Shown: positions 1 through 64,000 of the stretch, in pieces | Layout: every line of letters starts with the position of its first letter | Position numbering within the stretch: the stretch's first letter is position 1 | DNA from: Balneolaceae bacterium | GTDB taxonomy: Bacteria > Bacteroidota > Rhodothermia > Balneolales > Balneolaceae | Assembly: GCA_020832285.1 (NCBI GenBank) | Contig: JAFIFB010000038.1 | Location: 1 to 64,000, forward strand | Reading direction: 5' to 3' | DNA: 64,000 nucleotides | Made by a program: the position numbers and the translations under genes | The notes under the pieces: generated by a model | The model's database searches: none | Told to the model about the DNA's origin: nothing | The model's input: the letters and a program-made list of their open reading frames with translations, nothing else

Positions 1-53
1 TTATGGTATAAGCAAAGATACTAAATTGTTGCGTAATTAATTTGTTGAAATAC
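1..53 (-). mobile_element. 5' end of a second IS630-family copy, truncated by window edge
   Basis: These bases are the exact reverse complement of the left end of the complete IS630-family element at 44883-46073; all 55 bases including the TA at 54-55 match. Only the terminal inverted repeat and untranslated leader are inside the window, and the transposase would read leftward out of it. The element ends at C53, followed by the TA target dinucleotide at 54-55. Identity over the visible part implies recent transposition. Confidence 0.9.
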
Positions 54-55
54 TA

Positions 56-191
56 GTGTCGTGTCAATAATAAAACATCGGGTTATGTCATCTGACGAGT
101 TTTTCAAAAAATATACCAATGTAGATGATTGGGATGATCCCGGAACGACTCGTCTGATGACTCTCTCAAACTTTTACAGTTGACATGACAC
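56..191. repeat. MITE-like element with nested inverted repeats, flanked by TA
   Basis: The 136-bp segment begins GTGTCGTGTCAA (56-67) and ends TTGACATGACAC (180-191), inverted repeats matching at 11 of 12 positions. An inner pair at 87-100 and 148-161 matches at 13 of 14. Both outer ends are flanked by TA inside CTAG (53-56 and 191-194), as expected of Tc1/IS630-type transposition. There is no coding capacity. The same terminus occurs at 44869-44880, also abutting the IS630 copy there. I infer a non-autonomous element mobilised by an unseen transposase; its ends differ from those of the IS630 element next to it. Confidence 0.65.
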
Positions 192-370
192 TAGCCCGGG
201 TATCGTTTCACTCTGTGCTCACAGCAAACATGATAAGTAAATGTATATTATTGATATATTTTACTTTATGATTCAAATTTGAAGTCTTGGTGAGATATCC
301 GGTTTAAATGTATGATGGTTGACTCTTTCATGGGAAATTTTCCATCACCCAGTTTCGTTTCATTTTCGTT

Positions 371-1645
371 ATGACCACAGGAGCTTTTTTACCAAGGTAT
401 CATATCAGACAGCACCTTCTGTTGTACTCTAAATATCTGACTTTCCTGATATTGCTTTTGATAATCATCCCTCCCGAAAGCACCGCGTCCACCCGATCGG
501 TACAGGAAACTCCCCTTTCCGAATCTGCCTCTATTTCCCTAATCACCATTCTGCCGGGGGAAGCACCGGAGGAACTGTTCGGACACAGTGCTCTTCGTGT
601 ATACGACCCCGAACAGAATCTCGACCTGCTCTTCAACTACGGCACATTTCAGTTTGATGACTATTTTTTGATGAAATTTATTTATGGAGACCTGAACTAC
701 TTCCTCTCCATCGCGCAAACTCCCCGTGCAGCCGATGTGTACCGTCAACGGAGGCGTCCCATGATTGAGCAGGAGCTGAACTTCACACGACAGCAGCGAC
801 AAGATTTATATCAATTCCTGATGATGAACACACAGGAAGAATACCGCTACTACCAGTACGATTTTCTATTCGACAACTGCTCCACCCGGATTCGTGATGC
901 TCTGCAAAACGTTTTGTTGGATGATCTTCGCTTTGCTTCCCTTCCTGACCCCGGCCTCTCTTTCAGGGAGTTGATTGCGATCTATATTCCTCATCTTCCG
1001 TTTTTGGAATACGGTTTTGATCTGCTCCTCGGAACCCCGGTGGATGAAACCGCAGATCCGTGGGATGTGATGTTTCTCCCCGACTTTTTGATGGAAGCAT
1101 TTGATAAGGCTGAAATCCGAATCAATGGGGAGTGGCAGCCGCTGGTTTCTGCCACAAAAACGATTCTTGAAATTTCCGGGTATGAGACGGTAGAAAATGC
1201 AATTTGGCCCTGGCCCTCACTCCTGTTCTGGACGCTGTTTTTCTTCGGCAGTATGCTCACATTCCGTGAGTTTCGTTCAGGTAAGCGGTATCTCTCCCAT
1301 CGCTGGTTCGATATTCCTCTGTTTCTTTTTGCAGGAGTTATCGGCCTGCTTATTGCATTTCTGTGGTTTATCTCCCTTCACCAGGTAACCGCCTCCAACT
1401 GGAATCTTGCATGGGCCTGGCCATTACACCTTGTACTTGCAGGACTTTTGTTCCGACGGGACATGGCTTCTCGTTGGCTAAGCTATTATCTGTACGCGTT
1501 GACCGCTGCATGTTTACTATTCCTGGGTGCCTGGCTTATGATTCCACAAGCCCTTCACCCTGCGGTTATTCCGTTATTGTTGCTCATAACTGTGCGAAGT
1601 GGTTCTCTTGCCCGATTTGCGAATCCGGTGGATATCCCCGAATAA
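371..1645 (+). CDS. Lnb-like lipoprotein N-acyltransferase (DUF4105 domain plus five TM helices)
   Basis: A 424-aa inner-membrane protein. Residues about 21-35 form a signal anchor, about 52-230 a DUF4105/Lnb N-terminal periplasmic domain, and about 283-410 hold five hydrophobic helices, the arrangement of the Bacteroidota Lnb family. The likely catalytic pair is His72 in a FGHSALRV motif and Cys170 in a DNCSTRIRD motif. Characterised Lnb proteins N-acylate the amino-terminal Cys of lipoproteins; this role is inferred from family membership. Many predicted lipoproteins in this window would be substrates. It stands alone, with about 390 bp of empty sequence downstream. The ATG at 371 is the first giving a full signal anchor. 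Confidence 0.75.
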   Translation: MTTGAFLPRYHIRQHLLLYSKYLTFLILLLIIIPPESTASTRSVQETPLSESASISLITILPGEAPEELFGHSALRVYDPEQNLDLLFNYGTFQFDDYFLMKFIYGDLNYFLSIAQTPRAADVYRQRRRPMIEQELNFTRQQRQDLYQFLMMNTQEEYRYYQYDFLFDNCSTRIRDALQNVLLDDLRFASLPDPGLSFRELIAIYIPHLPFLEYGFDLLLGTPVDETADPWDVMFLPDFLMEAFDKAEIRINGEWQPLVSATKTILEISGYETVENAIWPWPSLLFWTLFFFGSMLTFREFRSGKRYLSHRWFDIPLFLFAGVIGLLIAFLWFISLHQVTASNWNLAWAWPLHLVLAGLLFRRDMASRWLSYYLYALTAACLLFLGAWLMIPQALHPAVIPLLLLITVRSGSLARFANPVDIPE

Positions 1646-2035
1646 ATAGCTGAATCCATCACTTTCCTAAACGAAATATTAAATGATGCGCTGAATAGCG
1701 ATTTCTTGAGGGACAGATGAGTTTCCCTATATGAAAATCTGCGAATCTTCGCGATAACCACCACTGAACTCTGTGAAAAACTAAAACCGGGAACTCGATT
1801 TATTGCACCAAATAAAAGGCCTCTTTAAAAAAGCAGCTTTCACTATTACATCCTCATTTTCAGGTTATTTTTGTACAGTTTTGATCTGAAGCATTCCCTG
1901 TACAGGCAGTTTATTTAAATAAAATAAATAATTATCATAACGGGCAGTACCTATTCCGGAAATTTAAGGAACACGGTACCCGATAATACCTGAACTGCCT
2001 GTAACCTGCTCAGACAACGAACAAAAATTTAAGAT
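1646..2035. other. intergenic region without a gene
   Basis: No open frame with family resemblance is visible. The stretch at 1950-2010 contains GC-rich inverted segments around a GGTACC that could form a weak structure ahead of the DoxX-like gene, but nothing I can name. Confidence 0.4.
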
Positions 2036-2485
2036 ATGTCTCTATCTGATCTCACTCCATCTGCCATTGACCGCCGTATAGGTTTTGCACTACTCCGCCT
2101 GATGCTTGGTATTAATATGCTTGGACGCAGTATAGTCCGAATTCCCGAACTCCAAAACTTTGCAAACGGCATGGCCGATAACTTTTCAGAAACTTTTCTT
2201 CCTGAAACCTTTGTATTTCTTTATGCTTACATCATTGTATTTACCGAAACGGTTATCGGTGTGATGCTGATCCTGGGATGGAAAACCCGCTGGGGACTTA
2301 CTATAATGGGTTTACTACTTGCAAGCCTTGCTTTCGGAGTAATTTTACAATCGAACTTCGGTACAGCCGCTAACATTATGATTTACGGGATCGGAGTCTA
2401 TCTTCTGCTTTCGAATACCCAACATGATCATTTTGGCATAGACCGGGGCTTTTCATTCTCCGTTGAAGAAAAGGAACATTCTTAA
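2036..2485 (+). CDS. DoxX-like integral membrane protein
   Basis: 149 aa with four hydrophobic segments (about 17-35, 58-80, 85-105 and 112-130). Length, the helix pattern and the 'LRLMLGINMLGRS' start resemble the DoxX/DoxD-like family of small quinone-linked or uncharacterised membrane proteins. No catalytic residues can be assigned. It is monocistronic, and the downstream inverted repeat separates it from the converging glycosyltransferase gene. Confidence 0.65.
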   Translation: MSLSDLTPSAIDRRIGFALLRLMLGINMLGRSIVRIPELQNFANGMADNFSETFLPETFVFLYAYIIVFTETVIGVMLILGWKTRWGLTIMGLLLASLAFGVILQSNFGTAANIMIYGIGVYLLLSNTQHDHFGIDRGFSFSVEEKEHS

Positions 2486-2501
2486 TCATTGCCTTCATAT
2501 C

Positions 2502-2560
2502 TCATCGGATGAGTGCTTAACGCCCATACACTGAATTATCCCAAAATACTCATCCGATGA
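2502..2560. terminator. 13-bp perfect inverted repeat between convergent genes
   Basis: TCATCGGATGAGT at 2502-2514 pairs perfectly with ACTCATCCGATGA at 2548-2560 across a 33-base spacer. It lies between the stop of the DoxX-like gene and the stop of the glycosyltransferase on the other strand, so a bidirectional terminator is plausible. The long loop and absence of a clean T tract make this tentative. Confidence 0.4.
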
Positions 2561-2577
2561 TTATAATAACCTGAAAA

Positions 2578-3807
2578 TCAGTTCAAGAGCTCTTCAATTG
2601 TATCTGCAGCCAAACTGCTGCCGCCGGAAGCGGCCATCTCCCGTGCAATTAGCTCTGCTTTATCTTTCATTTTCAGAGCCTGTTGTACGGCATCGTTCAG
2701 GGTTTTTTTATTTAGGTTTTTGGGCAGTAGTCTAACACCAACTCCGGCAAATTCAACCCGTCTTGCCACCTCAAGCTGATCTCTGCCGAAGGGAATCACC
2801 ACTACCGGAACTCCGTGTGATAATGCCCGCTGGGTTATACCCATGCCGCCATGACAGATCACAACCGCAGCACGCTCCACCAAGGGGTTGTGTGGTATAA
2901 ACCGTTCGATCCGTGTGTTTGGCAGAGCGGTGGCCTCCAGTTCTTCGAGAGCATAAGCCGCGCTGGTTGCCACTACAAAAAATCCTTTTTCCGGCAGAGC
3001 TTGCAATGCTACCTCCACAATTGGACGGTCTTTTTGCAGCTCCGTGGAACAGGTTACAAGCACAATTGGCCGGTCTGTCTCTTCCAGCCATGCAGGTGGC
3101 TCTGCATCCGGTGCCCAGGACCCGGGCCCCACAAAACGAAAATTATCTGGCCATTTCTCTCGAGGATATTCGAGGGCTTTGGTTGTAAAATAGATCAGCC
3201 GCGGCGGGCGTGTAACCATCTCTTCAAGTGAAACAAACGGATCAAGGGCCAATCGAACACGGATTTTGTTGAGTTCGGGTAAAGCAATTTTATTTAACTT
3301 TGAAAAAAGTATTTTACCCACAAGTTTATTGCGAATTCCACCAATTACACCGTTCATACGGGCAAATCCCGGGCCAAATGGTGGAACCTCCGGTGCCGGA
3401 AGAAATGTGAAATATGGCTGAAACACAGCCCATGGCAGGCCTGACGATTCCGCCACAGCCTGCGCTCCCCAGCTATTCGTATCTACCACAAGTATATCTG
3501 CACCGTTCTTTTTTAGGGCTTGCTGCACGTCGTCAACTTCCTGGACAGACCTGTCGCAAAATGTTTTCATGGCCAGTTCCACTGCCTGTATTGGACTGTT
3601 GCCCTTCCAGTCGTCCATTTCGCGAGATTCAACTTTCTGTGCAATCGGTTCGGCACTCATTCCGAGGGAACCCACTCGTTCCACCTCGGAAGCAAGTGTT
3701 CGTACATGGATTTCATGCCCGCGTGTTTGCAGTTCAATAGCTGCACCGAGAACAGGGAACAGATGCCCGCGGGCAGGTGATGTGTAAAAAAGTATGGATG
3801 CCATCAT
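2578..3807 (-). CDS. GT1-family glycosyltransferase (MGT / UDP-glucosyltransferase-like)
   Basis: 409 aa, the usual length of GT-B fold family 1 glycosyltransferases. The N-terminal acceptor half opens 'SILFYTSPARGHLFPVLG', and the C-terminal donor half carries CHGGMGITQRALSHGVP at about 318-334 followed by IPFGRDQ, the nucleotide-sugar signature. It would transfer a sugar to a small lipophilic acceptor such as a macrolide, terpenoid or flavonoid; the acceptor cannot be told. Its ATG overlaps the TGA of the upstream TetR gene (ATGA), with GGAGG five bases before the start inside that gene, so the two are translationally coupled and probably form a regulator-detoxification pair. Confidence 0.85.
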   Translation of the reverse strand: MMASILFYTSPARGHLFPVLGAAIELQTRGHEIHVRTLASEVERVGSLGMSAEPIAQKVESREMDDWKGNSPIQAVELAMKTFCDRSVQEVDDVQQALKKNGADILVVDTNSWGAQAVAESSGLPWAVFQPYFTFLPAPEVPPFGPGFARMNGVIGGIRNKLVGKILFSKLNKIALPELNKIRVRLALDPFVSLEEMVTRPPRLIYFTTKALEYPREKWPDNFRFVGPGSWAPDAEPPAWLEETDRPIVLVTCSTELQKDRPIVEVALQALPEKGFFVVATSAAYALEELEATALPNTRIERFIPHNPLVERAAVVICHGGMGITQRALSHGVPVVVIPFGRDQLEVARRVEFAGVGVRLLPKNLNKKTLNDAVQQALKMKDKAELIAREMAASGGSSLAADTIEELLN

Positions 3808-4397
3808 TTACCTCCATTCAGTCCGTTTAATATTTTTTGCATAACTTCGAGAACTTCATTCGGTTCCAGTCCATAATCACGCCGGAGCAGTTTCCAGGTG
3901 TAAAGGTCTGTAGCCGTAATCGCGGCATGGAAAATTCGCTCTCTTTCCTTGCCATTAATACCGGATAATAGATTCCGGCAGTGCGTTTTCACCCATTTGC
4001 GGTGTACCTCGCGGCCCCTTTCAACAATTTTTCTTATCGGTTCAAAATGTTGCTCCTGGCATATGAAGTTGATCATCATATCGCCATCGCGTTCATAGTG
4101 CTTCACCAGGGCAGACAGTGCGGCCGATAAACCCTCATCCTCCGGGACATCACGGTCTGTGATTATTCGCTTGCCTTCACGGTTTGCAAGGTGCTCAAAC
4201 AGCTCTTCTTTTGAACCAAATCGTCGTATCACAGTTTGAACCGTAACCCCGCTATTGCGGGAAATCTGCTGAAGTGTGACCCGGTCGAAAAGATCACTGG
4301 AAAAAGCTTTTAAGGCTGCATCCAGAATTGCTTCACCCGTTTCTTTTTCAGACTCAGCACGTGCTTTTTTCTGATATGATCTCGTTTTATCCTTCAA
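3804..4397 (-). CDS. TetR/AcrR-family transcriptional regulator
   Basis: 197 aa. The N-terminal helix-turn-helix spans about residues 38-65 ('VTLQQISRNSGVTVQTVIRR' then FGSKEELF), the TetR_N pattern; the remainder is a helical ligand-binding domain. It is the first gene of a two-gene operon with the GT1 glycosyltransferase, overlapping by four bases. A near-palindromic 29-bp site lies 40 bp upstream of the start and is the obvious autoregulatory operator candidate. The ligand is unknown; by analogy it is probably the toxic acceptor of the glycosyltransferase. Confidence 0.85.
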   Translation of the reverse strand: MKDKTRSYQKKARAESEKETGEAILDAALKAFSSDLFDRVTLQQISRNSGVTVQTVIRRFGSKEELFEHLANREGKRIITDRDVPEDEGLSAALSALVKHYERDGDMMINFICQEQHFEPIRKIVERGREVHRKWVKTHCRNLLSGINGKERERIFHAAITATDLYTWKLLRRDYGLEPNEVLEVMQKILNGLNGGK

Positions 4398-4436
4398 AAT
4401 GGTGGGAGTTTATAGATATTTATATTTTAAGCCTCA

Positions 4437-4465
4437 ATTTCATATTAACTGAATTAACATGAAAT
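4437..4465. promoter_or_regulatory. palindromic TetR operator candidate
   Basis: A 29-bp interrupted palindrome, ATTTCAT-A-TTAA, centre, TTAA-C-ATGAAAT, with both arms matching except at one symmetric pair and the centre. It lies 40 bp upstream of the TetR start on the minus strand, where the promoter should be. The site is AT-rich, as in many TetR operators. Function is inferred from symmetry and position. Confidence 0.55.
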
Positions 4466-4515
4466 TTAGGTAAAAGTCAACTTAACTTTTTTATTTAGAT
4501 TAAAAATCGCAGAAT

Positions 4516-4989
4516 TCAGTTCTTCAGCTGAATATCACCCGTGTTCGCGTCGAAAAGCCACGACTCGTCTCCCACCTGAAATAGCAGTTCACTCTTTTGC
4601 CAGGTCAGTACCTTATATATTGTTCTTCCGGCTCAAGCTCATTATGACCATGGATTCTCACCGGCATAGCACTTTTCCTGACCATTTCACCTGTCTTCTT
4701 TCGATCCACGACCGTTAAAGTACGATCACCGGCCGCACCTTCATGTACAAAAATTACAAACTGTGAATCCTCGTTCCATGGACCGATAGTCATGTTGCCG
4801 CCATATTGAAAGGATGCCGGCAGTGGGAGCCGGGTACCTTCACGTAACAGCCATCCTGCACTATGAGCAGCTCCCGTTGTAACAACAGACTGAAGGTTTG
4901 TTATAGTCCCGGTTCGTTCAAGCAAAGGGTTTGTTGATGAAGACCGTATGAAATCTGACCATACATTCGAGAAATCGAAGGTTTTTCAG
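4516..4989 (-). pseudogene. decayed C-terminal fragment of a beta-propeller-like protein
   Basis: A minus-strand frame without a good start runs from about 4989 (just after a TGA) to a stop at 4605, then continues in another frame from about 4612 to a TGA at 4516-4518. The two parts read as one protein: 'FSNVWSDFIRSSSTNPLLER' ... 'TIGPWNEDSQFVIFVHEGA' ... then after the slip 'KVLTWQKSELLFQVGDESW' and 'LFDANTGDIQLKN'. Repeated W/D-rich strands and a closing 'DANTGD' suggest the last blades of a TolB/DPP-IV-like beta-propeller. The 5' part and start are gone and one frameshift remains, so this is a relic. The exact family is not recognised. Confidence 0.6.
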
Positions 4990-5084
4990 CTTTAGAAATG
5001 TTTGGGACAGCTCTGCATTCAAATACTGTTTTGGTGGCGTTTCTCTTTAGCCAATACTTCTGTCTTTTTAAAAAATTTTGGTGG

Positions 5085-6104
5085 TTACACATTAGTAAAA
5101 AAGATAATTGCACCTAATATCAATAAGAGGGTGATCCAAATCGTCAGAGCAATTTTATTTGTTTTTTTGGCAGTCTTGGTCTCATACCAGGTTCGGGGAC
5201 GCACTCCCTGGATAATAAATGTTGTAACCGCCGCAAGGTTCACACATATAACGTTGGTCATGAGCAATACAAATGCAAAAAATGCATAGCTCCACTGCAT
5301 ATTGCCCAGAAGAAGCCCGGAAGTCACAAGAGGCGGAAGCAGAGCCACAGCAACCATAACACCGATAACTGCCGCTGACATACCAACAGTATACGCTAAT
5401 ACACCAGCTGCACCAGACGCCAAAGCCAGGCTGATATCGGAAAGATGAACTTCTGTCCGAATAGCTATCTCATAGTTTGTAATATCAACATTCATGAAGA
5501 AACCGAATATGACAGAAATCACAAAAGCAATAGAAAGTCCGGCCAGGTTTGTTCTAAGTGACTTGATACCTAATTCATAATCTCCAAGGGTAGTAGCCAG
5601 GGCTAATCCGATATTGGGAGCGAGAATTGGAGCAATAACCATTGCACCAATTACTACAGCTGTATTATCTCTCAAAATACCGAGTGCAGCAACAATTGTA
5701 GAAAGTATAACCATTGCTATATATATGCGGTTCAATGCGATACCATCGGAAATTGTACTGAAAAGCTCCTCACGGCTTACACGTAATCCTTTTAATGGTT
5801 GTTCCCAGGGTTGAAGAGGCACTTTTTCCTTTACGTTTTTTTCGGGCTCCTTGATACGAGGGATTGTTGCATCCACAGGTGTCATAACAATGCGGAACCC
5901 TTCATAACTTCCCAAAAGTTGTTCAGCATTGTCAAGAAACTGTTCGCCATCTTTAGCATCAATCAGCACTTTAAGAAGGTATTTTTCGGACGGCCCGGTA
6001 AGTTTCCCTTGCCAGTAATCAATGATGAAATCTCCTTCAAGAATTTTTTCTATGGAGCCCTTGCCCTGCTTTGGAATAGTAACTTCAACTTGTTTAATAG
6101 GCAT
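5085..6104 (-). CDS. DUF389 / TIGR00341-family membrane protein
   Basis: 339 aa. The N-terminal ~120 residues are a soluble ferredoxin-like domain; after it come about six hydrophobic segments starting with 'IYIAMVILSTIVAALGIL' and containing 'VVIGAMVIAPILAPNIG', the hallmark of DUF389. Function of the family is not established. It lies on the minus strand between an ECF sigma factor gene and a decayed gene, with 326 bp to the former, so it probably has its own promoter. Confidence 0.85.
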   Translation of the reverse strand: MPIKQVEVTIPKQGKGSIEKILEGDFIIDYWQGKLTGPSEKYLLKVLIDAKDGEQFLDNAEQLLGSYEGFRIVMTPVDATIPRIKEPEKNVKEKVPLQPWEQPLKGLRVSREELFSTISDGIALNRIYIAMVILSTIVAALGILRDNTAVVIGAMVIAPILAPNIGLALATTLGDYELGIKSLRTNLAGLSIAFVISVIFGFFMNVDITNYEIAIRTEVHLSDISLALASGAAGVLAYTVGMSAAVIGVMVAVALLPPLVTSGLLLGNMQWSYAFFAFVLLMTNVICVNLAAVTTFIIQGVRPRTWYETKTAKKTNKIALTIWITLLLILGAIIFFTNV

Positions 6105-6430
6105 CCCGGGTAGATTTCTGGGTTATGGAAATGGCCTTGATTCTCATCTTTAAAATTTTAGGCGAGTCATAATAAGAGTTGATCCTTGATGATCCCAATG
6201 ATCATAATTTGTTCATTTTTCGAAAAAATCGCCCTATTACTTACCTGTCGTTTTATCTCTGACACAATGGCCTATTGATGTGCATTCCTATCGATACGCA
6301 TCAAAATACTAAATCGTGATGATAATAAAGCAAGATACCAAAGTCATATTCAAATTATCAGCTTCAATTACACAGAGATATTATCAAATCACTGAAACAG
6401 GAATAATTGACAACTCTTATTTTAACCGGA
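6105..6430. other. intergenic region, presumed promoter of the DUF389 gene
   Basis: AT-rich, no ORF with support. Around 6190-6215 there are closely spaced GATC/TGATGATC motifs giving short imperfect inverted repeats; nothing assignable. Confidence 0.35.
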
Positions 6431-7060
6431 TCACACTGGCAGCAGAAAAACGATCAACACGGAAACAACGAGTTTCATGATGTCTTTATCGAGTATTGTT
6501 CGGAGCACCTCCATTGCCCGATAGACATGATTTCGCACTGACTGCCTGCTGATAGATAAGATATTTTCGATTTCTCCGTAGCTCATCCCGTTGTAGTAGT
6601 GAAGGTAAAGCACTTCTTTTTGTTGGTTGGAAAGCAGATTCAGAGCTCTATTCAGCTCCTTTATTTGCTTTTTTTTCAATTCTCTGTTTATAATTAATTC
6701 CTCTTCAGTAAACACTATATCAAAATCTTGATAAGTATGCTCTTCCAGCCCCTTTGTTTCTTTCTCCTTTTTTCTCCTCGCTTTCAGAATTGCTCTTCGT
6801 AATGAAACAAAAAGGTAGACATTCGGGCAGGTGATATGCTTCAGATCTTCCCGGCGCTCCCAGACCGTAATGAAGAGGTTTTGAACAGAATCCTCTACCA
6901 GTGCAGAATCGTTGCTCAGCTTCAATCCATATCCGTAAAGAGCTTTATAATAACCTTTGAATAGGTTACAAAAGCAGGAATGATCACCTGATACAAATTG
7001 ATCCCAAAGATGTTCTGGTAACGATATTTTCACTGTTATCCCAATGTTATGTTTAGACAA
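6431..7060 (-). CDS. ECF sigma factor, FecI-like, with hydrophobic C-terminal tail
   Basis: 209 aa. Region sigma-2 is at about 34-75 ('KGYYKALYGYGLKLSNDSAL', then EDSVQNLFITVWERR) and sigma-4 at about 135-190 ('LLSNQQKEVLYLHYYNGMSY' and an SRQSVRNHV recognition helix), as in Bacteroidota FecI-like sigma factors. After sigma-4 the protein ends in a hydrophobic stretch, LVVSVLIVFLLPV, unusual for a cytosolic sigma factor. No FecR-type anti-sigma gene or TonB receptor is adjacent; the gene downstream encodes DUF389. It may be a relic of a sigma/anti-sigma operon or a membrane-tethered variant. Confidence 0.85.
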   Translation of the reverse strand: MSKHNIGITVKISLPEHLWDQFVSGDHSCFCNLFKGYYKALYGYGLKLSNDSALVEDSVQNLFITVWERREDLKHITCPNVYLFVSLRRAILKARRKKEKETKGLEEHTYQDFDIVFTEEELIINRELKKKQIKELNRALNLLSNQQKEVLYLHYYNGMSYGEIENILSISRQSVRNHVYRAMEVLRTILDKDIMKLVVSVLIVFLLPV

Positions 7061-7435
7061 ACAACAACTTATCCTATAAAACTACTGATTTTATAATATG
7101 AGACTCCCTTATTACCTGTTTGTTATCAGATCTTTAAACTTCATTTCAAACCATGAAAAAGATGAATTAAATCTCTCTAACCCTTCATCACAACAAAAGA
7201 ATGAAGTCTTTCAAATCTAAAATGTAAACGATTACAATTTTATGTTGAATTTTACTCCAATTCTGAGCTTATATAGTACAGACCTAAACCCTTAAGTCTT
7301 CTTTGATGCAGTTACCTCACTTTTTACTACTGAAGCAACATTTTTTAAATACGTAAAAATTTGATAAAAAAAAATATTTCACCTGAAAATTATTGGGATT
7401 TAAACCCTGGTACTGATTATCGTTTTCTGCCTTAA
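7061..7435. other. intergenic region between the sigma gene and the PVC-type cytochrome gene
   Basis: A 375-bp AT-rich region forming the leader of the sigma gene and the 3' side of the 1061-aa gene, both on the minus strand. Apart from the LacI-like palindrome at 7223-7236 and an A9 run near 7366 nothing is recognisable. Confidence 0.35.
7223..7236. promoter_or_regulatory. LacI-family operator-like palindrome
   Basis: TGTAAACGATTACA is nearly palindromic around a central CG (TGTAA-ACGA-TTACA), the layout of LacI/CcpA-type operators. It sits about 163 bp upstream of the sigma-factor start. No LacI gene is in the window, so assignment rests on the motif alone. Confidence 0.3.
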
Positions 7436-10400
7436 TTAATCCTCCAATGGGTATAGTTCAAGTAATTCTTCAGGTGAATAAAAACTGCGTTGATCACTGG
7501 TAGCTTCCCGGACTTTCCTGACATGATCCGGGGAAATAGCAGAGGCCTGATTGCCAAATGCATTTCTTATGTATGTCAGCACGGCGGCCATCTCCTCATC
7601 ATCGAGCAGTCCCCGAAAGGGTGTCATTGGCACACTGCCTGGATATTGCCTGCCAAGTACTTCCATCGGCCCGGCCAGCCCATGCAGCGTCAACTTGATC
7701 AGCCGCTCTTCGCTGCCAGTCACCCAACGCGTACCGGCAAGCGGAGGGAAACCGGCCGCAGAGAGTCCCTGACCGTCCCCGCCATGACAGGTTCCGCAAT
7801 AACCGTCCTGGGCATAGATGTGACGCCCCTGCAAATACAACTCCAATTCTTCACCCTCCAGCTCCACATCCACCTCTTCTTCGGGCAGCTCGGCTGGCAG
7901 CTCTCCCACCAGATGAGCCATCGCCGACTGGTAAGTCTCGCTCATCCAGTCATCGATCGGGTAGTTGGCAGCTTCGTTGAGCACCACCATTCCCTCATCG
8001 ACATCCAGCCAGGAGGCTGCGACAATTGCTTCCAGGCGAACCCGCCCGTGCTCGTCGCCGGCTGCGGCTCTCAACAGCTCTGCCTGACTATTTACCTGAT
8101 GGCCGCTGTAGCGAAGCACCCTCACGGCCGCTGCCCTCACCCGGTAATCATCTGATTCAAGCAGCTGCCGAAGCAGATCCTCATCCACCCGGTTCAGCCC
8201 CCAGGTCACCCAAAGAGCTTCCAACAGGTTTTGCTGGTAATTTTTGTCGCTATCATCCAGGTTCTCCACCCAAGCCTTCATCGCATGCAGCACCTCCGTT
8301 GATTCCCGGCCCCGAAGTTCCAGGCGGGTGCGCTCGCGAGTCCGGTATTCCGGCAGCTTCAGATTATCCAGAAGCTGTTCGATACTTGCCCCGTCAATTT
8401 TTGCCGGCTCGACCAGCGGCCGCGAGGGATAGGTGATACGATAAATCCGCCCGTGAGCATGGTCGCGCAGCGGATCGCGTGCGTTATGCTGCATATGACC
8501 GATCAGTACATTGTGCCAGTCCACCAAATATAGTGATCCGTCCGGAGCAAATTCCATGTCAACCGGCCGGAAGTTTGGATCCGTCCCGACAACCAGGTCC
8601 TGCCGGTGCCTGCTGACATATCCCGTACCGTCATTTTCCAGGGTGTGCTGTTTGGTCCCCAAAAACCCAATTGTGTTGCTGATCAGAAAATCACCCTGCA
8701 CCTGATCGGGAAAATGCCGGCTGTAGACAAACTCCAGACCAGAGGTCGGACGCACACGATGCTCATCCTCAATCAGGTTCCGCGATTTTGGGCTGGCTAC
8801 TCCATAGCGGGGTATAATGGTGCCCGGCATCATCCATAACATATCCGGGCCAGACGTCTCTGCAAAGAAGTTCTGCCCCCACCGGTCGAAGGCAATGCCC
8901 CACGGATTCGGTATGGACAGCTGGGCCGTACGCTCCAGATGCCTCCTCTGGGGACTGTAGCGATAGAAACCGCCGTTGGTGGCGCGAACCGGCCCGTAGG
9001 AGGTTTCCATATTTGTATGTAAAAACACCCCCTCGGCCATGTAGATGGCACCTGACGGATCCATCTTATAGGTGCTGTGGGCGTGATGTGTGTCGTGGTC
9101 ATCAAACCCGCTCAGGATGATCTTCCGGGTATCGGCCTGGTCGTTTCCGTTCGTATCTTGAAGCAGCACCAGATTGGGCCCCTGTGATACATAGACTCCT
9201 TCAGGAGCAAAGGCAAAACCCAACGGCAGATGCAGTCCGTCGGCAAAGGTGGTCTGTTTGTCAGCACGCCCGTCACCTGTGGTATCCTCCAGAATCAGAA
9301 GCTTGTCATCCGGGCGTTCATCTCCGGGTTTGTAGTGCGGGTAACTCGGCATGACCGCCACCCAGAGCCGGCCGCGGGTATCAAAGGTAATCTGAACGGG
9401 GTTAGCCAGGTCGTGAAAATCTTCTTCGGAGGCAAACAACTCGATCTTGTAGCCATCGGGCACATGAAGTTGATCCAATGCATCCTGCCCGTACAAGTAC
9501 TCCCGGTTGCCGTGCCTCTCGGGATCAAAATTGGATTCCACCATCGGCAGTTCGATGGTTTCCCGTTCATCGGCTGCGGCCACATCCATCGAATCGCCCA
9601 CGGCAGCCTTCCATATAGCCCGGTCCCGGATATCGGTCATCTGGCGGGTTTTCTCGATTTCGGCCGGGTAGTTATCCGGGCCGAACGGCTCAAAGCGCCG
9701 GCCATAAGCGTGAACACTATTCGGAATCTTGTAATCCTGATGCCACATCCAGTTCTTATCAAGTACAGCCTCACGAATCCGTTCCCGGTGTTCTTCAGCG
9801 TCTGTGCTGGAGGGCCCAAAGATTGCATCGGCCAGCAGCTTTGCAAAACGGGCGTAACCTTCATCGCTGAGCTGCGAACCGTCGATCGTCAGCGGTTCAT
9901 CGCTCTCGCGGTACCACTGGCGTGTTGGGGTAAATACGTCTACAAACCGCACCCCATGGCAGCTGGCCACCTCCCGCATCGCTTCGGTATAGAGTTCCAG
10001 GTTGGCATTTTCTATGGTGCCGTCCGGCAGATCGTACAGGCCAGAGAGATCCTCAAAGGCGATAGGTGAGACAAGAACCAGTTTCGTTTCAGCCTCCTCA
10101 TTGTACTGCTGGTTGAATGAATGCCGGATGAATGCCTCCAACTCCTCCTTAAAAGTTTCCACTCCCCCCTCTCCCCGAAACGATTCGCTATAACCAAAAA
10201 AAGCTATCAGAATATCAGGGTTGAATTTTGAGATCCACTCATCGGGGTAAGGGAAGTGGCCCTCGCTGAATTGACCCCACTGACTTTCAGAGTCGGTAAT
10301 CAAATCGGCGTGAAACTGTTCGGCACCCGGAAAGGTCCAGGGGGTATCACGAGCTGCATGAGACCGGAAACCCGGCGTATCACCCGGAATGCTCTGGTTG

Positions 10401-10621
10401 CGGATCAATAGGGAATGGCCGGGATAGCGAACATGAAGCTCGGTCTCGAAATGACCGAAATACATCATTCTTGAACCCAGGTTATTTCCGATCAGCACAA
10501 TACTGTCATCCGGATTGATTTGTAAGTGTGCGTCTGATGGCGAACATTGCTGAGCTGCTAACGCAAATATAAACGCACAAAAAAGAGCAATTATATTCCT
10601 ACCTATACCGCTTTTATTCAT
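7436..10621 (-). CDS. PVC-type heme-binding protein: SGNH hydrolase + beta-propeller + HEAT + cytochrome c
   Basis: 1061 aa, exported; an N-terminal signal peptide ends near 'AAQQCSPSD', giving a possible lipobox Cys. Domains: a GDSL/SGNH-like hydrolase about 38-275, a PVC-type 'membrane-bound dehydrogenase' beta-propeller about 380-730 ('DGYKIELFASEEDFHDLANP', then repeated D-x-G-R-L-W strands), HEAT-like repeats about 750-890, and a cytochrome c with CGTCH near residue 942 and a possible axial Met in VPMTPF. This family is abundant in Planctomycetes and Verrucomicrobia, where it is thought to pass electrons from sugar oxidation. The gene is visibly more GC-rich than its neighbours, hinting at transfer. 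A sulfatase gene lies 96 bp upstream on the same strand, so they may be co-transcribed. Confidence 0.85.
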   Translation of the reverse strand: MNKSGIGRNIIALFCAFIFALAAQQCSPSDAHLQINPDDSIVLIGNNLGSRMMYFGHFETELHVRYPGHSLLIRNQSIPGDTPGFRSHAARDTPWTFPGAEQFHADLITDSESQWGQFSEGHFPYPDEWISKFNPDILIAFFGYSESFRGEGGVETFKEELEAFIRHSFNQQYNEEAETKLVLVSPIAFEDLSGLYDLPDGTIENANLELYTEAMREVASCHGVRFVDVFTPTRQWYRESDEPLTIDGSQLSDEGYARFAKLLADAIFGPSSTDAEEHRERIREAVLDKNWMWHQDYKIPNSVHAYGRRFEPFGPDNYPAEIEKTRQMTDIRDRAIWKAAVGDSMDVAAADERETIELPMVESNFDPERHGNREYLYGQDALDQLHVPDGYKIELFASEEDFHDLANPVQITFDTRGRLWVAVMPSYPHYKPGDERPDDKLLILEDTTGDGRADKQTTFADGLHLPLGFAFAPEGVYVSQGPNLVLLQDTNGNDQADTRKIILSGFDDHDTHHAHSTYKMDPSGAIYMAEGVFLHTNMETSYGPVRATNGGFYRYSPQRRHLERTAQLSIPNPWGIAFDRWGQNFFAETSGPDMLWMMPGTIIPRYGVASPKSRNLIEDEHRVRPTSGLEFVYSRHFPDQVQGDFLISNTIGFLGTKQHTLENDGTGYVSRHRQDLVVGTDPNFRPVDMEFAPDGSLYLVDWHNVLIGHMQHNARDPLRDHAHGRIYRITYPSRPLVEPAKIDGASIEQLLDNLKLPEYRTRERTRLELRGRESTEVLHAMKAWVENLDDSDKNYQQNLLEALWVTWGLNRVDEDLLRQLLESDDYRVRAAAVRVLRYSGHQVNSQAELLRAAAGDEHGRVRLEAIVAASWLDVDEGMVVLNEAANYPIDDWMSETYQSAMAHLVGELPAELPEEEVDVELEGEELELYLQGRHIYAQDGYCGTCHGGDGQGLSAAGFPPLAGTRWVTGSEERLIKLTLHGLAGPMEVLGRQYPGSVPMTPFRGLLDDEEMAAVLTYIRNAFGNQASAISPDHVRKVREATSDQRSFYSPEELLELYPLED

Positions 10622-10717
10622 AGTTTTTATTTAACTTAAAATAATATTTTGTAAATTACTCAGGTTGTAATCTTGGCCATATTCATCTGCCATGAAATAA
10701 TTGTGATCACTGGAAAT

Positions 10718-12250
10718 TCAGAACCATTCATTAAAAGGCCCGGAAAGGTCAAGCTCATCACCGGTATCATTCTGTAGTTCCAAAAGGCGCTGCATAAGGC
10801 GGCGGATAACCGGCCCTGAAGCCGAATTTTCAGCCAGGTCATGGATTTCGTACGGGTCTTTATCCAAATCATACAAACGAATCCTGGAAATATCCGGATA
10901 CAAGATGAGTTTATAGGGCCATTCCACAACCGCACGTTGATTCTGTAAGTAAGCACCATAAATCGCCGGGTAGTGTCCGGTTTTCTCTCCCCGAATTAAT
11001 GGGATCATTGAATGAAACTGATACATGTCAGGAACCGAACCACCAGCGAGTTCAATCGATGTCGGCACGACATCCTGCAGGTATATAGAAGATTCATTTA
11101 CCTCTCCAGAAGGAATTCCCGGCCCGGTCAGGATAAATGGCACTCGCAAGGAGTGCTCATACATATTCTGTTTACCCAATAACCCGTGCTGCCCAACAGC
11201 GAGACCATGATCGGCTGTAAAAATGATGATGGTGTTCTCGGTTTTTCCGTTTTCATCCAGAGAATCCAGTATGTAACCGATCTGAGTGTCCATGTGCGAG
11301 ATGATTGCATAAAACTCCTGGCGATGTACTCCCATCGCATATTCGGTTCGTGGAAAGGGAGCCAGCCATTCATCGCGAAGATACCCGCTTGATTCAATCA
11401 CTTCCTCAGGTGTTCCCGGCGAATGAGGCATATTCCCATCATCCACCCGGCCGGACCCTATCGGGTTTTTGTATGGATACACCGGTAAGAAATTGGGCGG
11501 AATTTCAAGTCCATCCGGGTTGTAGGATTCGACATATTCACGAGGTGCCTGGCGGGGATCGTGGGGAGCATTAAATGCCAGATACATAAAAAATGGAGTC
11601 TTCCGCCCCGCAGCCTGTTCAATAAACTCTGTAGCATCGTTTTTCAGCACTTCAGACCAATGAGTACCGCTGCTCCAGAACCCTTCAAACTCCGGATCGT
11701 AAGGACTCCAGGGATCTTCCTCATCTTCATGAGGGCGGTTGTAACCTTCCGCTGTTTGATTGGGCATTCCGGGACGAATGTTAACCACATAATCAAACAG
11801 TTCTTGAGGATTCACTCCCGGAACATGCCATTTGCCGGTAAAATAGGTATCGTAACCAGCCTGTTTAAACTGACGGCTCCAGAACAGATCGTTTTCGTGC
11901 CACTCCTGAAAACCGGTGTTACTCAGCTTGCGAGCATCCCAGAGAAATCGGCCGGTATTCAGCATAGTTCTGCTGGGAATACAAACCGCCGGACTCCAGG
12001 ACCCCATATTATATGCACGGGTAAACTTCATCCCTCTTTCTGCAAGAGCATCTATGTTGGGCGTCCGCACCTCACTGTTACCATAGGCTCCCACATCATA
12101 GTAACCCAAATCATCTGCAAAAATGAAAATGATATTCGGAGGTGGCGTTTCTTCACCTTGAGTTGGTTCCGCAGCACTGAAGAGAAACCCGATGAGCACC
12201 ACTCCACACAGAAAAACAGCAATACCGGTATTTTTAAGCAACTTTTTCAT
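10718..12250 (-). CDS. type I sulfatase (formylglycine-dependent)
   Basis: 510 aa with a signal peptide (about 1-27). It has the alkaline-phosphatase-fold sulfatase layout: metal-binding Asp46/Asp47 in 'NIIFIFADDLGYYDVGAYGN', the formylglycine signature C90-IPSR, and a later 'FTADHGLAVGQHG' metal motif near residue 348. It would hydrolyse sulfate esters on an extracellular or periplasmic glycan; the substrate is not deducible. The C90-x-P-S-R motif is intact, in contrast with the broken sulfatase at 30-31 kb. Downstream on the same strand is the SGNH-cytochrome fusion, so desulfation and oxidation may be coupled. Confidence 0.92.
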   Translation of the reverse strand: MKKLLKNTGIAVFLCGVVLIGFLFSAAEPTQGEETPPPNIIFIFADDLGYYDVGAYGNSEVRTPNIDALAERGMKFTRAYNMGSWSPAVCIPSRTMLNTGRFLWDARKLSNTGFQEWHENDLFWSRQFKQAGYDTYFTGKWHVPGVNPQELFDYVVNIRPGMPNQTAEGYNRPHEDEEDPWSPYDPEFEGFWSSGTHWSEVLKNDATEFIEQAAGRKTPFFMYLAFNAPHDPRQAPREYVESYNPDGLEIPPNFLPVYPYKNPIGSGRVDDGNMPHSPGTPEEVIESSGYLRDEWLAPFPRTEYAMGVHRQEFYAIISHMDTQIGYILDSLDENGKTENTIIIFTADHGLAVGQHGLLGKQNMYEHSLRVPFILTGPGIPSGEVNESSIYLQDVVPTSIELAGGSVPDMYQFHSMIPLIRGEKTGHYPAIYGAYLQNQRAVVEWPYKLILYPDISRIRLYDLDKDPYEIHDLAENSASGPVIRRLMQRLLELQNDTGDELDLSGPFNEWF

Positions 12251-12588
12251 GAGGAAAAATATTTTCAGAGTTTATGAAGGATAATAAAAGCATGCCGTTG
12301 TTGATACACAAACTCTTTTCGGAAGCATAGCTTAAAAGTTTACTGCCTCTGAAATAACCTCTCATATTTTAAAAACAGAATATTCGGAGATTAAGGTACT
12401 CTGGAGAAAACTAATTCACCAATCTACAATACTATACAGTTGCATATCTTAATTCCAATTCCAGTAATTTCTGATATTAAACCCGGATTCATCAGTTCAC
12501 GTTTGAGTTTAATTTGATGTATTTTTGTCTTCACGTTTTCAACGTTTTCAATAGAAATCGACAAAAAGATGTTTAAAAATTACTGCCT
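12251..12588. other. divergent promoter region
   Basis: Lies between the minus-strand sulfatase gene and the plus-strand dehydrogenase gene. It is AT-rich, without an ORF of its own, and should hold both promoters; I could not assign boxes with confidence. Confidence 0.35.
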
Positions 12589-13515
12589 ATGTCCCTGCTG
12601 CTTGTAGCCAAACATCGCGATATGGCCCTGTTTCAATCGGCCATACAAAAAATTGATCCTAACCTGGATGTGGAAGTTTGGCCCGCAGTAAAAAACCCTG
12701 AAAGGGTACTATTTGCCGTGGCCTGGCATCATCCCAAAGATGTATTCCGCCAATACCCTAATCTAAGGGCGATCTCTTCATTGGGCGCCGGTGCCAATCA
12801 CCTGATCCGGGATAAGACCATCCCCAAATCCGTTCAGATCGTTCGGGCATCCACTCCGTCACTCGCTGAACAGATGGGAGACTACATCACGATGTCAGTT
12901 CTAAACCTTATCCGGGGCACGGAAATGTATTTCAGGCAGCAGCAAAAAACTGAATGGAAGCGCCATGCTTCATATCCCAAAAAGAGCATTTCTGTTGGTA
13001 TAATGGGTCTCGGTAAGCTGGGAACCCACGCTGCACGGCAACTGATCAGCAACGGCTTTAATGTCTGTGGCTGGGCAAAATCAAAAAAAGAGATTGAGGG
13101 CATGGAAACCTTCGCTGAAAATCAGCTCGGTTCTTTCCTGAACCGAACCAACATCCTGGTCTGCCTTCTCCCCCTTACCGAAGAAACCGAGGGAATTCTG
13201 GACCTGAAGCTTATGAAACAACTCAAACAGCCTGCCTTTCTGATTTGTGCAGGACGCGGAAGCCAACTTGTGGAGGAGGATCTTATTTACGCTCTTGATA
13301 TTGGTCTGATTGAGCACGCGGTTTTGGATGTGTTCAGCGAAGAGCCTCTGCCCGAATCACACCCATTCTGGGGCCGAAAGAAAATTACAATCACACCTCA
13401 CATCGCCTCTATCACCGACCCAGATGAGGTAGCGGTGCTGCTGGTTGAAAATTACAAACGGCTGCTATCCGGCATGGAGCTGCTGCAGGAGGTAGACAGA
13501 AATAAAGGCTACTAA
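12589..13515 (+). CDS. D-2-hydroxyacid dehydrogenase, glyoxylate/hydroxypyruvate reductase A type
   Basis: 308 aa, cytosolic. The Rossmann motif is at about 137-152 ('VGIMGLGKLGTHAARQL', GxGxxG). Catalytic residues fit the family: Arg in CAGRGSQLVEEDL (about 222), Glu in DVFSEEPLPE (about 250) and His in ITPHIAS (about 270). Length and the short N-terminal domain match GhrA, which reduces glyoxylate and hydroxypyruvate to glycolate and glycerate with NADPH. It faces the esterase gene convergently with only 20 bp between stops, and divergently the sulfatase. Confidence 0.85.
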   Translation: MSLLLVAKHRDMALFQSAIQKIDPNLDVEVWPAVKNPERVLFAVAWHHPKDVFRQYPNLRAISSLGAGANHLIRDKTIPKSVQIVRASTPSLAEQMGDYITMSVLNLIRGTEMYFRQQQKTEWKRHASYPKKSISVGIMGLGKLGTHAARQLISNGFNVCGWAKSKKEIEGMETFAENQLGSFLNRTNILVCLLPLTEETEGILDLKLMKQLKQPAFLICAGRGSQLVEEDLIYALDIGLIEHAVLDVFSEEPLPESHPFWGRKKITITPHIASITDPDEVAVLLVENYKRLLSGMELLQEVDRNKGY

Positions 13516-13535
13516 ACTATCCCGGCTTTGAAAAA

Positions 13536-14339
13536 TCACCAGTTTTGATGGAGCATCTCTACCAGATTTTCGGGAGCGCTCCATTGCGGATTGTGGTCCG
13601 AATCGATAATCAGCACCGGCCAGCCGTGCTGCCGGGCACGTTCTGCGTGACTGTAAAAGTTATCCTCTTCTGGGTCGGTACCTGGCTCCACTGCATGGAT
13701 GTAAGTTGCAGGAATCCGGTACGCATCCTCATTTCCGAGTTTTACCGGTTCTGTAAATGCTTTTAAGGGGTGAGGCACATCGTGCGGATAGGGCTGACCA
13801 GCAGGCACCCATCTTGGAATTAAAAAGCCATTCTCCTCCATAGCCTTAAATCGTTCAAAATTTTCTCCCTGGATACTTTCAATACTCTCCCCGTCGTCTG
13901 GAACAAATGCATCAATGTAGATCATTTTTTTAATCCGCTCGGGAATTCGATGTGCTACACCAGAGATCACCATTCCTCCGTAACTGTGGCCAACCAGAAT
14001 AATGTCCTCAAGTTCTTCAAATAAAATGACATTAATCACATCTTCTAAATGTGTGGAGAGATTTACATCATTATGGGCAAGATGGTGACGTTCACCAAGC
14101 CCGGTTAGTGAGGGGCGGTAAACATCATACCCTTTTTGGCGAAGACGATGTTCTACATCACGAAACGCCCAGCTTCCTCCCCATGCTCCGTGAACAATGA
14201 CGAAGGTGGGTTTGGAATCATCTATGAGGTAATCTCCACGGTCGTCAATCAGCTCCGGAAAAATCTGTGCGAATGCCAAACCGGTAAAACAGGAAAGAAT
14301 AACAAGAGTAAATAATAATGATCTTAGCTTTTTTTTCAT
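13536..14339 (-). CDS. exported alpha/beta-hydrolase (EstC/methylesterase-like)
   Basis: 267 aa; residues 1-24 are a signal peptide ending AFA. The oxyanion motif HGAWGG is at 50-55, the nucleophile elbow GHSYGG places Ser119, and a C-terminal His249 in DSDHNPQW completes the triad. The pattern resembles the plant methylesterase/EstC branch of esterases. The substrate is probably a small carboxylic ester; not deducible. It follows the ALDH gene on the same strand after 137 bp, possibly a separate unit. Confidence 0.82.
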   Translation of the reverse strand: MKKKLRSLLFTLVILSCFTGLAFAQIFPELIDDRGDYLIDDSKPTFVIVHGAWGGSWAFRDVEHRLRQKGYDVYRPSLTGLGERHHLAHNDVNLSTHLEDVINVILFEELEDIILVGHSYGGMVISGVAHRIPERIKKMIYIDAFVPDDGESIESIQGENFERFKAMEENGFLIPRWVPAGQPYPHDVPHPLKAFTEPVKLGNEDAYRIPATYIHAVEPGTDPEEDNFYSHAERARQHGWPVLIIDSDHNPQWSAPENLVEMLHQNW

Positions 14340-14476
14340 ATGGTCCGGGTTAGATTAAGGTGATAATTGAATGGTTAACGCATTGGCTCTGAATTCGTTA
14401 TAAACAAATGATAAAATCGGAGCATACCTGAAAATCTGCGATGACTGCTTCAAAATAATGCAGACAAACAAACTTG

Positions 14477-15997
14477 TTACACATCAAACTCAATTCCCTG
14501 TGCCAGCGGCAGCGCATCTCCCCAGTTGATGGTATTTGTCTGCCGGCGCATGTAAGCTTTCCAGGCATCGGATCCGGACTCCCGGCCGCCACCAGTCTCT
14601 TTTTCACCGCCAAATGCTCCGCCGATCTCTGCTCCGCTTGTGCCAATGTTAATATTGGCAATTCCGCAGTCGGAGCCCCGATGACTCAAAAATGTTTCCG
14701 CTTCCCTCATATTCATTGTAAACATGGCAGAACTGAGCCCCTGTTTCACTCCATTATGATACGCAATTGCCTCATCCAATGAGCTGTATTTGATCAGGTA
14801 GAGAATGGGGGCAAAGGTCTCTTCCTGTACAATCTCGTAGCGATTTTCGACTTCGCAGATAGCCGGTTTCACGTAGTGCCCCTCCATATTCTCCAAAACA
14901 TCACCGCCGCAAACCACAACCCCTCCCTCCTTTTCCACCTGCTTGAGGGCAGCCTGCATCGCTTCAACAGCGTCTTCATCTATCAACGGGCCAACGAGAG
15001 TGTTTTCATTCAGCGGATTGCCGATTGTAATGTTATCGTAAATAGAAATCAAACGCTCCTTCACCTTTTCAAATACAGATTCGTGAATAATGATTCTGCG
15101 TGCAGAGGTACAACGCTGCCCTGCGGTACCCACAGCCCCGAATACCACTGCACGAATAGCCATCTCCAGGTCGGCCTCCTTACTGATAATGATCGCATTA
15201 TTACCACCCAGTTCAAGAATTGTTTTACCGAGCCGTGCACCCACCACCTGTGCTACCTGTCTGCCCATCCGGATCGATCCTGTGGCTGAAATTAGAGGAA
15301 TCCGATCATCGGATGCAAGCCACTCGCCTGCATCAGGCCCGCCGGTAATCAACCCGAAAATTCCTTCCGGCAGATTGTTTTCCTTCAGTACTTCGGCGAT
15401 GATATTCTGTACCGCAATGCCACACAAGGGTGTCTTTTCCGATCCTTTCCAGATCACAGTATCACCACAAACGGCGGCAATCATTGCGTTCCAGCTATAG
15501 ACCGCCACGGGAAAATTAAACGCTGAAATTACCCCCACAGGGCCGAGCGGATGCCACTGCTCGTACATGCGGTGCTCCGGACGTTCGGAGTGCATAGTTT
15601 TACCGTACAGCATCCGCGACTGTCCTACGGCATAATCACAGATATCGATCATCTCCTGTACCTCACCCAGCCCTTCCTGGTAGATTTTTCCCATTTCGTA
15701 CGACACCAGCATACCCAGCGGCTCCTTGTATTCACGAAGTTTCAGTCCGATTTGCCGCACGATTTCACCGCGTTTGGGTGCCGGAGTCATTCTCCAAACT
15801 TTGAATGCCTTAAGTGATACTTCCACAACACGGTCAAAATCCTTCCGAGTGGTTGAATAAACATTGGCAATTTCCGATCCATCAACAGGTGTATAGCTTG
15901 TAAGTTGTGCGGCCGCTGAATCCTTAAAAAAATTTTGTCCTGTTGCTGTTCCTGCATTTACTTTTTCTATACCGAGCGTGCTCAAAAAATCTTTCAT
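14477..15997 (-). CDS. ALDH7-type aldehyde dehydrogenase (alpha-aminoadipic semialdehyde dehydrogenase-like)
   Basis: 506 aa, the length of ALDH7. Catalytic Glu is in LELGGNNAI (about 265) and Cys in GTAGQRCTSARR (about 300). The conserved 'EGLGEVQEMIDICDYAVGQS' and 'ISAFNFPVAVYSWNA' segments match ALDH7A1/piperideine-6-carboxylate dehydrogenase, which oxidises L-2-aminoadipate-6-semialdehyde in lysine breakdown with NAD. No lysine-degradation genes are adjacent, so a broader aldehyde-detoxifying role is also possible. It diverges from the TerC gene. Confidence 0.85.
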   Translation of the reverse strand: MKDFLSTLGIEKVNAGTATGQNFFKDSAAAQLTSYTPVDGSEIANVYSTTRKDFDRVVEVSLKAFKVWRMTPAPKRGEIVRQIGLKLREYKEPLGMLVSYEMGKIYQEGLGEVQEMIDICDYAVGQSRMLYGKTMHSERPEHRMYEQWHPLGPVGVISAFNFPVAVYSWNAMIAAVCGDTVIWKGSEKTPLCGIAVQNIIAEVLKENNLPEGIFGLITGGPDAGEWLASDDRIPLISATGSIRMGRQVAQVVGARLGKTILELGGNNAIIISKEADLEMAIRAVVFGAVGTAGQRCTSARRIIIHESVFEKVKERLISIYDNITIGNPLNENTLVGPLIDEDAVEAMQAALKQVEKEGGVVVCGGDVLENMEGHYVKPAICEVENRYEIVQEETFAPILYLIKYSSLDEAIAYHNGVKQGLSSAMFTMNMREAETFLSHRGSDCGIANINIGTSGAEIGGAFGGEKETGGGRESGSDAWKAYMRRQTNTINWGDALPLAQGIEFDV

Positions 15998-16138
15998 GTC
16001 TTGAATCTTATTTGTGAGTATTTTGTGGAATATAGAACGAATCGTGATGAAGGCAAAAGGGGGCGATTTATAAAAAATAACGAACCCATTCCTCGAAAAG
16101 TCCTTTATTTTACCTGAACATAATATAAGCTATTACCT

Positions 16139-17134
16139 GTGGAGCACAGCCTTACCCTTTGGGTTGTTTTTAATATTTTTATCGTATCGATGCTCATTAT
16201 CGATCTGATGGTTTTTAACCGGAAACCACACGAAATCAGCATCCGTGAAAGTCTTGTCTGGACCGCCATCTGGATTGTAATGGCCATCATTTTCGGCATC
16301 GGGCTCTACTATTTTATGAGTCCGGAAGCCTCGCTTGAATATTTTACGGGTTACCTGATCGAAAAATCTCTCAGTGTCGATAATATCTTCGTTTTTCTTT
16401 TGGTTTTCACCTATTTCGGGGTTGAACCAAAATATCAGCACCGGGTACTGTTTTGGGGCATTTTCGGAGCACTGGTCTTCCGCCTGATCTTTATCTTGAT
16501 CGGAGTAGCACTGATCGAACGCTTCCACTGGATAATCTATATTTTTGGTGCTTTTTTGATTTTTACCGGCATTAAACTGGGACTGGAAAAAGACAAGGAG
16601 ATCCGCCCCAACAAAAACCCTGTTTTGCTTCTCGTACGCCGATTCATCCCGATAACAAAAAACTATCACGGACAAAAGTTTTTCATCAAACGCGGTCGGG
16701 GTTATGTTGCCACTCCTATGTTTGTCGTGCTTGTGGTAATTGAGACCACCGACATTGTTTTCGCTCTCGATTCCATACCGGCGATTATGGCCATTACCCG
16801 TGACACATTTATCATCTATAGTGCAAACGCATTTGCCATTCTCGGCCTGCGCGCTCTCTACTTTGCTCTGTCCGGGGTGATGCGGCTCTTCCACTATCTG
16901 CACTACGGGCTGGCATTTATTCTTGTTTTTATTGGTATTAAAATGTTACTCGAGGGAGTGTACCAGATCCCCACACATGTTACGCTCGGAATCATCATTT
17001 CTACATTGACCATCTCGGTCCTTCTGTCGATCTTCTTTCCGAAAGAAACTAAATTAGAACTACCTTCTGTGAATCTGCCGCCAGGCTCTCATGATGATGA
17101 CAAAAAAACAAAGGAAGATAAAATCCAAAACTAA
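16139..17134 (+). CDS. TerC/Alx-family integral membrane protein
   Basis: 331 aa with eight to nine hydrophobic helices. The diagnostic segment 'EKSLSVDNIFVFLLVFTYFG' and the later 'VVIETTDIVFALDSIPA' (acidic residues within membrane helices) are TerC hallmarks. Characterised members (Alx, MeeF, YkoY) export manganese or help metallate exported enzymes; a Mn2+ role would be an inference. The chosen GTG is the first in-frame start giving the complete first helix. A small membrane protein follows 23 bp later, probably in the same transcript. I looked for a yybP-ykoY riboswitch in the leader and did not recognise one. Confidence 0.85.
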   Translation: MEHSLTLWVVFNIFIVSMLIIDLMVFNRKPHEISIRESLVWTAIWIVMAIIFGIGLYYFMSPEASLEYFTGYLIEKSLSVDNIFVFLLVFTYFGVEPKYQHRVLFWGIFGALVFRLIFILIGVALIERFHWIIYIFGAFLIFTGIKLGLEKDKEIRPNKNPVLLLVRRFIPITKNYHGQKFFIKRGRGYVATPMFVVLVVIETTDIVFALDSIPAIMAITRDTFIIYSANAFAILGLRALYFALSGVMRLFHYLHYGLAFILVFIGIKMLLEGVYQIPTHVTLGIIISTLTISVLLSIFFPKETKLELPSVNLPPGSHDDDKKTKEDKIQN

Positions 17135-17157
17135 GAGAACTGAAGGCTGATTAAAAT

Positions 17158-17592
17158 ATGGAACATTTTTCGACACAATGGTTCACCGCATATTACGTCT
17201 CACTCGGAGCTCTTCTGCTCAGTTACGGAATTTATTTGCTTATAAAAACGGAAGCGATCAAACAGTTTTTAATAGCGGCCGCAGATAAAAAAAAACCGCC
17301 CGATGCCTGGAGGTCGGTACTGAAATATCTGCTTCTTTTTACCATTCCCGGACTGATCCTTTCGTTTTTTCCTTTTTCCTGGATAGAACTGCTCTTTTCA
17401 TTATGGTGCTTCTTTATCATTTTTATGACCGGGCAGCTGCTGGTGATGTGGCCGCAAACCTCCAGAGCGATTCGTGAATCGGGGGACGAGCTCAGCAGGA
17501 AAATCCGCTATGTTGCGGCAAACATGATTACCATCGGGCTGATTCTGTTTATGCTCTGTTATTTATTATTGGATCGAATGCAGATGTCTTGA
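17158..17592 (+). CDS. small four-helix membrane protein, unknown
   Basis: 144 aa with hydrophobic segments at about 10-27, 55-68, 71-97 and 121-140. I do not recognise a family. It follows the TerC gene by 23 bp on the same strand and is likely co-transcribed, so it may assist TerC or be a general membrane protein. The palindromic repeat cluster begins right after its stop codon. Confidence 0.6.
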   Translation: MEHFSTQWFTAYYVSLGALLLSYGIYLLIKTEAIKQFLIAAADKKKPPDAWRSVLKYLLLFTIPGLILSFFPFSWIELLFSLWCFFIIFMTGQLLVMWPQTSRAIRESGDELSRKIRYVAANMITIGLILFMLCYLLLDRMQMS

Positions 17593-17596
17593 TTTA

Positions 17597-17791
17597 CCGT
17601 ACAACGGGCAGCCTGCCCGTTACTCACCAACCTTTCAAAAGCAATACCTTCACCAATTTGACCGTAACCACGACCATCACCCCAAATCACAACTTTCCCC
17701 ACACCTAAACTTTCCAGGCCGGACAAGCTGTCCGGCGTACAACGGGTCGCTGACCCGGTACTCTCCAACCCTTCAAAAGCAACACACCACA
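17597..17791. repeat. two ~55-bp imperfect direct repeats with palindromic cores
   Basis: Copies at about 17601-17650 and 17739-17791. Each has GTACAACGGG, a short centre, CCCG-TACTC and then a CCAACC(C/T)TTCAAAAGCAA tail. The cores are palindromes with different sequence but the same pairing (CGGGCA-GCC-TGCCCG and CGGGTC-GCT-GACCCG), so the stem is conserved by compensation. They resemble REP/BIME-type intergenic repeats. Confidence 0.65.
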
Positions 17792-17956
17792 AATCGTCTC
17801 TTTAATACATACCTCGCAATACCTTGTAATTCCCAAATCCATCATCTTTTCCAGCGTGCTCAATCAACTCGAAAATCAACCATCAGATTCGTACCTTTTT
17901 TCAGTTGCTAATTTTTTTAAAATAATCATCAGGGCCGGACAAGCTGTCCGGCGTAC
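17717..17956. repeat. 24-bp palindromic repeat in two exact copies
   Basis: GGCCGGACAAGCTGTCCGGC followed by GTAC occurs at 17717-17740 and 17933-17956; the core CCGGACA-AGC-TGTCCGG is a perfect hairpin. The first copy overlaps the second of the ~55-bp repeats. The second copy ends two bases before the exonuclease start codon, so transcripts of that gene begin with, or read through, a strong hairpin that could mask the ribosome-binding site. Confidence 0.7.
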
Positions 17957-17958
17957 CT

Positions 17959-18942
17959 ATGAACATTCAAAAAACAGGATATCACGGGCTTTATTTTCCG
18001 GATCTTGGAATCAGTCTGGATGGCCACCACCCTGAAGCGGAGGTTGTTTTTGTAAGCCATGCTCACGCCGATCACATGCCCCGGAATCGCAAAGCAAGAG
18101 CCATCGCCACCCGTCCCACACTTGATTTTATGGATCGCCGTGGTTTTTCCGGTAATGGTGATCCCCTGGCGTTTGGCGAATCCTTCGAAAACAATTTCTG
18201 CCGCGTAACCTTTTATCCAGCCGGACATATTCTCGGTTCAGCCATGATCTATATCGAATCGGACTACGGCACCCTGCTTTATACAGGTGATTACCGAACT
18301 CCTCCTTCGCCGGCAACAGAAGGCTTTGAAGCTCCGAAAACCGCTGACATTCTCATCACCGAAGCCACCTTCGCGCTGCCCATTTACAAATGGAAATCAC
18401 ACGAAGAGCTGACGCATGAAATTCACAATTTTGCAACAGAATCTCTGAACGACGGCTATACCCCCATCTTTCTGGCATACAACCTCGGTAAAGCACAGGA
18501 ATTGATGCATATTCTCGCACCCCTCGGCCAACCTGTCATGATCCATGGAGCCGGGTACAAATTGTGTGATGTGTATGAAAAGTACGGTGTCGGACTGGGA
18601 AATTATTCCGTCTACGACCGCAACACTTGTGAAGGCAAAATTCTTATTGCTCCATCCTCAGCAATGGCCAACGGATTTGCCTCCAATGTCTCTAAAACGC
18701 GCACTGCTTACTGTTCGGGATGGGCTGCAAACGAATCGCGCCGTACCCAGCTCACGGTTGACAGGATGATCCCCATTTCCGACCATCTCGATTTTTTTGA
18801 ACTGATACGCTTTTGCAAGCAGCTTTCACCCAAAATGGTTTTCATCACCCACACACCGAATCCAGCAGTCGTGGAACATTACCTGAGCAATGAAGGAATC
18901 GAAAATTCATTTTTACATCTCGAAGCAGATCCGGAGGATTGA
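17959..18942 (+). CDS. ligase-associated DNA exonuclease (metallo-beta-lactamase/beta-CASP fold)
   Basis: 327 aa. The metal motif SHAHADHMP (HxHxDH, about 34-40) is near the N-terminus, followed by GHILGSAMIYIE, GDYRTPP and a C-terminal ISDHLDFFELI, the order seen in the ligase-associated exonuclease family related to SNM1/CPSF nucleases. It probably processes DNA ends for the ligase encoded next: its TGA overlaps the ligase ATG by one base (TGATG), indicating translational coupling. The usual third and fourth partners (an Lhr-type helicase and a PdeM-like phosphoesterase) are not here. The start codon sits directly after a palindromic repeat. Confidence 0.88.
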   Translation: MNIQKTGYHGLYFPDLGISLDGHHPEAEVVFVSHAHADHMPRNRKARAIATRPTLDFMDRRGFSGNGDPLAFGESFENNFCRVTFYPAGHILGSAMIYIESDYGTLLYTGDYRTPPSPATEGFEAPKTADILITEATFALPIYKWKSHEELTHEIHNFATESLNDGYTPIFLAYNLGKAQELMHILAPLGQPVMIHGAGYKLCDVYEKYGVGLGNYSVYDRNTCEGKILIAPSSAMANGFASNVSKTRTAYCSGWAANESRRTQLTVDRMIPISDHLDFFELIRFCKQLSPKMVFITHTPNPAVVEHYLSNEGIENSFLHLEADPED

Positions 18943-20666
18943 TGTCAGAATTTTCTTTTCACAGCTACTGTCACTTACTTCAAAGTATACGCGAAACAAG
19001 GAGTACCAACGCCAAAATCACTATTTTTGCCAACTGTCTCAAATCTGCAGAGGACGAAAAAACTCTTGCACTGGCCGCACAATTTATCGGCGAGGGAGCT
19101 TTCGAAGAAATTTCCGGGAAAAGAGCTTCTGTAGGAAGCCGAACAAGCGGTCTGGCTGCTGCAAAGTTCTGTGAAATTGACTATGAGCTGGTTTTTAAAC
19201 CGTGCCGCACAGCCACCGGCAGCAGCTCCGAAGCCATCGCTCGGCTGATGGAAAATATTCCCGAAGCAGTGCAGAAAAGAAACCCTGAAAAACTTTCACT
19301 CTCCGACGTTGAACAGATTTTTGAGCGCCTGCAAAGAGTATCGTCACGCGCAGATAAAGAAGCTCTGTTATGGGAAGCATGGAAGCGGATGACACCGGTA
19401 GAAATCAAATATTTTATCCGGATGCTGAGCCAGGGCTCATTGCGAATCGGTTTTGAAACACGCAGTGTGGTGGCTTCCCTGGCAGAGGCTTTCGGGCAAG
19501 ATCGAGAAGAAGTTCGCTACGCACACATGATTACCGGCAGCCTGGGCAAAACCGCTGTACTTGCCAGTCAAAACCGCCTCGATGAAGCACGTTTTTGCCT
19601 ATTCCATCCGCTCTCGTTTATGCTGGCATCACCCATTGAAAGCCGTGCAGCGGACAACCTGGAACAGTATGTGGCTGAAGAAAAATTCGACGGAATGCGG
19701 GCACAGGTTCATGTGGACGGGCCAAATGTTAAAATATTTTCGCGTGATCTGAACGACATTACACGAACATTTCCCGACGTAACCACATTTTTTTCCGGAC
19801 GCAATCTTCCCGCAACAGTTTTTGACGGTGAGATATGCGTATACAAGGAGAATAAAATCCTTCCTTTTCAGCTTCTTCAAAAACGGATGGGTGTGAAGAA
19901 ACCGGGGAAAAAACTTCTTGAACATTACCCTGTGCTTTTCATTCCCTACGATTTACTGTTTACGAACGGGACTCCGGTTTTTGACCTCACTCTGATGCAG
20001 CGACGTGAACTTCTCGAAAATTCTGCGAAAAAATTTAAACTGCCATTTACCAATCAGTATGAAATCTCGAGTGATGACGACGTAAAAAATCTGTTTGATC
20101 GTGCAATTCAGCACGGCAACGAAGGATTGATACTTAAAAAGAAAAAGAGTGTTTACGAATATGGTCAGAGACGAAAATCGTGGCTGAAAGTAAAAAAACC
20201 AGGTGGATCATTCGAAACAGTGATCATGTATGCCCATGCCGGAAGCGGTAAACGGGGCGGAACTTATTCCGATTTTACCCTCGGTATCTCTGTTAAGGAT
20301 GATGAGCGTTATGAGGAGGAGTTCATCCCTATCGGCAAAGCGTATGGCGGCTATACCGATAAAGAACTGAAAAAAATGAATCAGAAAATCAGAGAGTTAA
20401 CCGTTGAGCGCTATGGCCCCACTCTCGGGCTGATTCCTGAATTGGTTGTTGAGATCGAATTTGATGACATCCAGGTGAACAAACGCACTAAGGCCGGATA
20501 CACACTTCGTCTGCCAAGGTTCAGGGCTATACGCTGGGACCTGGGACCGAATGATGTAAATACTCTTTCAGATGTGGAAAACTATTTTCAACAAAAAATA
20601 TCACGAGAACGACTTACCCAAATTGAAAATCCATCTTTTACTTTTCATACCAATGATCAAAAGTGA
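18942..20666 (+). CDS. ATP-dependent DNA ligase
   Basis: 574 aa from the ATG at 18942, which overlaps the exonuclease stop; a TTG one codon earlier is possible. An N-terminal helical DNA-binding domain (about 1-200) precedes the nucleotidyltransferase core with motif I EKFDGMR (catalytic Lys near residue 247), VFDGEICVY (motif III), EGLILKKKKSVYEYG (motif IV region) and WLKVKKP (motif V); an OB-fold follows. This matches the ligases paired with the beta-CASP exonuclease in bacterial repair operons. The cell's replicative ligase is expected to be the NAD-dependent LigA elsewhere. The downstream 238 bp to the next gene hold no ORF. Confidence 0.92.
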   Translation: MSEFSFHSYCHLLQSIRETRSTNAKITIFANCLKSAEDEKTLALAAQFIGEGAFEEISGKRASVGSRTSGLAAAKFCEIDYELVFKPCRTATGSSSEAIARLMENIPEAVQKRNPEKLSLSDVEQIFERLQRVSSRADKEALLWEAWKRMTPVEIKYFIRMLSQGSLRIGFETRSVVASLAEAFGQDREEVRYAHMITGSLGKTAVLASQNRLDEARFCLFHPLSFMLASPIESRAADNLEQYVAEEKFDGMRAQVHVDGPNVKIFSRDLNDITRTFPDVTTFFSGRNLPATVFDGEICVYKENKILPFQLLQKRMGVKKPGKKLLEHYPVLFIPYDLLFTNGTPVFDLTLMQRRELLENSAKKFKLPFTNQYEISSDDDVKNLFDRAIQHGNEGLILKKKKSVYEYGQRRKSWLKVKKPGGSFETVIMYAHAGSGKRGGTYSDFTLGISVKDDERYEEEFIPIGKAYGGYTDKELKKMNQKIRELTVERYGPTLGLIPELVVEIEFDDIQVNKRTKAGYTLRLPRFRAIRWDLGPNDVNTLSDVENYFQQKISRERLTQIENPSFTFHTNDQK

Positions 20667-20904
20667 TATTATTTCAAATTCTTATTACGATTTACAGGTA
20701 ACTTTTCTCAGGAGAAAAATACATGGCTTGCACCCTGAAAAATTCCTTAACTTTCAGAATGCCTGAATGTTAATACCGTTACCTTTCAATTCGTATAGTT
20801 AGGTTTGTATAGAAACATTAACTCTCAATCATATGATGATAAGGAATTCTGCTAAATCAATTTAGTGGTAACGGCTTTTGAAATAACATATACAAAAATC
20901 TTTA

Positions 20905-23652
20905 ATGCGAATTACATTTATTCTTCCGGTAATTTCCCATGCTTACAGTCAAACCAGAATAGAGCATTTAGAAAAAGAGGGAGTTGAACCCATTATACTT
21001 GGATTTGAAAGAAAGCACTATAAAGGAAAAGCCTGGAAGAAAAAAGTAATAAATCTTGGTTTTGTTGAGCATGGTAATTATTTCAAGAGATTTTTTCCAG
21101 ATGTAAAAGCACTTTTCCCGGTTTGGAAACACTCAAAAACAAGTGATTTTATCTATTGTTTTAATTTAGAAACACTGCTGATTGGTTGGTTTGCAAACAT
21201 ATTTCGCTTTTCAAAAGCTAAACTGATCTATGATGTTGCAGATATTCAACAAATTTTAATGTCGAAATCAGCGACCGGGAAAATTCTTCGTTTTTTTGAA
21301 AAGCTTATCTTAAATAATATATCCGTAGTCGTAGTTACTTCTCCATCGTATGTAACAGGCTATTTTCATCATGTTCAAAAGCTCAAAAACGTAAACTACC
21401 AAATAATTGAGAACAAGCTTCCTGCAAATATTTCAAATCTGGAAAATAACAAACCTTTAAAAACATCAAATCTTTTAAACAAAGATCATTCGGTCATCAA
21501 AATTGGTTACTTTGGCGGAATACGGTGCAACCAATCCCTCGTTTTACTTGACAAAGTACTTGAAAGAGGGCAAGGAAAATTCCGGCTCTATCTGCGCGGC
21601 ATCTTTTCAACTCAGAACATAGATGAAAAGCTGAAAAATAAAATTCTCTCTTCAAAATATGTCGATTATGACGGGCCTTATGTCTACCCAAACGATTTAT
21701 CTGAAATGTATGAGAATATCGATATAAGCTGGGGGGCCTTTTATCACGCTGAAAATAATGTAAAATGGTCTCGTGCAACCAGGTTTTATCAGGCGTGTTA
21801 TTATCGATCTCCTCTGATTGTTCAATATAATACTCAGGATGCCAAATTTGTAAAAAAGAGAAACTTTGGACTGCTACTTGACATAACAGATATCGAAAGT
21901 TCTCTAAAAAAAATTCTTCAAATCAATCGTAATGATATTTCAAATTGGAAACAAAATCTAACTTCCATTCCTCATGAAGAAGTTGTTTATACTAATGAAC
22001 ACAAAAAACTATTTGAGGTCCTGAAAAAAGATATTTCGATCCACAAGAACCCAGATACTGAGAATTTTATAAAAAGAATTGGAAAATACTACCGCACTCT
22101 ATCTTATCTGAAAGGCCAACAGATATTTTTTCAGATCTATTATCGCATAATCAGAAAAAAAAGGCTTATCCGTAAAAACAAAATCCCCTCATCAAATACC
22201 TCTCTCGACTTTTTTCAAGTTGATGAAATTTTTTCTTTTGCCGAATATCAAAATGAAAAAATAATTTTTAGGTTCCTTAATCAGGAAAAAGTCTTTAAAA
22301 AGGATGCAGTAGATTGGAGCGATGAAGATTTCGGCAAGTTGTGGAACTACAATCTGCAGTATGTTTATTATGCAAATCAATCCAGTTTATCTCTTGCTCT
22401 GCGTTCAAAGCTGATTTGCGATCTCTATAGCTGGCTATATGAAGGTAAAATTGCCCCGGAATCTTACCCTGCCACTTTAAGAATCATGAACATTATCAGG
22501 TTTTTGAATTTGAATAGTACCAATATTGAAGATTTCGAAAATATTATCAGGGGCGTTTACTCAGATCTTCACTTCCTTGGAAACAACGTTGAGTATCATC
22601 TGCTCGCCAATCATATCTTTGAAAACGCTTGTGCACTGCTTATGGGTGGTTACTATTTCAATGAAAAGAATTGGATTCAAAAAGCTGAAAAGATATTAAC
22701 CAAAGAGTTGGATGAACAATTTTTAAGTGACGGAGCCCATTTTGAAAGAAGCATGATGTATCACCAGCTGATGCTTTTCCGCCTCCTTGAAGCTATACAA
22801 TATCTTCCGGAATATTCAGAAATCAAAAACAAAATGATTTCGGTATGTGAAAAGATGTTCAGCTGGATGAATCAAATGACGTTTCAAAATGGTACTCCGG
22901 CCCATTTCAATGACTCTACGAACGGAATTGCTCCCCGCAATTCAATACTATCAGAAATTGCAACATCGCTTGGAGTTGATATTCAAAAAAAATTATCGCT
23001 ATCGGAAAGCGGATTCCGGAAATTTGAAAACAAAACTTTTGAATTGATCGCCGATGTGCATGGTATCTCTCCTGAATATCAGCCCGGGCATGCTCATGCC
23101 GACACCCATTCCTTTATTCTTCATGCGAATAACACCCCGATAATTGTAGATCCTTCAATTTCCACTTATAATAAAGGGCAAAAAAGAGATCATGAACGAT
23201 CCACAGTTCTTCACAATACGGTTACTGTTAATGATATGAATACTGCAGAAGTTTGGGAAGGATTCAGGGTCGGGAGAAGGCCCGAAGTAACGATTCTTGA
23301 AGAGAACAACAATTCCGTCACATCCGAGCTGACCTACAAATCAAGCATCGAATTCAGACATAAGAGATGCTTTACACTCAATTCTAACCACCTGAAAATA
23401 ACAGATACAACAAATCAAAAAAACTGTGCAGCCCGATTTCATATTGCACCCGGAATTCAAATCAAAAAAACTTCACCAGGTATTTTTGAATTAAATTCCA
23501 GTGTGCGCATATCCTTCTCAGAAAATCCGGGCGTTGAACTCTTTGAGTATGAGTATAATATTGGGTTTAACCGGAGCAAAATTGCCAGCGGCCTGAAAGT
23601 TCATTTTGACAAAACATTGGAAAGCAATATCATCGCATTAACTGACAAGTAA
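20905..23652 (+). CDS. bifunctional protein: GT4-like glycosyltransferase fused to heparinase II/III-like lyase
   Basis: 915 aa in one uninterrupted frame. Residues about 1-385 resemble GT-B glycosyltransferases ('MRITFILPVISHAYSQTRIE', a Rossmann-like 'KLIYDVADIQ', then 'YFGGIRCNQSL' and a weak donor site). From about 392 a new module starts with 'YLKGQQIFFQIYYRIIRKK', the usual opening of heparinase II/III proteins: an (alpha/alpha) toroid to about 690, then a beta-sheet lyase domain with PGHAHADTHSFILH near 728 and VDPSISTYN. The lyase half belongs to the class found in capsule/exopolysaccharide loci. Both genes of this unit are markedly AT-rich, and a strong terminator closes it. A built-in transferase and lyase suggests a chain-length or editing role in polymer synthesis (inference). 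Confidence 0.78.
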   Translation: MRITFILPVISHAYSQTRIEHLEKEGVEPIILGFERKHYKGKAWKKKVINLGFVEHGNYFKRFFPDVKALFPVWKHSKTSDFIYCFNLETLLIGWFANIFRFSKAKLIYDVADIQQILMSKSATGKILRFFEKLILNNISVVVVTSPSYVTGYFHHVQKLKNVNYQIIENKLPANISNLENNKPLKTSNLLNKDHSVIKIGYFGGIRCNQSLVLLDKVLERGQGKFRLYLRGIFSTQNIDEKLKNKILSSKYVDYDGPYVYPNDLSEMYENIDISWGAFYHAENNVKWSRATRFYQACYYRSPLIVQYNTQDAKFVKKRNFGLLLDITDIESSLKKILQINRNDISNWKQNLTSIPHEEVVYTNEHKKLFEVLKKDISIHKNPDTENFIKRIGKYYRTLSYLKGQQIFFQIYYRIIRKKRLIRKNKIPSSNTSLDFFQVDEIFSFAEYQNEKIIFRFLNQEKVFKKDAVDWSDEDFGKLWNYNLQYVYYANQSSLSLALRSKLICDLYSWLYEGKIAPESYPATLRIMNIIRFLNLNSTNIEDFENIIRGVYSDLHFLGNNVEYHLLANHIFENACALLMGGYYFNEKNWIQKAEKILTKELDEQFLSDGAHFERSMMYHQLMLFRLLEAIQYLPEYSEIKNKMISVCEKMFSWMNQMTFQNGTPAHFNDSTNGIAPRNSILSEIATSLGVDIQKKLSLSESGFRKFENKTFELIADVHGISPEYQPGHAHADTHSFILHANNTPIIVDPSISTYNKGQKRDHERSTVLHNTVTVNDMNTAEVWEGFRVGRRPEVTILEENNNSVTSELTYKSSIEFRHKRCFTLNSNHLKITDTTNQKNCAARFHIAPGIQIKKTSPGIFELNSSVRISFSENPGVELFEYEYNIGFNRSKIASGLKVHFDKTLESNIIALTDK

Positions 23653-23744
23653 CTGTACTCATTGAGTAGAGAATCCAATATAATTTATGGGCAGTAAAAC
23701 GAAGAATAAATCTTACCTCAAACTCTGATTCCCCCTTAAACCTA

Positions 23745-24404
23745 ATGGCTCTGAATACGTTAAAAAAGAAAGCAAAACCTCATTTTGATAAATTCAAAAT
23801 CCATGCTCAGGATATAAAAAACAAATTGAAGTATGGTTTAAATGCACCCTTGCACCTCGAAAGAATTTGGATAAATCCACAACAAATAAACTCCTTTATT
23901 CCCAAAGAAGAAATAAAACGAATTACCGGAAAAAACAGACAAGAATCCAGCGGAATGATAATTGACGGGTCTGAAATCAGGGTAATGACACCGCTCGAAG
24001 AAGATTTTCGCTTTCGGTATTCAAGAGAACGCTGGAAAGAAAACAAGGAGTGGCACGAAATTGGCGTTTTTGACTATATGAAAACCGAAACTATTAAATA
24101 TGTAGACTACTCTCAGGCCCAGCTCGAAGTGCGTTACGAAACATTTGATAAGTTGTTTGAAGAGATCAAAAAAGATGGCCGGATTAAGACCAGGCAGGAA
24201 ATAAATCCATCAAATTTCAGAGAACAGGATGGAATTTTAGTGCATATCGGTAAAGATGGAGAGCTCTTTTTTGGCGGTATCGGTTTTCATCGCTTTTCGA
24301 TAGCAAAAGTACTTGATTTACAAATTATCCCGGCTTGCATTGGACTGGTGGATAAAAATTCTATCCATCTGTTAAATAAATATCGTTCTCCTGATCATGG
24401 ATAA
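23745..24404 (+). CDS. ParB-like-fold protein linked to polysaccharide gene
   Basis: 219 aa. The C-terminal third ('DGILVHIGKDGELFFGGIG' then FHRFSIAKVLDLQIIPACIG) matches the ParB/Srx nuclease-like core, where a G-x-HR motif binds nucleotide; here it reads GIGFHRFS. There is no partition locus and no HTH, so this is not a plasmid ParB. Similar unnamed proteins occur in surface-polysaccharide clusters. The gene follows the GT-heparinase fusion by 92 bp with the same low GC and is ended by a terminator at 24416-24456. Function unknown; possibly a nucleotide-using kinase or regulator of polymer synthesis. Confidence 0.6.
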   Translation: MALNTLKKKAKPHFDKFKIHAQDIKNKLKYGLNAPLHLERIWINPQQINSFIPKEEIKRITGKNRQESSGMIIDGSEIRVMTPLEEDFRFRYSRERWKENKEWHEIGVFDYMKTETIKYVDYSQAQLEVRYETFDKLFEEIKKDGRIKTRQEINPSNFREQDGILVHIGKDGELFFGGIGFHRFSIAKVLDLQIIPACIGLVDKNSIHLLNKYRSPDHG

Positions 24405-24415
24405 ATTTAATTTTG

Positions 24416-24456
24416 ATCTCCGGGTACTGCTTATACCAGACCCGGAGACTTTTTCT
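24416..24456 (+). terminator. Rho-independent terminator
   Basis: CTCCGGGT (24418-24425) pairs perfectly with ACCCGGAG (24440-24447) across 14 bases and is followed by ACTTTTTC. It ends the plus-strand GT-heparinase/ParB-like unit and lies 15 bp from the stop of the converging M14 peptidase gene. Confidence 0.85.
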
Positions 24457-24471
24457 GTAAATTTGTGATGA

Positions 24472-25710
24472 TTAATTCCTGAGATTCTGATTATAATATT
24501 CAGCAATACTTTTGATCAGAATCACTCCCGAATCAAGGTTTTCCTGTTTCGTGTAAAATGCACCGGCACCTTCACACAAAATCGCAGTGATGCCAAACTG
24601 TTCATGCGGGCCATCAGACCAGCTGACCGGGCCGTAGCGTGGCGGTCCTTCTCTTACTGCAAGTGGTTTAATCAGGCCGTCCTTATCGAGCGTTTCCATA
24701 ATTTCTTTAAACTCTTCCCAAGACCCAAGTTGCGTACCCATTTCGGGACCGGTTTTTAAAAGCGGCTCTACAATTCCACCCCATGTATGCATTGCCCAGA
24801 TGGTCGTAACGGGAGTTTCAGATTCCATCATCTCCTCCAGGTCTTTTTGCCAAAGATAAGCTTCATGAGTCTGCTCTTCGCGATTTGCCCCCTCAGCTCG
24901 GTATGAACGGTTCATATCCACTCCGTCTTCATTCACTCTGTACCAGCCGTGCGTTGGTGCATCTGGACTCATAAAGAAAATAAAATGAGAAATATTTTTT
25001 TGCCTGTACTCCTGGGCTTCATCGCTCAAAATCCAATCGACCATTCCCACCATCCTCCACTGTGAGTTATGCTCACCGGGGTGCTGATTTGCAAAATAGT
25101 GAGCCCAACGGTCTTCGGGTGCCACTTCGCTGTCGTCCTTTTTGATTGTTAACCGGTAGAGAGGCCTGCCCTGGCTCGATTCACCAATGGTGTATAAGGT
25201 CGCATCGGGATGACTGGCCCACTCCTCCTTCATAGATACCGCGTCCTCGAAAGACATCGGCACCTGAGTTCCAACAAATACCTGGTCTTGCTCAAATGGA
25301 TCAAATTCGAGTATATCGTATTGGGGAGATTCATTCCGGCCATATTCCCAGTGAACCGGCTGCCAGTTTTGTGCATCATATGACCACGACTGAGCGTATT
25401 CGTTAAATGACATTGAGGGTCCGCCGTCAAATTCAACTTCCAGTTTCAGGTTGTTACCTTTTGCGTTTTGAATGATCTCGAAATTCAGTTTGTTGGGCCA
25501 TTGCGGATTTCCGGGCGCATGATCAAGTGTAATTTTGAAATGGTTGGTATCTATCTCGGCTATCTGAGCACCCTGAGATCCCAGCGGGCCATCGAACCGA
25601 AAATCTTCTACCGACAGTGGCGCAATCTCTTCCTGTACATTGTCGCAGTTGGTGAACATGATCAACAGTGGAAGTACCGCTAACAGATTCCAATACTTGT
25701 TTATTCGCAT
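24472..25710 (-). CDS. M14-family zinc carboxypeptidase, lipoprotein
   Basis: 412 aa. A short signal ends FTNC, so Cys22 may be lipidated. An N-terminal beta-sandwich (about 30-150, rich in W and Y) precedes the peptidase domain, the layout of cytosolic carboxypeptidase-like M14 enzymes. Zinc ligands are visible: H210-PGE213 (HxxE) and a third His in AMHTWGG near 309; a DMNRSYR motif near 264-270 and a catalytic Glu in AILCEGAG (about 380) complete the site. It would trim C-terminal amino acids or amide-linked groups outside the cytosol. It stands alone on the minus strand. Confidence 0.8.
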   Translation of the reverse strand: MRINKYWNLLAVLPLLIMFTNCDNVQEEIAPLSVEDFRFDGPLGSQGAQIAEIDTNHFKITLDHAPGNPQWPNKLNFEIIQNAKGNNLKLEVEFDGGPSMSFNEYAQSWSYDAQNWQPVHWEYGRNESPQYDILEFDPFEQDQVFVGTQVPMSFEDAVSMKEEWASHPDATLYTIGESSQGRPLYRLTIKKDDSEVAPEDRWAHYFANQHPGEHNSQWRMVGMVDWILSDEAQEYRQKNISHFIFFMSPDAPTHGWYRVNEDGVDMNRSYRAEGANREEQTHEAYLWQKDLEEMMESETPVTTIWAMHTWGGIVEPLLKTGPEMGTQLGSWEEFKEIMETLDKDGLIKPLAVREGPPRYGPVSWSDGPHEQFGITAILCEGAGAFYTKQENLDSGVILIKSIAEYYNQNLRN

Positions 25711-26283
25711 ATGTAACTGATTTTACTTTTATTATTTTTATCGTTTAGTATAATATTGATGTACCCGATCTTCTTGGGTTATGTTAAGCTGTTAAATGTT
25801 CCGTTCAGAGTTTTTTACTCCATATAACCGGATTTTTCAACAGATTATACCCAAGAAAAAAATCCATTCATGATATTTCTTAAAATTCGTATGTAAGTGG
25901 CAGCGCCATAAGGATAATAAAAAAACACTTCCCATGATTGAAGAGTTATCCATTTAACAGAAGAATTCAAAACCCAAAAAAAATCCCGGGTTTCTCAAGC
26001 CCGGGATCTACAAACTACCAGTTGTATATGGTACGCAACCAGTGTATTCCAGAATTGGATTTATAATCCGAATTTCCTGCCTTGTGGTTAACTCGTTTTC
26101 AACCAAAGCTGGATTTATGATATAAAGCAGAAAGTTCTTGTTATACCTGCCTTTTAAGTAATACACATTTGAACAAAGAAAGTATTAGCCCGAATATTTT
26201 GCATAAATTAAATTGAAGGGATTCTATTTTATTACTAAAAACTCTCTACTCATTTGCAGGATTGGTTCGATATTTTGCCTGTT
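25711..26283. other. intergenic region upstream of the M14 gene
   Basis: AT-rich, no supported ORF. It should hold the M14 promoter near 25711-25800. The only clear element is the minus-strand terminator at 25976-26007. Confidence 0.35.
25976..26007 (-). terminator. Rho-independent terminator, minus strand
   Basis: ATCCCGGG at 25983-25990 pairs with CCCGGGAT at 26000-26007. On the minus strand the hairpin is followed by ATTTTTTTTGGG, a good T tract. It would end transcription coming from the decayed minus-strand gene at 26284-26597, showing that a complete transcription unit once lay here. Confidence 0.75.
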
Positions 26284-26597
26284 TCAGGGACGATTCTGAA
26301 TTCCCCAGGGCTGTGTCGTAACTTCTCCCAAACCGTTTGTTTCCAGTGTGACATGAGCTCTTACATACCCCTTCGTTTTTACATTATTCAGATTAATTTT
26401 TTTGCCGGTTGCAATAACATTTCCAACTTCCCTGTCTGGGTTATCGGCCGCTCCGCTAATCCATTTAATTTCAGCTTCTTCCTGTTCAATTTCTATAGTA
26501 ATTTCGTTTGCCTCATGATCTACTGATACCTTCGTAATAACAGGAACTTCCGGGGGAGATGTATGATCGGGATCCCAGGGTTCTCTGCGGAATGTAA
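26284..26597 (-). pseudogene. C-terminal gene remnant, possibly of a PHP or sulfatase-type exported enzyme
   Basis: About 103 codons are open on the minus strand, from just after a TAA near 26600 to a TGA at 26284-26286, with no start codon in a credible position. It reads 'FRREPWDPDHTSPPEVPVI', then 'DREVGNVIATGKKI', and ends 'YVRAHVTLETNGLGEVT' TQPWGIQNRP. The closing 'YVRAHV ... TQPW' echoes the end of the PHP-fold protein at 42-44 kb (WVRVEVW ... FTQFVW), so it may be the beta-sandwich tail of a similar enzyme. The 5' part is lost. Family assignment is weak. Confidence 0.55.
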
Positions 26598-26820
26598 AAA
26601 ATTAAAACATTCCCTTACAATCGTGGTGTCTTATGAGAAAATACCCCCTCATGATTTACTGAATTCATAAACAATTTCTTTTTTTTAGGGTATTCTTCAT
26701 TGCCACCAAGAAATTTTTTTGATTTATTAAGAGTGAACTGTATTCTCCTGATAATTGGGAAATTCTGCAAATTGTTCAAATTACCTTAAAATCTTTCTAA
26801 AAATGAATATGGGAACTATC

Positions 26821-27825
26821 ATGAAAATAAAGGGAAAGTGGTTGCTGATAGTGATAATTTTGTTTTTCAGTACTCATACGGGTCTATCAAATACTATTCA
26901 AACGAATGGTGAAATGGGGTCTGAATCATCCGGTGATGTGGCAAATCCAGCGGTTCATATTCAGCTGGATAAAGAGGCTGGAAAAGCTCAGGTAAATATT
27001 CGCGGTGAACATTTCACAACCTATAATTTTCATGATAATAATCGCATACCCTATTTATGGCCGGTGTATGCAGATGGCGGTATTACCATTACACGAAACT
27101 GGCCGATGGATGAAGATGATCCGGAAATTACCGATCATCCTCATCATCAATCCCTGTGGACAGCTTTCGGCGATGTAAATGGCTCCGATCACTGGCATAA
27201 TGAACCCATCATTACAGAAAGTGTGGAAGTACAATCCGGAGATGATTACGGATTAATTCGGGCCCAAGGATTCTGGGCTGATGAGCATGGCAACCCGATT
27301 GTCGATGAAATCCGGGAATACCGTTTCTATGACTCCCCGGCATCCGGACGAATTTTCGACCACACCATTACATTTATTGCCTCGAATGGTGATGTCACCT
27401 TCGGTGATGACAAAGAGGGTATGTTCGCATTCAGGATACGTACCGAAATTCAGGGTAACCGCGCAGGTGTGCTCACCAATTCAGAAGGAAAACAAGGAGA
27501 AAGTGAAGTTTACGGAACACCCGGCCCATGGATGGATTACTCCGGACCGATAGAAGGTGTTGGTGTGAGGGGTATTGCACTGTTTTCACATCCGGGTAAC
27601 ATGCGTCTTCCGGCCTGGCACGTCCGCAATTACGGTTTGGTGGGTTGCAATTTTTTTGCAATGCAGGATGTCGCCGGCCTGGATGAAGCTGGAACGTATG
27701 TTTTATCAGAGGGTGATGAAATTACTTTCCATGCCCGATTCTATATTCACAATGGAGATGTGGAACAGGCCGGGGTTAGTGAGCAATATGAAGAGTTTGC
27801 AAGGACACCATTTCCAGAACGTTAA
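26821..27825 (+). CDS. PmoA-like protein (DUF6807), exported
   Basis: About 334 aa from the ATG at 26821, which gives a clean signal peptide (MKIKGKWLLIVIILFFSTHT); ATGs at 26803 and 26812 are also possible. The body has the DUF6807/PmoA-like pattern: 'PYLWPVYADGGITITRNWPM', then DHPHHQSLWTAFGDVNG, 'HIR/HVRNYGLVGCNFF' and the closing 'GDEITFHARFYIHNGD'. The His-rich DHPHHQ motif may bind metal or sugar. Members are encoded in sugar-catabolic clusters of Bacteroidota and Planctomycetes, with little biochemistry. The decayed gene on the other strand lies upstream; a Gfo/Idh/MocA gene converges downstream. Confidence 0.82.
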   Translation: MKIKGKWLLIVIILFFSTHTGLSNTIQTNGEMGSESSGDVANPAVHIQLDKEAGKAQVNIRGEHFTTYNFHDNNRIPYLWPVYADGGITITRNWPMDEDDPEITDHPHHQSLWTAFGDVNGSDHWHNEPIITESVEVQSGDDYGLIRAQGFWADEHGNPIVDEIREYRFYDSPASGRIFDHTITFIASNGDVTFGDDKEGMFAFRIRTEIQGNRAGVLTNSEGKQGESEVYGTPGPWMDYSGPIEGVGVRGIALFSHPGNMRLPAWHVRNYGLVGCNFFAMQDVAGLDEAGTYVLSEGDEITFHARFYIHNGDVEQAGVSEQYEEFARTPFPER

Positions 27826-28190
27826 CCAATGTCGTGACAATCTTAAAGTGACGGGTTAGACCTGCTTTTCCGGGTTTCTCTCAGCGTTGGTAACTTTGAG
27901 TAAAGGTTTATGCACAAAATCCAACGGGTACTTGGAGTCTTACCGAGTTTTCTATAATCGTCAAAGGAAATTATTTTTGGTTCACAACGCTGACAGATCC
28001 GGTGGGTGCTGTCAGGTTGTTTATTTCAAAGCACTATTCACGTACAAGTCGTGTTATTGACTAACTATTCCTCTTTGGTAAATGATTCAGGTTATACCAG
28101 TTATATAACAAACCGGAATTATAATCAATCCTTAATAGGCCAAACTTCAGCAGCAGAGCCAAGCCACCAACCAATAACCAATAAAGAAGT
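27826..28190. other. convergent intergenic region with possible terminator
   Basis: Separates the converging PmoA-like and Gfo/Idh/MocA genes. CTGACAG at 27990-27996 pairs with CTGTCAG at 28009-28015 and is followed on the plus strand by GTTGTTTATTT, a moderate terminator candidate. No ORF here has family support. Confidence 0.4.
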
Positions 28191-29666
28191 TTACACCTTA
28201 TCCGGTTCAGGTATATCAAACCCGGACCTGCGCGGATTCCGCAATAGCGTATTGGCATTATTCGCATATTCCCCGGTGAATTTTTCCGAATCCGAATCGA
28301 ATGTCAACCACGGACCTACCCTGTAGTGGGTATTATTCTGATTCAGTCCGACGCCATCCCTCATTACAGAGTGAAACCAATTGAACTGTTCCTCTACCAT
28401 TTGATTCATTGGATTTCCAAAACTGATAACTTCTTCGGAGAAGGGTTTTTCCTGGCCGAGGCGATAAGAGATATTCATCAAGTGTCCCAGGGCACTTGAA
28501 TAGTGGCCTTCGAACATACCTGCATTCACCATTTCCGGATCACCGGCACGACAACAGTTTACAAAGCTTCCGGTGTTGCCTCCGGGTGTAATATCAGCTG
28601 TTTCAAGATCTAACGGTTCCCTGTCTCCATCCGGTGTAATGTACTCGTCTCCGATAATCTTCCCGCCATCTTCAAAGTAATAACGGTTTTCAACCCGGCG
28701 CTCATAGCCATCATGATCGACATTTCGAATATTCATGAGTACAATTTGGCCATTGGGATATTCGGCTATGGAAAACTGTGTATTCGGGGTTTCTCCCTGA
28801 TCATCCCAGGCATAACGGCCGCCCAGGCTCTTCACGCGCGTGGGATGTACTCCGTGCATTTCAGGGTCAAGGGACCAAAAAGCAACATCGAGTTGATGAG
28901 TACCCTGATTGTTGAGATCTCCGTTCCCTGTGACCCAAAACCAGTGCCAATCGTAATGCACAAATTTTTCATGATATCGTTCAATCATGGCATGACCACG
29001 CCACATGTTCCAGTCGAGCCATGGTGGCGGATCAGATGGCTGGCTATGCCCGATTCCACTTCTCGGCTTTGAGGCAAATGCATGAGTGACAGCCAGTTTA
29101 CCATACCTGCCAGAGTGGATCGTCATGATCAAATCTGCATATCTCGAGTCACTGCGTCGCTGAGTACCATGCTGAACAACCACACCGTACTTTCTTGCAG
29201 CTTCCAAAGCCACACGTCCTTCATAAAAATCGTGACTGGCAGGCTTTTCTACAAAACAATGTTTTCCTGCCTGAGCAGCCCAAATTACCATCAACGAGTG
29301 CCAGTGATTCGGAGTTGCGACGACAATACCATCAACGTTGGGATCGTCAAGTGCATGTCGAACGTCGGTACTTAATTTTGGCATTTTGCCGGTTTCTTCA
29401 CGCATTTCCTGTCCTCTTCTGACCAGAAGAATTTTATCCGGGTCAATAATCCAGGCGATTTCAACATTGTCTTGACTGGCAAAGCTTCGCATCAATCCGT
29501 TGCCCCGTCCGTTTACTCCGCACACAGCTAAACGAAGCCGATTATTTGCTCCAAGAACGTTTGAAACAGGTGTTAAAAAGGTAAGTGCACCCAGTGCAGC
29601 GGATCGTTTAAAAAACTCCCGGCGTTTTATACCAGAATTTCCAGTGGTTTTATTTTTTTTGGTCAT
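28191..29666 (-). CDS. Gfo/Idh/MocA-family oxidoreductase, Tat-exported
   Basis: 491 aa. The twin-arginine motif KRREFFKRS (about 14-22) and a hydrophobic stretch mark a Tat signal, so the enzyme is exported with its NAD(P) cofactor bound. The Rossmann segment is 'LRLAVCGVNGRGNGLMRSFA' (about 43-63), and the substrate-site motif is VEKPASHDFYEG (EKP). Related Tat-exported members act on glycosides by oxidation at C3 of a sugar. Between this gene and the PmoA-like gene the stops converge; it is read with the minus-strand catabolic genes. The substrate is unknown. Confidence 0.88.
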   Translation of the reverse strand: MTKKNKTTGNSGIKRREFFKRSAALGALTFLTPVSNVLGANNRLRLAVCGVNGRGNGLMRSFASQDNVEIAWIIDPDKILLVRRGQEMREETGKMPKLSTDVRHALDDPNVDGIVVATPNHWHSLMVIWAAQAGKHCFVEKPASHDFYEGRVALEAARKYGVVVQHGTQRRSDSRYADLIMTIHSGRYGKLAVTHAFASKPRSGIGHSQPSDPPPWLDWNMWRGHAMIERYHEKFVHYDWHWFWVTGNGDLNNQGTHQLDVAFWSLDPEMHGVHPTRVKSLGGRYAWDDQGETPNTQFSIAEYPNGQIVLMNIRNVDHDGYERRVENRYYFEDGGKIIGDEYITPDGDREPLDLETADITPGGNTGSFVNCCRAGDPEMVNAGMFEGHYSSALGHLMNISYRLGQEKPFSEEVISFGNPMNQMVEEQFNWFHSVMRDGVGLNQNNTHYRVGPWLTFDSDSEKFTGEYANNANTLLRNPRRSGFDIPEPDKV

Positions 29667-30247
29667 ATTAACAGATTTAAAATTTATCCGAGATGAAACA
29701 TGGATGGTTTATTTTCTGAATTGCAAAGATCAATGTTTTGGTTCTATAAAAACTATTGTTGGTAGATATTTTTGAGATAAAAGTCCTCCCCCCTATCGGG
29801 ATTTCGAAAAGTGTTCGACTTGAGAGGGGAAATGTGAATACAAAAAGGCAGAGCCTAATTAGTCGAACGAGGGTGGTGTTTAAGTAATCGATCACATTTT
29901 TGGGTTCATTAACAGAACTCCGACTCGGAAAACACCCCTCGTATTTGCACTCTGCCTTCGGCTAATGTGCAAATACTTTTCCCCTCTCAAGAGGGATTGT
30001 ACTGCCACTATTTCAATTTATCCACAACAATTCCTGTATAACCATTATTTTAATGTACTAAACGGAGTAAATAGTTCATAATCGAAGTCGGCTTTTCACC
30101 CAATGATCCATCCCTTTCATTGAATTTTCCAGTTAATTCTGCATTAATCATATTTGTTTTTTTCTGCTTTCGGAAAATTTTATCGTATCATAAACATACT
30201 ACCATTTCATAAGTAACGGCTGTTCTATAAATATACTTTCCGGGGAA
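29667..30247. other. 581-bp intergenic region with long imperfect inverted repeat
   Basis: No supported ORF. It holds the promoter of the Gfo/Idh/MocA gene and the inverted-repeat structure at 29813-29991, which is described separately. The broken sulfatase ends at 30248. Confidence 0.4.
29813..29991. repeat. nested imperfect inverted repeat
   Basis: CTTGAGAGGGGAAA (29819-29832) is perfectly inverted as TTTCCCCTCTCAAG (29978-29991). Further in, GGCAGAG (29847-29853) is inverted as CTCTGCC (29950-29956). The first arm is itself enclosed by GTTCGACT (29813-29820) and AGTCGAAC (29871-29878). The spacing between matches differs in the two arms, as in an old mobile element or folded RNA that has drifted. 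No coding capacity. Confidence 0.5.
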
Positions 30248-31071
30248 TCAATGCGCTTTATCTCTAACTTGATCAAGCAATCTCGCCAGCCTTTCGGTTA
30301 TTTCAGGATAATCTACCGCCAGATTATTTGACTCTGTAATATCTTCTGAAAGATTGTATAGCTGAGGGTTCGGATCATTCCCAAGCTCCATTCTTGGCCT
30401 GTTATATGGATTTAATCTTGGGCCATCAGCGGGTTCAATATATTTCCAGTTATCTTTGATGATTGATAAGGTACCGTTCATATTTTGCTGAATTACAAAA
30501 TCACGTCCCGTTTGATCTTCACCTAACAAGGCAGCAAGATGATTCTGACTGTCATAGGTCAGCGGTTCCGGATTACCATATCCAGAGAATTCTGCAAGAG
30601 ATTCCAAAATATCAATTTGACTAAAGAGGGCATCGGTCACACCAGGCATTACTTCATCAGGCCAGTGTACAATAAACGGCACTTTCGTGCCAGCCTCATA
30701 GGCACTGTATTTCCCGGTGCAATACTTACCCCCTCCACTTCTCCTTCACGCCATTCAGGAGGTGTTCTCCAATAATATTCACCTGTAAGAAGACTAAACC
30801 TTTAAGGAATACAGGTGGCTGACGTTGCATATGCATTATTAAACATAAGTCCGTTTGACGCAAGTTGATCTATATTGTGCGTTTCTACCCTGGTTACTCC
30901 ATAGGAACTTATATCTCCATACCCTACATCATCCGTGTAGATAATTATGATATTGGGCTTCTTAACTTCATTACTTTCATTATTTGAATTTGTACAAGAA
31001 GGTAAAGCTTCAAACAAAGCTATCATTACTATTGTAGCAATGAAGAAAGAAGTGTTTCGCATATCTGTCAT
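30248..31071 (-). pseudogene. broken sulfatase: stop codon in the catalytic motif plus internal deletion
   Basis: The minus strand begins with a lipoprotein signal (LPSC, Cys26) and 'KKPNIIIIYTDDVGYGDISS', then the sulfatase signature reads Cys87-Ile-Pro-TAA-Arg: the Ser codon of CxPSR (TCA) has become TAA at 30802-30804. In-frame sequence continues beyond it, 'RFSLLTGEYYWRTPPEWREG' and EVEGVSIAPG. Near 30712 the frame jumps to 'GKYSAYEAGTKVPFIVHWPD', skipping roughly the middle 200 residues, and a normal sulfatase C-terminus runs to 30248. About 275 of an expected 480-500 codons remain. Both lesions abolish activity; the truncated C-terminal part has an internal ATG at 30682 but would be useless alone. 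Confidence 0.88.
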
Positions 31072-31103
31072 ATTTTAAATAACATTCGTGTATTAAGCCT
31101 GAT

Positions 31104-32498
31104 TTAAACAAATTGAGTTGTCCCGCCTCTTGCCAACTCAATATCCATATTTGGTTCATTCGTTTTCCACGATCCGGCCGTAAAATCGGGGAAATGGATC
31201 GGGGTTGCTTCATTTGCTACGGACCATTCACTGAGCATAATCACTGAACTCCATGAAGCCGTATCATAAACATTCATATCCAGTGGAATTCCATTTCTAA
31301 GGCAGTCGATCAATCTCCAAGTCATAATTGTATCCATGCCTCCATGTCCTCCAATTTCCCGGGCAATTTCGCCTACTCGTTTAAAAATTTCAGGGGTATA
31401 TTTTTCTACAACAGCTTTGAACTCTTCTTCTTCAAGCCATCCATCATGACTGATTGCAATTCGGGGTTCGGGATATTTCCGGGCCATTGCTTCTGTTCCG
31501 CTTAATAAATGAATTCGGGAATACGGACGTGGTGATGTCACATCGTGTTGAAGCATGATGGTCCGCCCTTGAAAGGTTTTTATGATGCTTGTATTCATAT
31601 TTCCCCGAAATTCATTATCTGCATAATCTTCAAAGAACGGATCTGTTTCAGCGAGCTCCCTGGCTTTTTTTTGCATCATAAAATCGGCACTGGAAACAGA
31701 GACCATGTACTTCATTTGATCGCCATAGTTGATATTCATTGCCTGTGCAATACTCCCAAGCCCATGCATCGGGTAAAGATTACCATTCCTGGATGCATTT
31801 TCCCGAAATCGCCACATTTCGGGATGTCTGCCCCTGGCAAATTTAGGCCGAATTAACTGATGGATATAGGCACCCTCTCCATGAACCAATTCTCCAAAAT
31901 ATCCCTCTCTGGCCATATTCAGTGTTACCATTTCGAACTCGTCATAACAAACATTCTCCATGATCATACAATGCTTTCTGGTTCGTTCAGATGTTTCTAC
32001 CAGTTCCCAGCACTCTTCCAGAGTTTGGGAGGCCGGTACTTCAGTGGCTGTGTGCTTACCATGCTCCATCGCATAAATGCATATTTTAGCATGTAAATGC
32101 CATGGAGTAGAATTTATAACAAGGTCAATATCATCTCTTTCACACAGTTCTTTCCATGCATCTTCACTGCCCATATAGGTATCTACGGGCTCATCGAAAT
32201 CTTCGAGCATCCTGTTAACAGCAGCTTCATTTATATCACAAATAGCCCTGATTTCAGTTCCCTCTATTCTTTTAATTCTTCTCACATGGCTGCTCCCCCT
32301 GTTTCCAACACCTATAAAACCAATCCGTACCAGGTCAATAGCAGGGGCCGCATAGTTATGCATATTGAAATCCTGCTTATGATCTTTTGTAATTTGACAG
32401 GGTACTTTTCCCTTGTCAGTTCCAAAAGCTCCCAGCCCCGTCAGCCCAACTGTTGCAAGTCCGCTTTTTTTCAGAAAGTCTCTTCGATTAAAGTTCAT
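31104..32498 (-). CDS. GH109-like Gfo/Idh/MocA glycosidase, Tat-exported
   Basis: 464 aa. The Tat motif NRRDFLKKS opens the protein. The NAD-binding segment is IGFIGVGNRGSSHVRRIK (about 58-75). The later 'MIMENVCYDEFEMVTLNMAR' followed by EGYFGELVHGEGAYIHQL closely follows the GH109 family, which cleaves alpha-N-acetylgalactosamine or related bonds by an NAD-dependent oxidation-elimination mechanism. It lies 32 bp downstream-to-upstream of the broken sulfatase and 114 bp from an intact one, so desulfation and glycosidic cleavage of a sulfated amino sugar polymer is a reasonable inference. Confidence 0.85.
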   Translation of the reverse strand: MNFNRRDFLKKSGLATVGLTGLGAFGTDKGKVPCQITKDHKQDFNMHNYAAPAIDLVRIGFIGVGNRGSSHVRRIKRIEGTEIRAICDINEAAVNRMLEDFDEPVDTYMGSEDAWKELCERDDIDLVINSTPWHLHAKICIYAMEHGKHTATEVPASQTLEECWELVETSERTRKHCMIMENVCYDEFEMVTLNMAREGYFGELVHGEGAYIHQLIRPKFARGRHPEMWRFRENASRNGNLYPMHGLGSIAQAMNINYGDQMKYMVSVSSADFMMQKKARELAETDPFFEDYADNEFRGNMNTSIIKTFQGRTIMLQHDVTSPRPYSRIHLLSGTEAMARKYPEPRIAISHDGWLEEEEFKAVVEKYTPEIFKRVGEIAREIGGHGGMDTIMTWRLIDCLRNGIPLDMNVYDTASWSSVIMLSEWSVANEATPIHFPDFTAGSWKTNEPNMDIELARGGTTQFV

Positions 32499-32612
32499 GA
32501 TTTTATAAGATTAGGTTTCATTGAGTCATTTAAATTTTTATATAGATATCAGAAAATTCAAAAATAAAACAGAACCCATTCATCAGGGTTGAAATGATTA
32601 TATGATCAGTGG

Positions 32613-34604
32613 TTAAAATATTGGCGGGTATTCATCTCTCGTCCATTTCAGGTAAAGATATTGTGCAATTCTTCGGGAATGCTCAAAGATATCACCCTCC
32701 AGAATCAGGTCCTCATCCAAGGCTATAGGTTGAATTTTTTCCAGAAGCCGCTCATGAAATTTTTCATCCACATCAAGATGAGCCAGGGCATTTAAACTAT
32801 ATAAAAGTTCGTCGTTCCTGTTGGAGTCCAGCTGATCATAAAGTGATTCGATGGCAAGATCCTGTTTTCCCATTCTCCCAAGAGCCTCAGCCGCAGTGGC
32901 ACGGATACTTCCGTAATCATCATCCAGTAATTCAATAAGTTCAGATTCTGTTGTACGGGCTTCATATCCAAGAACGACAGCACCGATGGCTCCCCAAAAG
33001 CGGACAGGAGCATACTCATCTCTCATTGCATTTTTTAAGTCTGTTACTTTAGCCGGATTTCGGGATGAAGCAATTCCAGCTATTTCAATGAGACGCTCAA
33101 TCGGGTATTCATCACTTTGTGTATATTGATAAAGTGTACTGTCACCACTAAACTCTTCCATCATATCAAATGGGATAAAACCGGCATCCCGGATTTCTAT
33201 CAGATATTGATTCAGCTCATTGCGAAGCTCATAAACTTTGTCTGCAAAATTAGGATCACCAGCCAGGTTATCCACCTCCCAGGGATCATTCTGAAAGTCA
33301 TACAATTCAAAGGGTTCCTGGGGGAGCCAATATCGGGATTGTATAGAATTTGTACGGCCTTCGGCCCATTCATGATACCAGGCCTGCATGGCAACCATAT
33401 TAAACGGATAGTTGTGAAATTGTCCATTTGGACGATGAGGCATAAAATTGCGGATATACCGGTACCGGCCATCAAACACACCACGCTGCATATCGATGTT
33501 CTGATCCATTCGGTCCCGGTACATAAATGTTGTTTTTTCAGCCTCTTCGGTTTGTCTTCCCAAAAAAGCGCTTCCCTGATATTCTGACGGGATCCCGACC
33601 CCTGTGAGACTCATGATTGTTGGAGCAAAATCTACAAAATTTACCAGCCGGTCGATTTTTGTCCCCGGCACCTCATCGATGAGGTGCTGCCATTTTTCAG
33701 GTATATGCACCACCAGGGCAACGGACGTTCCAGTGTGATATAGCGTGCGTTTGCTTCGTGGTAACACACCCCCATGATCGGAGTAATACATTATGATGGT
33801 ATCTTCCCTGAGTCCATGCTCCTCCAGTTCTTCGACCATCCGGCCAACCCATTCATCCATTTGGCGATTTAAATCGTAGTAATGCGCCCAGCTCCTCCTG
33901 ATTTCCGGTATATCGGGATGGTAATCCGGCATTGTAATATCATCCGGGTTTGTTTCCGGATCTTCAGCCATAACGTCCAGAAACATCTGTCCTTCGTGAG
34001 GTATTTCATTATTAAACACTGCAAAAAAAGGTTGCCCTTCTTCCCGGTTTTCATAGTGTGCCTCATTTCCAGACTCATCCCAGAAACGATCGTGCGGGCC
34101 CGGCACATTATAGTCAGTTTTAGCATTATTGGTTGTATAATATCCAGACTCCTGCAACAAACGGGGGTAAAAAATGTTTTCGAGCTGTACCGGAACCGCA
34201 GTCCGGGTTCGGTGATGATGCAATCCAGTTGAAGGAGCGTGCATGCCCGATAACAGTACCGACCGGGCTACAGAACAAACCGGGGCATTGGAGTTGGCAT
34301 TGGTATAAACCAGACCGGTTTCTGCGAGTCGGTCAATATTGGGTGTTTGTGCTGCCGGATCACCATAAATACTGATCGTTTCCGGGCTGTTGTCTTCACT
34401 GACAAGCCAAAGTATGTTTGGCCGTTCACCGGGTTGAATCTCTTGCTCCCCCATCATACTTCCCTGGTCGTCACAACCGCTGATTACCGGTAAACAGATC
34501 AGAATAAGGACAGTTGTTATCCAAATATTATAGTAAGATTTCAATGGTTCAGTATTTTTTAAAAGTATGTTTAGACAATTCTCCTTTAAATTAATTCCCC
34601 CCAT
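32613..34604 (-). CDS. sulfatase-family lipoprotein with C-terminal HEAT-like repeats
   Basis: 663 aa. Signal II ends VISGC (Cys44), so it is a lipoprotein. The sulfatase core (about 62-500) begins 'RPNILWLVSEDNSPETISIY', with the formylglycine position Cys110 in APVCSVARSVLLSG and a YSDHGGVLPRSK metal motif near 277. The signature has Val instead of Pro at the third place (C-S-V-A-R), seen in some sulfatase subfamilies; maturation by the usual enzyme is therefore uncertain. Residues about 530-660 form HEAT-like repeats ('DEYAPVRFWGAIGAVVLGYE', 'DDYGSIRATAAEALGRMGKQ'). It is in the same strand and cluster as the GH109-like gene. Confidence 0.85.
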   Translation of the reverse strand: MGGINLKENCLNILLKNTEPLKSYYNIWITTVLILICLPVISGCDDQGSMMGEQEIQPGERPNILWLVSEDNSPETISIYGDPAAQTPNIDRLAETGLVYTNANSNAPVCSVARSVLLSGMHAPSTGLHHHRTRTAVPVQLENIFYPRLLQESGYYTTNNAKTDYNVPGPHDRFWDESGNEAHYENREEGQPFFAVFNNEIPHEGQMFLDVMAEDPETNPDDITMPDYHPDIPEIRRSWAHYYDLNRQMDEWVGRMVEELEEHGLREDTIIMYYSDHGGVLPRSKRTLYHTGTSVALVVHIPEKWQHLIDEVPGTKIDRLVNFVDFAPTIMSLTGVGIPSEYQGSAFLGRQTEEAEKTTFMYRDRMDQNIDMQRGVFDGRYRYIRNFMPHRPNGQFHNYPFNMVAMQAWYHEWAEGRTNSIQSRYWLPQEPFELYDFQNDPWEVDNLAGDPNFADKVYELRNELNQYLIEIRDAGFIPFDMMEEFSGDSTLYQYTQSDEYPIERLIEIAGIASSRNPAKVTDLKNAMRDEYAPVRFWGAIGAVVLGYEARTTESELIELLDDDYGSIRATAAEALGRMGKQDLAIESLYDQLDSNRNDELLYSLNALAHLDVDEKFHERLLEKIQPIALDEDLILEGDIFEHSRRIAQYLYLKWTRDEYPPIF

Positions 34605-35110
34605 ACAATATCCGATTGCAGTTTTTGTTTAAAGTACTTTTCTAAATAAGAGTCTGGATTATTAAGTTAAAGCCTCAACCGTTCATAAGACGCTTTTAAA
34701 TGATGAGCTGCTTCCATATTACAATAAGATAGCCAGACCAGGAGTTATCCAATTTTTTGAAAACATTTCCCCAACAAGTTTACTTGTTCTTTTGCCTTGA
34801 TGCAAAAGAACCAAAAGATCAAGGCTGTGAATCACTTGGCGGCGGGCTTTTCATCGACGCGGCACCATTTGCGCCACAGGCATCCCGATAGGGAATGGTC
34901 CATCAAGCTCATTGCATATAATCAAAGATCCGGCCGGTGTCAAATGCTGCCAAAGCGTCACTGAAAACACCCTGTTCCCGCCAACTGATTCAAGGCCGGA
35001 TAAAGTGTATCTCAAACGATTTCCACTTCTTGAAATCCGTAAAATTATATTTTCACTATTCTTATTTAGTTGCTATCTAAAATTTCGAGGTAGCTACTCA
35101 GTCTGACATA
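34605..35110. other. 506-bp intergenic region with a dispersed-repeat sequence
   Basis: The part at 34605-34755 is AT-rich and should hold the sulfatase promoter. From about 34760 the character changes to the repeat described separately. No intact gene. Confidence 0.4.
34770..34915 (+). repeat. Bacteroidota-type dispersed repeat remnant
   Basis: The stretch contains TTCTTTTGCCTTGATGCAAA then AGAACCAAAAGATCAAGGCT, an internally inverted pair (TTTTGCCTTGAT against ATCAAGGC), followed by 'GGCGGCGGGCTTTTCATCGA'. I recall sequences of this kind as high-copy intergenic repeats in Bacteroidota genomes, usually mis-annotated as small proteins. Only one copy is in the window, so copy number cannot be shown here. 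Confidence 0.45.
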
Positions 35111-35797
35111 TTAATGATCAAATAAAGAATTTAATTTATCCATAACAATTTTATTCCAAACCCGGTAACCTTCATCACTCAAATGCAGTAAATCTTCCAC
35201 GAAAAACTGATCATCAGGCCTTTTTTCTGAATTCAACAACGGAGTGGCCACATCAATGAAAAACAATCTTTCATTAACTTGATTATATTGCTCAATAGCC
35301 TGATTTACTTCAATTTTTTCGGGCCAATGATCCCATCGGCTGGAACTTGGTTTCAGAGACAGAAATAATATTTTTGAATCCGTCGTCTCCTGTAAAAATT
35401 TTTCTGCAATTTTTTTGTACTTATCAACAACCTGAGTTATTGGCGTTCCATACGTCACATCATTTTCTCCCGCATAAAGAACCATCAAAGACGGATTATA
35501 CGGCCGGATTACATCATCATAAAAAGCATATATATCTGACAAGTGGGAACCGCCAAAGCCCCGGTTGATCACTGTATAATTTGGAAATGCATCTGAAGTA
35601 GGCCACAACACAATACTGGAACTTCCGACAAACAGAACAGCATCTTCGGGAAAACTGTTTTTTGCATCCCAGTTGCGAAATTCTTCGATCTGAGACAAGA
35701 ACCGGTTTGGATCCGGGCCATCTGTCGTTTGGGCCTTAGTCGTTGTAGTTGCTAATACAATAATCAAGAGCAGAAAGAGAATACTTTGTTTATACAT
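35111..35797 (-). CDS. SGNH/GDSL-family hydrolase, exported
   Basis: 228 aa with a signal peptide ending about residue 22 (TTKAQ). Block I is LFVGSSSIVLW (nucleophile Ser near 59), block II the Gly in NRGFGGSHLSD, block III the Asn in YAGENDVTYG, and block V the Asp/His in DLLHLSDEGY, so all four SGNH blocks are intact. Such enzymes remove acetyl or other acyl groups from glycans. It is monocistronic on the minus strand, between the HEAT-sulfatase and PQQ-dehydrogenase genes. Confidence 0.87.
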   Translation of the reverse strand: MYKQSILFLLLIIVLATTTTKAQTTDGPDPNRFLSQIEEFRNWDAKNSFPEDAVLFVGSSSIVLWPTSDAFPNYTVINRGFGGSHLSDIYAFYDDVIRPYNPSLMVLYAGENDVTYGTPITQVVDKYKKIAEKFLQETTDSKILFLSLKPSSSRWDHWPEKIEVNQAIEQYNQVNERLFFIDVATPLLNSEKRPDDQFFVEDLLHLSDEGYRVWNKIVMDKLNSLFDH

Positions 35798-35902
35798 TTA
35801 TACTGTCTTTTTAATATGCCTGTTTTGTTCCCTGAGTAGAGTAAACCAGGAGAGTTCAGGTTTATAAATTCCGTGTACTATACTCATTTTTCTATTGTGT
35901 CC

Positions 35903-36128
35903 CTAACACTTCCAGTTCTGATCGTCCCTTCTCAAACGTCTCAAGTATTTTTCTACAAACACCGGGTACTCCCGTGTAACATTGAATTGTTCTTCCGGAT
36001 TCGGCTCCAGGTCAAACATTAATCCTGGATGGTAATATTGCTCCCCCTCCGTAGTGATCTCCCAGTCCCGACACAAAAAGCATGCCGCTATAAGGAAGGG
36101 GTAACTCTTTTGCTGAATGTTGGTTTGT
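35903..36128 (-). pseudogene. C-terminal fragment of a sulfatase
   Basis: An open minus-strand frame of about 75 codons ends at a TAG at 35903-35905 and reads 'CRDWEITTEGEQYYHPGLMF', then DLEPNPEEQFNVTREYPVF and a basic C-terminus. A D-L-E-x-N-P-E-E-Q-F-N motif is the usual close of a type I sulfatase, where the product describes its own 'disarmed' tail. There is no start codon and no catalytic part. It abuts the stop of the PQQ-dehydrogenase gene, suggesting that a rearrangement joined the two. Confidence 0.7.
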
Positions 36129-36131
36129 GAA

Positions 36132-38450
36132 TTAGTTAATAAGCTCCCCTCCTTGCGGTGCGCCTTTCGTCAGAGGGAGGGAACGGGGGTGGATTCTTTC
36201 ACCAGAAAGTGAAAATGCGATCACAGATTTGCCAAGCTTCGTTTGGGGTTTTGCACCACCCCCGGCAGCAATTACCACATATTGCTTGCCGTCTATCATA
36301 TATACACTTGGGGTTGCATACCCTCCTGCAGGCAGTTGATACTCCCACAACACCTGCCCCGTATTTTGATCAAATGCCCGGAACTTTTCGTCTTGAGTGG
36401 CTCCTATAAACACCAATCCACCGGCTGTGGCCACAGCCCCGCCCATATTCACCGTTCCTGTATTGCGGATTCCTTTTTCAACGAGCTCAGGATGTTCTCC
36501 AAAAGGAATTTTCCATTTAATTCGTCCGGTACTCAAATCCACAGCACTGAGAGTGCCCCATGGTGGTGAAATCGCCGGATAACCCATATGATCCACAAAG
36601 AAAGGTGCGATATTTGCATATTGTGGTGTTGTAGTTGACCAAGCCCAATCTCCGCTTCCGCCGGACCAGGTTGGAGGATGGCCGTCTGTAGTTTCGTAAT
36701 CTTCTGGCGATATCATCTCACTGGACGGCCCGATTTCTTCAGTCTCGCTCTCTAGGTAAGCAACAAGATCATAAAGCTCTTCATCAGAAAACTGCGGGAA
36801 TGGTGGCATGCCGCCCACACCATTCACAATAATGGAATGCAGCTCCTCGCTGCTTTTCTCCAAATTTGAGAGAGGAGGAAAAAATGGCAGATTACCCTGC
36901 CTGTTAAGCCCGTGACAGGCCGTACAGTTGGAGTTATAAATATTTGTTCCACGTTGAACAGGGGTGGCATCTGCCACGATATTATCAGGAGCTATCGGCC
37001 TCAGTTCATGGATCGTAGGTGCTTCATTCGCATTCACAAAGAGTACATTTGTCTCTGGATTAAACGCTCCCCCATGCCATTGCAATCCCCCAAGATGGCC
37101 TGGTGTCGTAATCGTGCCTGCAATGGAAGCCGGGGTATACAAAGGCCCGGTTTCATGCCTTCTGAACTGCTCCAGTGCATACTCGCGGGATTCAGGTGTG
37201 ATGTTAGTCAGATCAGACTCATATAGTTCCTGGCGGACAAGTGGGGGCGGCAATACAGGAACGGGCTGCGTTGGCCAGGCTTCTTCTCCCGGCACGTTCG
37301 ACGCCGGCACGGGGCGATCAACTACTGGGAATACCGGTTCGCCGGTATCGCGATCCAACACAAAAATAAAACCCATTTTTGTCAGCTGAACCGCTACATC
37401 TCTTGGGCCTTCTTCGGTTGTAATTGTGGCTAAAATAGGAGCTGGTGGCAGGTCATAATCAAAGATATCATGGCGAATAACCTGGTAATGCCACTGGCGT
37501 TCACCTGTTGTTGCATCCAGAGCCAGTACGGTACTTGAAAACAGATTCTCCCCCTTTCGGGAGCCTCCGTAAATAAACTCACCAGCTGCCGCTCCCGTTG
37601 CGGCAAATACCCAGCCTCTCTCCTCATCAATCGTAAACCCGCCCCACGGGTTGGCGCCGCCGTAATGCATATTTTCCTCGAACTCCCAAGTATCGTATCC
37701 ATATTGGCCTTCTAACGGAATGGTGTTAAAGATCCACTCGAACTCACCGGTCAATGCGTTATAGGCACGAATGTCTCCCGGTGTACTCTGATTACCCTCC
37801 GGTTGGCGACCTGGTATGATGAGGTACTCCCGGTAAACAGCACCCTGTGTGGTGATTTCAATATCGGCCAATTCGCGCGGTACCGGCAGATCCTGCCGTA
37901 AATCGATGAACTTGCTTTCCTCCTGCTGGCCGAATGGTTCAATCAGCTCACCCGTTTTTGCATCCAGGGCATAGACACGATCTCTTACGGAGTTAAATAT
38001 TCGTTGATTGTTTCCATCCTCGTCTTCCCAGTATATCACACCGCGGGACCGGCTTTGTATAACACGGCCGTCATTATGAACGGCGGGATCAAATACCCAG
38101 ACTTCCTCTCCCGTCACAGCATCCAGAGCCACGGTTCTCATATCCGGCGTATTAAAATAGAGCAGGCCGTCCACGATAATGGGATTACTGTAAATCCCGG
38201 GCTGTTTGGGCTCTCCCTCATATTTATATTCCCAGGCTTTCTCAAGCTGATGTACATTTCCGGTGTTGATTTGAGACAGTTCGGAGTATTGATTGCCTTT
38301 TTGATCTCCCCGGTAGATACCCCAGTCTGTGTAATTATTCAGCCTGTTCTCCCATGCTGCTACTGAATCATGATCAGGTATTTGTTCAGCGTTGCATCCG
38401 GTCAGGCAGCATAAAATTATCGCAAAAATTACATTACGCGGATGTATCAT
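36132..38450 (-). CDS. PQQ-dependent dehydrogenase with cytochrome c domain, lipoprotein
   Basis: 772 aa. Signal II ends LTGC, giving a lipidated Cys near residue 19. The eight-bladed PQQ propeller starts 'DWGIYRGDQKGNQYSELSQI' and is split by a cytochrome c insert about 500-575 with CTACH (near 509) and a Met-containing GGMPPFPQF. The closing propeller contains 'GTVNMGGAVATAGGLVFIGA' and GGYATPSVY. This is the quinoprotein glucose-dehydrogenase-like class that oxidises sugar or alcohol groups in the periplasm and passes electrons to a terminal oxidase. The last ~15 residues (LPLTKGAPQGGEL) look like translated repeat DNA. It is the third gene of a likely three-gene unit with PmoA-like and DUF1080 genes. 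Confidence 0.87.
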   Translation of the reverse strand: MIHPRNVIFAIILCCLTGCNAEQIPDHDSVAAWENRLNNYTDWGIYRGDQKGNQYSELSQINTGNVHQLEKAWEYKYEGEPKQPGIYSNPIIVDGLLYFNTPDMRTVALDAVTGEEVWVFDPAVHNDGRVIQSRSRGVIYWEDEDGNNQRIFNSVRDRVYALDAKTGELIEPFGQQEESKFIDLRQDLPVPRELADIEITTQGAVYREYLIIPGRQPEGNQSTPGDIRAYNALTGEFEWIFNTIPLEGQYGYDTWEFEENMHYGGANPWGGFTIDEERGWVFAATGAAAGEFIYGGSRKGENLFSSTVLALDATTGERQWHYQVIRHDIFDYDLPPAPILATITTEEGPRDVAVQLTKMGFIFVLDRDTGEPVFPVVDRPVPASNVPGEEAWPTQPVPVLPPPLVRQELYESDLTNITPESREYALEQFRRHETGPLYTPASIAGTITTPGHLGGLQWHGGAFNPETNVLFVNANEAPTIHELRPIAPDNIVADATPVQRGTNIYNSNCTACHGLNRQGNLPFFPPLSNLEKSSEELHSIIVNGVGGMPPFPQFSDEELYDLVAYLESETEEIGPSSEMISPEDYETTDGHPPTWSGGSGDWAWSTTTPQYANIAPFFVDHMGYPAISPPWGTLSAVDLSTGRIKWKIPFGEHPELVEKGIRNTGTVNMGGAVATAGGLVFIGATQDEKFRAFDQNTGQVLWEYQLPAGGYATPSVYMIDGKQYVVIAAGGGAKPQTKLGKSVIAFSLSGERIHPRSLPLTKGAPQGGELIN

Positions 38451-38510
38451 TATATGTTGAATTATTTATATGATTATGCAAGTGAAGGCCTTGCAATGGT
38501 TTTTAGCTGT

Positions 38511-39464
38511 TTAAAAATAATCAGGACATTCTTCAATAATATATTCAGTCCATAAACGCGTCAGTTCTGTAGAATCAAAATCTCCGGTGTATACAATCAG
38601 CCGATAACGAAATTCCTCTGTTTGGCCCTCATCCAGTTTCCAATCCCCCAATATTTGCCGGGATGGCCCTACACCCAATTCATTATCTACACGCCAGGGA
38701 ACCGGAAAAGCCGGATTTACCGGATGATCGAATATCGCAATATGGGCCATATCATCGCGTCCGTCAACCTGCATACCCACATCCACCCACATAGAACGCT
38801 GTGCTTCAGCCTCACCATTTCGCTGTCCCACTGCGTTTACAACTTCGGCTGTTATTCCCGGATACCACGGCATCCGAAGAAACAATCCACCCACAAAGAA
38901 TTCTCCAACAGTGATATCTGTATTTGCATCTCCTCTCCAATGCAAGTCTATCACATACATTCCATCCTGTTCCTTCATCACCCAGGTTTGTGTTTCTGTG
39001 AGAATAGTACTCCCGTTTTCGTCCAGCAAATCGTAAACCGTCTGCCATTTAAGCCAAAGCCCCGATTTCACCAGGATTGAAGAAGAGATTTTCTGATAGT
39101 AACCAGATTCATCCGGTTTACAGCACTCCATAAAATAATCTCTTCCATTTACCTCTTTAAGACCCCAGTACAGACCGGTTTGATGTGTATGATGTCCCGG
39201 ACGATATTCCGTGAGCACACCGTTACCATCGGGAGCTAAAACAGGATGGATATAAGGCCTGACCTTTTGCCAGGCGTTTTGAACTAATATTGGTTCACTG
39301 CCGTTTTCCCAGTAAATGGATATTGTCCCGGCTTTTTCATCCTCGATTGCCTGTAAGTGCCTTTCATCTGGCGACATCGTATTCTGTGCAAGACTCTTTG
39401 GTGGCAAATTGCATACTGCCAAACTTGCCGTTATCAGAAGCAATAAGAAAGGTGTTATCCTCAC
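38511..39464 (-). CDS. PmoA-like protein (DUF6807), exported
   Basis: 317 aa with a signal peptide (about 1-26). The core reads 'EYRPGHHTHQTGLYWGLKEV', then 'FFVGGLFLRMPWYPGITAEV' and 'HIAIFDHPVNPAFPVPWRVD', the same DUF6807 layout as the protein at 26.8 kb, with a His-rich GHHTHQ in place of DHPHHQ. It is the middle gene of a minus-strand group: the double DUF1080 gene ends 28 bp upstream and the PQQ dehydrogenase starts 60 bp downstream, so all three may share a transcript. Confidence 0.82.
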   Translation of the reverse strand: MRITPFLLLLITASLAVCNLPPKSLAQNTMSPDERHLQAIEDEKAGTISIYWENGSEPILVQNAWQKVRPYIHPVLAPDGNGVLTEYRPGHHTHQTGLYWGLKEVNGRDYFMECCKPDESGYYQKISSSILVKSGLWLKWQTVYDLLDENGSTILTETQTWVMKEQDGMYVIDLHWRGDANTDITVGEFFVGGLFLRMPWYPGITAEVVNAVGQRNGEAEAQRSMWVDVGMQVDGRDDMAHIAIFDHPVNPAFPVPWRVDNELGVGPSRQILGDWKLDEGQTEEFRYRLIVYTGDFDSTELTRLWTEYIIEECPDYF

Positions 39465-39492
39465 AGCACTGAAATTTAGTGTTTGTTCAGAG

Positions 39493-40797
39493 TTAATGAA
39501 GTTCTCTTATTTTGATACTGCGATAAGATATTGAATCACCATAATCATCCAAAAGAATATACCCTCGCGAGGCTGCCTCTGAATCACGCTCGTACCTTAG
39601 AATCGGGCGTCCATTGAGCCAGTACTCAACCCGGCCATTGGGCTGTACTTTGATCACACCCTGATTCCAGTCACTTATATTTCTCGTGATACCGCCCTGG
39701 TTCCACTGGCCTGTATATCTGTCTGTTTTATTCGCCGCAAGACGGCCATAAATATTTTCCCGTTCGGACTCCTGCACAAAATATTCTATACCGGGAATAG
39801 CCCCTTCCTCATGTTGTTTGAATTCGAATTTCAATTCAAAGGGGCCATATTCTTGTTCAGTCATCATAATGCCTCCACCGGGTTCAGGGGGAGAGGTATG
39901 AAGAAGAGGTTGTTTTAATTCGGGATCGCCGGTAGAGATGATCGTCAATGCCCCGTCGCGAATGTCCCATCCATGCTCCGGCATTTCGGATTGTAAAATT
40001 CCTCTCCAGTTCGTTTTTGTCTCACCGTCAAATAACAATTCAAAACCCTGAAACTCTTCTTGCAGCGATAAAGTGTTTGGGATCAAATTCAATACAAATG
40101 TGTCGTCCCAGGGCGATGGCCGAAGATTTTCCGTTTGTATACGAACATTGCGCATAAAGACACGGTTATAACCCGGGGCATCTCCGGGCCTGGAATTGGC
40201 GTGTATTTGAAGTGCGATAAATCCTTTGGCTGTCTCGTCATCCACCAGATGTGAAGTGGGGATGCCATTCAGCCAAACCCTGTTGGCAGTGCCGATTGCT
40301 TCAATTCTGAAATGGTTCCATTGGCTGTTTTTCCAGGCGTATTTAGCCGGCGATCTGCCGTCCTCGAGAATATACAACCATCCTCTCCGTGCTTCATCAT
40401 AAATACCTCCGCTCCATCCCTGAGGGGTGAGATCAATCTCGGCCTGATAACCGTATACCCGCCCATCGGGTGCATTATCCCTTGTCCGGCTTCGAAACTG
40501 AATCCCCGAGTTATGCAGCAACGGGTCGGCCTTCACTTCAAGTTCAAGAATAAAATCTCCATACTCTTCTTCGGTTGCCAGGAACCCGTTGGGCAAACCT
40601 TGAATACTGGTTGCCACAATTATTCCATCTCTGACTTCAACATCATGCTGACCATTTAACAGTTGCCAGCCACTGAGATCGTTCCCGTTAAACAGTTCCT
40701 GCCACTGATCTCCTGAAGATTGCCCGACTAATCCCTGATTCGACAGGATCGGAAGTAAAAATGTTACACTCAGGAACCAGGCGGGGATTTTTTTCAT
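39493..40797 (-). CDS. protein with two DUF1080 (3-keto-disaccharide hydrolase) domains
   Basis: 434 aa, exported (signal peptide ends about residue 24). Two DUF1080/PF06439 lectin-like beta-jellyrolls are in tandem: about 30-230 ('WQELFNGNDLSGWQLLNGQH' ... GIQFRSRT ... WNHFRIEAIG) and about 245-432 ('FELLFDGETKTNWRGILQSE' ... GIEYFVQE ... GVIKVQPNGRVEYWLNG). Members tested in gut Bacteroides hydrolyse 3-keto-glycosides made by C3 oxidation. The first gene of the unit, it is followed by the PmoA-like and PQQ-dehydrogenase genes, consistent with oxidise-then-cleave catabolism. Confidence 0.87.
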   Translation of the reverse strand: MKKIPAWFLSVTFLLPILSNQGLVGQSSGDQWQELFNGNDLSGWQLLNGQHDVEVRDGIIVATSIQGLPNGFLATEEEYGDFILELEVKADPLLHNSGIQFRSRTRDNAPDGRVYGYQAEIDLTPQGWSGGIYDEARRGWLYILEDGRSPAKYAWKNSQWNHFRIEAIGTANRVWLNGIPTSHLVDDETAKGFIALQIHANSRPGDAPGYNRVFMRNVRIQTENLRPSPWDDTFVLNLIPNTLSLQEEFQGFELLFDGETKTNWRGILQSEMPEHGWDIRDGALTIISTGDPELKQPLLHTSPPEPGGGIMMTEQEYGPFELKFEFKQHEEGAIPGIEYFVQESERENIYGRLAANKTDRYTGQWNQGGITRNISDWNQGVIKVQPNGRVEYWLNGRPILRYERDSEAASRGYILLDDYGDSISYRSIKIRELH

Positions 40798-40833
40798 GAA
40801 AAATAAATCTTTAATTCGCTGTAATTGATGTGA

Positions 40834-41817
40834 TTAACAGTCAGTCCAAAATATAAGTGGATCAAGTCTTTGCCAAAACCCCAGTTTTGGGGAGTTGGTA
40901 CGGAGATGGTATGGAGTTGACGGGGTGGAGTTACCCTCAATCCAGCCCCCTAAAAGATTGGACAGTTTTCGGTTTGGGTTAGTGGTTTGAATAAAGTACT
41001 TACGTTCGTAATTGATTGGAGACAGATAGTCAATTAAGGAATGTCTTCTATAAGGATTATACCAGCCTTCAATAAAATGAAAAATTTCCATATCTGCCTG
41101 CCCTCTGTTTTTGAAAGTTGAGCGATCAATGAGTTCACATTCCAGCGTAGCAAAAAGGCTTTCACATATGGCATCTTCATATCAGTCTCCGGTGGATCCC
41201 ATGGAGAGTTGAATGTCTGCTTTTTTGCATCGATTGCCAAATAGCAGTGAGGTGTATTGACTGCCTTTATCCGAGTGATGGATCACCCGGTCGGCCTTGC
41301 GTTGGGAGGTGGCCATCTCCAGAGCAGCTACCACCAGTTCAGCCTTCATATTTGCTGCGGTAGCCCATCCTACGATACGACGGCTGAACACGTCCAGAAC
41401 CACGGCCAGATACGCAAATCCGCTCAGGGTAGGTATGTATACCCAAAGCTGATTTGGAGCCTGTGCGGAGAAATCGCGTTCAACCAGATCTGCGGCCGGG
41501 GCAGCCTGCCGGTCCTGGCAGGTGGTTCGCACGAACCGCCGCCGGGAAACTCCCTGTAGGCCCGCCAGACGCATTAACCGGGCCACACGGTGGTATCCTA
41601 TATGGACTCCTTGATCGAGAAGTTCCGGGTAGATTCTCAGAGCGCCATAGGTGCCACGGGAGTCACTGTGAATTCGGCGAATCTGATCGGTAAGAGCTTT
41701 ATTTTGAATGGTTCTGGCCGACGGCAGGCGATTCACCCACCCGTAGTACCCGCTGGTGGAGACCCCCAGAAGCTGGCACATACGCCGGATTGGAAATTCG
41801 GCCTGATGTGCCTTCAC
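40834..41817 (-). pseudogene. IS3 orfB transposase, doubly inactivated
   Basis: Starts at a GTG (41817) overlapping the orfA stop, as in IS3 elements. The HTH_21-like region is followed by the integrase core. The first catalytic Asp is missing: the sequence reads LWVYIPTLSG where the family has W-x-x-D-I-T-Y-I-P-T, a 12-bp deletion. The second Asp (HHSDKGSQY) and the Glu (AICESLF) are present. After STGD an in-frame TGA at 41182-41184 replaces the Cys codon of the usual G-D-C-Y; beyond it the frame continues 'YEDAICESLFATLECELIDR' to the end near 40834. A long C-terminal tail derives from the IS end. Confidence 0.82.
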
Positions 41818-42176
41818 GAATTCGAAGATTTTGGTGGTATCGACGCGGTCTCCCGAGTAAACCAGGCCGCCGACTTTGCCAGAATATCACGCTCTTGCTG
41901 CAAGCGACGATTTTCTTTGCGAAGCCGGCTCAGTTCTTGTTTGTCATCACTGCTCAGCCCATCATGGCGATGGCCTCCATCAACCCCTGCCTGTTGGATC
42001 CAGTTGCGGATGATTTGCTCAGAGGATTCTAATTCTTTCGCAAGTTCTACAATAGATCGTTCATTGGTTGCCAGTTGAATAATTTTCTCGCGAAATTCTT
42101 TGGGATAAGGTGCTCGAGTTTGGGGCATAAGTATCCTCCTTTTTTCCAAGTATAACACTATCCACTTTATCGGGAC
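40841..42176 (-). mobile_element. defective IS3-family insertion sequence
   Basis: Terminal repeats are visible: the 3' end at about 40841-40864 (AGTCC, then ATATAAGTGGATCA) matches the inverted 5' end at about 42155-42176 (TGTCCCG then ATAAAGTGGATAGT). The element holds orfA (41814-42128) and a broken orfB (to 40834). Length near 1.34 kb is normal for IS3. A clear target duplication is not visible. The transposase has lost a catalytic residue and carries a nonsense codon, so the copy is immobile unless helped in trans. Confidence 0.75.
41814..42128 (-). CDS. IS3 orfA, HTH transposase subunit
   Basis: 104 aa from the ATG at 42128. An HTH_Tnp_1 domain (about 8-60, 'YPKEFREKIIQLATNERSIV' and ELESSEQIIRNWIQQ) binds the IS ends, and a leucine-zipper coiled coil follows (about 65-90). 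It is intact, but its partner orfB is dead, so it could only act as a binding or repressor protein. Confidence 0.82.
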   Translation of the reverse strand: MPQTRAPYPKEFREKIIQLATNERSIVELAKELESSEQIIRNWIQQAGVDGGHRHDGLSSDDKQELSRLRKENRRLQQERDILAKSAAWFTRETASIPPKSSNS

Positions 42177-42230
42177 AGCTTCAAATTCGTTTATATAAAC
42201 CACAGTTCTGATGAATTTAAACATCAACTG

Positions 42231-44390
42231 TTATTCCAGCCAAACAAATTGGGTAAAGGCTCCATTGACAGCAGCATCCCAAACTTCAACCCGTACCCAA
42301 TTCCGATTTTGCAAATTTATTGAAAATTCAAACTCCTCTTTACCAAATGCTTCTGTATCATGCAATGAAATAAATTCTCGATATACCTGATTACCATCGC
42401 CTGAAATAATTTCTGCAAATTCAAGTGGGAAAGTCCAGTGGATTTTGAAGTAAACATCTGCCATTCCATCAGAATCCAGTTGTACCACTTGTCCCGAACC
42501 TTTACCATTTACATTGAATTCGGGTAATAACACTTCACCTGTAGTAACAAAAAATTTACCTGCAGCCATAGCTTCCAGTATAGAACCCCATCCATCATCA
42601 AACCTGGGAAGTTTGTCAAGTTGCAAATAATTAATGTTCATATGGCCATAAATCTCATAATCCGGCTCAAGCTTGAACAAATCAGCTTCACCTATTGCAT
42701 ATTTTCTATGTCCCCAATTAGCCATATCATCCATTAAGTCCAACACTCTTTTTCCCAATCTTGGTTCGGACAAATCAGCAGGGATATTTTTCCAGGCAGC
42801 ACCAAAAAAACGATCAGAATGAAAGAAATCTTCATCTTTGTATCGATCAGGATAACCTGTTGATCCTTTTGTACGGGCATGAGCTGTCCAAGCCAGCCCA
42901 TTTTCTATTTCCAGCAACCGTAACATTTCTTCTTGATTACCTACCCGGTATACTTTTCCATATTCCGGATCTTCTTCAACAAAAGGCTGATCCGGTTCTC
43001 TGGACATAATCCAATACACAGGTTTAGGGAAAAAACTCATCCAATGCCCGCCAAAGTGAACATTAGGTTCTTCACCCGGAAGCATCAAAAAATTCCCCCC
43101 CGACAGCCTCTCAAACTCTTCATGCATAACTCTATATTCTGACAACCTCCTTGGCCCCGGATCCCTGGGGTTCCCGGCAAGGTGAAACTCCCCCTGATGC
43201 ATAATATTCACACCCAAGTCTCTCATAGCTTTTACATGACCGGGAATCTCGGGCAATGGTTTATGGGTGAGTATGTCGTCTATGTGCTCCGTATGAAAGT
43301 GGCTTGCCATAGTTTTGTAACCCGGAAGAGGCTTGTAAGAGTCCCCATTAGTGAATTGCTTCACCTTTTCCATTACCTGCCCATCTTTTTCGGTGCTTAA
43401 CACACAAAAGAAGTTCAATCGCTGACCGGTATTCGGCGGGGCATTAAACCAAGGTACATGACGCCGATCTCCCATAAGGTCATGTCTTATGCCAATTCCA
43501 TAATCAGGTATCATGTCTCGGTAATTATTTCCATACCAGGTGTATTTAAGGTTATAGGCATTATCAAGTGGATAAAAATATTGGTGGGGCGGCGGGAATA
43601 CTGCAATGCTGCCTTCTTTACTTTCTCCAATTATAGTCCTGTATTTTACAGATATGTTCTTGCTTTCTGATGTAAAATCAACTTTTTCGGCCTGAATAAA
43701 ATCTTCCGTGTCTGACCAAAATATTTCTTGCCATCCTTCGCCCTTATCTACTAAACCAGCATCATAAATTATGGCTGTTGAATCTTGTTCTGTTGCCATT
43801 ACAGCTGCTATATTCAATAGAGGACTGCCATGAAAAAGCGTAATTTCCAGCGTCCCGGAAAAATGTCCTGCATTTGTATCCGAAATTATAATTTGGGTTC
43901 TTGATCCGGAGCTAACGACTTTCGCATGTTGTTTCTCAATATTTACATTGTGCGCTTCGTACGGCAGATAGGCAGTTCTGTCAAAAAAAATATCCCAGCC
44001 GCTATCTCTTGTAAGATCTCTCTTTCCAATTGTTAGTAAAAAAACAGGATCCAGATCTGATGCGATTTCTTGATAATTATTATTTCTGCTCATTTGTATA
44101 CTCTTGAAGAATGGCTCTCCCTTTTCCAGGCTGAACATTATTCTTCCATATTCTGTTTCACTTGTTGGCCAAGTTACTTCAATGATATTATCATTTACTA
44201 TTGCTGTGGCCTCACCATCCTGATCATAGTCTGCAAGATTAACTTGTACTTGAGCAGTTACATTTCCAGCACCTAAAAATAATATAAATAACATATATTT
44301 CAGATACCTTAATTTTCGTTTTCTCAAGCAAACAAATATTTTATATCTTTTTATTATATTTTGATAATTATTTAATTCAATATTTTCCAT
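42231..44390 (-). CDS. PHP-fold metallohydrolase (CehA/McbA-like), exported
   Basis: Up to 719 aa; an inner start at 44294 (residue 33, MLFILFLGAGNVTAQ) would give a standard signal peptide, and the ATG at 44390 a longer N-region. About 45-345 is beta-rich ('ADYDQDGEATAIVNDNIIEV'). The PHP part begins with HFHTEHIDDIL (H-x-H near 364) and has LPGEEPNVHFGGH, TAHARTKGSTGY and GEADLF as further metal-ligand candidates. It ends in a small sandwich domain with NWVRVEVWDAAVNGAFTQF. CehA/McbA-type PHP proteins hydrolyse phosphate or carbamate esters. The IS3 element lies 55 bp downstream, and a gene tail lies upstream. Confidence 0.7.
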   Translation of the reverse strand: MENIELNNYQNIIKRYKIFVCLRKRKLRYLKYMLFILFLGAGNVTAQVQVNLADYDQDGEATAIVNDNIIEVTWPTSETEYGRIMFSLEKGEPFFKSIQMSRNNNYQEIASDLDPVFLLTIGKRDLTRDSGWDIFFDRTAYLPYEAHNVNIEKQHAKVVSSGSRTQIIISDTNAGHFSGTLEITLFHGSPLLNIAAVMATEQDSTAIIYDAGLVDKGEGWQEIFWSDTEDFIQAEKVDFTSESKNISVKYRTIIGESKEGSIAVFPPPHQYFYPLDNAYNLKYTWYGNNYRDMIPDYGIGIRHDLMGDRRHVPWFNAPPNTGQRLNFFCVLSTEKDGQVMEKVKQFTNGDSYKPLPGYKTMASHFHTEHIDDILTHKPLPEIPGHVKAMRDLGVNIMHQGEFHLAGNPRDPGPRRLSEYRVMHEEFERLSGGNFLMLPGEEPNVHFGGHWMSFFPKPVYWIMSREPDQPFVEEDPEYGKVYRVGNQEEMLRLLEIENGLAWTAHARTKGSTGYPDRYKDEDFFHSDRFFGAAWKNIPADLSEPRLGKRVLDLMDDMANWGHRKYAIGEADLFKLEPDYEIYGHMNINYLQLDKLPRFDDGWGSILEAMAAGKFFVTTGEVLLPEFNVNGKGSGQVVQLDSDGMADVYFKIHWTFPLEFAEIISGDGNQVYREFISLHDTEAFGKEEFEFSINLQNRNWVRVEVWDAAVNGAFTQFVWLE

Positions 44391-44444
44391 ATTTGTTTGT
44401 TAAATTATATTATTATATTTGTTGAAATTAGAAGCGACAAAGAA

Positions 44445-44708
44445 CTATAAATTAATCTTATAAACTTGTGAAAATAATAGTTCAGGGATCCCATCCACTT
44501 TTAAACCTATTCTTGCAAATACATAATCTCTACCTGATAAATTATCAGGTAGATTATATTCTATATCAATTGGATCACCAAAAGAAACTGAATCTCCAGC
44601 TTCAGATACGCTTGCCTCATTATTCATCTGGTCTAGAATAGTAGTAGTACCAATAAAAAGTGCGACATATTCAAGTTCATTCCTGTCATTAATTTGGTTA
44701 ACAGTAAA
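44445..44708 (-). pseudogene. C-terminal gene fragment, unrecognised
   Basis: About 87 codons are open on the minus strand from just after a TAA (44709-44711) to a TAG at 44445-44447: VNQINDRNELEYVALFIG, then 'ASVSEAGDSVSFGDPIDIEY' and GRDYVFARIGLKVDGIPELL. It looks like a beta-sandwich tail of an exported enzyme; the start and bulk are missing. An internal ATG would give only 60 aa. It sits between the PHP-fold gene and the IS630 element, so rearrangement beside the IS is a likely cause. Confidence 0.5.
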
Positions 44709-44753
44709 TTATAGAAAAATCCAGTAGATTTTACCCCGAACTTGTCCAACATC

Positions 44754-44790
44754 GGCATGGAACTCGGCAAGCTTCGTTCCATGCCTTTTT
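44754..44790 (+). terminator. orphan Rho-independent terminator
   Basis: GGCATGGAAC (44754-44763) pairs perfectly with GTTCCATGCC (44776-44785) and is followed by TTTTT. No plus-strand gene precedes it within range, since the neighbours upstream are on the minus strand; it probably served a gene lost from this spot, or comes from the mobile element ending at 44880. Confidence 0.7.
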
Positions 44791-44868
44791 AACTTGCTAT
44801 ACGGCAAAATTACTGTATTTTTCCATGACGTTTTTCAAAAAACACATATTATTTACGTCATATCATAG

Positions 44869-44880
44869 TTGACACGACAC
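44869..44880. repeat. terminus of a second MITE-like element abutting the IS630 copy
   Basis: TTGACACGACAC at 44869-44880, followed by the TA at 44881-44882. It is the inverse of the GTGTCGTGTCAA terminus at 56-67. Reading inward, the next four bases (CTAT) match the inner side of the other MITE arm except one (CTGT). An inverted pair ATGACGT/ACGTCAT at about 44825-44861 resembles the MITE's inner arms, but I find no opposite terminus, so this copy is partial or diverged. Confidence 0.6.
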
Positions 44881-44882
44881 TA

Positions 44883-46073
44883 GTATTTCAACAAATTAAT
44901 TACGCAACAATTTAGTATCTTTGCTTATACCATAACCCATCCCAATAGCAAGGATCAAAATGAAACACCTACAATTATCCCCCGAGGACGCTGAGGCTTT
45001 GAAGAAGTTTACTCGAAGCGGCAACAAAAATGTTCGTGAAGTGAACCGAGCGTATATCTTATTGTGGCTTCATAAGGGCAAAAAGACGGCTGAAATTGAA
45101 GAGTTATTAGAGGTTGAACGCACAGCCATCTGGAGAACAAAGAAAAATTACTTGGAATACGGTCTGGATCACGCCATTAAGGACAATCCCCGCCCCGGTC
45201 AGCCCAAGAAATATAATCAAAAACAGGTGGCAGATATTATTGCCTTGGCTTGCAGTGATCCACCAGAGGGCCGGCAGAGGTGGACATTGGAGTTACTTGC
45301 AGCGGAAGCAAAAAAGACGACGGGAATCGAGACTATAAATCGGGAAAGTATTCGATTGATACTAAAAAAAACGAAAGTAAACCTTGGTTGAGAAAGATGT
45401 GGTGTATCGGGGTGATTACGCCTGAGTACAGGCAGCGCATGTATCGGCTGTTGGATTTGTATGAGGAAGACTATGATCCGAAGTATCCTGTGGTTTGTAT
45501 AGATGAGAAGAGTAAACAGCTCCTGGAGGACATACGCAAGCCGATTCCCATGAAGCCGGGGCGTCCGGCAAAGTATGATTATGAATATAAGCGCAACGGA
45601 ACAAGAAATATTTTTGTGGCCGTAGAGCCCAAGGCTGGCAGGCGAGTCATAGAAGTGACCAAAACAAGGAAGAAGTCCGATTTTGCCAATTTCGTAGCCG
45701 ATTTAGTGCAAAAGGAATATCCCAATGCAACCAAGATTCGACTTGTACTGGATAATTTAAACACCCATTTTCCAACATCCTTTTACGAAACGTTTTCCAA
45801 AACGAAAGCAGATCAGATCCTGGAAAGAATCGAGTTTTGTTATACACCAAAACACGCAAGCTGGTTGAACATGGCTGAAATTGAAATAAATGTAATGGGA
45901 AAAGAGTGTTTACCCGACAAAATTGGAAGCGAGGAGCTTCTCAAGCAACAACTCGAGCCATGGACAACCCAAAGAAATAAGGAGGAGAAGAAAATTCATT
46001 GGACCTTTACAAAGCAAGATGCAGATAAGAAACTATCCAAACACTATGTTGCATAATTAAATTGTTGAAATAC
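44883..46073 (+). mobile_element. IS630-family insertion sequence, complete
   Basis: 1191 bp between TA dinucleotides (44881-44882 and 46074-46075), the duplicated target of IS630/Tc1 elements. The 27-bp terminal inverted repeats at 44883-44909 and 46047-46073 match at 25 of 27 positions, both starting GTATTTCAACAA. One transposase gene in two frames fills the element. Its right end lies 14 bp from the stop codon of the GHL10-amidase gene, which is unharmed. The left-end sequence is identical to the copy at the window start. Confidence 0.92.
44960..46056 (+). CDS. IS630 transposase made by programmed -1 frameshift
   Basis: Two overlapping frames: orfA 44960-45391 (HTH domain, 'GNKNVREVNRAYILLWLHKG' and the second HTH) and a -1 frame running to 46056 with the DDE core. 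The zero-frame heptamer A-AAA-AAA lies at 45364-45370 inside an A8 run; slipping there yields a fused protein of about 365 aa. The catalytic triad is intact: Asp in VVCIDEKSKQ, Asp in LVLDNLNTHF and Glu in LNMAEIEINV. Unslipped translation gives a 143-aa HTH-only product that may repress. Intact reading frames and the identical second copy argue for current activity. Confidence 0.88.
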
Positions 46074-46087
46074 TAGTTTTACGGTTA

Positions 46088-48640
46088 TTACTGAGGTTCG
46101 TTATCCAGTTTCTGTTCAATCAGGCGCAAGATTGTACCGTCATCCAGGTAGGGGCGCAGGTAAGTTCCAGGACAGGATGTATCTGCCCAGTCGTAATGAC
46201 CGTAAATGTCATCTGTTCTGAGGGCATATTTTTGAATGGCATAGGCCATCATTTCAGCAATGGCCTCTATTTGCGCTTCGGTTGGTTCCTGCAGGTTGTA
46301 GTTCCCCATTACACTAATTAGTAGATGTCCCCTTGGATCATAACTGGTATTGGTTTCTCCGACAAGATTTGGATCCCGCCCTTCGTAAATAGTGCCGTCC
46401 AGGCCGATGAGGTAATGGTAAGGTACATCCCACCAATTTCGTTCTTCGGCACCCCATTCATATAGTCCGCGAAGCACCGATATCGGATCATCATCTTCGG
46501 TGAGCGGCTCGGTACTGCCGGTGTGGTGCAGGGTAATTTTGTTGATTCGGTGTGGTACCCTAAAACGGTCAAATGCTGTACCGGTTTCTCTCATCGCTGC
46601 CCGGTCCACAGGAAGTGAAGCCACTGTAGCGATTTCAAACTGGGAGAGGCCGTTTTCAAAATTCAAATCGAGCAGCCCGATGTGGTAGCCATACCAGTTA
46701 AATGCTTCCCCTTTTTGGATAGACTTGCTTTCGGAAACTCCGTTTCTATAGAGCTGAATGCGAATAGTCTCGCTTTCCCGTCGGCGGGCTTCTTCATCGT
46801 CTATTCCGTGAACTGGCGCTTTGAAGAGATGATCGGGGGCAACAGCCGACCGCAGCATTCTTGAAACCACAAGCGTGAGGTCCCGGAATTGAAGGGTATC
46901 TCCCTGAGACAGGTTACGCCGAATGGCAGTGGCTTTGTACCCGCCCGGCTCGGTTTGAGCCCATTTGTTTCGTTTGACAATAGTTGGCGGTTGAATGGTG
47001 GTGGTGTCGTTGCTTACCGATTCGACCTGATCTTGCAAAACATCGACAATATCGCTTTCCAGTCCTATTCGGTTTACCGCTGATACATATATTTTATCTG
47101 GGCGGAGCATCGCTTCTCCTCCATGGAAAACTGTTTCTATACGTTGTCCGGGTATTACCTCAATCTCCCAACGGCCATTTTTTTTAGTTCTTAATATCCA
47201 CCAGCGAACATCATCACCCGGTGCCGGCTGAAGGTGCAGAGCCCAGTGATCTCCGTAATCTCGAATTGAGGTTTCAGGAGGTGATGGAATCACTCCGTAG
47301 TCCATCCAGGGAGAAGCGGGAATGAGTGAGGTAAGCGAATGCACTCCCGATGAGAATTTCCGGTTAAACTGATCTGGATTTTCGAGAAAGGCACGCATAC
47401 TGAAATGAACTGCACCGGTAACTTCGGGGAAACCTCTTGCAGTATATACCTGGCCGGTAATTTCTTCATGAGGCCAGGTTACATTTTCGGTCCAAATACG
47501 ACTGGTGTATATTCCGGGCCAGATGTGGCGCCCGTGGCCATTTTGTTCCACCCACCACTGCAAAACAACGGGAAAAGGCTGTGGAGTCTGATCGATACGG
47601 TAGTAGATTTGAGGGGTGAGATAGTCTACCCAGCCCTCTTTTAGCCAAAGGCGGGCGTCGGCATAAAGCTCTTCGTACGCATCAAAACCGGTAGTGTGTT
47701 CGGGATAGCCCGGGCGCCAGATTCCGAACGGACTGATTCCAAACTTTATGTGCGGTTTCTTCTTTTTTATTTGTTCTGAAAGTTCTTTCATTAACAAATT
47801 CACGTTATTTCTCCGCCAGTCGCCCCGGGAGAGGGTATTTCCAGATTCCCGGGCTCGCCGCCAGCTTTCATCATCGGGGAAATCATTACCTCCGTCGTAG
47901 GAAGGGTAGGGGTAGAAATAATCATCAAAATGAACTCCGTCAATATCATAGCGCTCCACTACATCCATGATGACGCGAATTGTGTGCTCTTTAACTTCGG
48001 GCAGTCCTGGATCCATCCACAAAAAATTACCATATCTGTGTACATGTTCAGGGTTCGTTCTGCTGATATGATCCGGTGAAATCTCCGACCGGTTCGTCGG
48101 GTGAAGCGCTCTGTAGGGGTTGAACCAGGCGTGGAGCTCCAGCCCTCGTTTGTGTGCTTCATTAATGGTAAACTCAAGCGGATCGTAGTAGGGAAGAGGT
48201 GATCGTCCCATTCGTCCGGTAAGGTAGTAGGACCAGGGTTCATAGGGTGAATAATAGAGTGCATCGGCGGCCGGCCTGACCTGAAGAATCACCGCATTAA
48301 AATGGAGTGCAGCGGCGCGGTCCAGAATTTTGATCATTTCCTCTTTTTGCTGAGAAACAGGCAGTCCGGGCTGAGAAGGCCAGTCAATATTAGCAACTGT
48401 GGCCACCCAAACAGCCCGGAACTCTTTTTGAGGCTTCAGGTGAGCTTCATACTCAACTGTTGTCAGGGTTTCGGTAACAGAAAGCTCCTCCTCAGGCTCG
48501 GCAGGTGTTACTTCGGATTCTTGTTCCGGCTCCGGTTCATGAACCGTTGGTTCGGGGGTACGGCAACCGAAAGCAAGAATCAGCAAACTTGAAAGTATTA
48601 AGAGCCAAAAGAATTGTTTTTTCTGATACATCCGGCACAA
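46088..48640 (-). CDS. GHL10-type glycoside hydrolase fused to N-acetylmuramoyl-L-alanine amidase, lipoprotein
   Basis: 850 aa; signal II ends LAFGC (Cys26), followed by a P/E-rich spacer. Residues about 75-400 form a GHL10/DUF187 barrel ('EFRAVWVATVANIDWPSQPG', ILQVRPAADALYYSP, 'DIDGVHFDDYFYPYPSYDGG', FGISPFGIWRPG). A linker of Fn3-like beta-structure follows. Residues about 690-845 are an Amidase_2/PGRP domain with zinc ligands in TLHHTGS and YGHYDWADTSCPG. Both activities would act on cell-wall peptidoglycan, cutting the glycan and the stem peptide. The IS630 copy ends 14 bp beyond the stop. Confidence 0.87.
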   Translation of the reverse strand: MCRMYQKKQFFWLLILSSLLILAFGCRTPEPTVHEPEPEQESEVTPAEPEEELSVTETLTTVEYEAHLKPQKEFRAVWVATVANIDWPSQPGLPVSQQKEEMIKILDRAAALHFNAVILQVRPAADALYYSPYEPWSYYLTGRMGRSPLPYYDPLEFTINEAHKRGLELHAWFNPYRALHPTNRSEISPDHISRTNPEHVHRYGNFLWMDPGLPEVKEHTIRVIMDVVERYDIDGVHFDDYFYPYPSYDGGNDFPDDESWRRARESGNTLSRGDWRRNNVNLLMKELSEQIKKKKPHIKFGISPFGIWRPGYPEHTTGFDAYEELYADARLWLKEGWVDYLTPQIYYRIDQTPQPFPVVLQWWVEQNGHGRHIWPGIYTSRIWTENVTWPHEEITGQVYTARGFPEVTGAVHFSMRAFLENPDQFNRKFSSGVHSLTSLIPASPWMDYGVIPSPPETSIRDYGDHWALHLQPAPGDDVRWWILRTKKNGRWEIEVIPGQRIETVFHGGEAMLRPDKIYVSAVNRIGLESDIVDVLQDQVESVSNDTTTIQPPTIVKRNKWAQTEPGGYKATAIRRNLSQGDTLQFRDLTLVVSRMLRSAVAPDHLFKAPVHGIDDEEARRRESETIRIQLYRNGVSESKSIQKGEAFNWYGYHIGLLDLNFENGLSQFEIATVASLPVDRAAMRETGTAFDRFRVPHRINKITLHHTGSTEPLTEDDDPISVLRGLYEWGAEERNWWDVPYHYLIGLDGTIYEGRDPNLVGETNTSYDPRGHLLISVMGNYNLQEPTEAQIEAIAEMMAYAIQKYALRTDDIYGHYDWADTSCPGTYLRPYLDDGTILRLIEQKLDNEPQ

Positions 48641-48991
48641 AATTCAGGTGAAATATTTCAGGGGGAAGATAGTACGGCTTTTAATGATAAAACTCTATTT
48701 GCTTTTATAAAGTGTGGTGCCGGAATATTATTTTTCTCATTTTGATTGTAATCTTGCTGAAATTGATATTTTGAATTCAACCGTTACCTGTTATTTATCA
48801 AATAGTTATTATTGGAAAAGGCTCCTTGATAGTAAAAACAATAAAGAAGGAATATTGGCCCATGAAACCAATATCATCAGGCCTGCCTCTGTTGACAGCT
48901 GATGTCTGATAGCTTTTAGCTAATAACCATTTTTCAACGTCACATTATTATACAGGCAAAACTAACTGTTACACCATTCTTTTGAATTTAA
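48641..48991. other. 351-bp intergenic region without a gene
   Basis: AT-rich, between two minus-strand genes: the promoter of the GHL10-amidase gene and the 3' flank of the histidine kinase gene. A short plus-strand frame at 48714-48902 has no family resemblance. No structure of note. Confidence 0.4.
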
Positions 48992-51900
48992 TCAAATACT
49001 TGGGAAGCGAATGAAAAAAGATGTGCCATGCCCCTTTTTTGAATCAAACCAAATGTCGCCGCCGTGTTCTTCTACAATTTTTTTGGTAATGGCCAGTCCC
49101 AGACCTGTGCCGCTTGATTTAGTAGAAAATTTCGGTAGAAAAATTTTGTCGCGGTCTTTTTCATCAATGCCATGTCCGTTGTCTTTGACCTGAATCATGG
49201 CGTGATCTTTCATTTTTTTGAGTGTGATCTGTATTTCAGCCTTTTGAGGGCTGCACGCCTCGATAGCATTTTTGATAAGATTGATCAATGCCCGTCTCAG
49301 TTCATCTTCCACACCAGATACGGTCACCTCTTTTTTTGGAATGATACAGTGGATTTCTGCAGAGTTATCGTGTTCATACAGATCAGCAACAGATTGTACA
49401 AGTTCGGTCAGACTCAAAGGCTCTTTTGGTTCATCAATCGGTTTTGCAAATTTCGAAAAATCGGAAGCAATTTTATTCAATGATTCGATCTGCTCGATAA
49501 TGTTTGTCGCCATTTTTTCGATAGCAGGCTTCAAATCTATTGCCCGGCCGGGGTTTCCATCGAGCTGCCGCTGGAGGTGCTGCAGGTTCAGTTTCATCGG
49601 GGTGAGCGGATTTTTAATTTCATGAGCAACCTGTTGTGCCATCTCTTTCCATGCAGATTCTCGCTCAGCCTTCATGAGCTCTTTCTGAGCGTGATCGAGC
49701 CGATGCACCATTGTATTGTAGGCATCAGCAAGTGAACCGATTTCATCCTGGCTGGTAACGGCAACTTTGGTTTTCATGTCGCCGCGGGAGATTTTGTTCA
49801 GCCCTACCTGAATCAGCTTCAGCGGTTTTGTAAGTTGATTCGAGAGAAAAACAGAACCGGCTATAAACAAAGAAAAAATAAACAGGTACACAACAAAAAG
49901 GTAGCTGGTGGTTTCGAGGAGCTGCTCTTCATAAACAGGTGATTGCAAAAATGTGGGGATAGCAATGGCTCCGATGGGTGTTCCGTCGGCATCAGAGAGA
50001 GATCGATAACCGATCAGCATTTCGTCGGTGCCAATTTCACTGGAAGCAACATAGTGGATACGCTCACGGTTAAAGAGAAAATCGTACACGGGGTAAGGCA
50101 TGGTGGCCGGTACCAGGTGCTGCTGAAAAATTTGTGGAGTAGTGGAGACCGCAACAGAGCGGCCGAAATAAAGTACAAGATCCACATTAAGCGGGGTCGT
50201 GATTTCTGATAACAGTTCAGATGCATCAGAATCTTCCGAGAACAAGTCCCGGTCTTTCATCGCTTCGGCTACGCTGCTTAGACTGTTGACCAGCTCCCTT
50301 TCAACATTCTTTTCATTTTGTATGTCCACCGCATACTGGGTGGCAAAAATCAGTACAATCAGAAAGAGTATGGTAGCAAGGGCAAGTCCATCTACCAGTC
50401 GATCTCTGAACCTGCGATTTTGACCGAAAAGGCTGTAATGCCCAAATCCGGCCATGCCGAGCAATGAGAAACAGAACAGACCGAAAAAAATGAGCACAAC
50501 CTGCAGGCGAAAGAATGAGAAGAGGTGATGGTTAAATCCCGGAACAGGAGTACTTGCCTTGATGACAGTGCGTTCATCATGACTTACCAATACTTCACGG
50601 AATGAGCCGTCTGACGTGATATTGGTGAAAAAACTTACAGAGTTTTGTCGTGCAATTTCTGCTTCCTGCTGAGGTAGTTTATTGTATTGGGGCTGATTAT
50701 GATAAATACCGCGAACAGTGCTGGCTGTTAACCGCTCGCCCAGATACTCGGCAATATAGTAACTCTGTTTCCAGTCGTTCCTGGTTGCGGCAGAGAGAAC
50801 CGCTCGCATCGGTTTGTTGTAGTCGAGACGTTCTTTAAATACATCACCAGCAATCCAGGCAATCATATTTTCTGGCCGATCGGCATCATAAATTGGGATC
50901 CAGCCCCTGTCCAGAGCTGTATAGCGGTCTGAAACAGCAGGGCGTCCCCAAATTACCGGACGGTTGGTTTGCCAGCGAATCTGCTCCCCGCGATAGGAAC
51001 GGAGCATTGTGTCGGTTGTAAAAACTCGAGACCAGGCAGGAGTTTCCAATGTTGTGGAATAGTTTGTGATCTCTTCATTTCCGGGTGTAAGCAAGCGAAT
51101 ATGAAACGAATGATTTTTCCATTCCGGCTTGATATTGGACTGAACCGAACGCTGAAAATAACCTTGTACAAGTTGCCGCTGCTGTCCGATTTCCACCTCA
51201 GTAAGATGAGAGAGATCCGTCTCAATCTCTGAAAGCAGATCGAAAAGGATGTCACGGGTATTGAATGCGTCTTCATCGGTGTATAAAGTAATTTGGTGAA
51301 GAAGCTCCCGGTCGACCCGGTCTTTTGAGGTGTCCCAGATGATAAAATAGACCGATGCGGAAATTACAAAAACCCCAATCATCAATTTTCTGAATCCCGA
51401 CATTTTGTACCAATGGTCGGGATATTTGTAAAGTTGATAACTGATGAGCAGATAAAGGAGAAAAAGGGTGAGGGTGATAGAAAACATTCGGGTGAAGAAC
51501 AGGTTTTCTTCAACAGCGAGATCAACGAAAAAATAAAAACAGATGAAGCTGAATATAGCAATAACAGAGATCAGTGCTGTTTTTCCCTCTTCGCTCAGCA
51601 TTAAAAAATATCCTGCTGAAAGAATAATGCCTGATGCAGCTGTGAGAAAGATTCCCGAAAAAATGTAGAAGATAAACGACTGGATATCCGGAGACAGTTC
51701 AAGATCCAGGAGGGGTATGTGGCTTTCTGTTAAAAGTGTTTGAGTGGAGAATACAAAAAAAAGCAAAAGTATCAGGCAGAGGGCTCCATAGAGAACTGAA
51801 AATGCCAGTGTCCGAAAGTGCTCTTCATTACGGTTAGCGCTCAGAGAAAATCGGAGAAGATTGTGAAAGCTGACAAAGAGCAGAAACAGAAAAAAAGCAT

Positions 51901-52846
51901 TAATAATGTATTCGGCCAGAAGATAGACCGTTTCGTGATCTGTTACCATCCCTCCTGAAATAAACAGGGATATCCAATAATTTAATAGGCCTGTTAATAA
52001 TACTGCCGGCCACAATATGAAAATCAGTAAAATTTGTATGATGTGAAGTAATTTACTTTTACGGATGGTTGACCAAACCACCAAAAGCAGAAATGACGAT
52101 AGAAATATGGCAATGTGAAAAGCAAATCGCCACTGATAGTGTGTTTCGTTCTGGGTCTGCAGATAGCTGTGCGAAAGTTCCAGAGGAGCATAAACTACAC
52201 CGACAGAATCGGTTCGAGGTGTTGAAAGAGTGCGCTGAATCGAGTTTCCGGGAATAGAGCCAAAATAACTATATCGTACGGGGAAGCTATTGCGAAGCCC
52301 TGGATCATCAGAAAGCTGATATTCAACATTCTTGATAAAGGGAAGATCTGTAGTTTGAGCCAGCCGCCTTGCTGTTGAAATATTGAAACGTTCATCTTCA
52401 ATCGTTAACTGCTGCCGGTTCAGCAGAACAACTACATTATTAAAACTTGTGATGGTTGTGTAAGTAGTGTCACTTTCGCTTTCCGAAAAAGGAGGTTGGG
52501 GGTTTAGGTCAAAACCTTTCCAAAGCCAGGAATCCCCGTTTTTATAAATGCTGATTCCCCAAAAGTTTTTTTGCGATAGCCGGTTATAAACAGGCATACG
52601 ACCCTGGTTGGTTTCAGCTGCGTGCTGTACAAGAGTTCTTATTTCTGCAGATTCCTCTTCAAGCTCGGTATAGATTTGATGAAAAAGAGTTACAGCATCA
52701 TCCAGACTTCGGTCAATAATAAGGGCAAGTGCTTCATCACCGGTGGCAGACCTGTGTGCACTAAATTCCATAATGCCGTAGCCCGCGAGGAGTAAAATCA
52801 GCAGGGATGAGGCCAGCTTTGCAGGGTATTTGGTGAATATTGTCAA
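48992..52846 (-). CDS. very large NtrY-like sensor histidine kinase
   Basis: 1284 aa. The N-terminus is a TM helix and an extracellular segment (about 30-230), then a cluster of about eight TM helices (about 235-520), a second exported domain (about 530-790), two further helices, a third exported domain (about 850-985) and the last TM helix. Then come HAMP (about 1010-1060, '[20 protein letters not shown]'), HisKA with His near 1075 ([19 protein letters not shown]) and HATPase with N (IKNAIEAC), G1 ([10 protein letters not shown]) and G2 (GTGLGLA) boxes. NtrY-like kinases sense envelope or nitrogen status. No response regulator is encoded in the window. It is read after rsfS on the same strand. 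Confidence 0.88.
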
Positions 52847-53133
52847 AAAAACGAAAGCCAGTTTAATTTTTTTGCGCCAAGTTGATCAAAGAATGCCTCA
52901 AAAACCTGGCAATGAAATGAATTGATGATAGCTCAATAAAAAAATTCATCAAAATGTTTCTGAAGCAATTTATGGGGCAGAGTCAACGGCAAATTGCACA
53001 CCCAGTACCGTTAATGCAACTTTTCAGGAAAAGTTCCTTTTTTAATGACAGATTTCAAACCGACCTCATGTTGTTGTGTATTTAGGTTTTTCAGGTAAGA
53101 AATCAGATAGCAATTAATGTGATGGGTTACATC

Positions 53134-53550
53134 TTATTCGTCCGATATTTCTGTAATAACTGCATCGTTCCACATCCGTTCGATGCCGTAGAAATTTCGT
53201 TTTTCCTCACTGAAAATGTGTACAACTACATTTACATAATCCAGAATAATCCACCTTCTTGCATCCATGCCTTCCTGTTTCCAGACATTTTCACCAATTT
53301 TCTCTTTTACTTTTTCGAGTGCACTGTTGGCAAGGGCACGGATTTGCGTTTCCGATGTGCCGTGGCAGACCAGGAAATAATCGGTTAATGTGGTAAGCTC
53401 TCTTACATCCAGTAATTTAATGTCTCTTGCTTTTTTTTCGAGTAAACCCTCAGTTATAACATTGATCAACAGTTCTGAGTCAGAAGTTTTGCCGGGGGCG
53501 TTTGTGGAAAATTTAGATTGTGCAATTTCAGTAGATTTTGTCATAGGCAT
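53134..53550 (-). CDS. rsfS: ribosome silencing factor RsfS
   Basis: 138 aa with the complete RsfS/Iojap domain from about residue 24: 'LLEKKARDIKLLDVRELTTL' TDYFLVCHGTSETQIRALA, then 'EGMDARRWIILDYVNVVVHI' and FYGIERMWNDA. It binds ribosomal protein uL14 and prevents subunit joining in starvation. The ATG is followed by a ~25-residue nonconserved extension, so a later start is possible. It lies 18 bp after the LytR_C gene and 287 bp before the histidine kinase, on the same strand. Confidence 0.93.
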   Translation of the reverse strand: MPMTKSTEIAQSKFSTNAPGKTSDSELLINVITEGLLEKKARDIKLLDVRELTTLTDYFLVCHGTSETQIRALANSALEKVKEKIGENVWKQEGMDARRWIILDYVNVVVHIFSEEKRNFYGIERMWNDAVITEISDE

Positions 53551-53568
53551 ATAATTGGTAATAGTTTA

Positions 53569-54024
53569 TTAAAAGTTTAATGAATCGTAGTCGGATCCGA
53601 TTACCAGAGTAACATCAAGGTAAAAGTCGGGTGACTGTTCACGTAATACCTGTTCTTCGGGTATTCCAAGAGCTTTGGCCACTTTTATGGCGTTTTCCAT
53701 CTGTCCGCTCCGGGATATGACAATGCTTTCAGAAAGGTTAAAATGATCGTAATTGCCGGTTTCAACCACATCGAACCCAAACCCCCGAAGCTGATCAGTA
53801 AATCGAGTGGCGATTCCGGGTACTCCGCATCCATTTAAAACTTCGAGCTGTATGACGTTGCTTACTAGGACAGGGTCAACCGTTGTTCGTTCTGCTGCAA
53901 TCCTTGGATAAATAATTCGTGATCCCAGAGCAACCAAAAGAATAATTAGAAGAACTCCCAGAAAACCGATGGCAGAGTTCAGAAAAAGATGGTTCCGGTT
54001 GTCTTGGTTTGATGTTTCCGTCAT
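53569..54024 (-). CDS. LytR C-terminal domain (LytR_C) membrane-anchored protein
   Basis: 151 aa. A TM helix at about 15-35 is followed by a periplasmic LytR_C domain (about 48-145, 'IQLEVLNGCGVPGIATRFTD' and GFDVVETGNYDHF). The family accompanies LCP cell-wall ligases but its own biochemical role is unclear; here the catalytic LCP domain is absent. It lies 9 bp after the unknown exported-protein gene and 18 bp before rsfS, so three genes appear co-transcribed. Confidence 0.83.
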   Translation of the reverse strand: MTETSNQDNRNHLFLNSAIGFLGVLLIILLVALGSRIIYPRIAAERTTVDPVLVSNVIQLEVLNGCGVPGIATRFTDQLRGFGFDVVETGNYDHFNLSESIVISRSGQMENAIKVAKALGIPEEQVLREQSPDFYLDVTLVIGSDYDSLNF

Positions 54025-54033
54025 TAAAAACGT

Positions 54034-54549
54034 TTAGTAGCGGGGAGACATTCTGTTGAATGGTGAGTAGTAATTACTTCGTCCGTATGGACCAAATCCG
54101 TGACCATAATAAGCAGGTCTCTGTGAGAATTGGAGTGAAAGACGGGCGTTATCAGAAATTTTATAGTCAATTCGTGCCTGATCTACAATAATCTGTGCTC
54201 CGAGGCTATTATCATTGTTCATAAAGCTGTTACCGAAGGGAGCGTGCAGTACCGAAACATCAAGTTGAGCATCAAAGCGCTCACTCAGATCGAAATGCAT
54301 GTGGTTGGTGTAAGCATTGATATTTTGCATCTGTCCGCCGAAGCTGCTAAATGTCATAGAGTAGGAGTGATCCATTGTCATATTGAGGAGATTCATCCAG
54401 CTCCCAATAGTGCTTTCTCCACTCGATCCGGAGTGAGTCATTGTAGCAGAATACTCTTCGGGTTGATATTTAAGATCTTGTCTGAGCTGTGCTTCAGCAA
54501 TCAGTGTTATAGAAAAAAACAAGATGATAAAGGCGGATGTAAATTTCAT
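54034..54549 (-). CDS. exported protein of unknown function
   Basis: 171 aa with a signal peptide ending LIAEA (about 20). The mature part alternates polar and aromatic residues ('LLNMTMDHSYSMTFSSFGGQ', 'HFDLSERFDAQLDVSVLHAP'), suggesting beta-strands of an outer-membrane or surface-associated protein, and ends in a G/Y-rich tail (AYYGHGFGPYGRSNYY). I do not recognise a family. It is the first gene of the unit leading to LytR_C and rsfS. Confidence 0.7.
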   Translation of the reverse strand: MKFTSAFIILFFSITLIAEAQLRQDLKYQPEEYSATMTHSGSSGESTIGSWMNLLNMTMDHSYSMTFSSFGGQMQNINAYTNHMHFDLSERFDAQLDVSVLHAPFGNSFMNNDNSLGAQIIVDQARIDYKISDNARLSLQFSQRPAYYGHGFGPYGRSNYYSPFNRMSPRY

Positions 54550-54965
54550 AGTTTTCAGTGTTTCTTATCAAACGTATCAGTCTCTTTAATAATTATACAT
54601 AAATAGAAGGAGACAGTAAATATATTTTGTGAGATGAATGAATAAAAAATTACAGGCTGAATGTATCTAACTTAATCAAATGCGAATTTGTTGCTCGAAC
54701 CCTGATTTCTCACCAAGAGATTTTCCCTCAGTATGACACTGATGCGCTATCAGCTACGTCGAAACTTCAATTATAGCAGGCGGCAAATTATTATTGAAGG
54801 ACATTATACATTATATATATGAGGCTTGGACTATAACTTTCCGATTTATTTTTTTGAATATATATTCTCAATAAGATAATATATGACAATATCTTTATAT
54901 GTTTTAAAGGCCGTTCTTTTGCAAGGTCATTATATCATATCAATTTTCAGCTATAAAGTATTATT
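54550..54965. other. divergent intergenic region
   Basis: 416 bp between the minus-strand unknown exported-protein gene and the plus-strand FAD oxidoreductase gene. AT-rich, increasingly so near 54780-54965; it should hold both promoters. No ORF or repeat of note. Confidence 0.4.
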
Positions 54966-56705
54966 ATGTCCAAATCCAGAAAAGAATTTTTAACCGAATC
55001 GGGGCTTCTTGTTGGTGGTATGTTAACGGGAGGTGCGCTGTCCGGTTTTTCATCGCAAAAAACCATAGGTATTGCAGTACGGGAAAAGGGAACGGTGTCC
55101 GGGGAGGAAATGTGGGCAGACCTGGTTATCATCGGAGGGGGTACTGGTGGTTGTGCGGCCGCACTTTCTGCATTGAAACTCGGATTGAGTGTAATCATCA
55201 CCGAGCCGACCGACTGGATTGGCGGTCAATTGACATCCCAGGCGGTACCGCCGGATGAGAATCCTTGGGTGGAGACATTCGGAGCTTCACAATCTTATCA
55301 GGGTTACCGGACGGCAGTTAGAAATTTTTATCGCAATCACTATCCGCTTCGGCAAGATTTGCTTGAAGAAACCTACCTGAACCCCGGCGATGGCTGGGTT
55401 TCACGGATTTCGCACGAACCACAGGTGTCCGTGGCTGTTTTAGAAGCGATGCTTGCACCTTGGGTGAGCAACGGCAAGTTGAGGTTTTTGATGGAGCACC
55501 AACCCACGGAAGTTGAAACAGACGGAGATCAGTTTCGGGCTGTCCGTGTAAAAAGTTCGAGGACCGGAGAGTCGAAATGGTTGAAGGCTCCATGGTTTAT
55601 CGATGCCACAGAAATGGGTGATTTGCTGAAGCTGGGCGATGTAGAATATGTGGTAGGTGCTGAAGGACAGGATCAGACCGGTGAACCGCACGCACCTTCT
55701 GAAGCTGACCCTGACAATGTGCAGGCTTTCAACCTCTGCTTTCTGCTGGAATATCAACCCGAAGAAAACTTTTTGATTGATAAACCGGACGAATATGAAT
55801 TCTGGCGCGATTTTACACCCGATTTGACACCCCCATGGCCGGGTCCTCTGTTCAGTTTCACCTATACTCACCCAATGACACTGGAACCGCGGGAATTGCC
55901 ATTCGATCCAATGGATCAGGACGGCTGGTGGGCCTATCGGCAGGTGCTTAATCACCACAATTTCGAAGCGGGTTTTTATCGCGGTCCTATCTCCTGTATC
56001 AACTGGCCGCAACACGCATACCTGAAGGGGAAACTGGTGGATGTTTCTGATGAAGAAGCTAAAAAGCACCTCAATGGGGCCGAACAACTAAACCGTTCAC
56101 TGATCTACTGGCTGCAAACCGAAGCACCAAGGCCGGATGGCGGTGAAGGCTGGCCGGGATTACGCTTGAGAGGTGATATATTTGGTACGTCAAATGGTAT
56201 GGCGAAACACGCCTATATTCGGGAAAGCCGCAGAATCAAAGCAATGTTTACCGTGCTGGAGCAGCATGTAGGCACCGAAGCACGGATGGCGGAAACAGGA
56301 ATGAGTGAGGATGATGTGCGTGCAGCAGAGTTTCAGGATTCAGTGGGGATCGGCGCCTATCGAATTGACCTGCACCCAAGTACGAAAGGCAACAACTACA
56401 TAGACATCAGTTCACTTCCGTTTCAGATTCCGCTCGGAGCACTGATTCCGCAGCGTGTGAGAAATCTGGTTCCGGCCTGCAAAAATATAGGTACCACACA
56501 TATAACCAATGGCTGTTACAGGCTTCAGCCTGTGGAGTGGAATATTGGTGAGTCAGCCGGAGCACTGATTGCGCTCTGCAACAAACACGGACTGGAACCT
56601 CACCAGGTTTACGAATCTTCCGTGCTGACATCCGATCTTCAGAAAACTCTTACAGAAATGGGGGTGCGTCTTAAATGGCCGCAGGATCAAGTGTATGCCT
56701 TGTGA
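54966..56705 (+). CDS. FAD-dependent oxidoreductase (FAD_oxidored, PF12831-type), probably exported
   Basis: 579 aa. The N-terminus resembles a Tat signal with one Arg replaced (SRKEFLTESGLLVGG), so export is possible but not sure. The dinucleotide-binding motif is IIGGGTGGCAAALSALKLG (about 54-72), followed by 'EPTDWIGGQLTSQAVPPDE' and a C-terminal IGTTHITNGCYRLQPVEWN IGE-type FAD contact. Members are often linked to polysaccharide or xanthan-type catabolism in Bacteroidota, with unknown substrates. Monocistronic; greA starts 222 bp downstream. Confidence 0.83.
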   Translation: MSKSRKEFLTESGLLVGGMLTGGALSGFSSQKTIGIAVREKGTVSGEEMWADLVIIGGGTGGCAAALSALKLGLSVIITEPTDWIGGQLTSQAVPPDENPWVETFGASQSYQGYRTAVRNFYRNHYPLRQDLLEETYLNPGDGWVSRISHEPQVSVAVLEAMLAPWVSNGKLRFLMEHQPTEVETDGDQFRAVRVKSSRTGESKWLKAPWFIDATEMGDLLKLGDVEYVVGAEGQDQTGEPHAPSEADPDNVQAFNLCFLLEYQPEENFLIDKPDEYEFWRDFTPDLTPPWPGPLFSFTYTHPMTLEPRELPFDPMDQDGWWAYRQVLNHHNFEAGFYRGPISCINWPQHAYLKGKLVDVSDEEAKKHLNGAEQLNRSLIYWLQTEAPRPDGGEGWPGLRLRGDIFGTSNGMAKHAYIRESRRIKAMFTVLEQHVGTEARMAETGMSEDDVRAAEFQDSVGIGAYRIDLHPSTKGNNYIDISSLPFQIPLGALIPQRVRNLVPACKNIGTTHITNGCYRLQPVEWNIGESAGALIALCNKHGLEPHQVYESSVLTSDLQKTLTEMGVRLKWPQDQVYAL

Positions 56706-56926
56706 TGCTGTTGAGTGATAAAAGAAGGAAATTGGGAAATATTATATTTCAGAATAATTAAAATTGTGCCTGGTTACTTTTCATAAAAGCAAGTAAGATT
56801 TTAAGTTTGTTCTAAAATATAGTTGGGAAAACAGCCTCTATCATCATATTTTTACTGTTCTGAAAAAATATTGAACAGGAAATTTACAGATAGCAGCTAG
56901 AGACTGCTTTTTTTGTTTTGTAAACG

Positions 56927-57415
56927 ATGAATAAACAATCTACTATGAGAAAAAACTATCTATCGAAAGAAGGATATGAAAAGCTTGATAAGGAGCTGAG
57001 GGATCTGAAAACACGCGGAAGAAAAGAGATAGCACAGGAAATTTCAGAGGCCAGGGCTCAGGGCGATTTAAGTGAAAATGCTGAATATGATGCCGCTAAA
57101 GAGGCACAAGGCCATCTTGAAAAGCGTATTGCTGAGCTAGAAAATACCCTTGCTACCTCAACCATTATTGATGAAAAAGATATTAACACATCTAAAGCCT
57201 ACCTTTTGTCTACTGTGACCATTTTAAATAAAAAAACAAACAAAGAGATGAAATATACTCTGGTTTCTAAAGATGAAGCAGATTTTAAAAAAAGCAAAAT
57301 ATCTGTAGACTCACCTATTGGTAAAGCTATACTTGGCACTGAAGTGGGTGAAGTTGTGAAGGTTAAAGTTCCTGCTGGCCGGCTTGAGTTGGAAATAATA
57401 AAGATTGAACGCTAA
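56927..57415 (+). CDS. greA: transcription elongation factor GreA
   Basis: 162 aa (157 from the ATG at 56945, which aligns better with the usual GreA start MRKNYLSKEGYEKL). The N-terminal coiled coil carries the acidic tip 'GDLSENAEYDAAKEAQG', and the C-terminal FKBP-like domain reads SPIGKAILGTEVGEVVKV. GreA promotes cleavage of backtracked RNA by RNA polymerase. It precedes the UDP-glucose dehydrogenase gene by 30 bp, the first of the tightly packed downstream chain. Confidence 0.95.
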   Translation: MNKQSTMRKNYLSKEGYEKLDKELRDLKTRGRKEIAQEISEARAQGDLSENAEYDAAKEAQGHLEKRIAELENTLATSTIIDEKDINTSKAYLLSTVTILNKKTNKEMKYTLVSKDEADFKKSKISVDSPIGKAILGTEVGEVVKVKVPAGRLELEIIKIER

Positions 57416-57445
57416 CTGAAATTGAAGTAAATCACATACTGACTA

Positions 57446-58780
57446 ATGAAAATAGGAGTTATTGGCACCGGTTACGTGGGACTTGTAACAGGAACCTGTT
57501 TTGCTGACAGCGGTAACGATGTTTTTTGTGTGGATATCGATGCAGAAAAAATAGAAAGATTGACAAAGGGAGTGGTGCCAATTTATGAGCCGGGCCTGAA
57601 CCGTGTTTTCGATCGTGCAATTCGCGAAAAAAGGTTGAAATTCACCACAAATCTTGAAGATGCATTTAAAGAGTCAGAAATTATTTTTCTTTGCCTGCCA
57701 ACTCCTCCGGGAGCCAATGGACAGGCCGATTTGAGCTTCGTGCTCAATGTGGCCGATAAATTGGGGGATCTCTTCAATAAATATCCACAATATCGGGTTA
57801 TTGTAAACAAGAGCACGGTTCCGGTTGGAACAGCCGACAAAGTGAGTGAAAAGATTGCCGCCAAAACTGACGCAGAGTTTGATGTGGTTTCGAATCCCGA
57901 ATTTCTTCGAGAAGGTGCCGCTGTGGAAGATTTCATGAAACCCGAACGGGTAGTCGTGGGAACGAGCAGCCAAAAAGCCGCTGAGATAATGACCGCACTC
58001 TACGAACCTTTCGTGCGTAGCGGCAATCCGATTATCATAATGGATGAACGAAGCTCGGAGCTGACCAAATACGCAGCCAATGCGATGCTGGCTACTAAAA
58101 TCACCTTTATGAACGAAATCGCAAACATCTGCGAAAAAGTTGGCGCCGATGTAGATAATATCCGCCGGGGTGTGGGTACCGATTCGCGAATTGGAAAGAG
58201 ATTCCTTTTTGCAGGTATTGGTTATGGCGGAAGCTGTTTTCCCAAGGATGTTAAGGCTATCCATCATACGGCCGGTGAGCACGGATATGATTTCCGTATT
58301 CTCGATTCGGTGATGAAAGTAAACGAATCGCAGAAGGTTTCGATCGTAGAGAAGATGAAAAAGTTTTATAATAACGAACTGAATGGAAAAACAGTTGGGG
58401 TTTGGGGCTTATCCTTCAAGCCGGAAACCGATGATATTCGGGAGGCGCCATCTCTGTATATTACCAGGGAACTTGCTGCACTGGGTGTAACCATGAAAGC
58501 ATACGATCCGGAGGCCATTCAAACATTCCGTGAGGCAGCCGATGCCGATACTCTTGCAAAAATAGAATTTATGAATGACAGGGATTCTGTACTTGATAAT
58601 ATCGATGCCCTTGTTATTTGTACCGAGTGGAATGAATTTCGCCGGCCTGATATGCAGCGTTTTGCAAAAGTGATGAAGTCCCCTGTAATTTTCGACGGCC
58701 GAAATCTATATGATCTGCAGCGAGCAAAAGAAGCCGGACTTGTCTATATCAGTGTGGGCAGGCCAAGCGTTAATGACTGA
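57446..58780 (+). CDS. ugd: UDP-glucose/GDP-mannose-family dehydrogenase (UDP-glucose 6-dehydrogenase)
   Basis: 444 aa. The N-terminal NAD motif is IGVIGTGYVGLVTGTCFAD (about 3-20). The catalytic Cys lies in IGYGGSCFPKDVKA (near 264), and the central helical domain includes 'ELTKYAANAMLATKITFMNE'. Such enzymes oxidise UDP-glucose to UDP-glucuronate with two NAD. Here the product is the substrate of the UDP-glucuronate decarboxylase encoded 45 bp downstream, so the pair supplies UDP-xylose and UDP-glucuronate for surface polymers. Confidence 0.93.
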   Translation: MKIGVIGTGYVGLVTGTCFADSGNDVFCVDIDAEKIERLTKGVVPIYEPGLNRVFDRAIREKRLKFTTNLEDAFKESEIIFLCLPTPPGANGQADLSFVLNVADKLGDLFNKYPQYRVIVNKSTVPVGTADKVSEKIAAKTDAEFDVVSNPEFLREGAAVEDFMKPERVVVGTSSQKAAEIMTALYEPFVRSGNPIIIMDERSSELTKYAANAMLATKITFMNEIANICEKVGADVDNIRRGVGTDSRIGKRFLFAGIGYGGSCFPKDVKAIHHTAGEHGYDFRILDSVMKVNESQKVSIVEKMKKFYNNELNGKTVGVWGLSFKPETDDIREAPSLYITRELAALGVTMKAYDPEAIQTFREAADADTLAKIEFMNDRDSVLDNIDALVICTEWNEFRRPDMQRFAKVMKSPVIFDGRNLYDLQRAKEAGLVYISVGRPSVND

Positions 58781-58825
58781 AGAATGCCGGCTCAGCTCTG
58801 CATCAAAACCTAAATGAGGTATTAA

Positions 58826-59773
58826 TTGAACAAACGTGTGCTTATAACCGGAGGAGCCGGTTTCCTCGGTTCTCATCTTTGCGACCGCTATCATAGTGAG
58901 GGGTGGGATGTTATTTGCATGGATAACCTCATTACAGGGGCAAAAAGCAACATCGCTCATCTTATTGGCGGTGAACGATTTTCATTTATTAAGCATGACG
59001 TAACCAACTACATTGATGTAGACGGTTCTTTGGACCTTATTCTTCATTTTGCATCCCCGGCTTCCCCGATCGATTACCTGGAGATGCCCATTCAGACATT
59101 AAAAGTAGGGTCCCTCGGCACTCATAAAACACTGGGGCTTGCACGTGCAAAAAATGCCAAATTTTTGCTTGCATCCACAAGTGAGGTTTATGGCGATCCG
59201 ATGGAGCATCCTCAAAAAGAGAGCTACTGGGGAAATGTAAACCCCACCGGGTTGCGTGGTGTATATGATGAAGCCAAACGATTTGCCGAAGCCATGACAA
59301 TGGCATACCATCGCTATCACGGAATTGATACCCGAATTGTGCGCATTTTTAACACTTACGGAACGCGAATGAGGCTAAAAGATGGCAGGGCCCTGCCTAC
59401 GTTTTTTCGACAGGCATTGACCAATGAGCCCATAACGGTATTTGGGGACGGGTCTCAAACACGCTCCTTTACCTATGTGGATGATCTGATTGAGGGAATT
59501 TTCCGGCTGGTTGAAAGCGATGAAAATGAACCCGTGAATCTTGGTAACCCCGAAGAGATCTCCATTCTTGAATTTGCGCAAGAGATTATCAAAATTACCG
59601 GCAGCAAGAGTGATATTTCATTTGAAGAGCTCCCTGCCGATGATCCACAGGTACGACAGCCCGACATCAGCAGGGCAAAAAGCATACTCAATTGGGAACC
59701 CCGAACCAACCGGAAAGAAGGTCTTATCAAGACTATGGACTATTTTAAAGATCAGGTTTTGAAAAATGGGTAA
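58826..59773 (+). CDS. UDP-glucuronate decarboxylase / UDP-xylose synthase-like SDR
   Basis: 315 aa from a TTG start with GAGGT upstream. The SDR motif [15 protein letters not shown] is at about 8-22 and the catalytic Y-x-x-x-K is YDEAK (near 146); '[20 protein letters not shown]' is the family segment of UXS. It makes UDP-xylose from UDP-glucuronate, which the preceding gene supplies. Its stop overlaps the NUDIX start by 8 bp. Confidence 0.92.
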
Positions 59774-60224
59774 AAAAAAGCTGATCGACCTATATCCTTA
59801 CCGAATGATTGATAAGAAGCCCGAGTTTCTGCTGTTCAAAAGATCTGAAGGCCATATCTACGAAGGCCAGTGGAGAATGATTGGCGGGAAAGTGGAAGAG
59901 GGAGAAGCTTACTGGCAGGCTGCATTGCGTGAACTGAAGGAAGAAACCGGCCTGTCACCCCAAAAATTTTGGACTCTGCCAGGTATAAACCAGTTTTACG
60001 AACCAAAAACCGACCAGATACTGACTATACCCGCATTTGCTGCCGAAATCGATCCCGGTAACGAACCCAGACTTGATAAAGAACATCAAAAAGCAGAATG
60101 GTTCGGAATAGAGGATGCAAAAAAAATTATTCACTGGCCGGAACAACAACGCCTTATAAATCTGTTAAATAACTTGTTAATTTCCAATCAAATCCTTGAC
60201 GATTGGCTCGTTTCTATACACTGA
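59766..60224 (+). CDS. NUDIX hydrolase
   Basis: 152 aa. The NUDIX box reads [20 protein letters not shown] followed by ETGL (about 38-61), with all the required acidic residues. The sequence around it resembles dATP/NTP pyrophosphohydrolases. It overlaps the preceding UXS gene by 8 bp and the following gene by 22 bp, so it is translated as part of one transcript; the substrate may be a nucleotide sugar or an NTP. Confidence 0.88.
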
Positions 60225-61462
60225 CTTTCTCACTTTTATTATTATTGACCGCATTCAGTATTACTGATTCTGATGCACAAACTCCACGCTACGAAGTTTT
60301 GCCAGCACCCGATATCTGGTACAATGATGTAGACGGAATATTGCTCGGTCTGCGGCTTACAGGGCAGGTTCCAGGTACATTTGAAGACGGCCCACATCGC
60401 CTGGATGCCGGTATTTGGATGGGTCTTTGGTGGCCGTCACTGCCCGTTTCATACCGAATTACCTACACCGAACCGATTCGCCCCTGGTCAGACTATGGGA
60501 GTGAGGCCAATATTCAGTTCAACAGTTCAGTGCGAACGGGTTATCACGACCATGGAATTGGCTTCAATAAACGCTGGCAGCAAGGATTTGATGAACGGCG
60601 ATATCGGGAGTTCAGTTTCTACAACTCCTATGAAAGGCGGTTTGATGACGAATATGCTGCATTTCCGGCACTTTGGTCGGATGATCACAAAATACTAACC
60701 ACTCTTACATATGAGCTGCAAAATGATAACCGATTCGGTTGGTACAACATAGAGACCACCGGAAGACTTCAGTACCTCAATGATCTTTATTCAGCCTGGA
60801 CCCTTAGGGCTACGCAAGGAATTAATTTTCATGAATATTGGGGGTTGAGGCTCCGTTCTTTTACTGGTATCGCTACCGAAAATGCAGCGCCAGAATACCT
60901 TTTTTCAAGAAGTGTAAGACCGGCTGTACAATGGCTTGAGAGCGGTTCAACCCGTGCTAAAGGAACCATACGGCAGCCCTGGATGGAGAGTGGGAATATC
61001 CATGTGGCGGGGGGCGCAAATTTACGGGGTTACACGTCGCAGGATATCGGAACATTTCAAATATCCTGTTTGGAAACCGATGATGCAGGAAACTGCCTAA
61101 ACGAAGGAGCATCTCCCAATCTATTCAGTTCCTTTACCTCGATTAACGCTGAATTTGATTACTGGAATCCCATTGCTAAAGTATTCAACAATATTCCCTA
61201 TGCATCTGAATTTCTGAGTTTTCGATCCTACCTCTTTTTTGATGCCGGAATGTCTCTCGGTGTTCAGGAAGGTGAACCCGATGATCTTTTCTCCAATGCC
61301 GGAGCCGGTTTTTCGTTATCTTTGAACATTCCCGATTATTTAGGAAAACCCAGAGGATTTGTACTCCGGTACGAAATTCCATTTTGGCTCTCCGATCCGG
61401 GTGATGAAGATTCGTTCAAACTGAGACATCTTGTGGGATTCGGAGCTGTAATCTCATTTTAA
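60203..61462 (+). CDS. predicted outer-membrane beta-barrel protein
   Basis: 419 aa from a TTG start that lies inside the NUDIX gene; the resulting signal peptide ('[20 protein letters not shown]', cleavage about DAQ) supports it. The mature protein alternates hydrophobic and polar residues in regular strands with many W, Y and G residues, and ends in a C-terminal Phe (GAVISF) typical of BAM-assembled barrels. The pattern resembles the C-terminal barrels of some Bacteroidota M1 peptidase-like or surface-antigen proteins, but no peptidase motif is present. Function unknown. Confidence 0.72.
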   Translation: MARFYTLTFSLLLLLTAFSITDSDAQTPRYEVLPAPDIWYNDVDGILLGLRLTGQVPGTFEDGPHRLDAGIWMGLWWPSLPVSYRITYTEPIRPWSDYGSEANIQFNSSVRTGYHDHGIGFNKRWQQGFDERRYREFSFYNSYERRFDDEYAAFPALWSDDHKILTTLTYELQNDNRFGWYNIETTGRLQYLNDLYSAWTLRATQGINFHEYWGLRLRSFTGIATENAAPEYLFSRSVRPAVQWLESGSTRAKGTIRQPWMESGNIHVAGGANLRGYTSQDIGTFQISCLETDDAGNCLNEGASPNLFSSFTSINAEFDYWNPIAKVFNNIPYASEFLSFRSYLFFDAGMSLGVQEGEPDDLFSNAGAGFSLSLNIPDYLGKPRGFVLRYEIPFWLSDPGDEDSFKLRHLVGFGAVISF

Positions 61463-61474
61463 ATAAACCTGCTT

Positions 61475-63223
61475 ATGAAGGCACTGCGTTTGCCGGCATT
61501 TTTGTTGGTTTTTATCTTTTGCATTTCCTGCACATCCAGCAGGTGGATTGTGACCGAGCAGAACGCAATCGATACAAGCAGAGAGCCAAATTTACTGGCT
61601 GAAAAGAGCGTTCTGCTTGTAGAGAGTGAGCCCTCTGTTGATGATCCCGTGATGCAATTTTCAGCTCATCAGGTACGTGAAATAGAGTTTGAACAGAGGG
61701 TAAAAGTAGAGCGGACGATCCAGCAGTACAGGCCGAAATGGGGATTTCTATTGCTGGGAACTGCAGGTGCCGGATTTGCTCTTGCGGCTGCCAACACCGA
61801 TCTGATTCTGCCTTCGGCATCATCAAACCAGCGCCTTGCACTAAACATAACATCGGCAGTGCTGGCAGGCCTCTCTTTCACCAACATGACACCCACGGGA
61901 GAACCAGTTCGAACAGGAGAAACAGAATTGATGCGAAGAAGCGGCTACGAAGTTGTGTATGACACCCTTCGGAGTGATCCGGGTGATTTCGATTTTACCG
62001 TTGATCTTGAAATTTCTTATGAGGGTGAGACGATTTTGGCACAAAGCAGCCTGGCCTTATCCAATGGCAACCTGGACGTGAACCTTGCAACTGTGGCAGA
62101 CCATCTTGAGGGAGCTGTAGATGAGGAGGCTTCAATACACCTGGCCCTTCACTACCAGGAGGAAACCCTGGAGCACCACATTCCCATCAGCCGTTTTCTG
62201 GCTCCATTTGTAACGATAACCTCTCCGGTTGCAGTACTTCGGAATGCTCCGGTTATAAATGAGATGAATGTTATGACCGAAGTGGGTGTAGGCAGCTCGT
62301 TAAGGCTTATGGACCGCGATCTTGACGATTGGTACCGAGTGCGTTTTGGTGGCTCCGTAGTGTACCTGGCAAAAAATTCCGGTGATGTGGAGTGGATGTC
62401 CGAGGCGGAATCGGGTACTCCCGATGTGTTTGAGTTTGAGGAAGCACCCTTTGGTGAAATTGATGTAGAAAGTTCGGTGCCGATTCTGAAACAAAATAAC
62501 CCCGCTGACAGAGCTATAATCCTTACAAACGGATTTTTGGAAGATGTTGAAATGCGGCAATACCTCGACCGGGATCATCGGTTGTTCCGCTTTTACATGA
62601 GGTATGCTCTTCAAATGAACGATGATCAAATCTATACTATAGAAATGGAACCGGGAAATGACTGGCAGGAAAAACTTAGTGCCGTCTCAGAAATGGGCGA
62701 AACCGGTTCACTATTCGTCTATCTGTCCGGTTTTGCCACTATTACCGATCAGAGAAATATGTACCTCGATCTGATCGACGATTTAGACGGTCCCGGTGTA
62801 CTGACAAGTTTTATTTTTGATGAATTTGAACGAATAAACCCCTCAGCACTCTTTTTGATGGCAGATCTTGAATTTTCACATCTCACTGGCTCAGAAGGGC
62901 TCAGTCCGGTTCGCAGTGCGTATGGCCTGGCTTTACAGGAGGTTTCGAGTCAACTGCTCAGCCGCATCCCCAACTCAGTTATTGTTTTCAGTAATCGGCC
63001 GGGACAGTCTTCATCACTCTACACAGGCGGGGCGGGAATGGAAAACATGCGTCACCATATATTTAATTATTATTGGGCTGAAGCGATCAAACAGCGAAGA
63101 ACACGAATGTCCGACATCGTCAGGCACCTCCAGAATAATGTAGACTATACATCACGCCGGCTGCACGACCGCCCGCAGGAAATTCAGGCTTTTGGTAATT
63201 TAACACTCGACATCAGAGAGTGA
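61475..63223 (+). CDS. lipoprotein with SH3-like domain and catalytically dead caspase-like domain
   Basis: 582 aa; signal II ends CISC (Cys near 19). One TM-like hydrophobic stretch lies at about 92-108. An SH3-like domain occupies about 247-310 ('ITSPVAVLRNAPVINEMNVM', WYRVRFGGSVVYLAKN). About 340-580 follows the layout of C14 caspases: AIILTNGFLED, 'GSLFVYLSGFATITD', 'ALFLMADLEFSH' and a closing 'HHIFNYYWAEAIKQRR'. The catalytic His (family GHG) is replaced by F (SGFAT) and the Cys (family DAC-SG) is lost (MADLEFS), so it should be a pseudoprotease. It follows the barrel gene by 12 bp and overlaps the next gene by one base; a structural or regulatory role in the outer envelope is inferred. 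Confidence 0.72.
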   Translation: MKALRLPAFLLVFIFCISCTSSRWIVTEQNAIDTSREPNLLAEKSVLLVESEPSVDDPVMQFSAHQVREIEFEQRVKVERTIQQYRPKWGFLLLGTAGAGFALAAANTDLILPSASSNQRLALNITSAVLAGLSFTNMTPTGEPVRTGETELMRRSGYEVVYDTLRSDPGDFDFTVDLEISYEGETILAQSSLALSNGNLDVNLATVADHLEGAVDEEASIHLALHYQEETLEHHIPISRFLAPFVTITSPVAVLRNAPVINEMNVMTEVGVGSSLRLMDRDLDDWYRVRFGGSVVYLAKNSGDVEWMSEAESGTPDVFEFEEAPFGEIDVESSVPILKQNNPADRAIILTNGFLEDVEMRQYLDRDHRLFRFYMRYALQMNDDQIYTIEMEPGNDWQEKLSAVSEMGETGSLFVYLSGFATITDQRNMYLDLIDDLDGPGVLTSFIFDEFERINPSALFLMADLEFSHLTGSEGLSPVRSAYGLALQEVSSQLLSRIPNSVIVFSNRPGQSSSLYTGGAGMENMRHHIFNYYWAEAIKQRRTRMSDIVRHLQNNVDYTSRRLHDRPQEIQAFGNLTLDIRE

Positions 63224-64000
63224 TGGCGGGCTGGTTGTTCATCATATTATGTGCAGCATTTTCAGTATTGATTGCCCATCTTTTTAAAGTTGTTGAATAC
63301 AGGAAACTTGATACGCTCAGGGTGCTTACCATAAATTATTTCATTGCCACTCTCACAGCGCTGGCAATGTCTCATTATCAGCAGCCAATCAGCGACTTTT
63401 CAGTTTCTGGCGAAGCAATTTTCTGGCCCCTTCTGCTGGCTGTTTTTACCGGGATTCTGTTCATTACCAATTTTTTTGTATACAGTAAATCAGTTCATTA
63501 TAACGGCGTTGGGATCAGTGTGGCAGCTATGCGCATATCATTAATAATCCCCGTACTGTTTTCTATTCTCTGGTATCTTGAAATACTTACAATTTTACAA
63601 TGGGCAGGTATTATTATGGTATTTGTCACTCTATTTTTGCTGCTGCCGAATAAAAAAGAGCTGTTGAAAGAACCCTTTAGTGCGGCATGGCTGCTGATAC
63701 TGATCTTTTTGTTTACCGGTGTGGGTGATGCCTCACTTAAAATTTTTGAAGAGGAATTTTCTGGTTTTTTGCTGAAGCAGCAGTTTATGGCAATGGTATT
63801 TTTTTCGGCCCTTTTGATCGGTATTGTAACGATTACCTTTCAAAAAAAATGGGTTTTTAAAAAGCAGGAGCTGCTGATGGGGGCAGCAATCGGCATTCCC
63901 AATTTACTGACCGCCATATTTTTGATTGCAGCCCTTGAACAGTTGAGCGGTGCTATCGTCTATAGTGCGGTGAATGTTTTAACTGTGGCCGGTGCTACAC
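63223..64000 (+). CDS. EamA/DMT-family transporter-like protein, truncated by window end
   Basis: The frame is open from the ATG at 63223 (overlapping the preceding TGA by one base) to the last base, 259 codons. It has eight or more hydrophobic helices ('MAGWLFIILCAAFSVLIAHL', then 'IFWPLLLAVFTGILFITNFF') and an internal two-fold arrangement typical of EamA transporters ('GIPNLLTAIFLIAALEQLSG'). Direction and substrate are unknown. It extends the envelope-linked chain of genes; the C-terminus is beyond the window. Confidence 0.75.
   Translation, partial: MAGWLFIILCAAFSVLIAHLFKVVEYRKLDTLRVLTINYFIATLTALAMSHYQQPISDFSVSGEAIFWPLLLAVFTGILFITNFFVYSKSVHYNGVGISVAAMRISLIIPVLFSILWYLEILTILQWAGIIMVFVTLFLLLPNKKELLKEPFSAAWLLILIFLFTGVGDASLKIFEEEFSGFLLKQQFMAMVFFSALLIGIVTITFQKKWVFKKQELLMGAAIGIPNLLTAIFLIAALEQLSGAIVYSAVNVLTVAGAT

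Follow-up and report, generated by a model that had tools for sequence, protein, structure and literature searches.

A single open reading frame of the window (the whole 64,000-nucleotide stretch of DNA analysed here) joins a GT4-like glycosyltransferase (GT) to a heparinase II/III-like module (Hep) in one protein of 915 residues, and this frame is a real, unbroken fusion. Its host is a bacterium of the Rhodohalobacter lineage. The two-gene GT-Hep module is widespread and its parts are of known kind, while the joined form, among all the sequences searched, is seen only in the window protein; a module that recurs elsewhere has here undergone a rare fusion. The reading that we favour, although tentatively and at somewhat less than an even chance, is that the fusion acts as a cytosolic bifunctional enzyme of surface-glycan synthesis, whose Hep half would epimerise a glycan-bound uronic residue rather than cut the chain. 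The features on which the argument relies are collected in Table 1.

Table 1. Features of the fusion gene and of its downstream neighbourhood (window coordinates)
Feature	Position	Strand	Basis
GT-B glycosyltransferase half (GT4-like), residues 1-375	20905..22029	+	Homology, AlphaFold2, Foldseek
Linker, residues ~376-387 (~12 residues)	22030..22065	+	Points at which alignments to GT and Hep relatives stop; pLDDT dip
Heparinase II/III-like half, residues 388-915	22066..23649	+	PF16889, PF07940, AlphaFold2, Foldseek, profile against PDB
Asn569-His570, catalytic Asn position and adjacent His	22609..22614	+	Invariant in 24 homologues; aligned to heparinase III NH
Tyr619-His620, catalytic Tyr position	22759..22764	+	Invariant in 24 homologues; aligned to heparinase III YH
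His729-Ala-His731-Ala-Asp733, catalytic/metal His region	23089..23103	+	Both His and the Asp invariant
Asp749, expected metal ligand position	23149..23151	+	Invariant; role by alignment only
Tyr755, beta-domain tyrosine	23167..23169	+	Invariant
His770-Asn771, expected metal ligand position	23212..23217	+	Invariant; role by alignment only
ParB/sulfiredoxin-motif protein, 219 aa	23745..24404	+ (same direction as fusion)	Motif, AlphaFold2, Foldseek
Intrinsic terminator	24417..24456	+	Hairpin 24417-24448, dG -19 kcal/mol, z -4.59, then CTTTTT

The fusion gene (20905-23652, forward strand) starts with ATG, has no internal stop and lies in an open frame of 921 codons. An earlier note had placed a transferase and a heparinase-like module in one frame, and this is borne out by the open frame and by the homology of both halves within it. 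In particular, when the C-termini of stand-alone GT proteins and the N-termini of stand-alone Hep proteins were aligned to the fusion, GT homology ended at about residue 375 and Hep homology began at about residues 386-388 in the same frame, the linker occupying the place of the stop and start codons of two ancestral genes. The AlphaFold2 model, built from a 32-row alignment, has a mean pLDDT of 89.7, with ten-residue blocks at residues 371-400 falling to 60-76, and a pTM of 0.65, at which the mutual placement of the two halves is unreliable. No ATG, GTG or TTG occurs in the Hep frame at residues 369-440 (72 codons across the junction), so two ordinary genes would not be recovered simply by assuming a miscalled stop. 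A frameshift or misread stop, the artefact feared in the earlier note, was thus rejected as the main reading, since the second gene would have no start codon. That a sequencing or assembly error joined two genes is, more generally, very improbable: both a stop and a start would be needed, and more than one error would be required, even though the fusion comes from one draft assembly only and the contigs of a sister species (G256) break inside both the GT gene and the ParB-like gene, leaving the junction without a second confirming sequence. In that species the flanks are 96% identical at the DNA level, the first 28 fusion residues show no change, and the ParB-like gene is preserved at its end. 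The break points are the ends of G256:C271 and C325 (L076, L077); the final 17 bases of G256:C271 differ from the window and may represent strain variation inside the unit.

Structure prediction for both halves with AlphaFold2 and Foldseek, as the earlier note had proposed, returned a GT-B fold at the N-terminus, on which that note had staked its case, and a heparinase-III-like fold at the C-terminus. The GT half is 36-41% identical over its whole length to independent stand-alone GT genes, is modelled as two Rossmann domains (residues 2-352) and matches in Foldseek MshA (E 8.7e-12) as well as BshA, PglA and WaaG, GT4 enzymes of the same GT-B fold. Unlike these enzymes, it falls below the Pfam GT4/GT1 cut-off (PF13579 E=0.03-0.11, 13-15 bits against 29.7) and has Gln296 at the position where GT4 enzymes usually carry the second Glu of the EX7E motif, a position that is Q or E across its own family. 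A search of PDB sequences with the GT profile gave zero matches.

The assignment of the Hep half rests on strong family matches (PF07940, E=9.6e-32, 110.8 bits against a cut-off of 24; PF16889, E=9e-14, 52 bits against 22) and on a model with a helical toroid at about residues 478-688 followed by a beta sandwich at about 704-911. Heparinase III was matched in Foldseek (4mmh, E 5e-20; 5jmd, E 1.3e-19), together with PL33, and was also the top match of the Hep-family profile against the PDB (5jmd, E 5.2e-31). Among 24 homologues, 23 positions are invariant (window residue numbers equal alignment positions plus 382), and the PL12/PL33-type catalytic Asn, Tyr and His and the metal-site residues are all present. 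The catalytic His and Tyr that the earlier note wanted checked are therefore kept. The catalytic residues of PL33 are indeed Asn, Tyr and His, and the same apparatus is found in PL12, PL15, PL17, PL21, PL39 and the epimerase DS-epi1 (PMC11848413). Despite the common fold and the shared Asn and Tyr positions, heparinase III/HepC (PL12) is a stand-alone degradative lyase, and the fusion is far under the HepC equivalog cut-off (NF045572 of NCBIfam, 33.9 bits against 600). The PL33 lyases (BtPL33HA, 8r70), whose fold is alike and whose catalytic Asn, Tyr and His have counterparts in the fusion, are degradative, lack a GT and are weakly similar in sequence (E 0.2 with a single sequence, 2e-4 with a profile). 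In a phylogenetic tree the Hep half groups with eight Balneolaceae proteins (support 100/99), its nearest relatives being cluster members, and its end branch (0.73) is near the median (0.66), thus giving no sign of fast decay. One could also imagine that the Hep half has no catalytic role and only holds the acceptor glycan for the transferase, a thought suggested by its being fused to a transferase and by a fold that binds glycans in its cleft; this is scarcely credible, as a binding-only domain need not keep N569, H570, Y619, H729, H731, D733, D749, Y755 and H770.

In relatives of the same genus the two halves are separate genes on the same strand, often back to back, as the earlier note had anticipated when it described them as distinct members of one cluster elsewhere. 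They overlap by 4 bp in G119, are 5 bp apart in G251 and 187 bp apart in G108, while in G199 and G269 about 1.9 kb and two other genes lie between them. In 15 of 23 distinct GT-family loci a Hep homologue lies no more than about 6 kb from the GT gene and on its strand, and in seven it is directly downstream (overlap to 201 bp), counts in which some contigs end early; such pairs span Balneolaceae, Pelotomaculum, Desulfotruncus and Myxococcota. The closest counterparts of the fusion are the adjacent GT and Hep genes (the latter of the 'alginate lyase family') of Balneolaceae G119, G251 and G108 and of Desulfotruncus, which share its families, its order and its lack of a signal peptide, the Balneolaceae genes being 38-43% identical to it per half; there, however, they are two genes within a cluster, whereas in the window they are one protein outside any cluster. 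Divergence from the G119 pair is alike for both halves (41% and 43% identity), which fits the expectation of joint inheritance. In six genomes of the genus (L067, L069, L070, L071, L072, L075) the GT/Hep polysaccharide cluster adjoins recB/recC-like genes, named by sequence recognition, at what is apparently a common variable site. One of the genes lying between GT and Hep in Rhodohalobacter sulfatireducens (L121 7145-8245; L070 10737-11837) has a partial similarity to helical-toroid enzymes, among them glucuronyl C5-epimerase (PF06662, E 1.1e-5); this weak PF06662 gene of the G199 cluster was rejected as a relative of the Hep half, to which it shows no similarity.

The joined form itself was not met again. 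Whole-protein searches gave no second fusion in the 27 other genomes of the genus (28 including its own) or in phylum samples of 247 and 394 genomes, which overlap and hold one genome per species; among plasmids, 203 records matched and none reached 80% coverage; and none of the 23 distinct GT-family loci is fused. A GT-alignment scan of 84,980 species genomes, which hinges on one short peptide pattern and misses many, yielded 21 loci, and a scan of genome contigs queried with the entire protein gave no confirmed relative. The freely accessible literature that was searched describes no GT-heparinase fusion. A suspected second case in G404, a 924-codon frame, was rejected on account of two stops between GT and Hep; here a different GT and Hep share one frame and are separated by just 27 bases and two stop codons, a layout indicating that such fusions need few mutations.

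The surroundings of the fusion gene are not those of its relatives. It lies outside any polysaccharide gene cluster. Its upstream neighbours are TerC, a metallo-beta-lactamase-fold protein and an ATP-dependent DNA ligase, and on the downstream side there is an M14 peptidase. In G267 a sigma-factor gene set comes after the DNA ligase and no fusion unit is present there, which suggests that the unit is an insertion common to the window genome and G256. The host genome has no close copy (best E 1.7e-4) of the GT4 gene found after Hep in relatives. The host carries polysaccharide export genes on other contigs and three genes of the UDP-sugar dehydrogenase family, one of them in the window, where a UDP-glucose dehydrogenase-family gene is followed by an NAD-dependent epimerase/decarboxylase-type gene (57446-59773); with this pair it can probably make a UDP-uronic acid. 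About 95 bp upstream of the fusion (window 20770-20867) recur in the host and in G256 at 74-78% identity, with one short piece at 93% (L105 4236-4334, G000:C108 31622-31714, G000:C113 31769-31798); in G256 this sequence lies between outer-membrane protein genes, and it is perhaps a small dispersed repeat.

Downstream, the ParB-like protein keeps, together with its homologues, the motif GGxGxHRxxIAKVL.L..IPA. It is modelled with a pLDDT of 92 and has no Pfam match; its top Foldseek matches are all Srx/SbnI/ParB, although they are weak (sulfiredoxin E=0.08, SbnI probability 0.60). The ParB-like fold named in the earlier note thus stands on a short conserved motif and on weak fold matches, which suggest the sulfiredoxin/ParB superfamily. 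The kinases SbnI and SerK are among these weak nearest folds. Homologues (L068, L070, L097, L099, L100, L101, L103, L104) occur in many Balneolaceae polysaccharide clusters without a neighbouring GT-Hep pair, at about 3 kb from Hep in G199 and about 37 kb in G108, and only in the window does the ParB-like gene adjoin GT-Hep. A functional pair of fusion and ParB-like gene was rejected because of this spread, and the proposal of an undescribed two-gene system is not supported. Copies may be in tandem (L099) or number three per contig (G267:C74). The terminator, missed by a pattern scan and recognised by eye and by folding, is real, as is the low GC content of the unit (0.33 for GT, 0.37 for Hep and 0.37 for the ParB-like gene, compared with 0.44 in the window overall); in relatives these genes have a GC of 0.33-0.41, so the AT-richness to which the earlier note drew attention is normal for the family. 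Neither the fusion nor the ParB-like protein matches phage, and a phage origin was rejected.

It is against this background that a neutral origin has to be considered, in which the halves act as the separate proteins did or the fusion is a stranded remnant that left its pathway. The single occurrence of the fusion, its position outside a polysaccharide cluster, the missing partner GT4 and the ease of fusion suggested by G404 would all agree with this reading, which we nevertheless hold to be unlikely, as 915 codons without stop or frameshift, the retention of all invariant residues, a terminator of its own and the preserved flanks and first 28 residues in G256 speak against it.

The compartment in which the protein works is constrained by the fusion. 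GT-B enzymes use cytosolic nucleotide sugars, so a Hep half fused to such an enzyme should be cytosolic too. The fusion has no signal peptide and no membrane segment (best 19-residue hydropathy 1.42), and none of 23 stand-alone relatives has a signal-like N-terminus. By the same hydropathy test, used in place of SignalP, the best 11-residue values of 24 cluster-type sequences reach 1.75 at most, mostly with charges, whereas five secreted-type heparinase-locus genes of the same genome reach 2.5-3.7 without charges and do have a signal-like N-terminus. The other heparinase-type genes of the host lie at L085 (G000:C70) 8070-17034 and L086 (G000:C119) 1552-3990, most of them in one C70 cluster, and these loci are probably degradative and distinct from the fusion. 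Signal-less heparinase-like proteins are, moreover, regular members of O-antigen/capsule clusters: annotated Hep relatives are encoded in Wzx/Wzy clusters that also carry WecB and WecC, and others adjoin WecB-like genes, a two-domain oxidoreductase, GT4, NAD epimerase and lipid-carrier transferases, names that come from sequence recognition in neighbourhoods scanned in part.

Under the favoured epimerase reading, an O-antigen/capsule-type module would have had two of its genes, neighbours on one strand, joined in frame, giving a cytosolic and probably membrane-peripheral protein. Its GT-B half would use a nucleotide donor to extend a lipid-linked glycan by a sugar, and its Hep half would then take the proton from C5 of a uronic-acid residue of that glycan, after which re-protonation (C5-epimerisation, from D- to L-uronic acid) appears more likely than beta-elimination. 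The cytosolic site, the lipid-linked substrate and the preference for an epimerase over a lyase are what we infer and favour. Precedents exist for such a chemistry. DS-epi1 has this fold and makes L-iduronate, and small changes have been proposed to turn a lyase into an epimerase (PMC8006597), while PL12/15/17/21/33 have been grouped with DS-epi1 (PMC11848413). The archaeal Agl32, although of unrelated fold, acts ahead of export on a lipid-linked tetrasaccharide, in which it epimerises GlcA, and DS-epi2 is fused to a sulfotransferase (PMC13308652). As far as the literature allows a comparison, human DS-epi1 and DS-epi2 thus share with the fusion the toroid and beta-sandwich fold and would share C5-epimerisation during glycan synthesis, DS-epi2 being likewise joined to another biosynthetic enzyme, but they differ in working in the Golgi lumen on a polymer and in having a sulfotransferase as partner. 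WecB and WecC beside Hep homologues, and in the window the UDP-glucose dehydrogenase and the NAD-dependent epimerase-family gene, also count for the epimerase as a supply of uronic-acid donor. On the other side, sequence does not separate lyase from epimerase and the catalytic residues match the lyase set exactly; the fused gene lies between a DNA ligase and a carboxypeptidase, with the follow-on GT4 absent; Gln296 replaces the second GT4 Glu; and no intact second fusion points to selection on the joined form.

The main competitor, possible but rather unlikely, is a cytosolic lyase with an editing role, in which the Hep half would cut uronic-acid glycans made with the GT half, either to control chain length or to remove lipid-linked glycans that have stalled or been misassembled. 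Every residue used by PL12/PL33 lyases is kept, and the closest solved structures are lyases. Moreover, P. aeruginosa HepP, encoded in an operon with a two-domain oxidoreductase, is reported to degrade heparin in a plate assay and to affect pellicle and biofilm (PMC5732420), which counts against the epimerase as well. By its description, HepP (zbdP-hepP operon) is a heparinase-like protein of about 550 aa placed, as are many relatives of the fusion, beside a two-domain oxidoreductase, but it is not fused. A lyase is harder to reconcile with a cytosolic placement when relatives belong to Wzx/Wzy clusters that polymerise outside the cytosol: a long polymer of the Wzy type is made there, so a cytosolic trimmer has little substrate, and close coupling to the transferase would destroy the transferase's own product. 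The on-the-spot trimming or length control put forward in the earlier note is accordingly weakened by the cytosolic placement, the signal-less relatives, the Wzx/Wzy clusters and the epimerase precedent.

Heparinase-like genes are common in O-antigen/capsule clusters and are annotated as lyases, an odd fit for a building pathway, and the joining of one to a cytosolic transferase narrows down where these cluster proteins act and what their likely co-substrate or partner is; it also makes the choice between lyase and epimerase testable with a single soluble protein. A wider proposal, which we regard as possible although somewhat doubtful, is that the signal-less heparinase-like proteins of such clusters in many phyla are cytosolic uronyl C5-epimerases acting with a transferase on a lipid-linked glycan. 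If this is true, they would be a bacterial counterpart of dermatan-sulfate epimerase, so far annotated as alginate lyase or heparinase, with the fusion serving as Rosetta-stone evidence.
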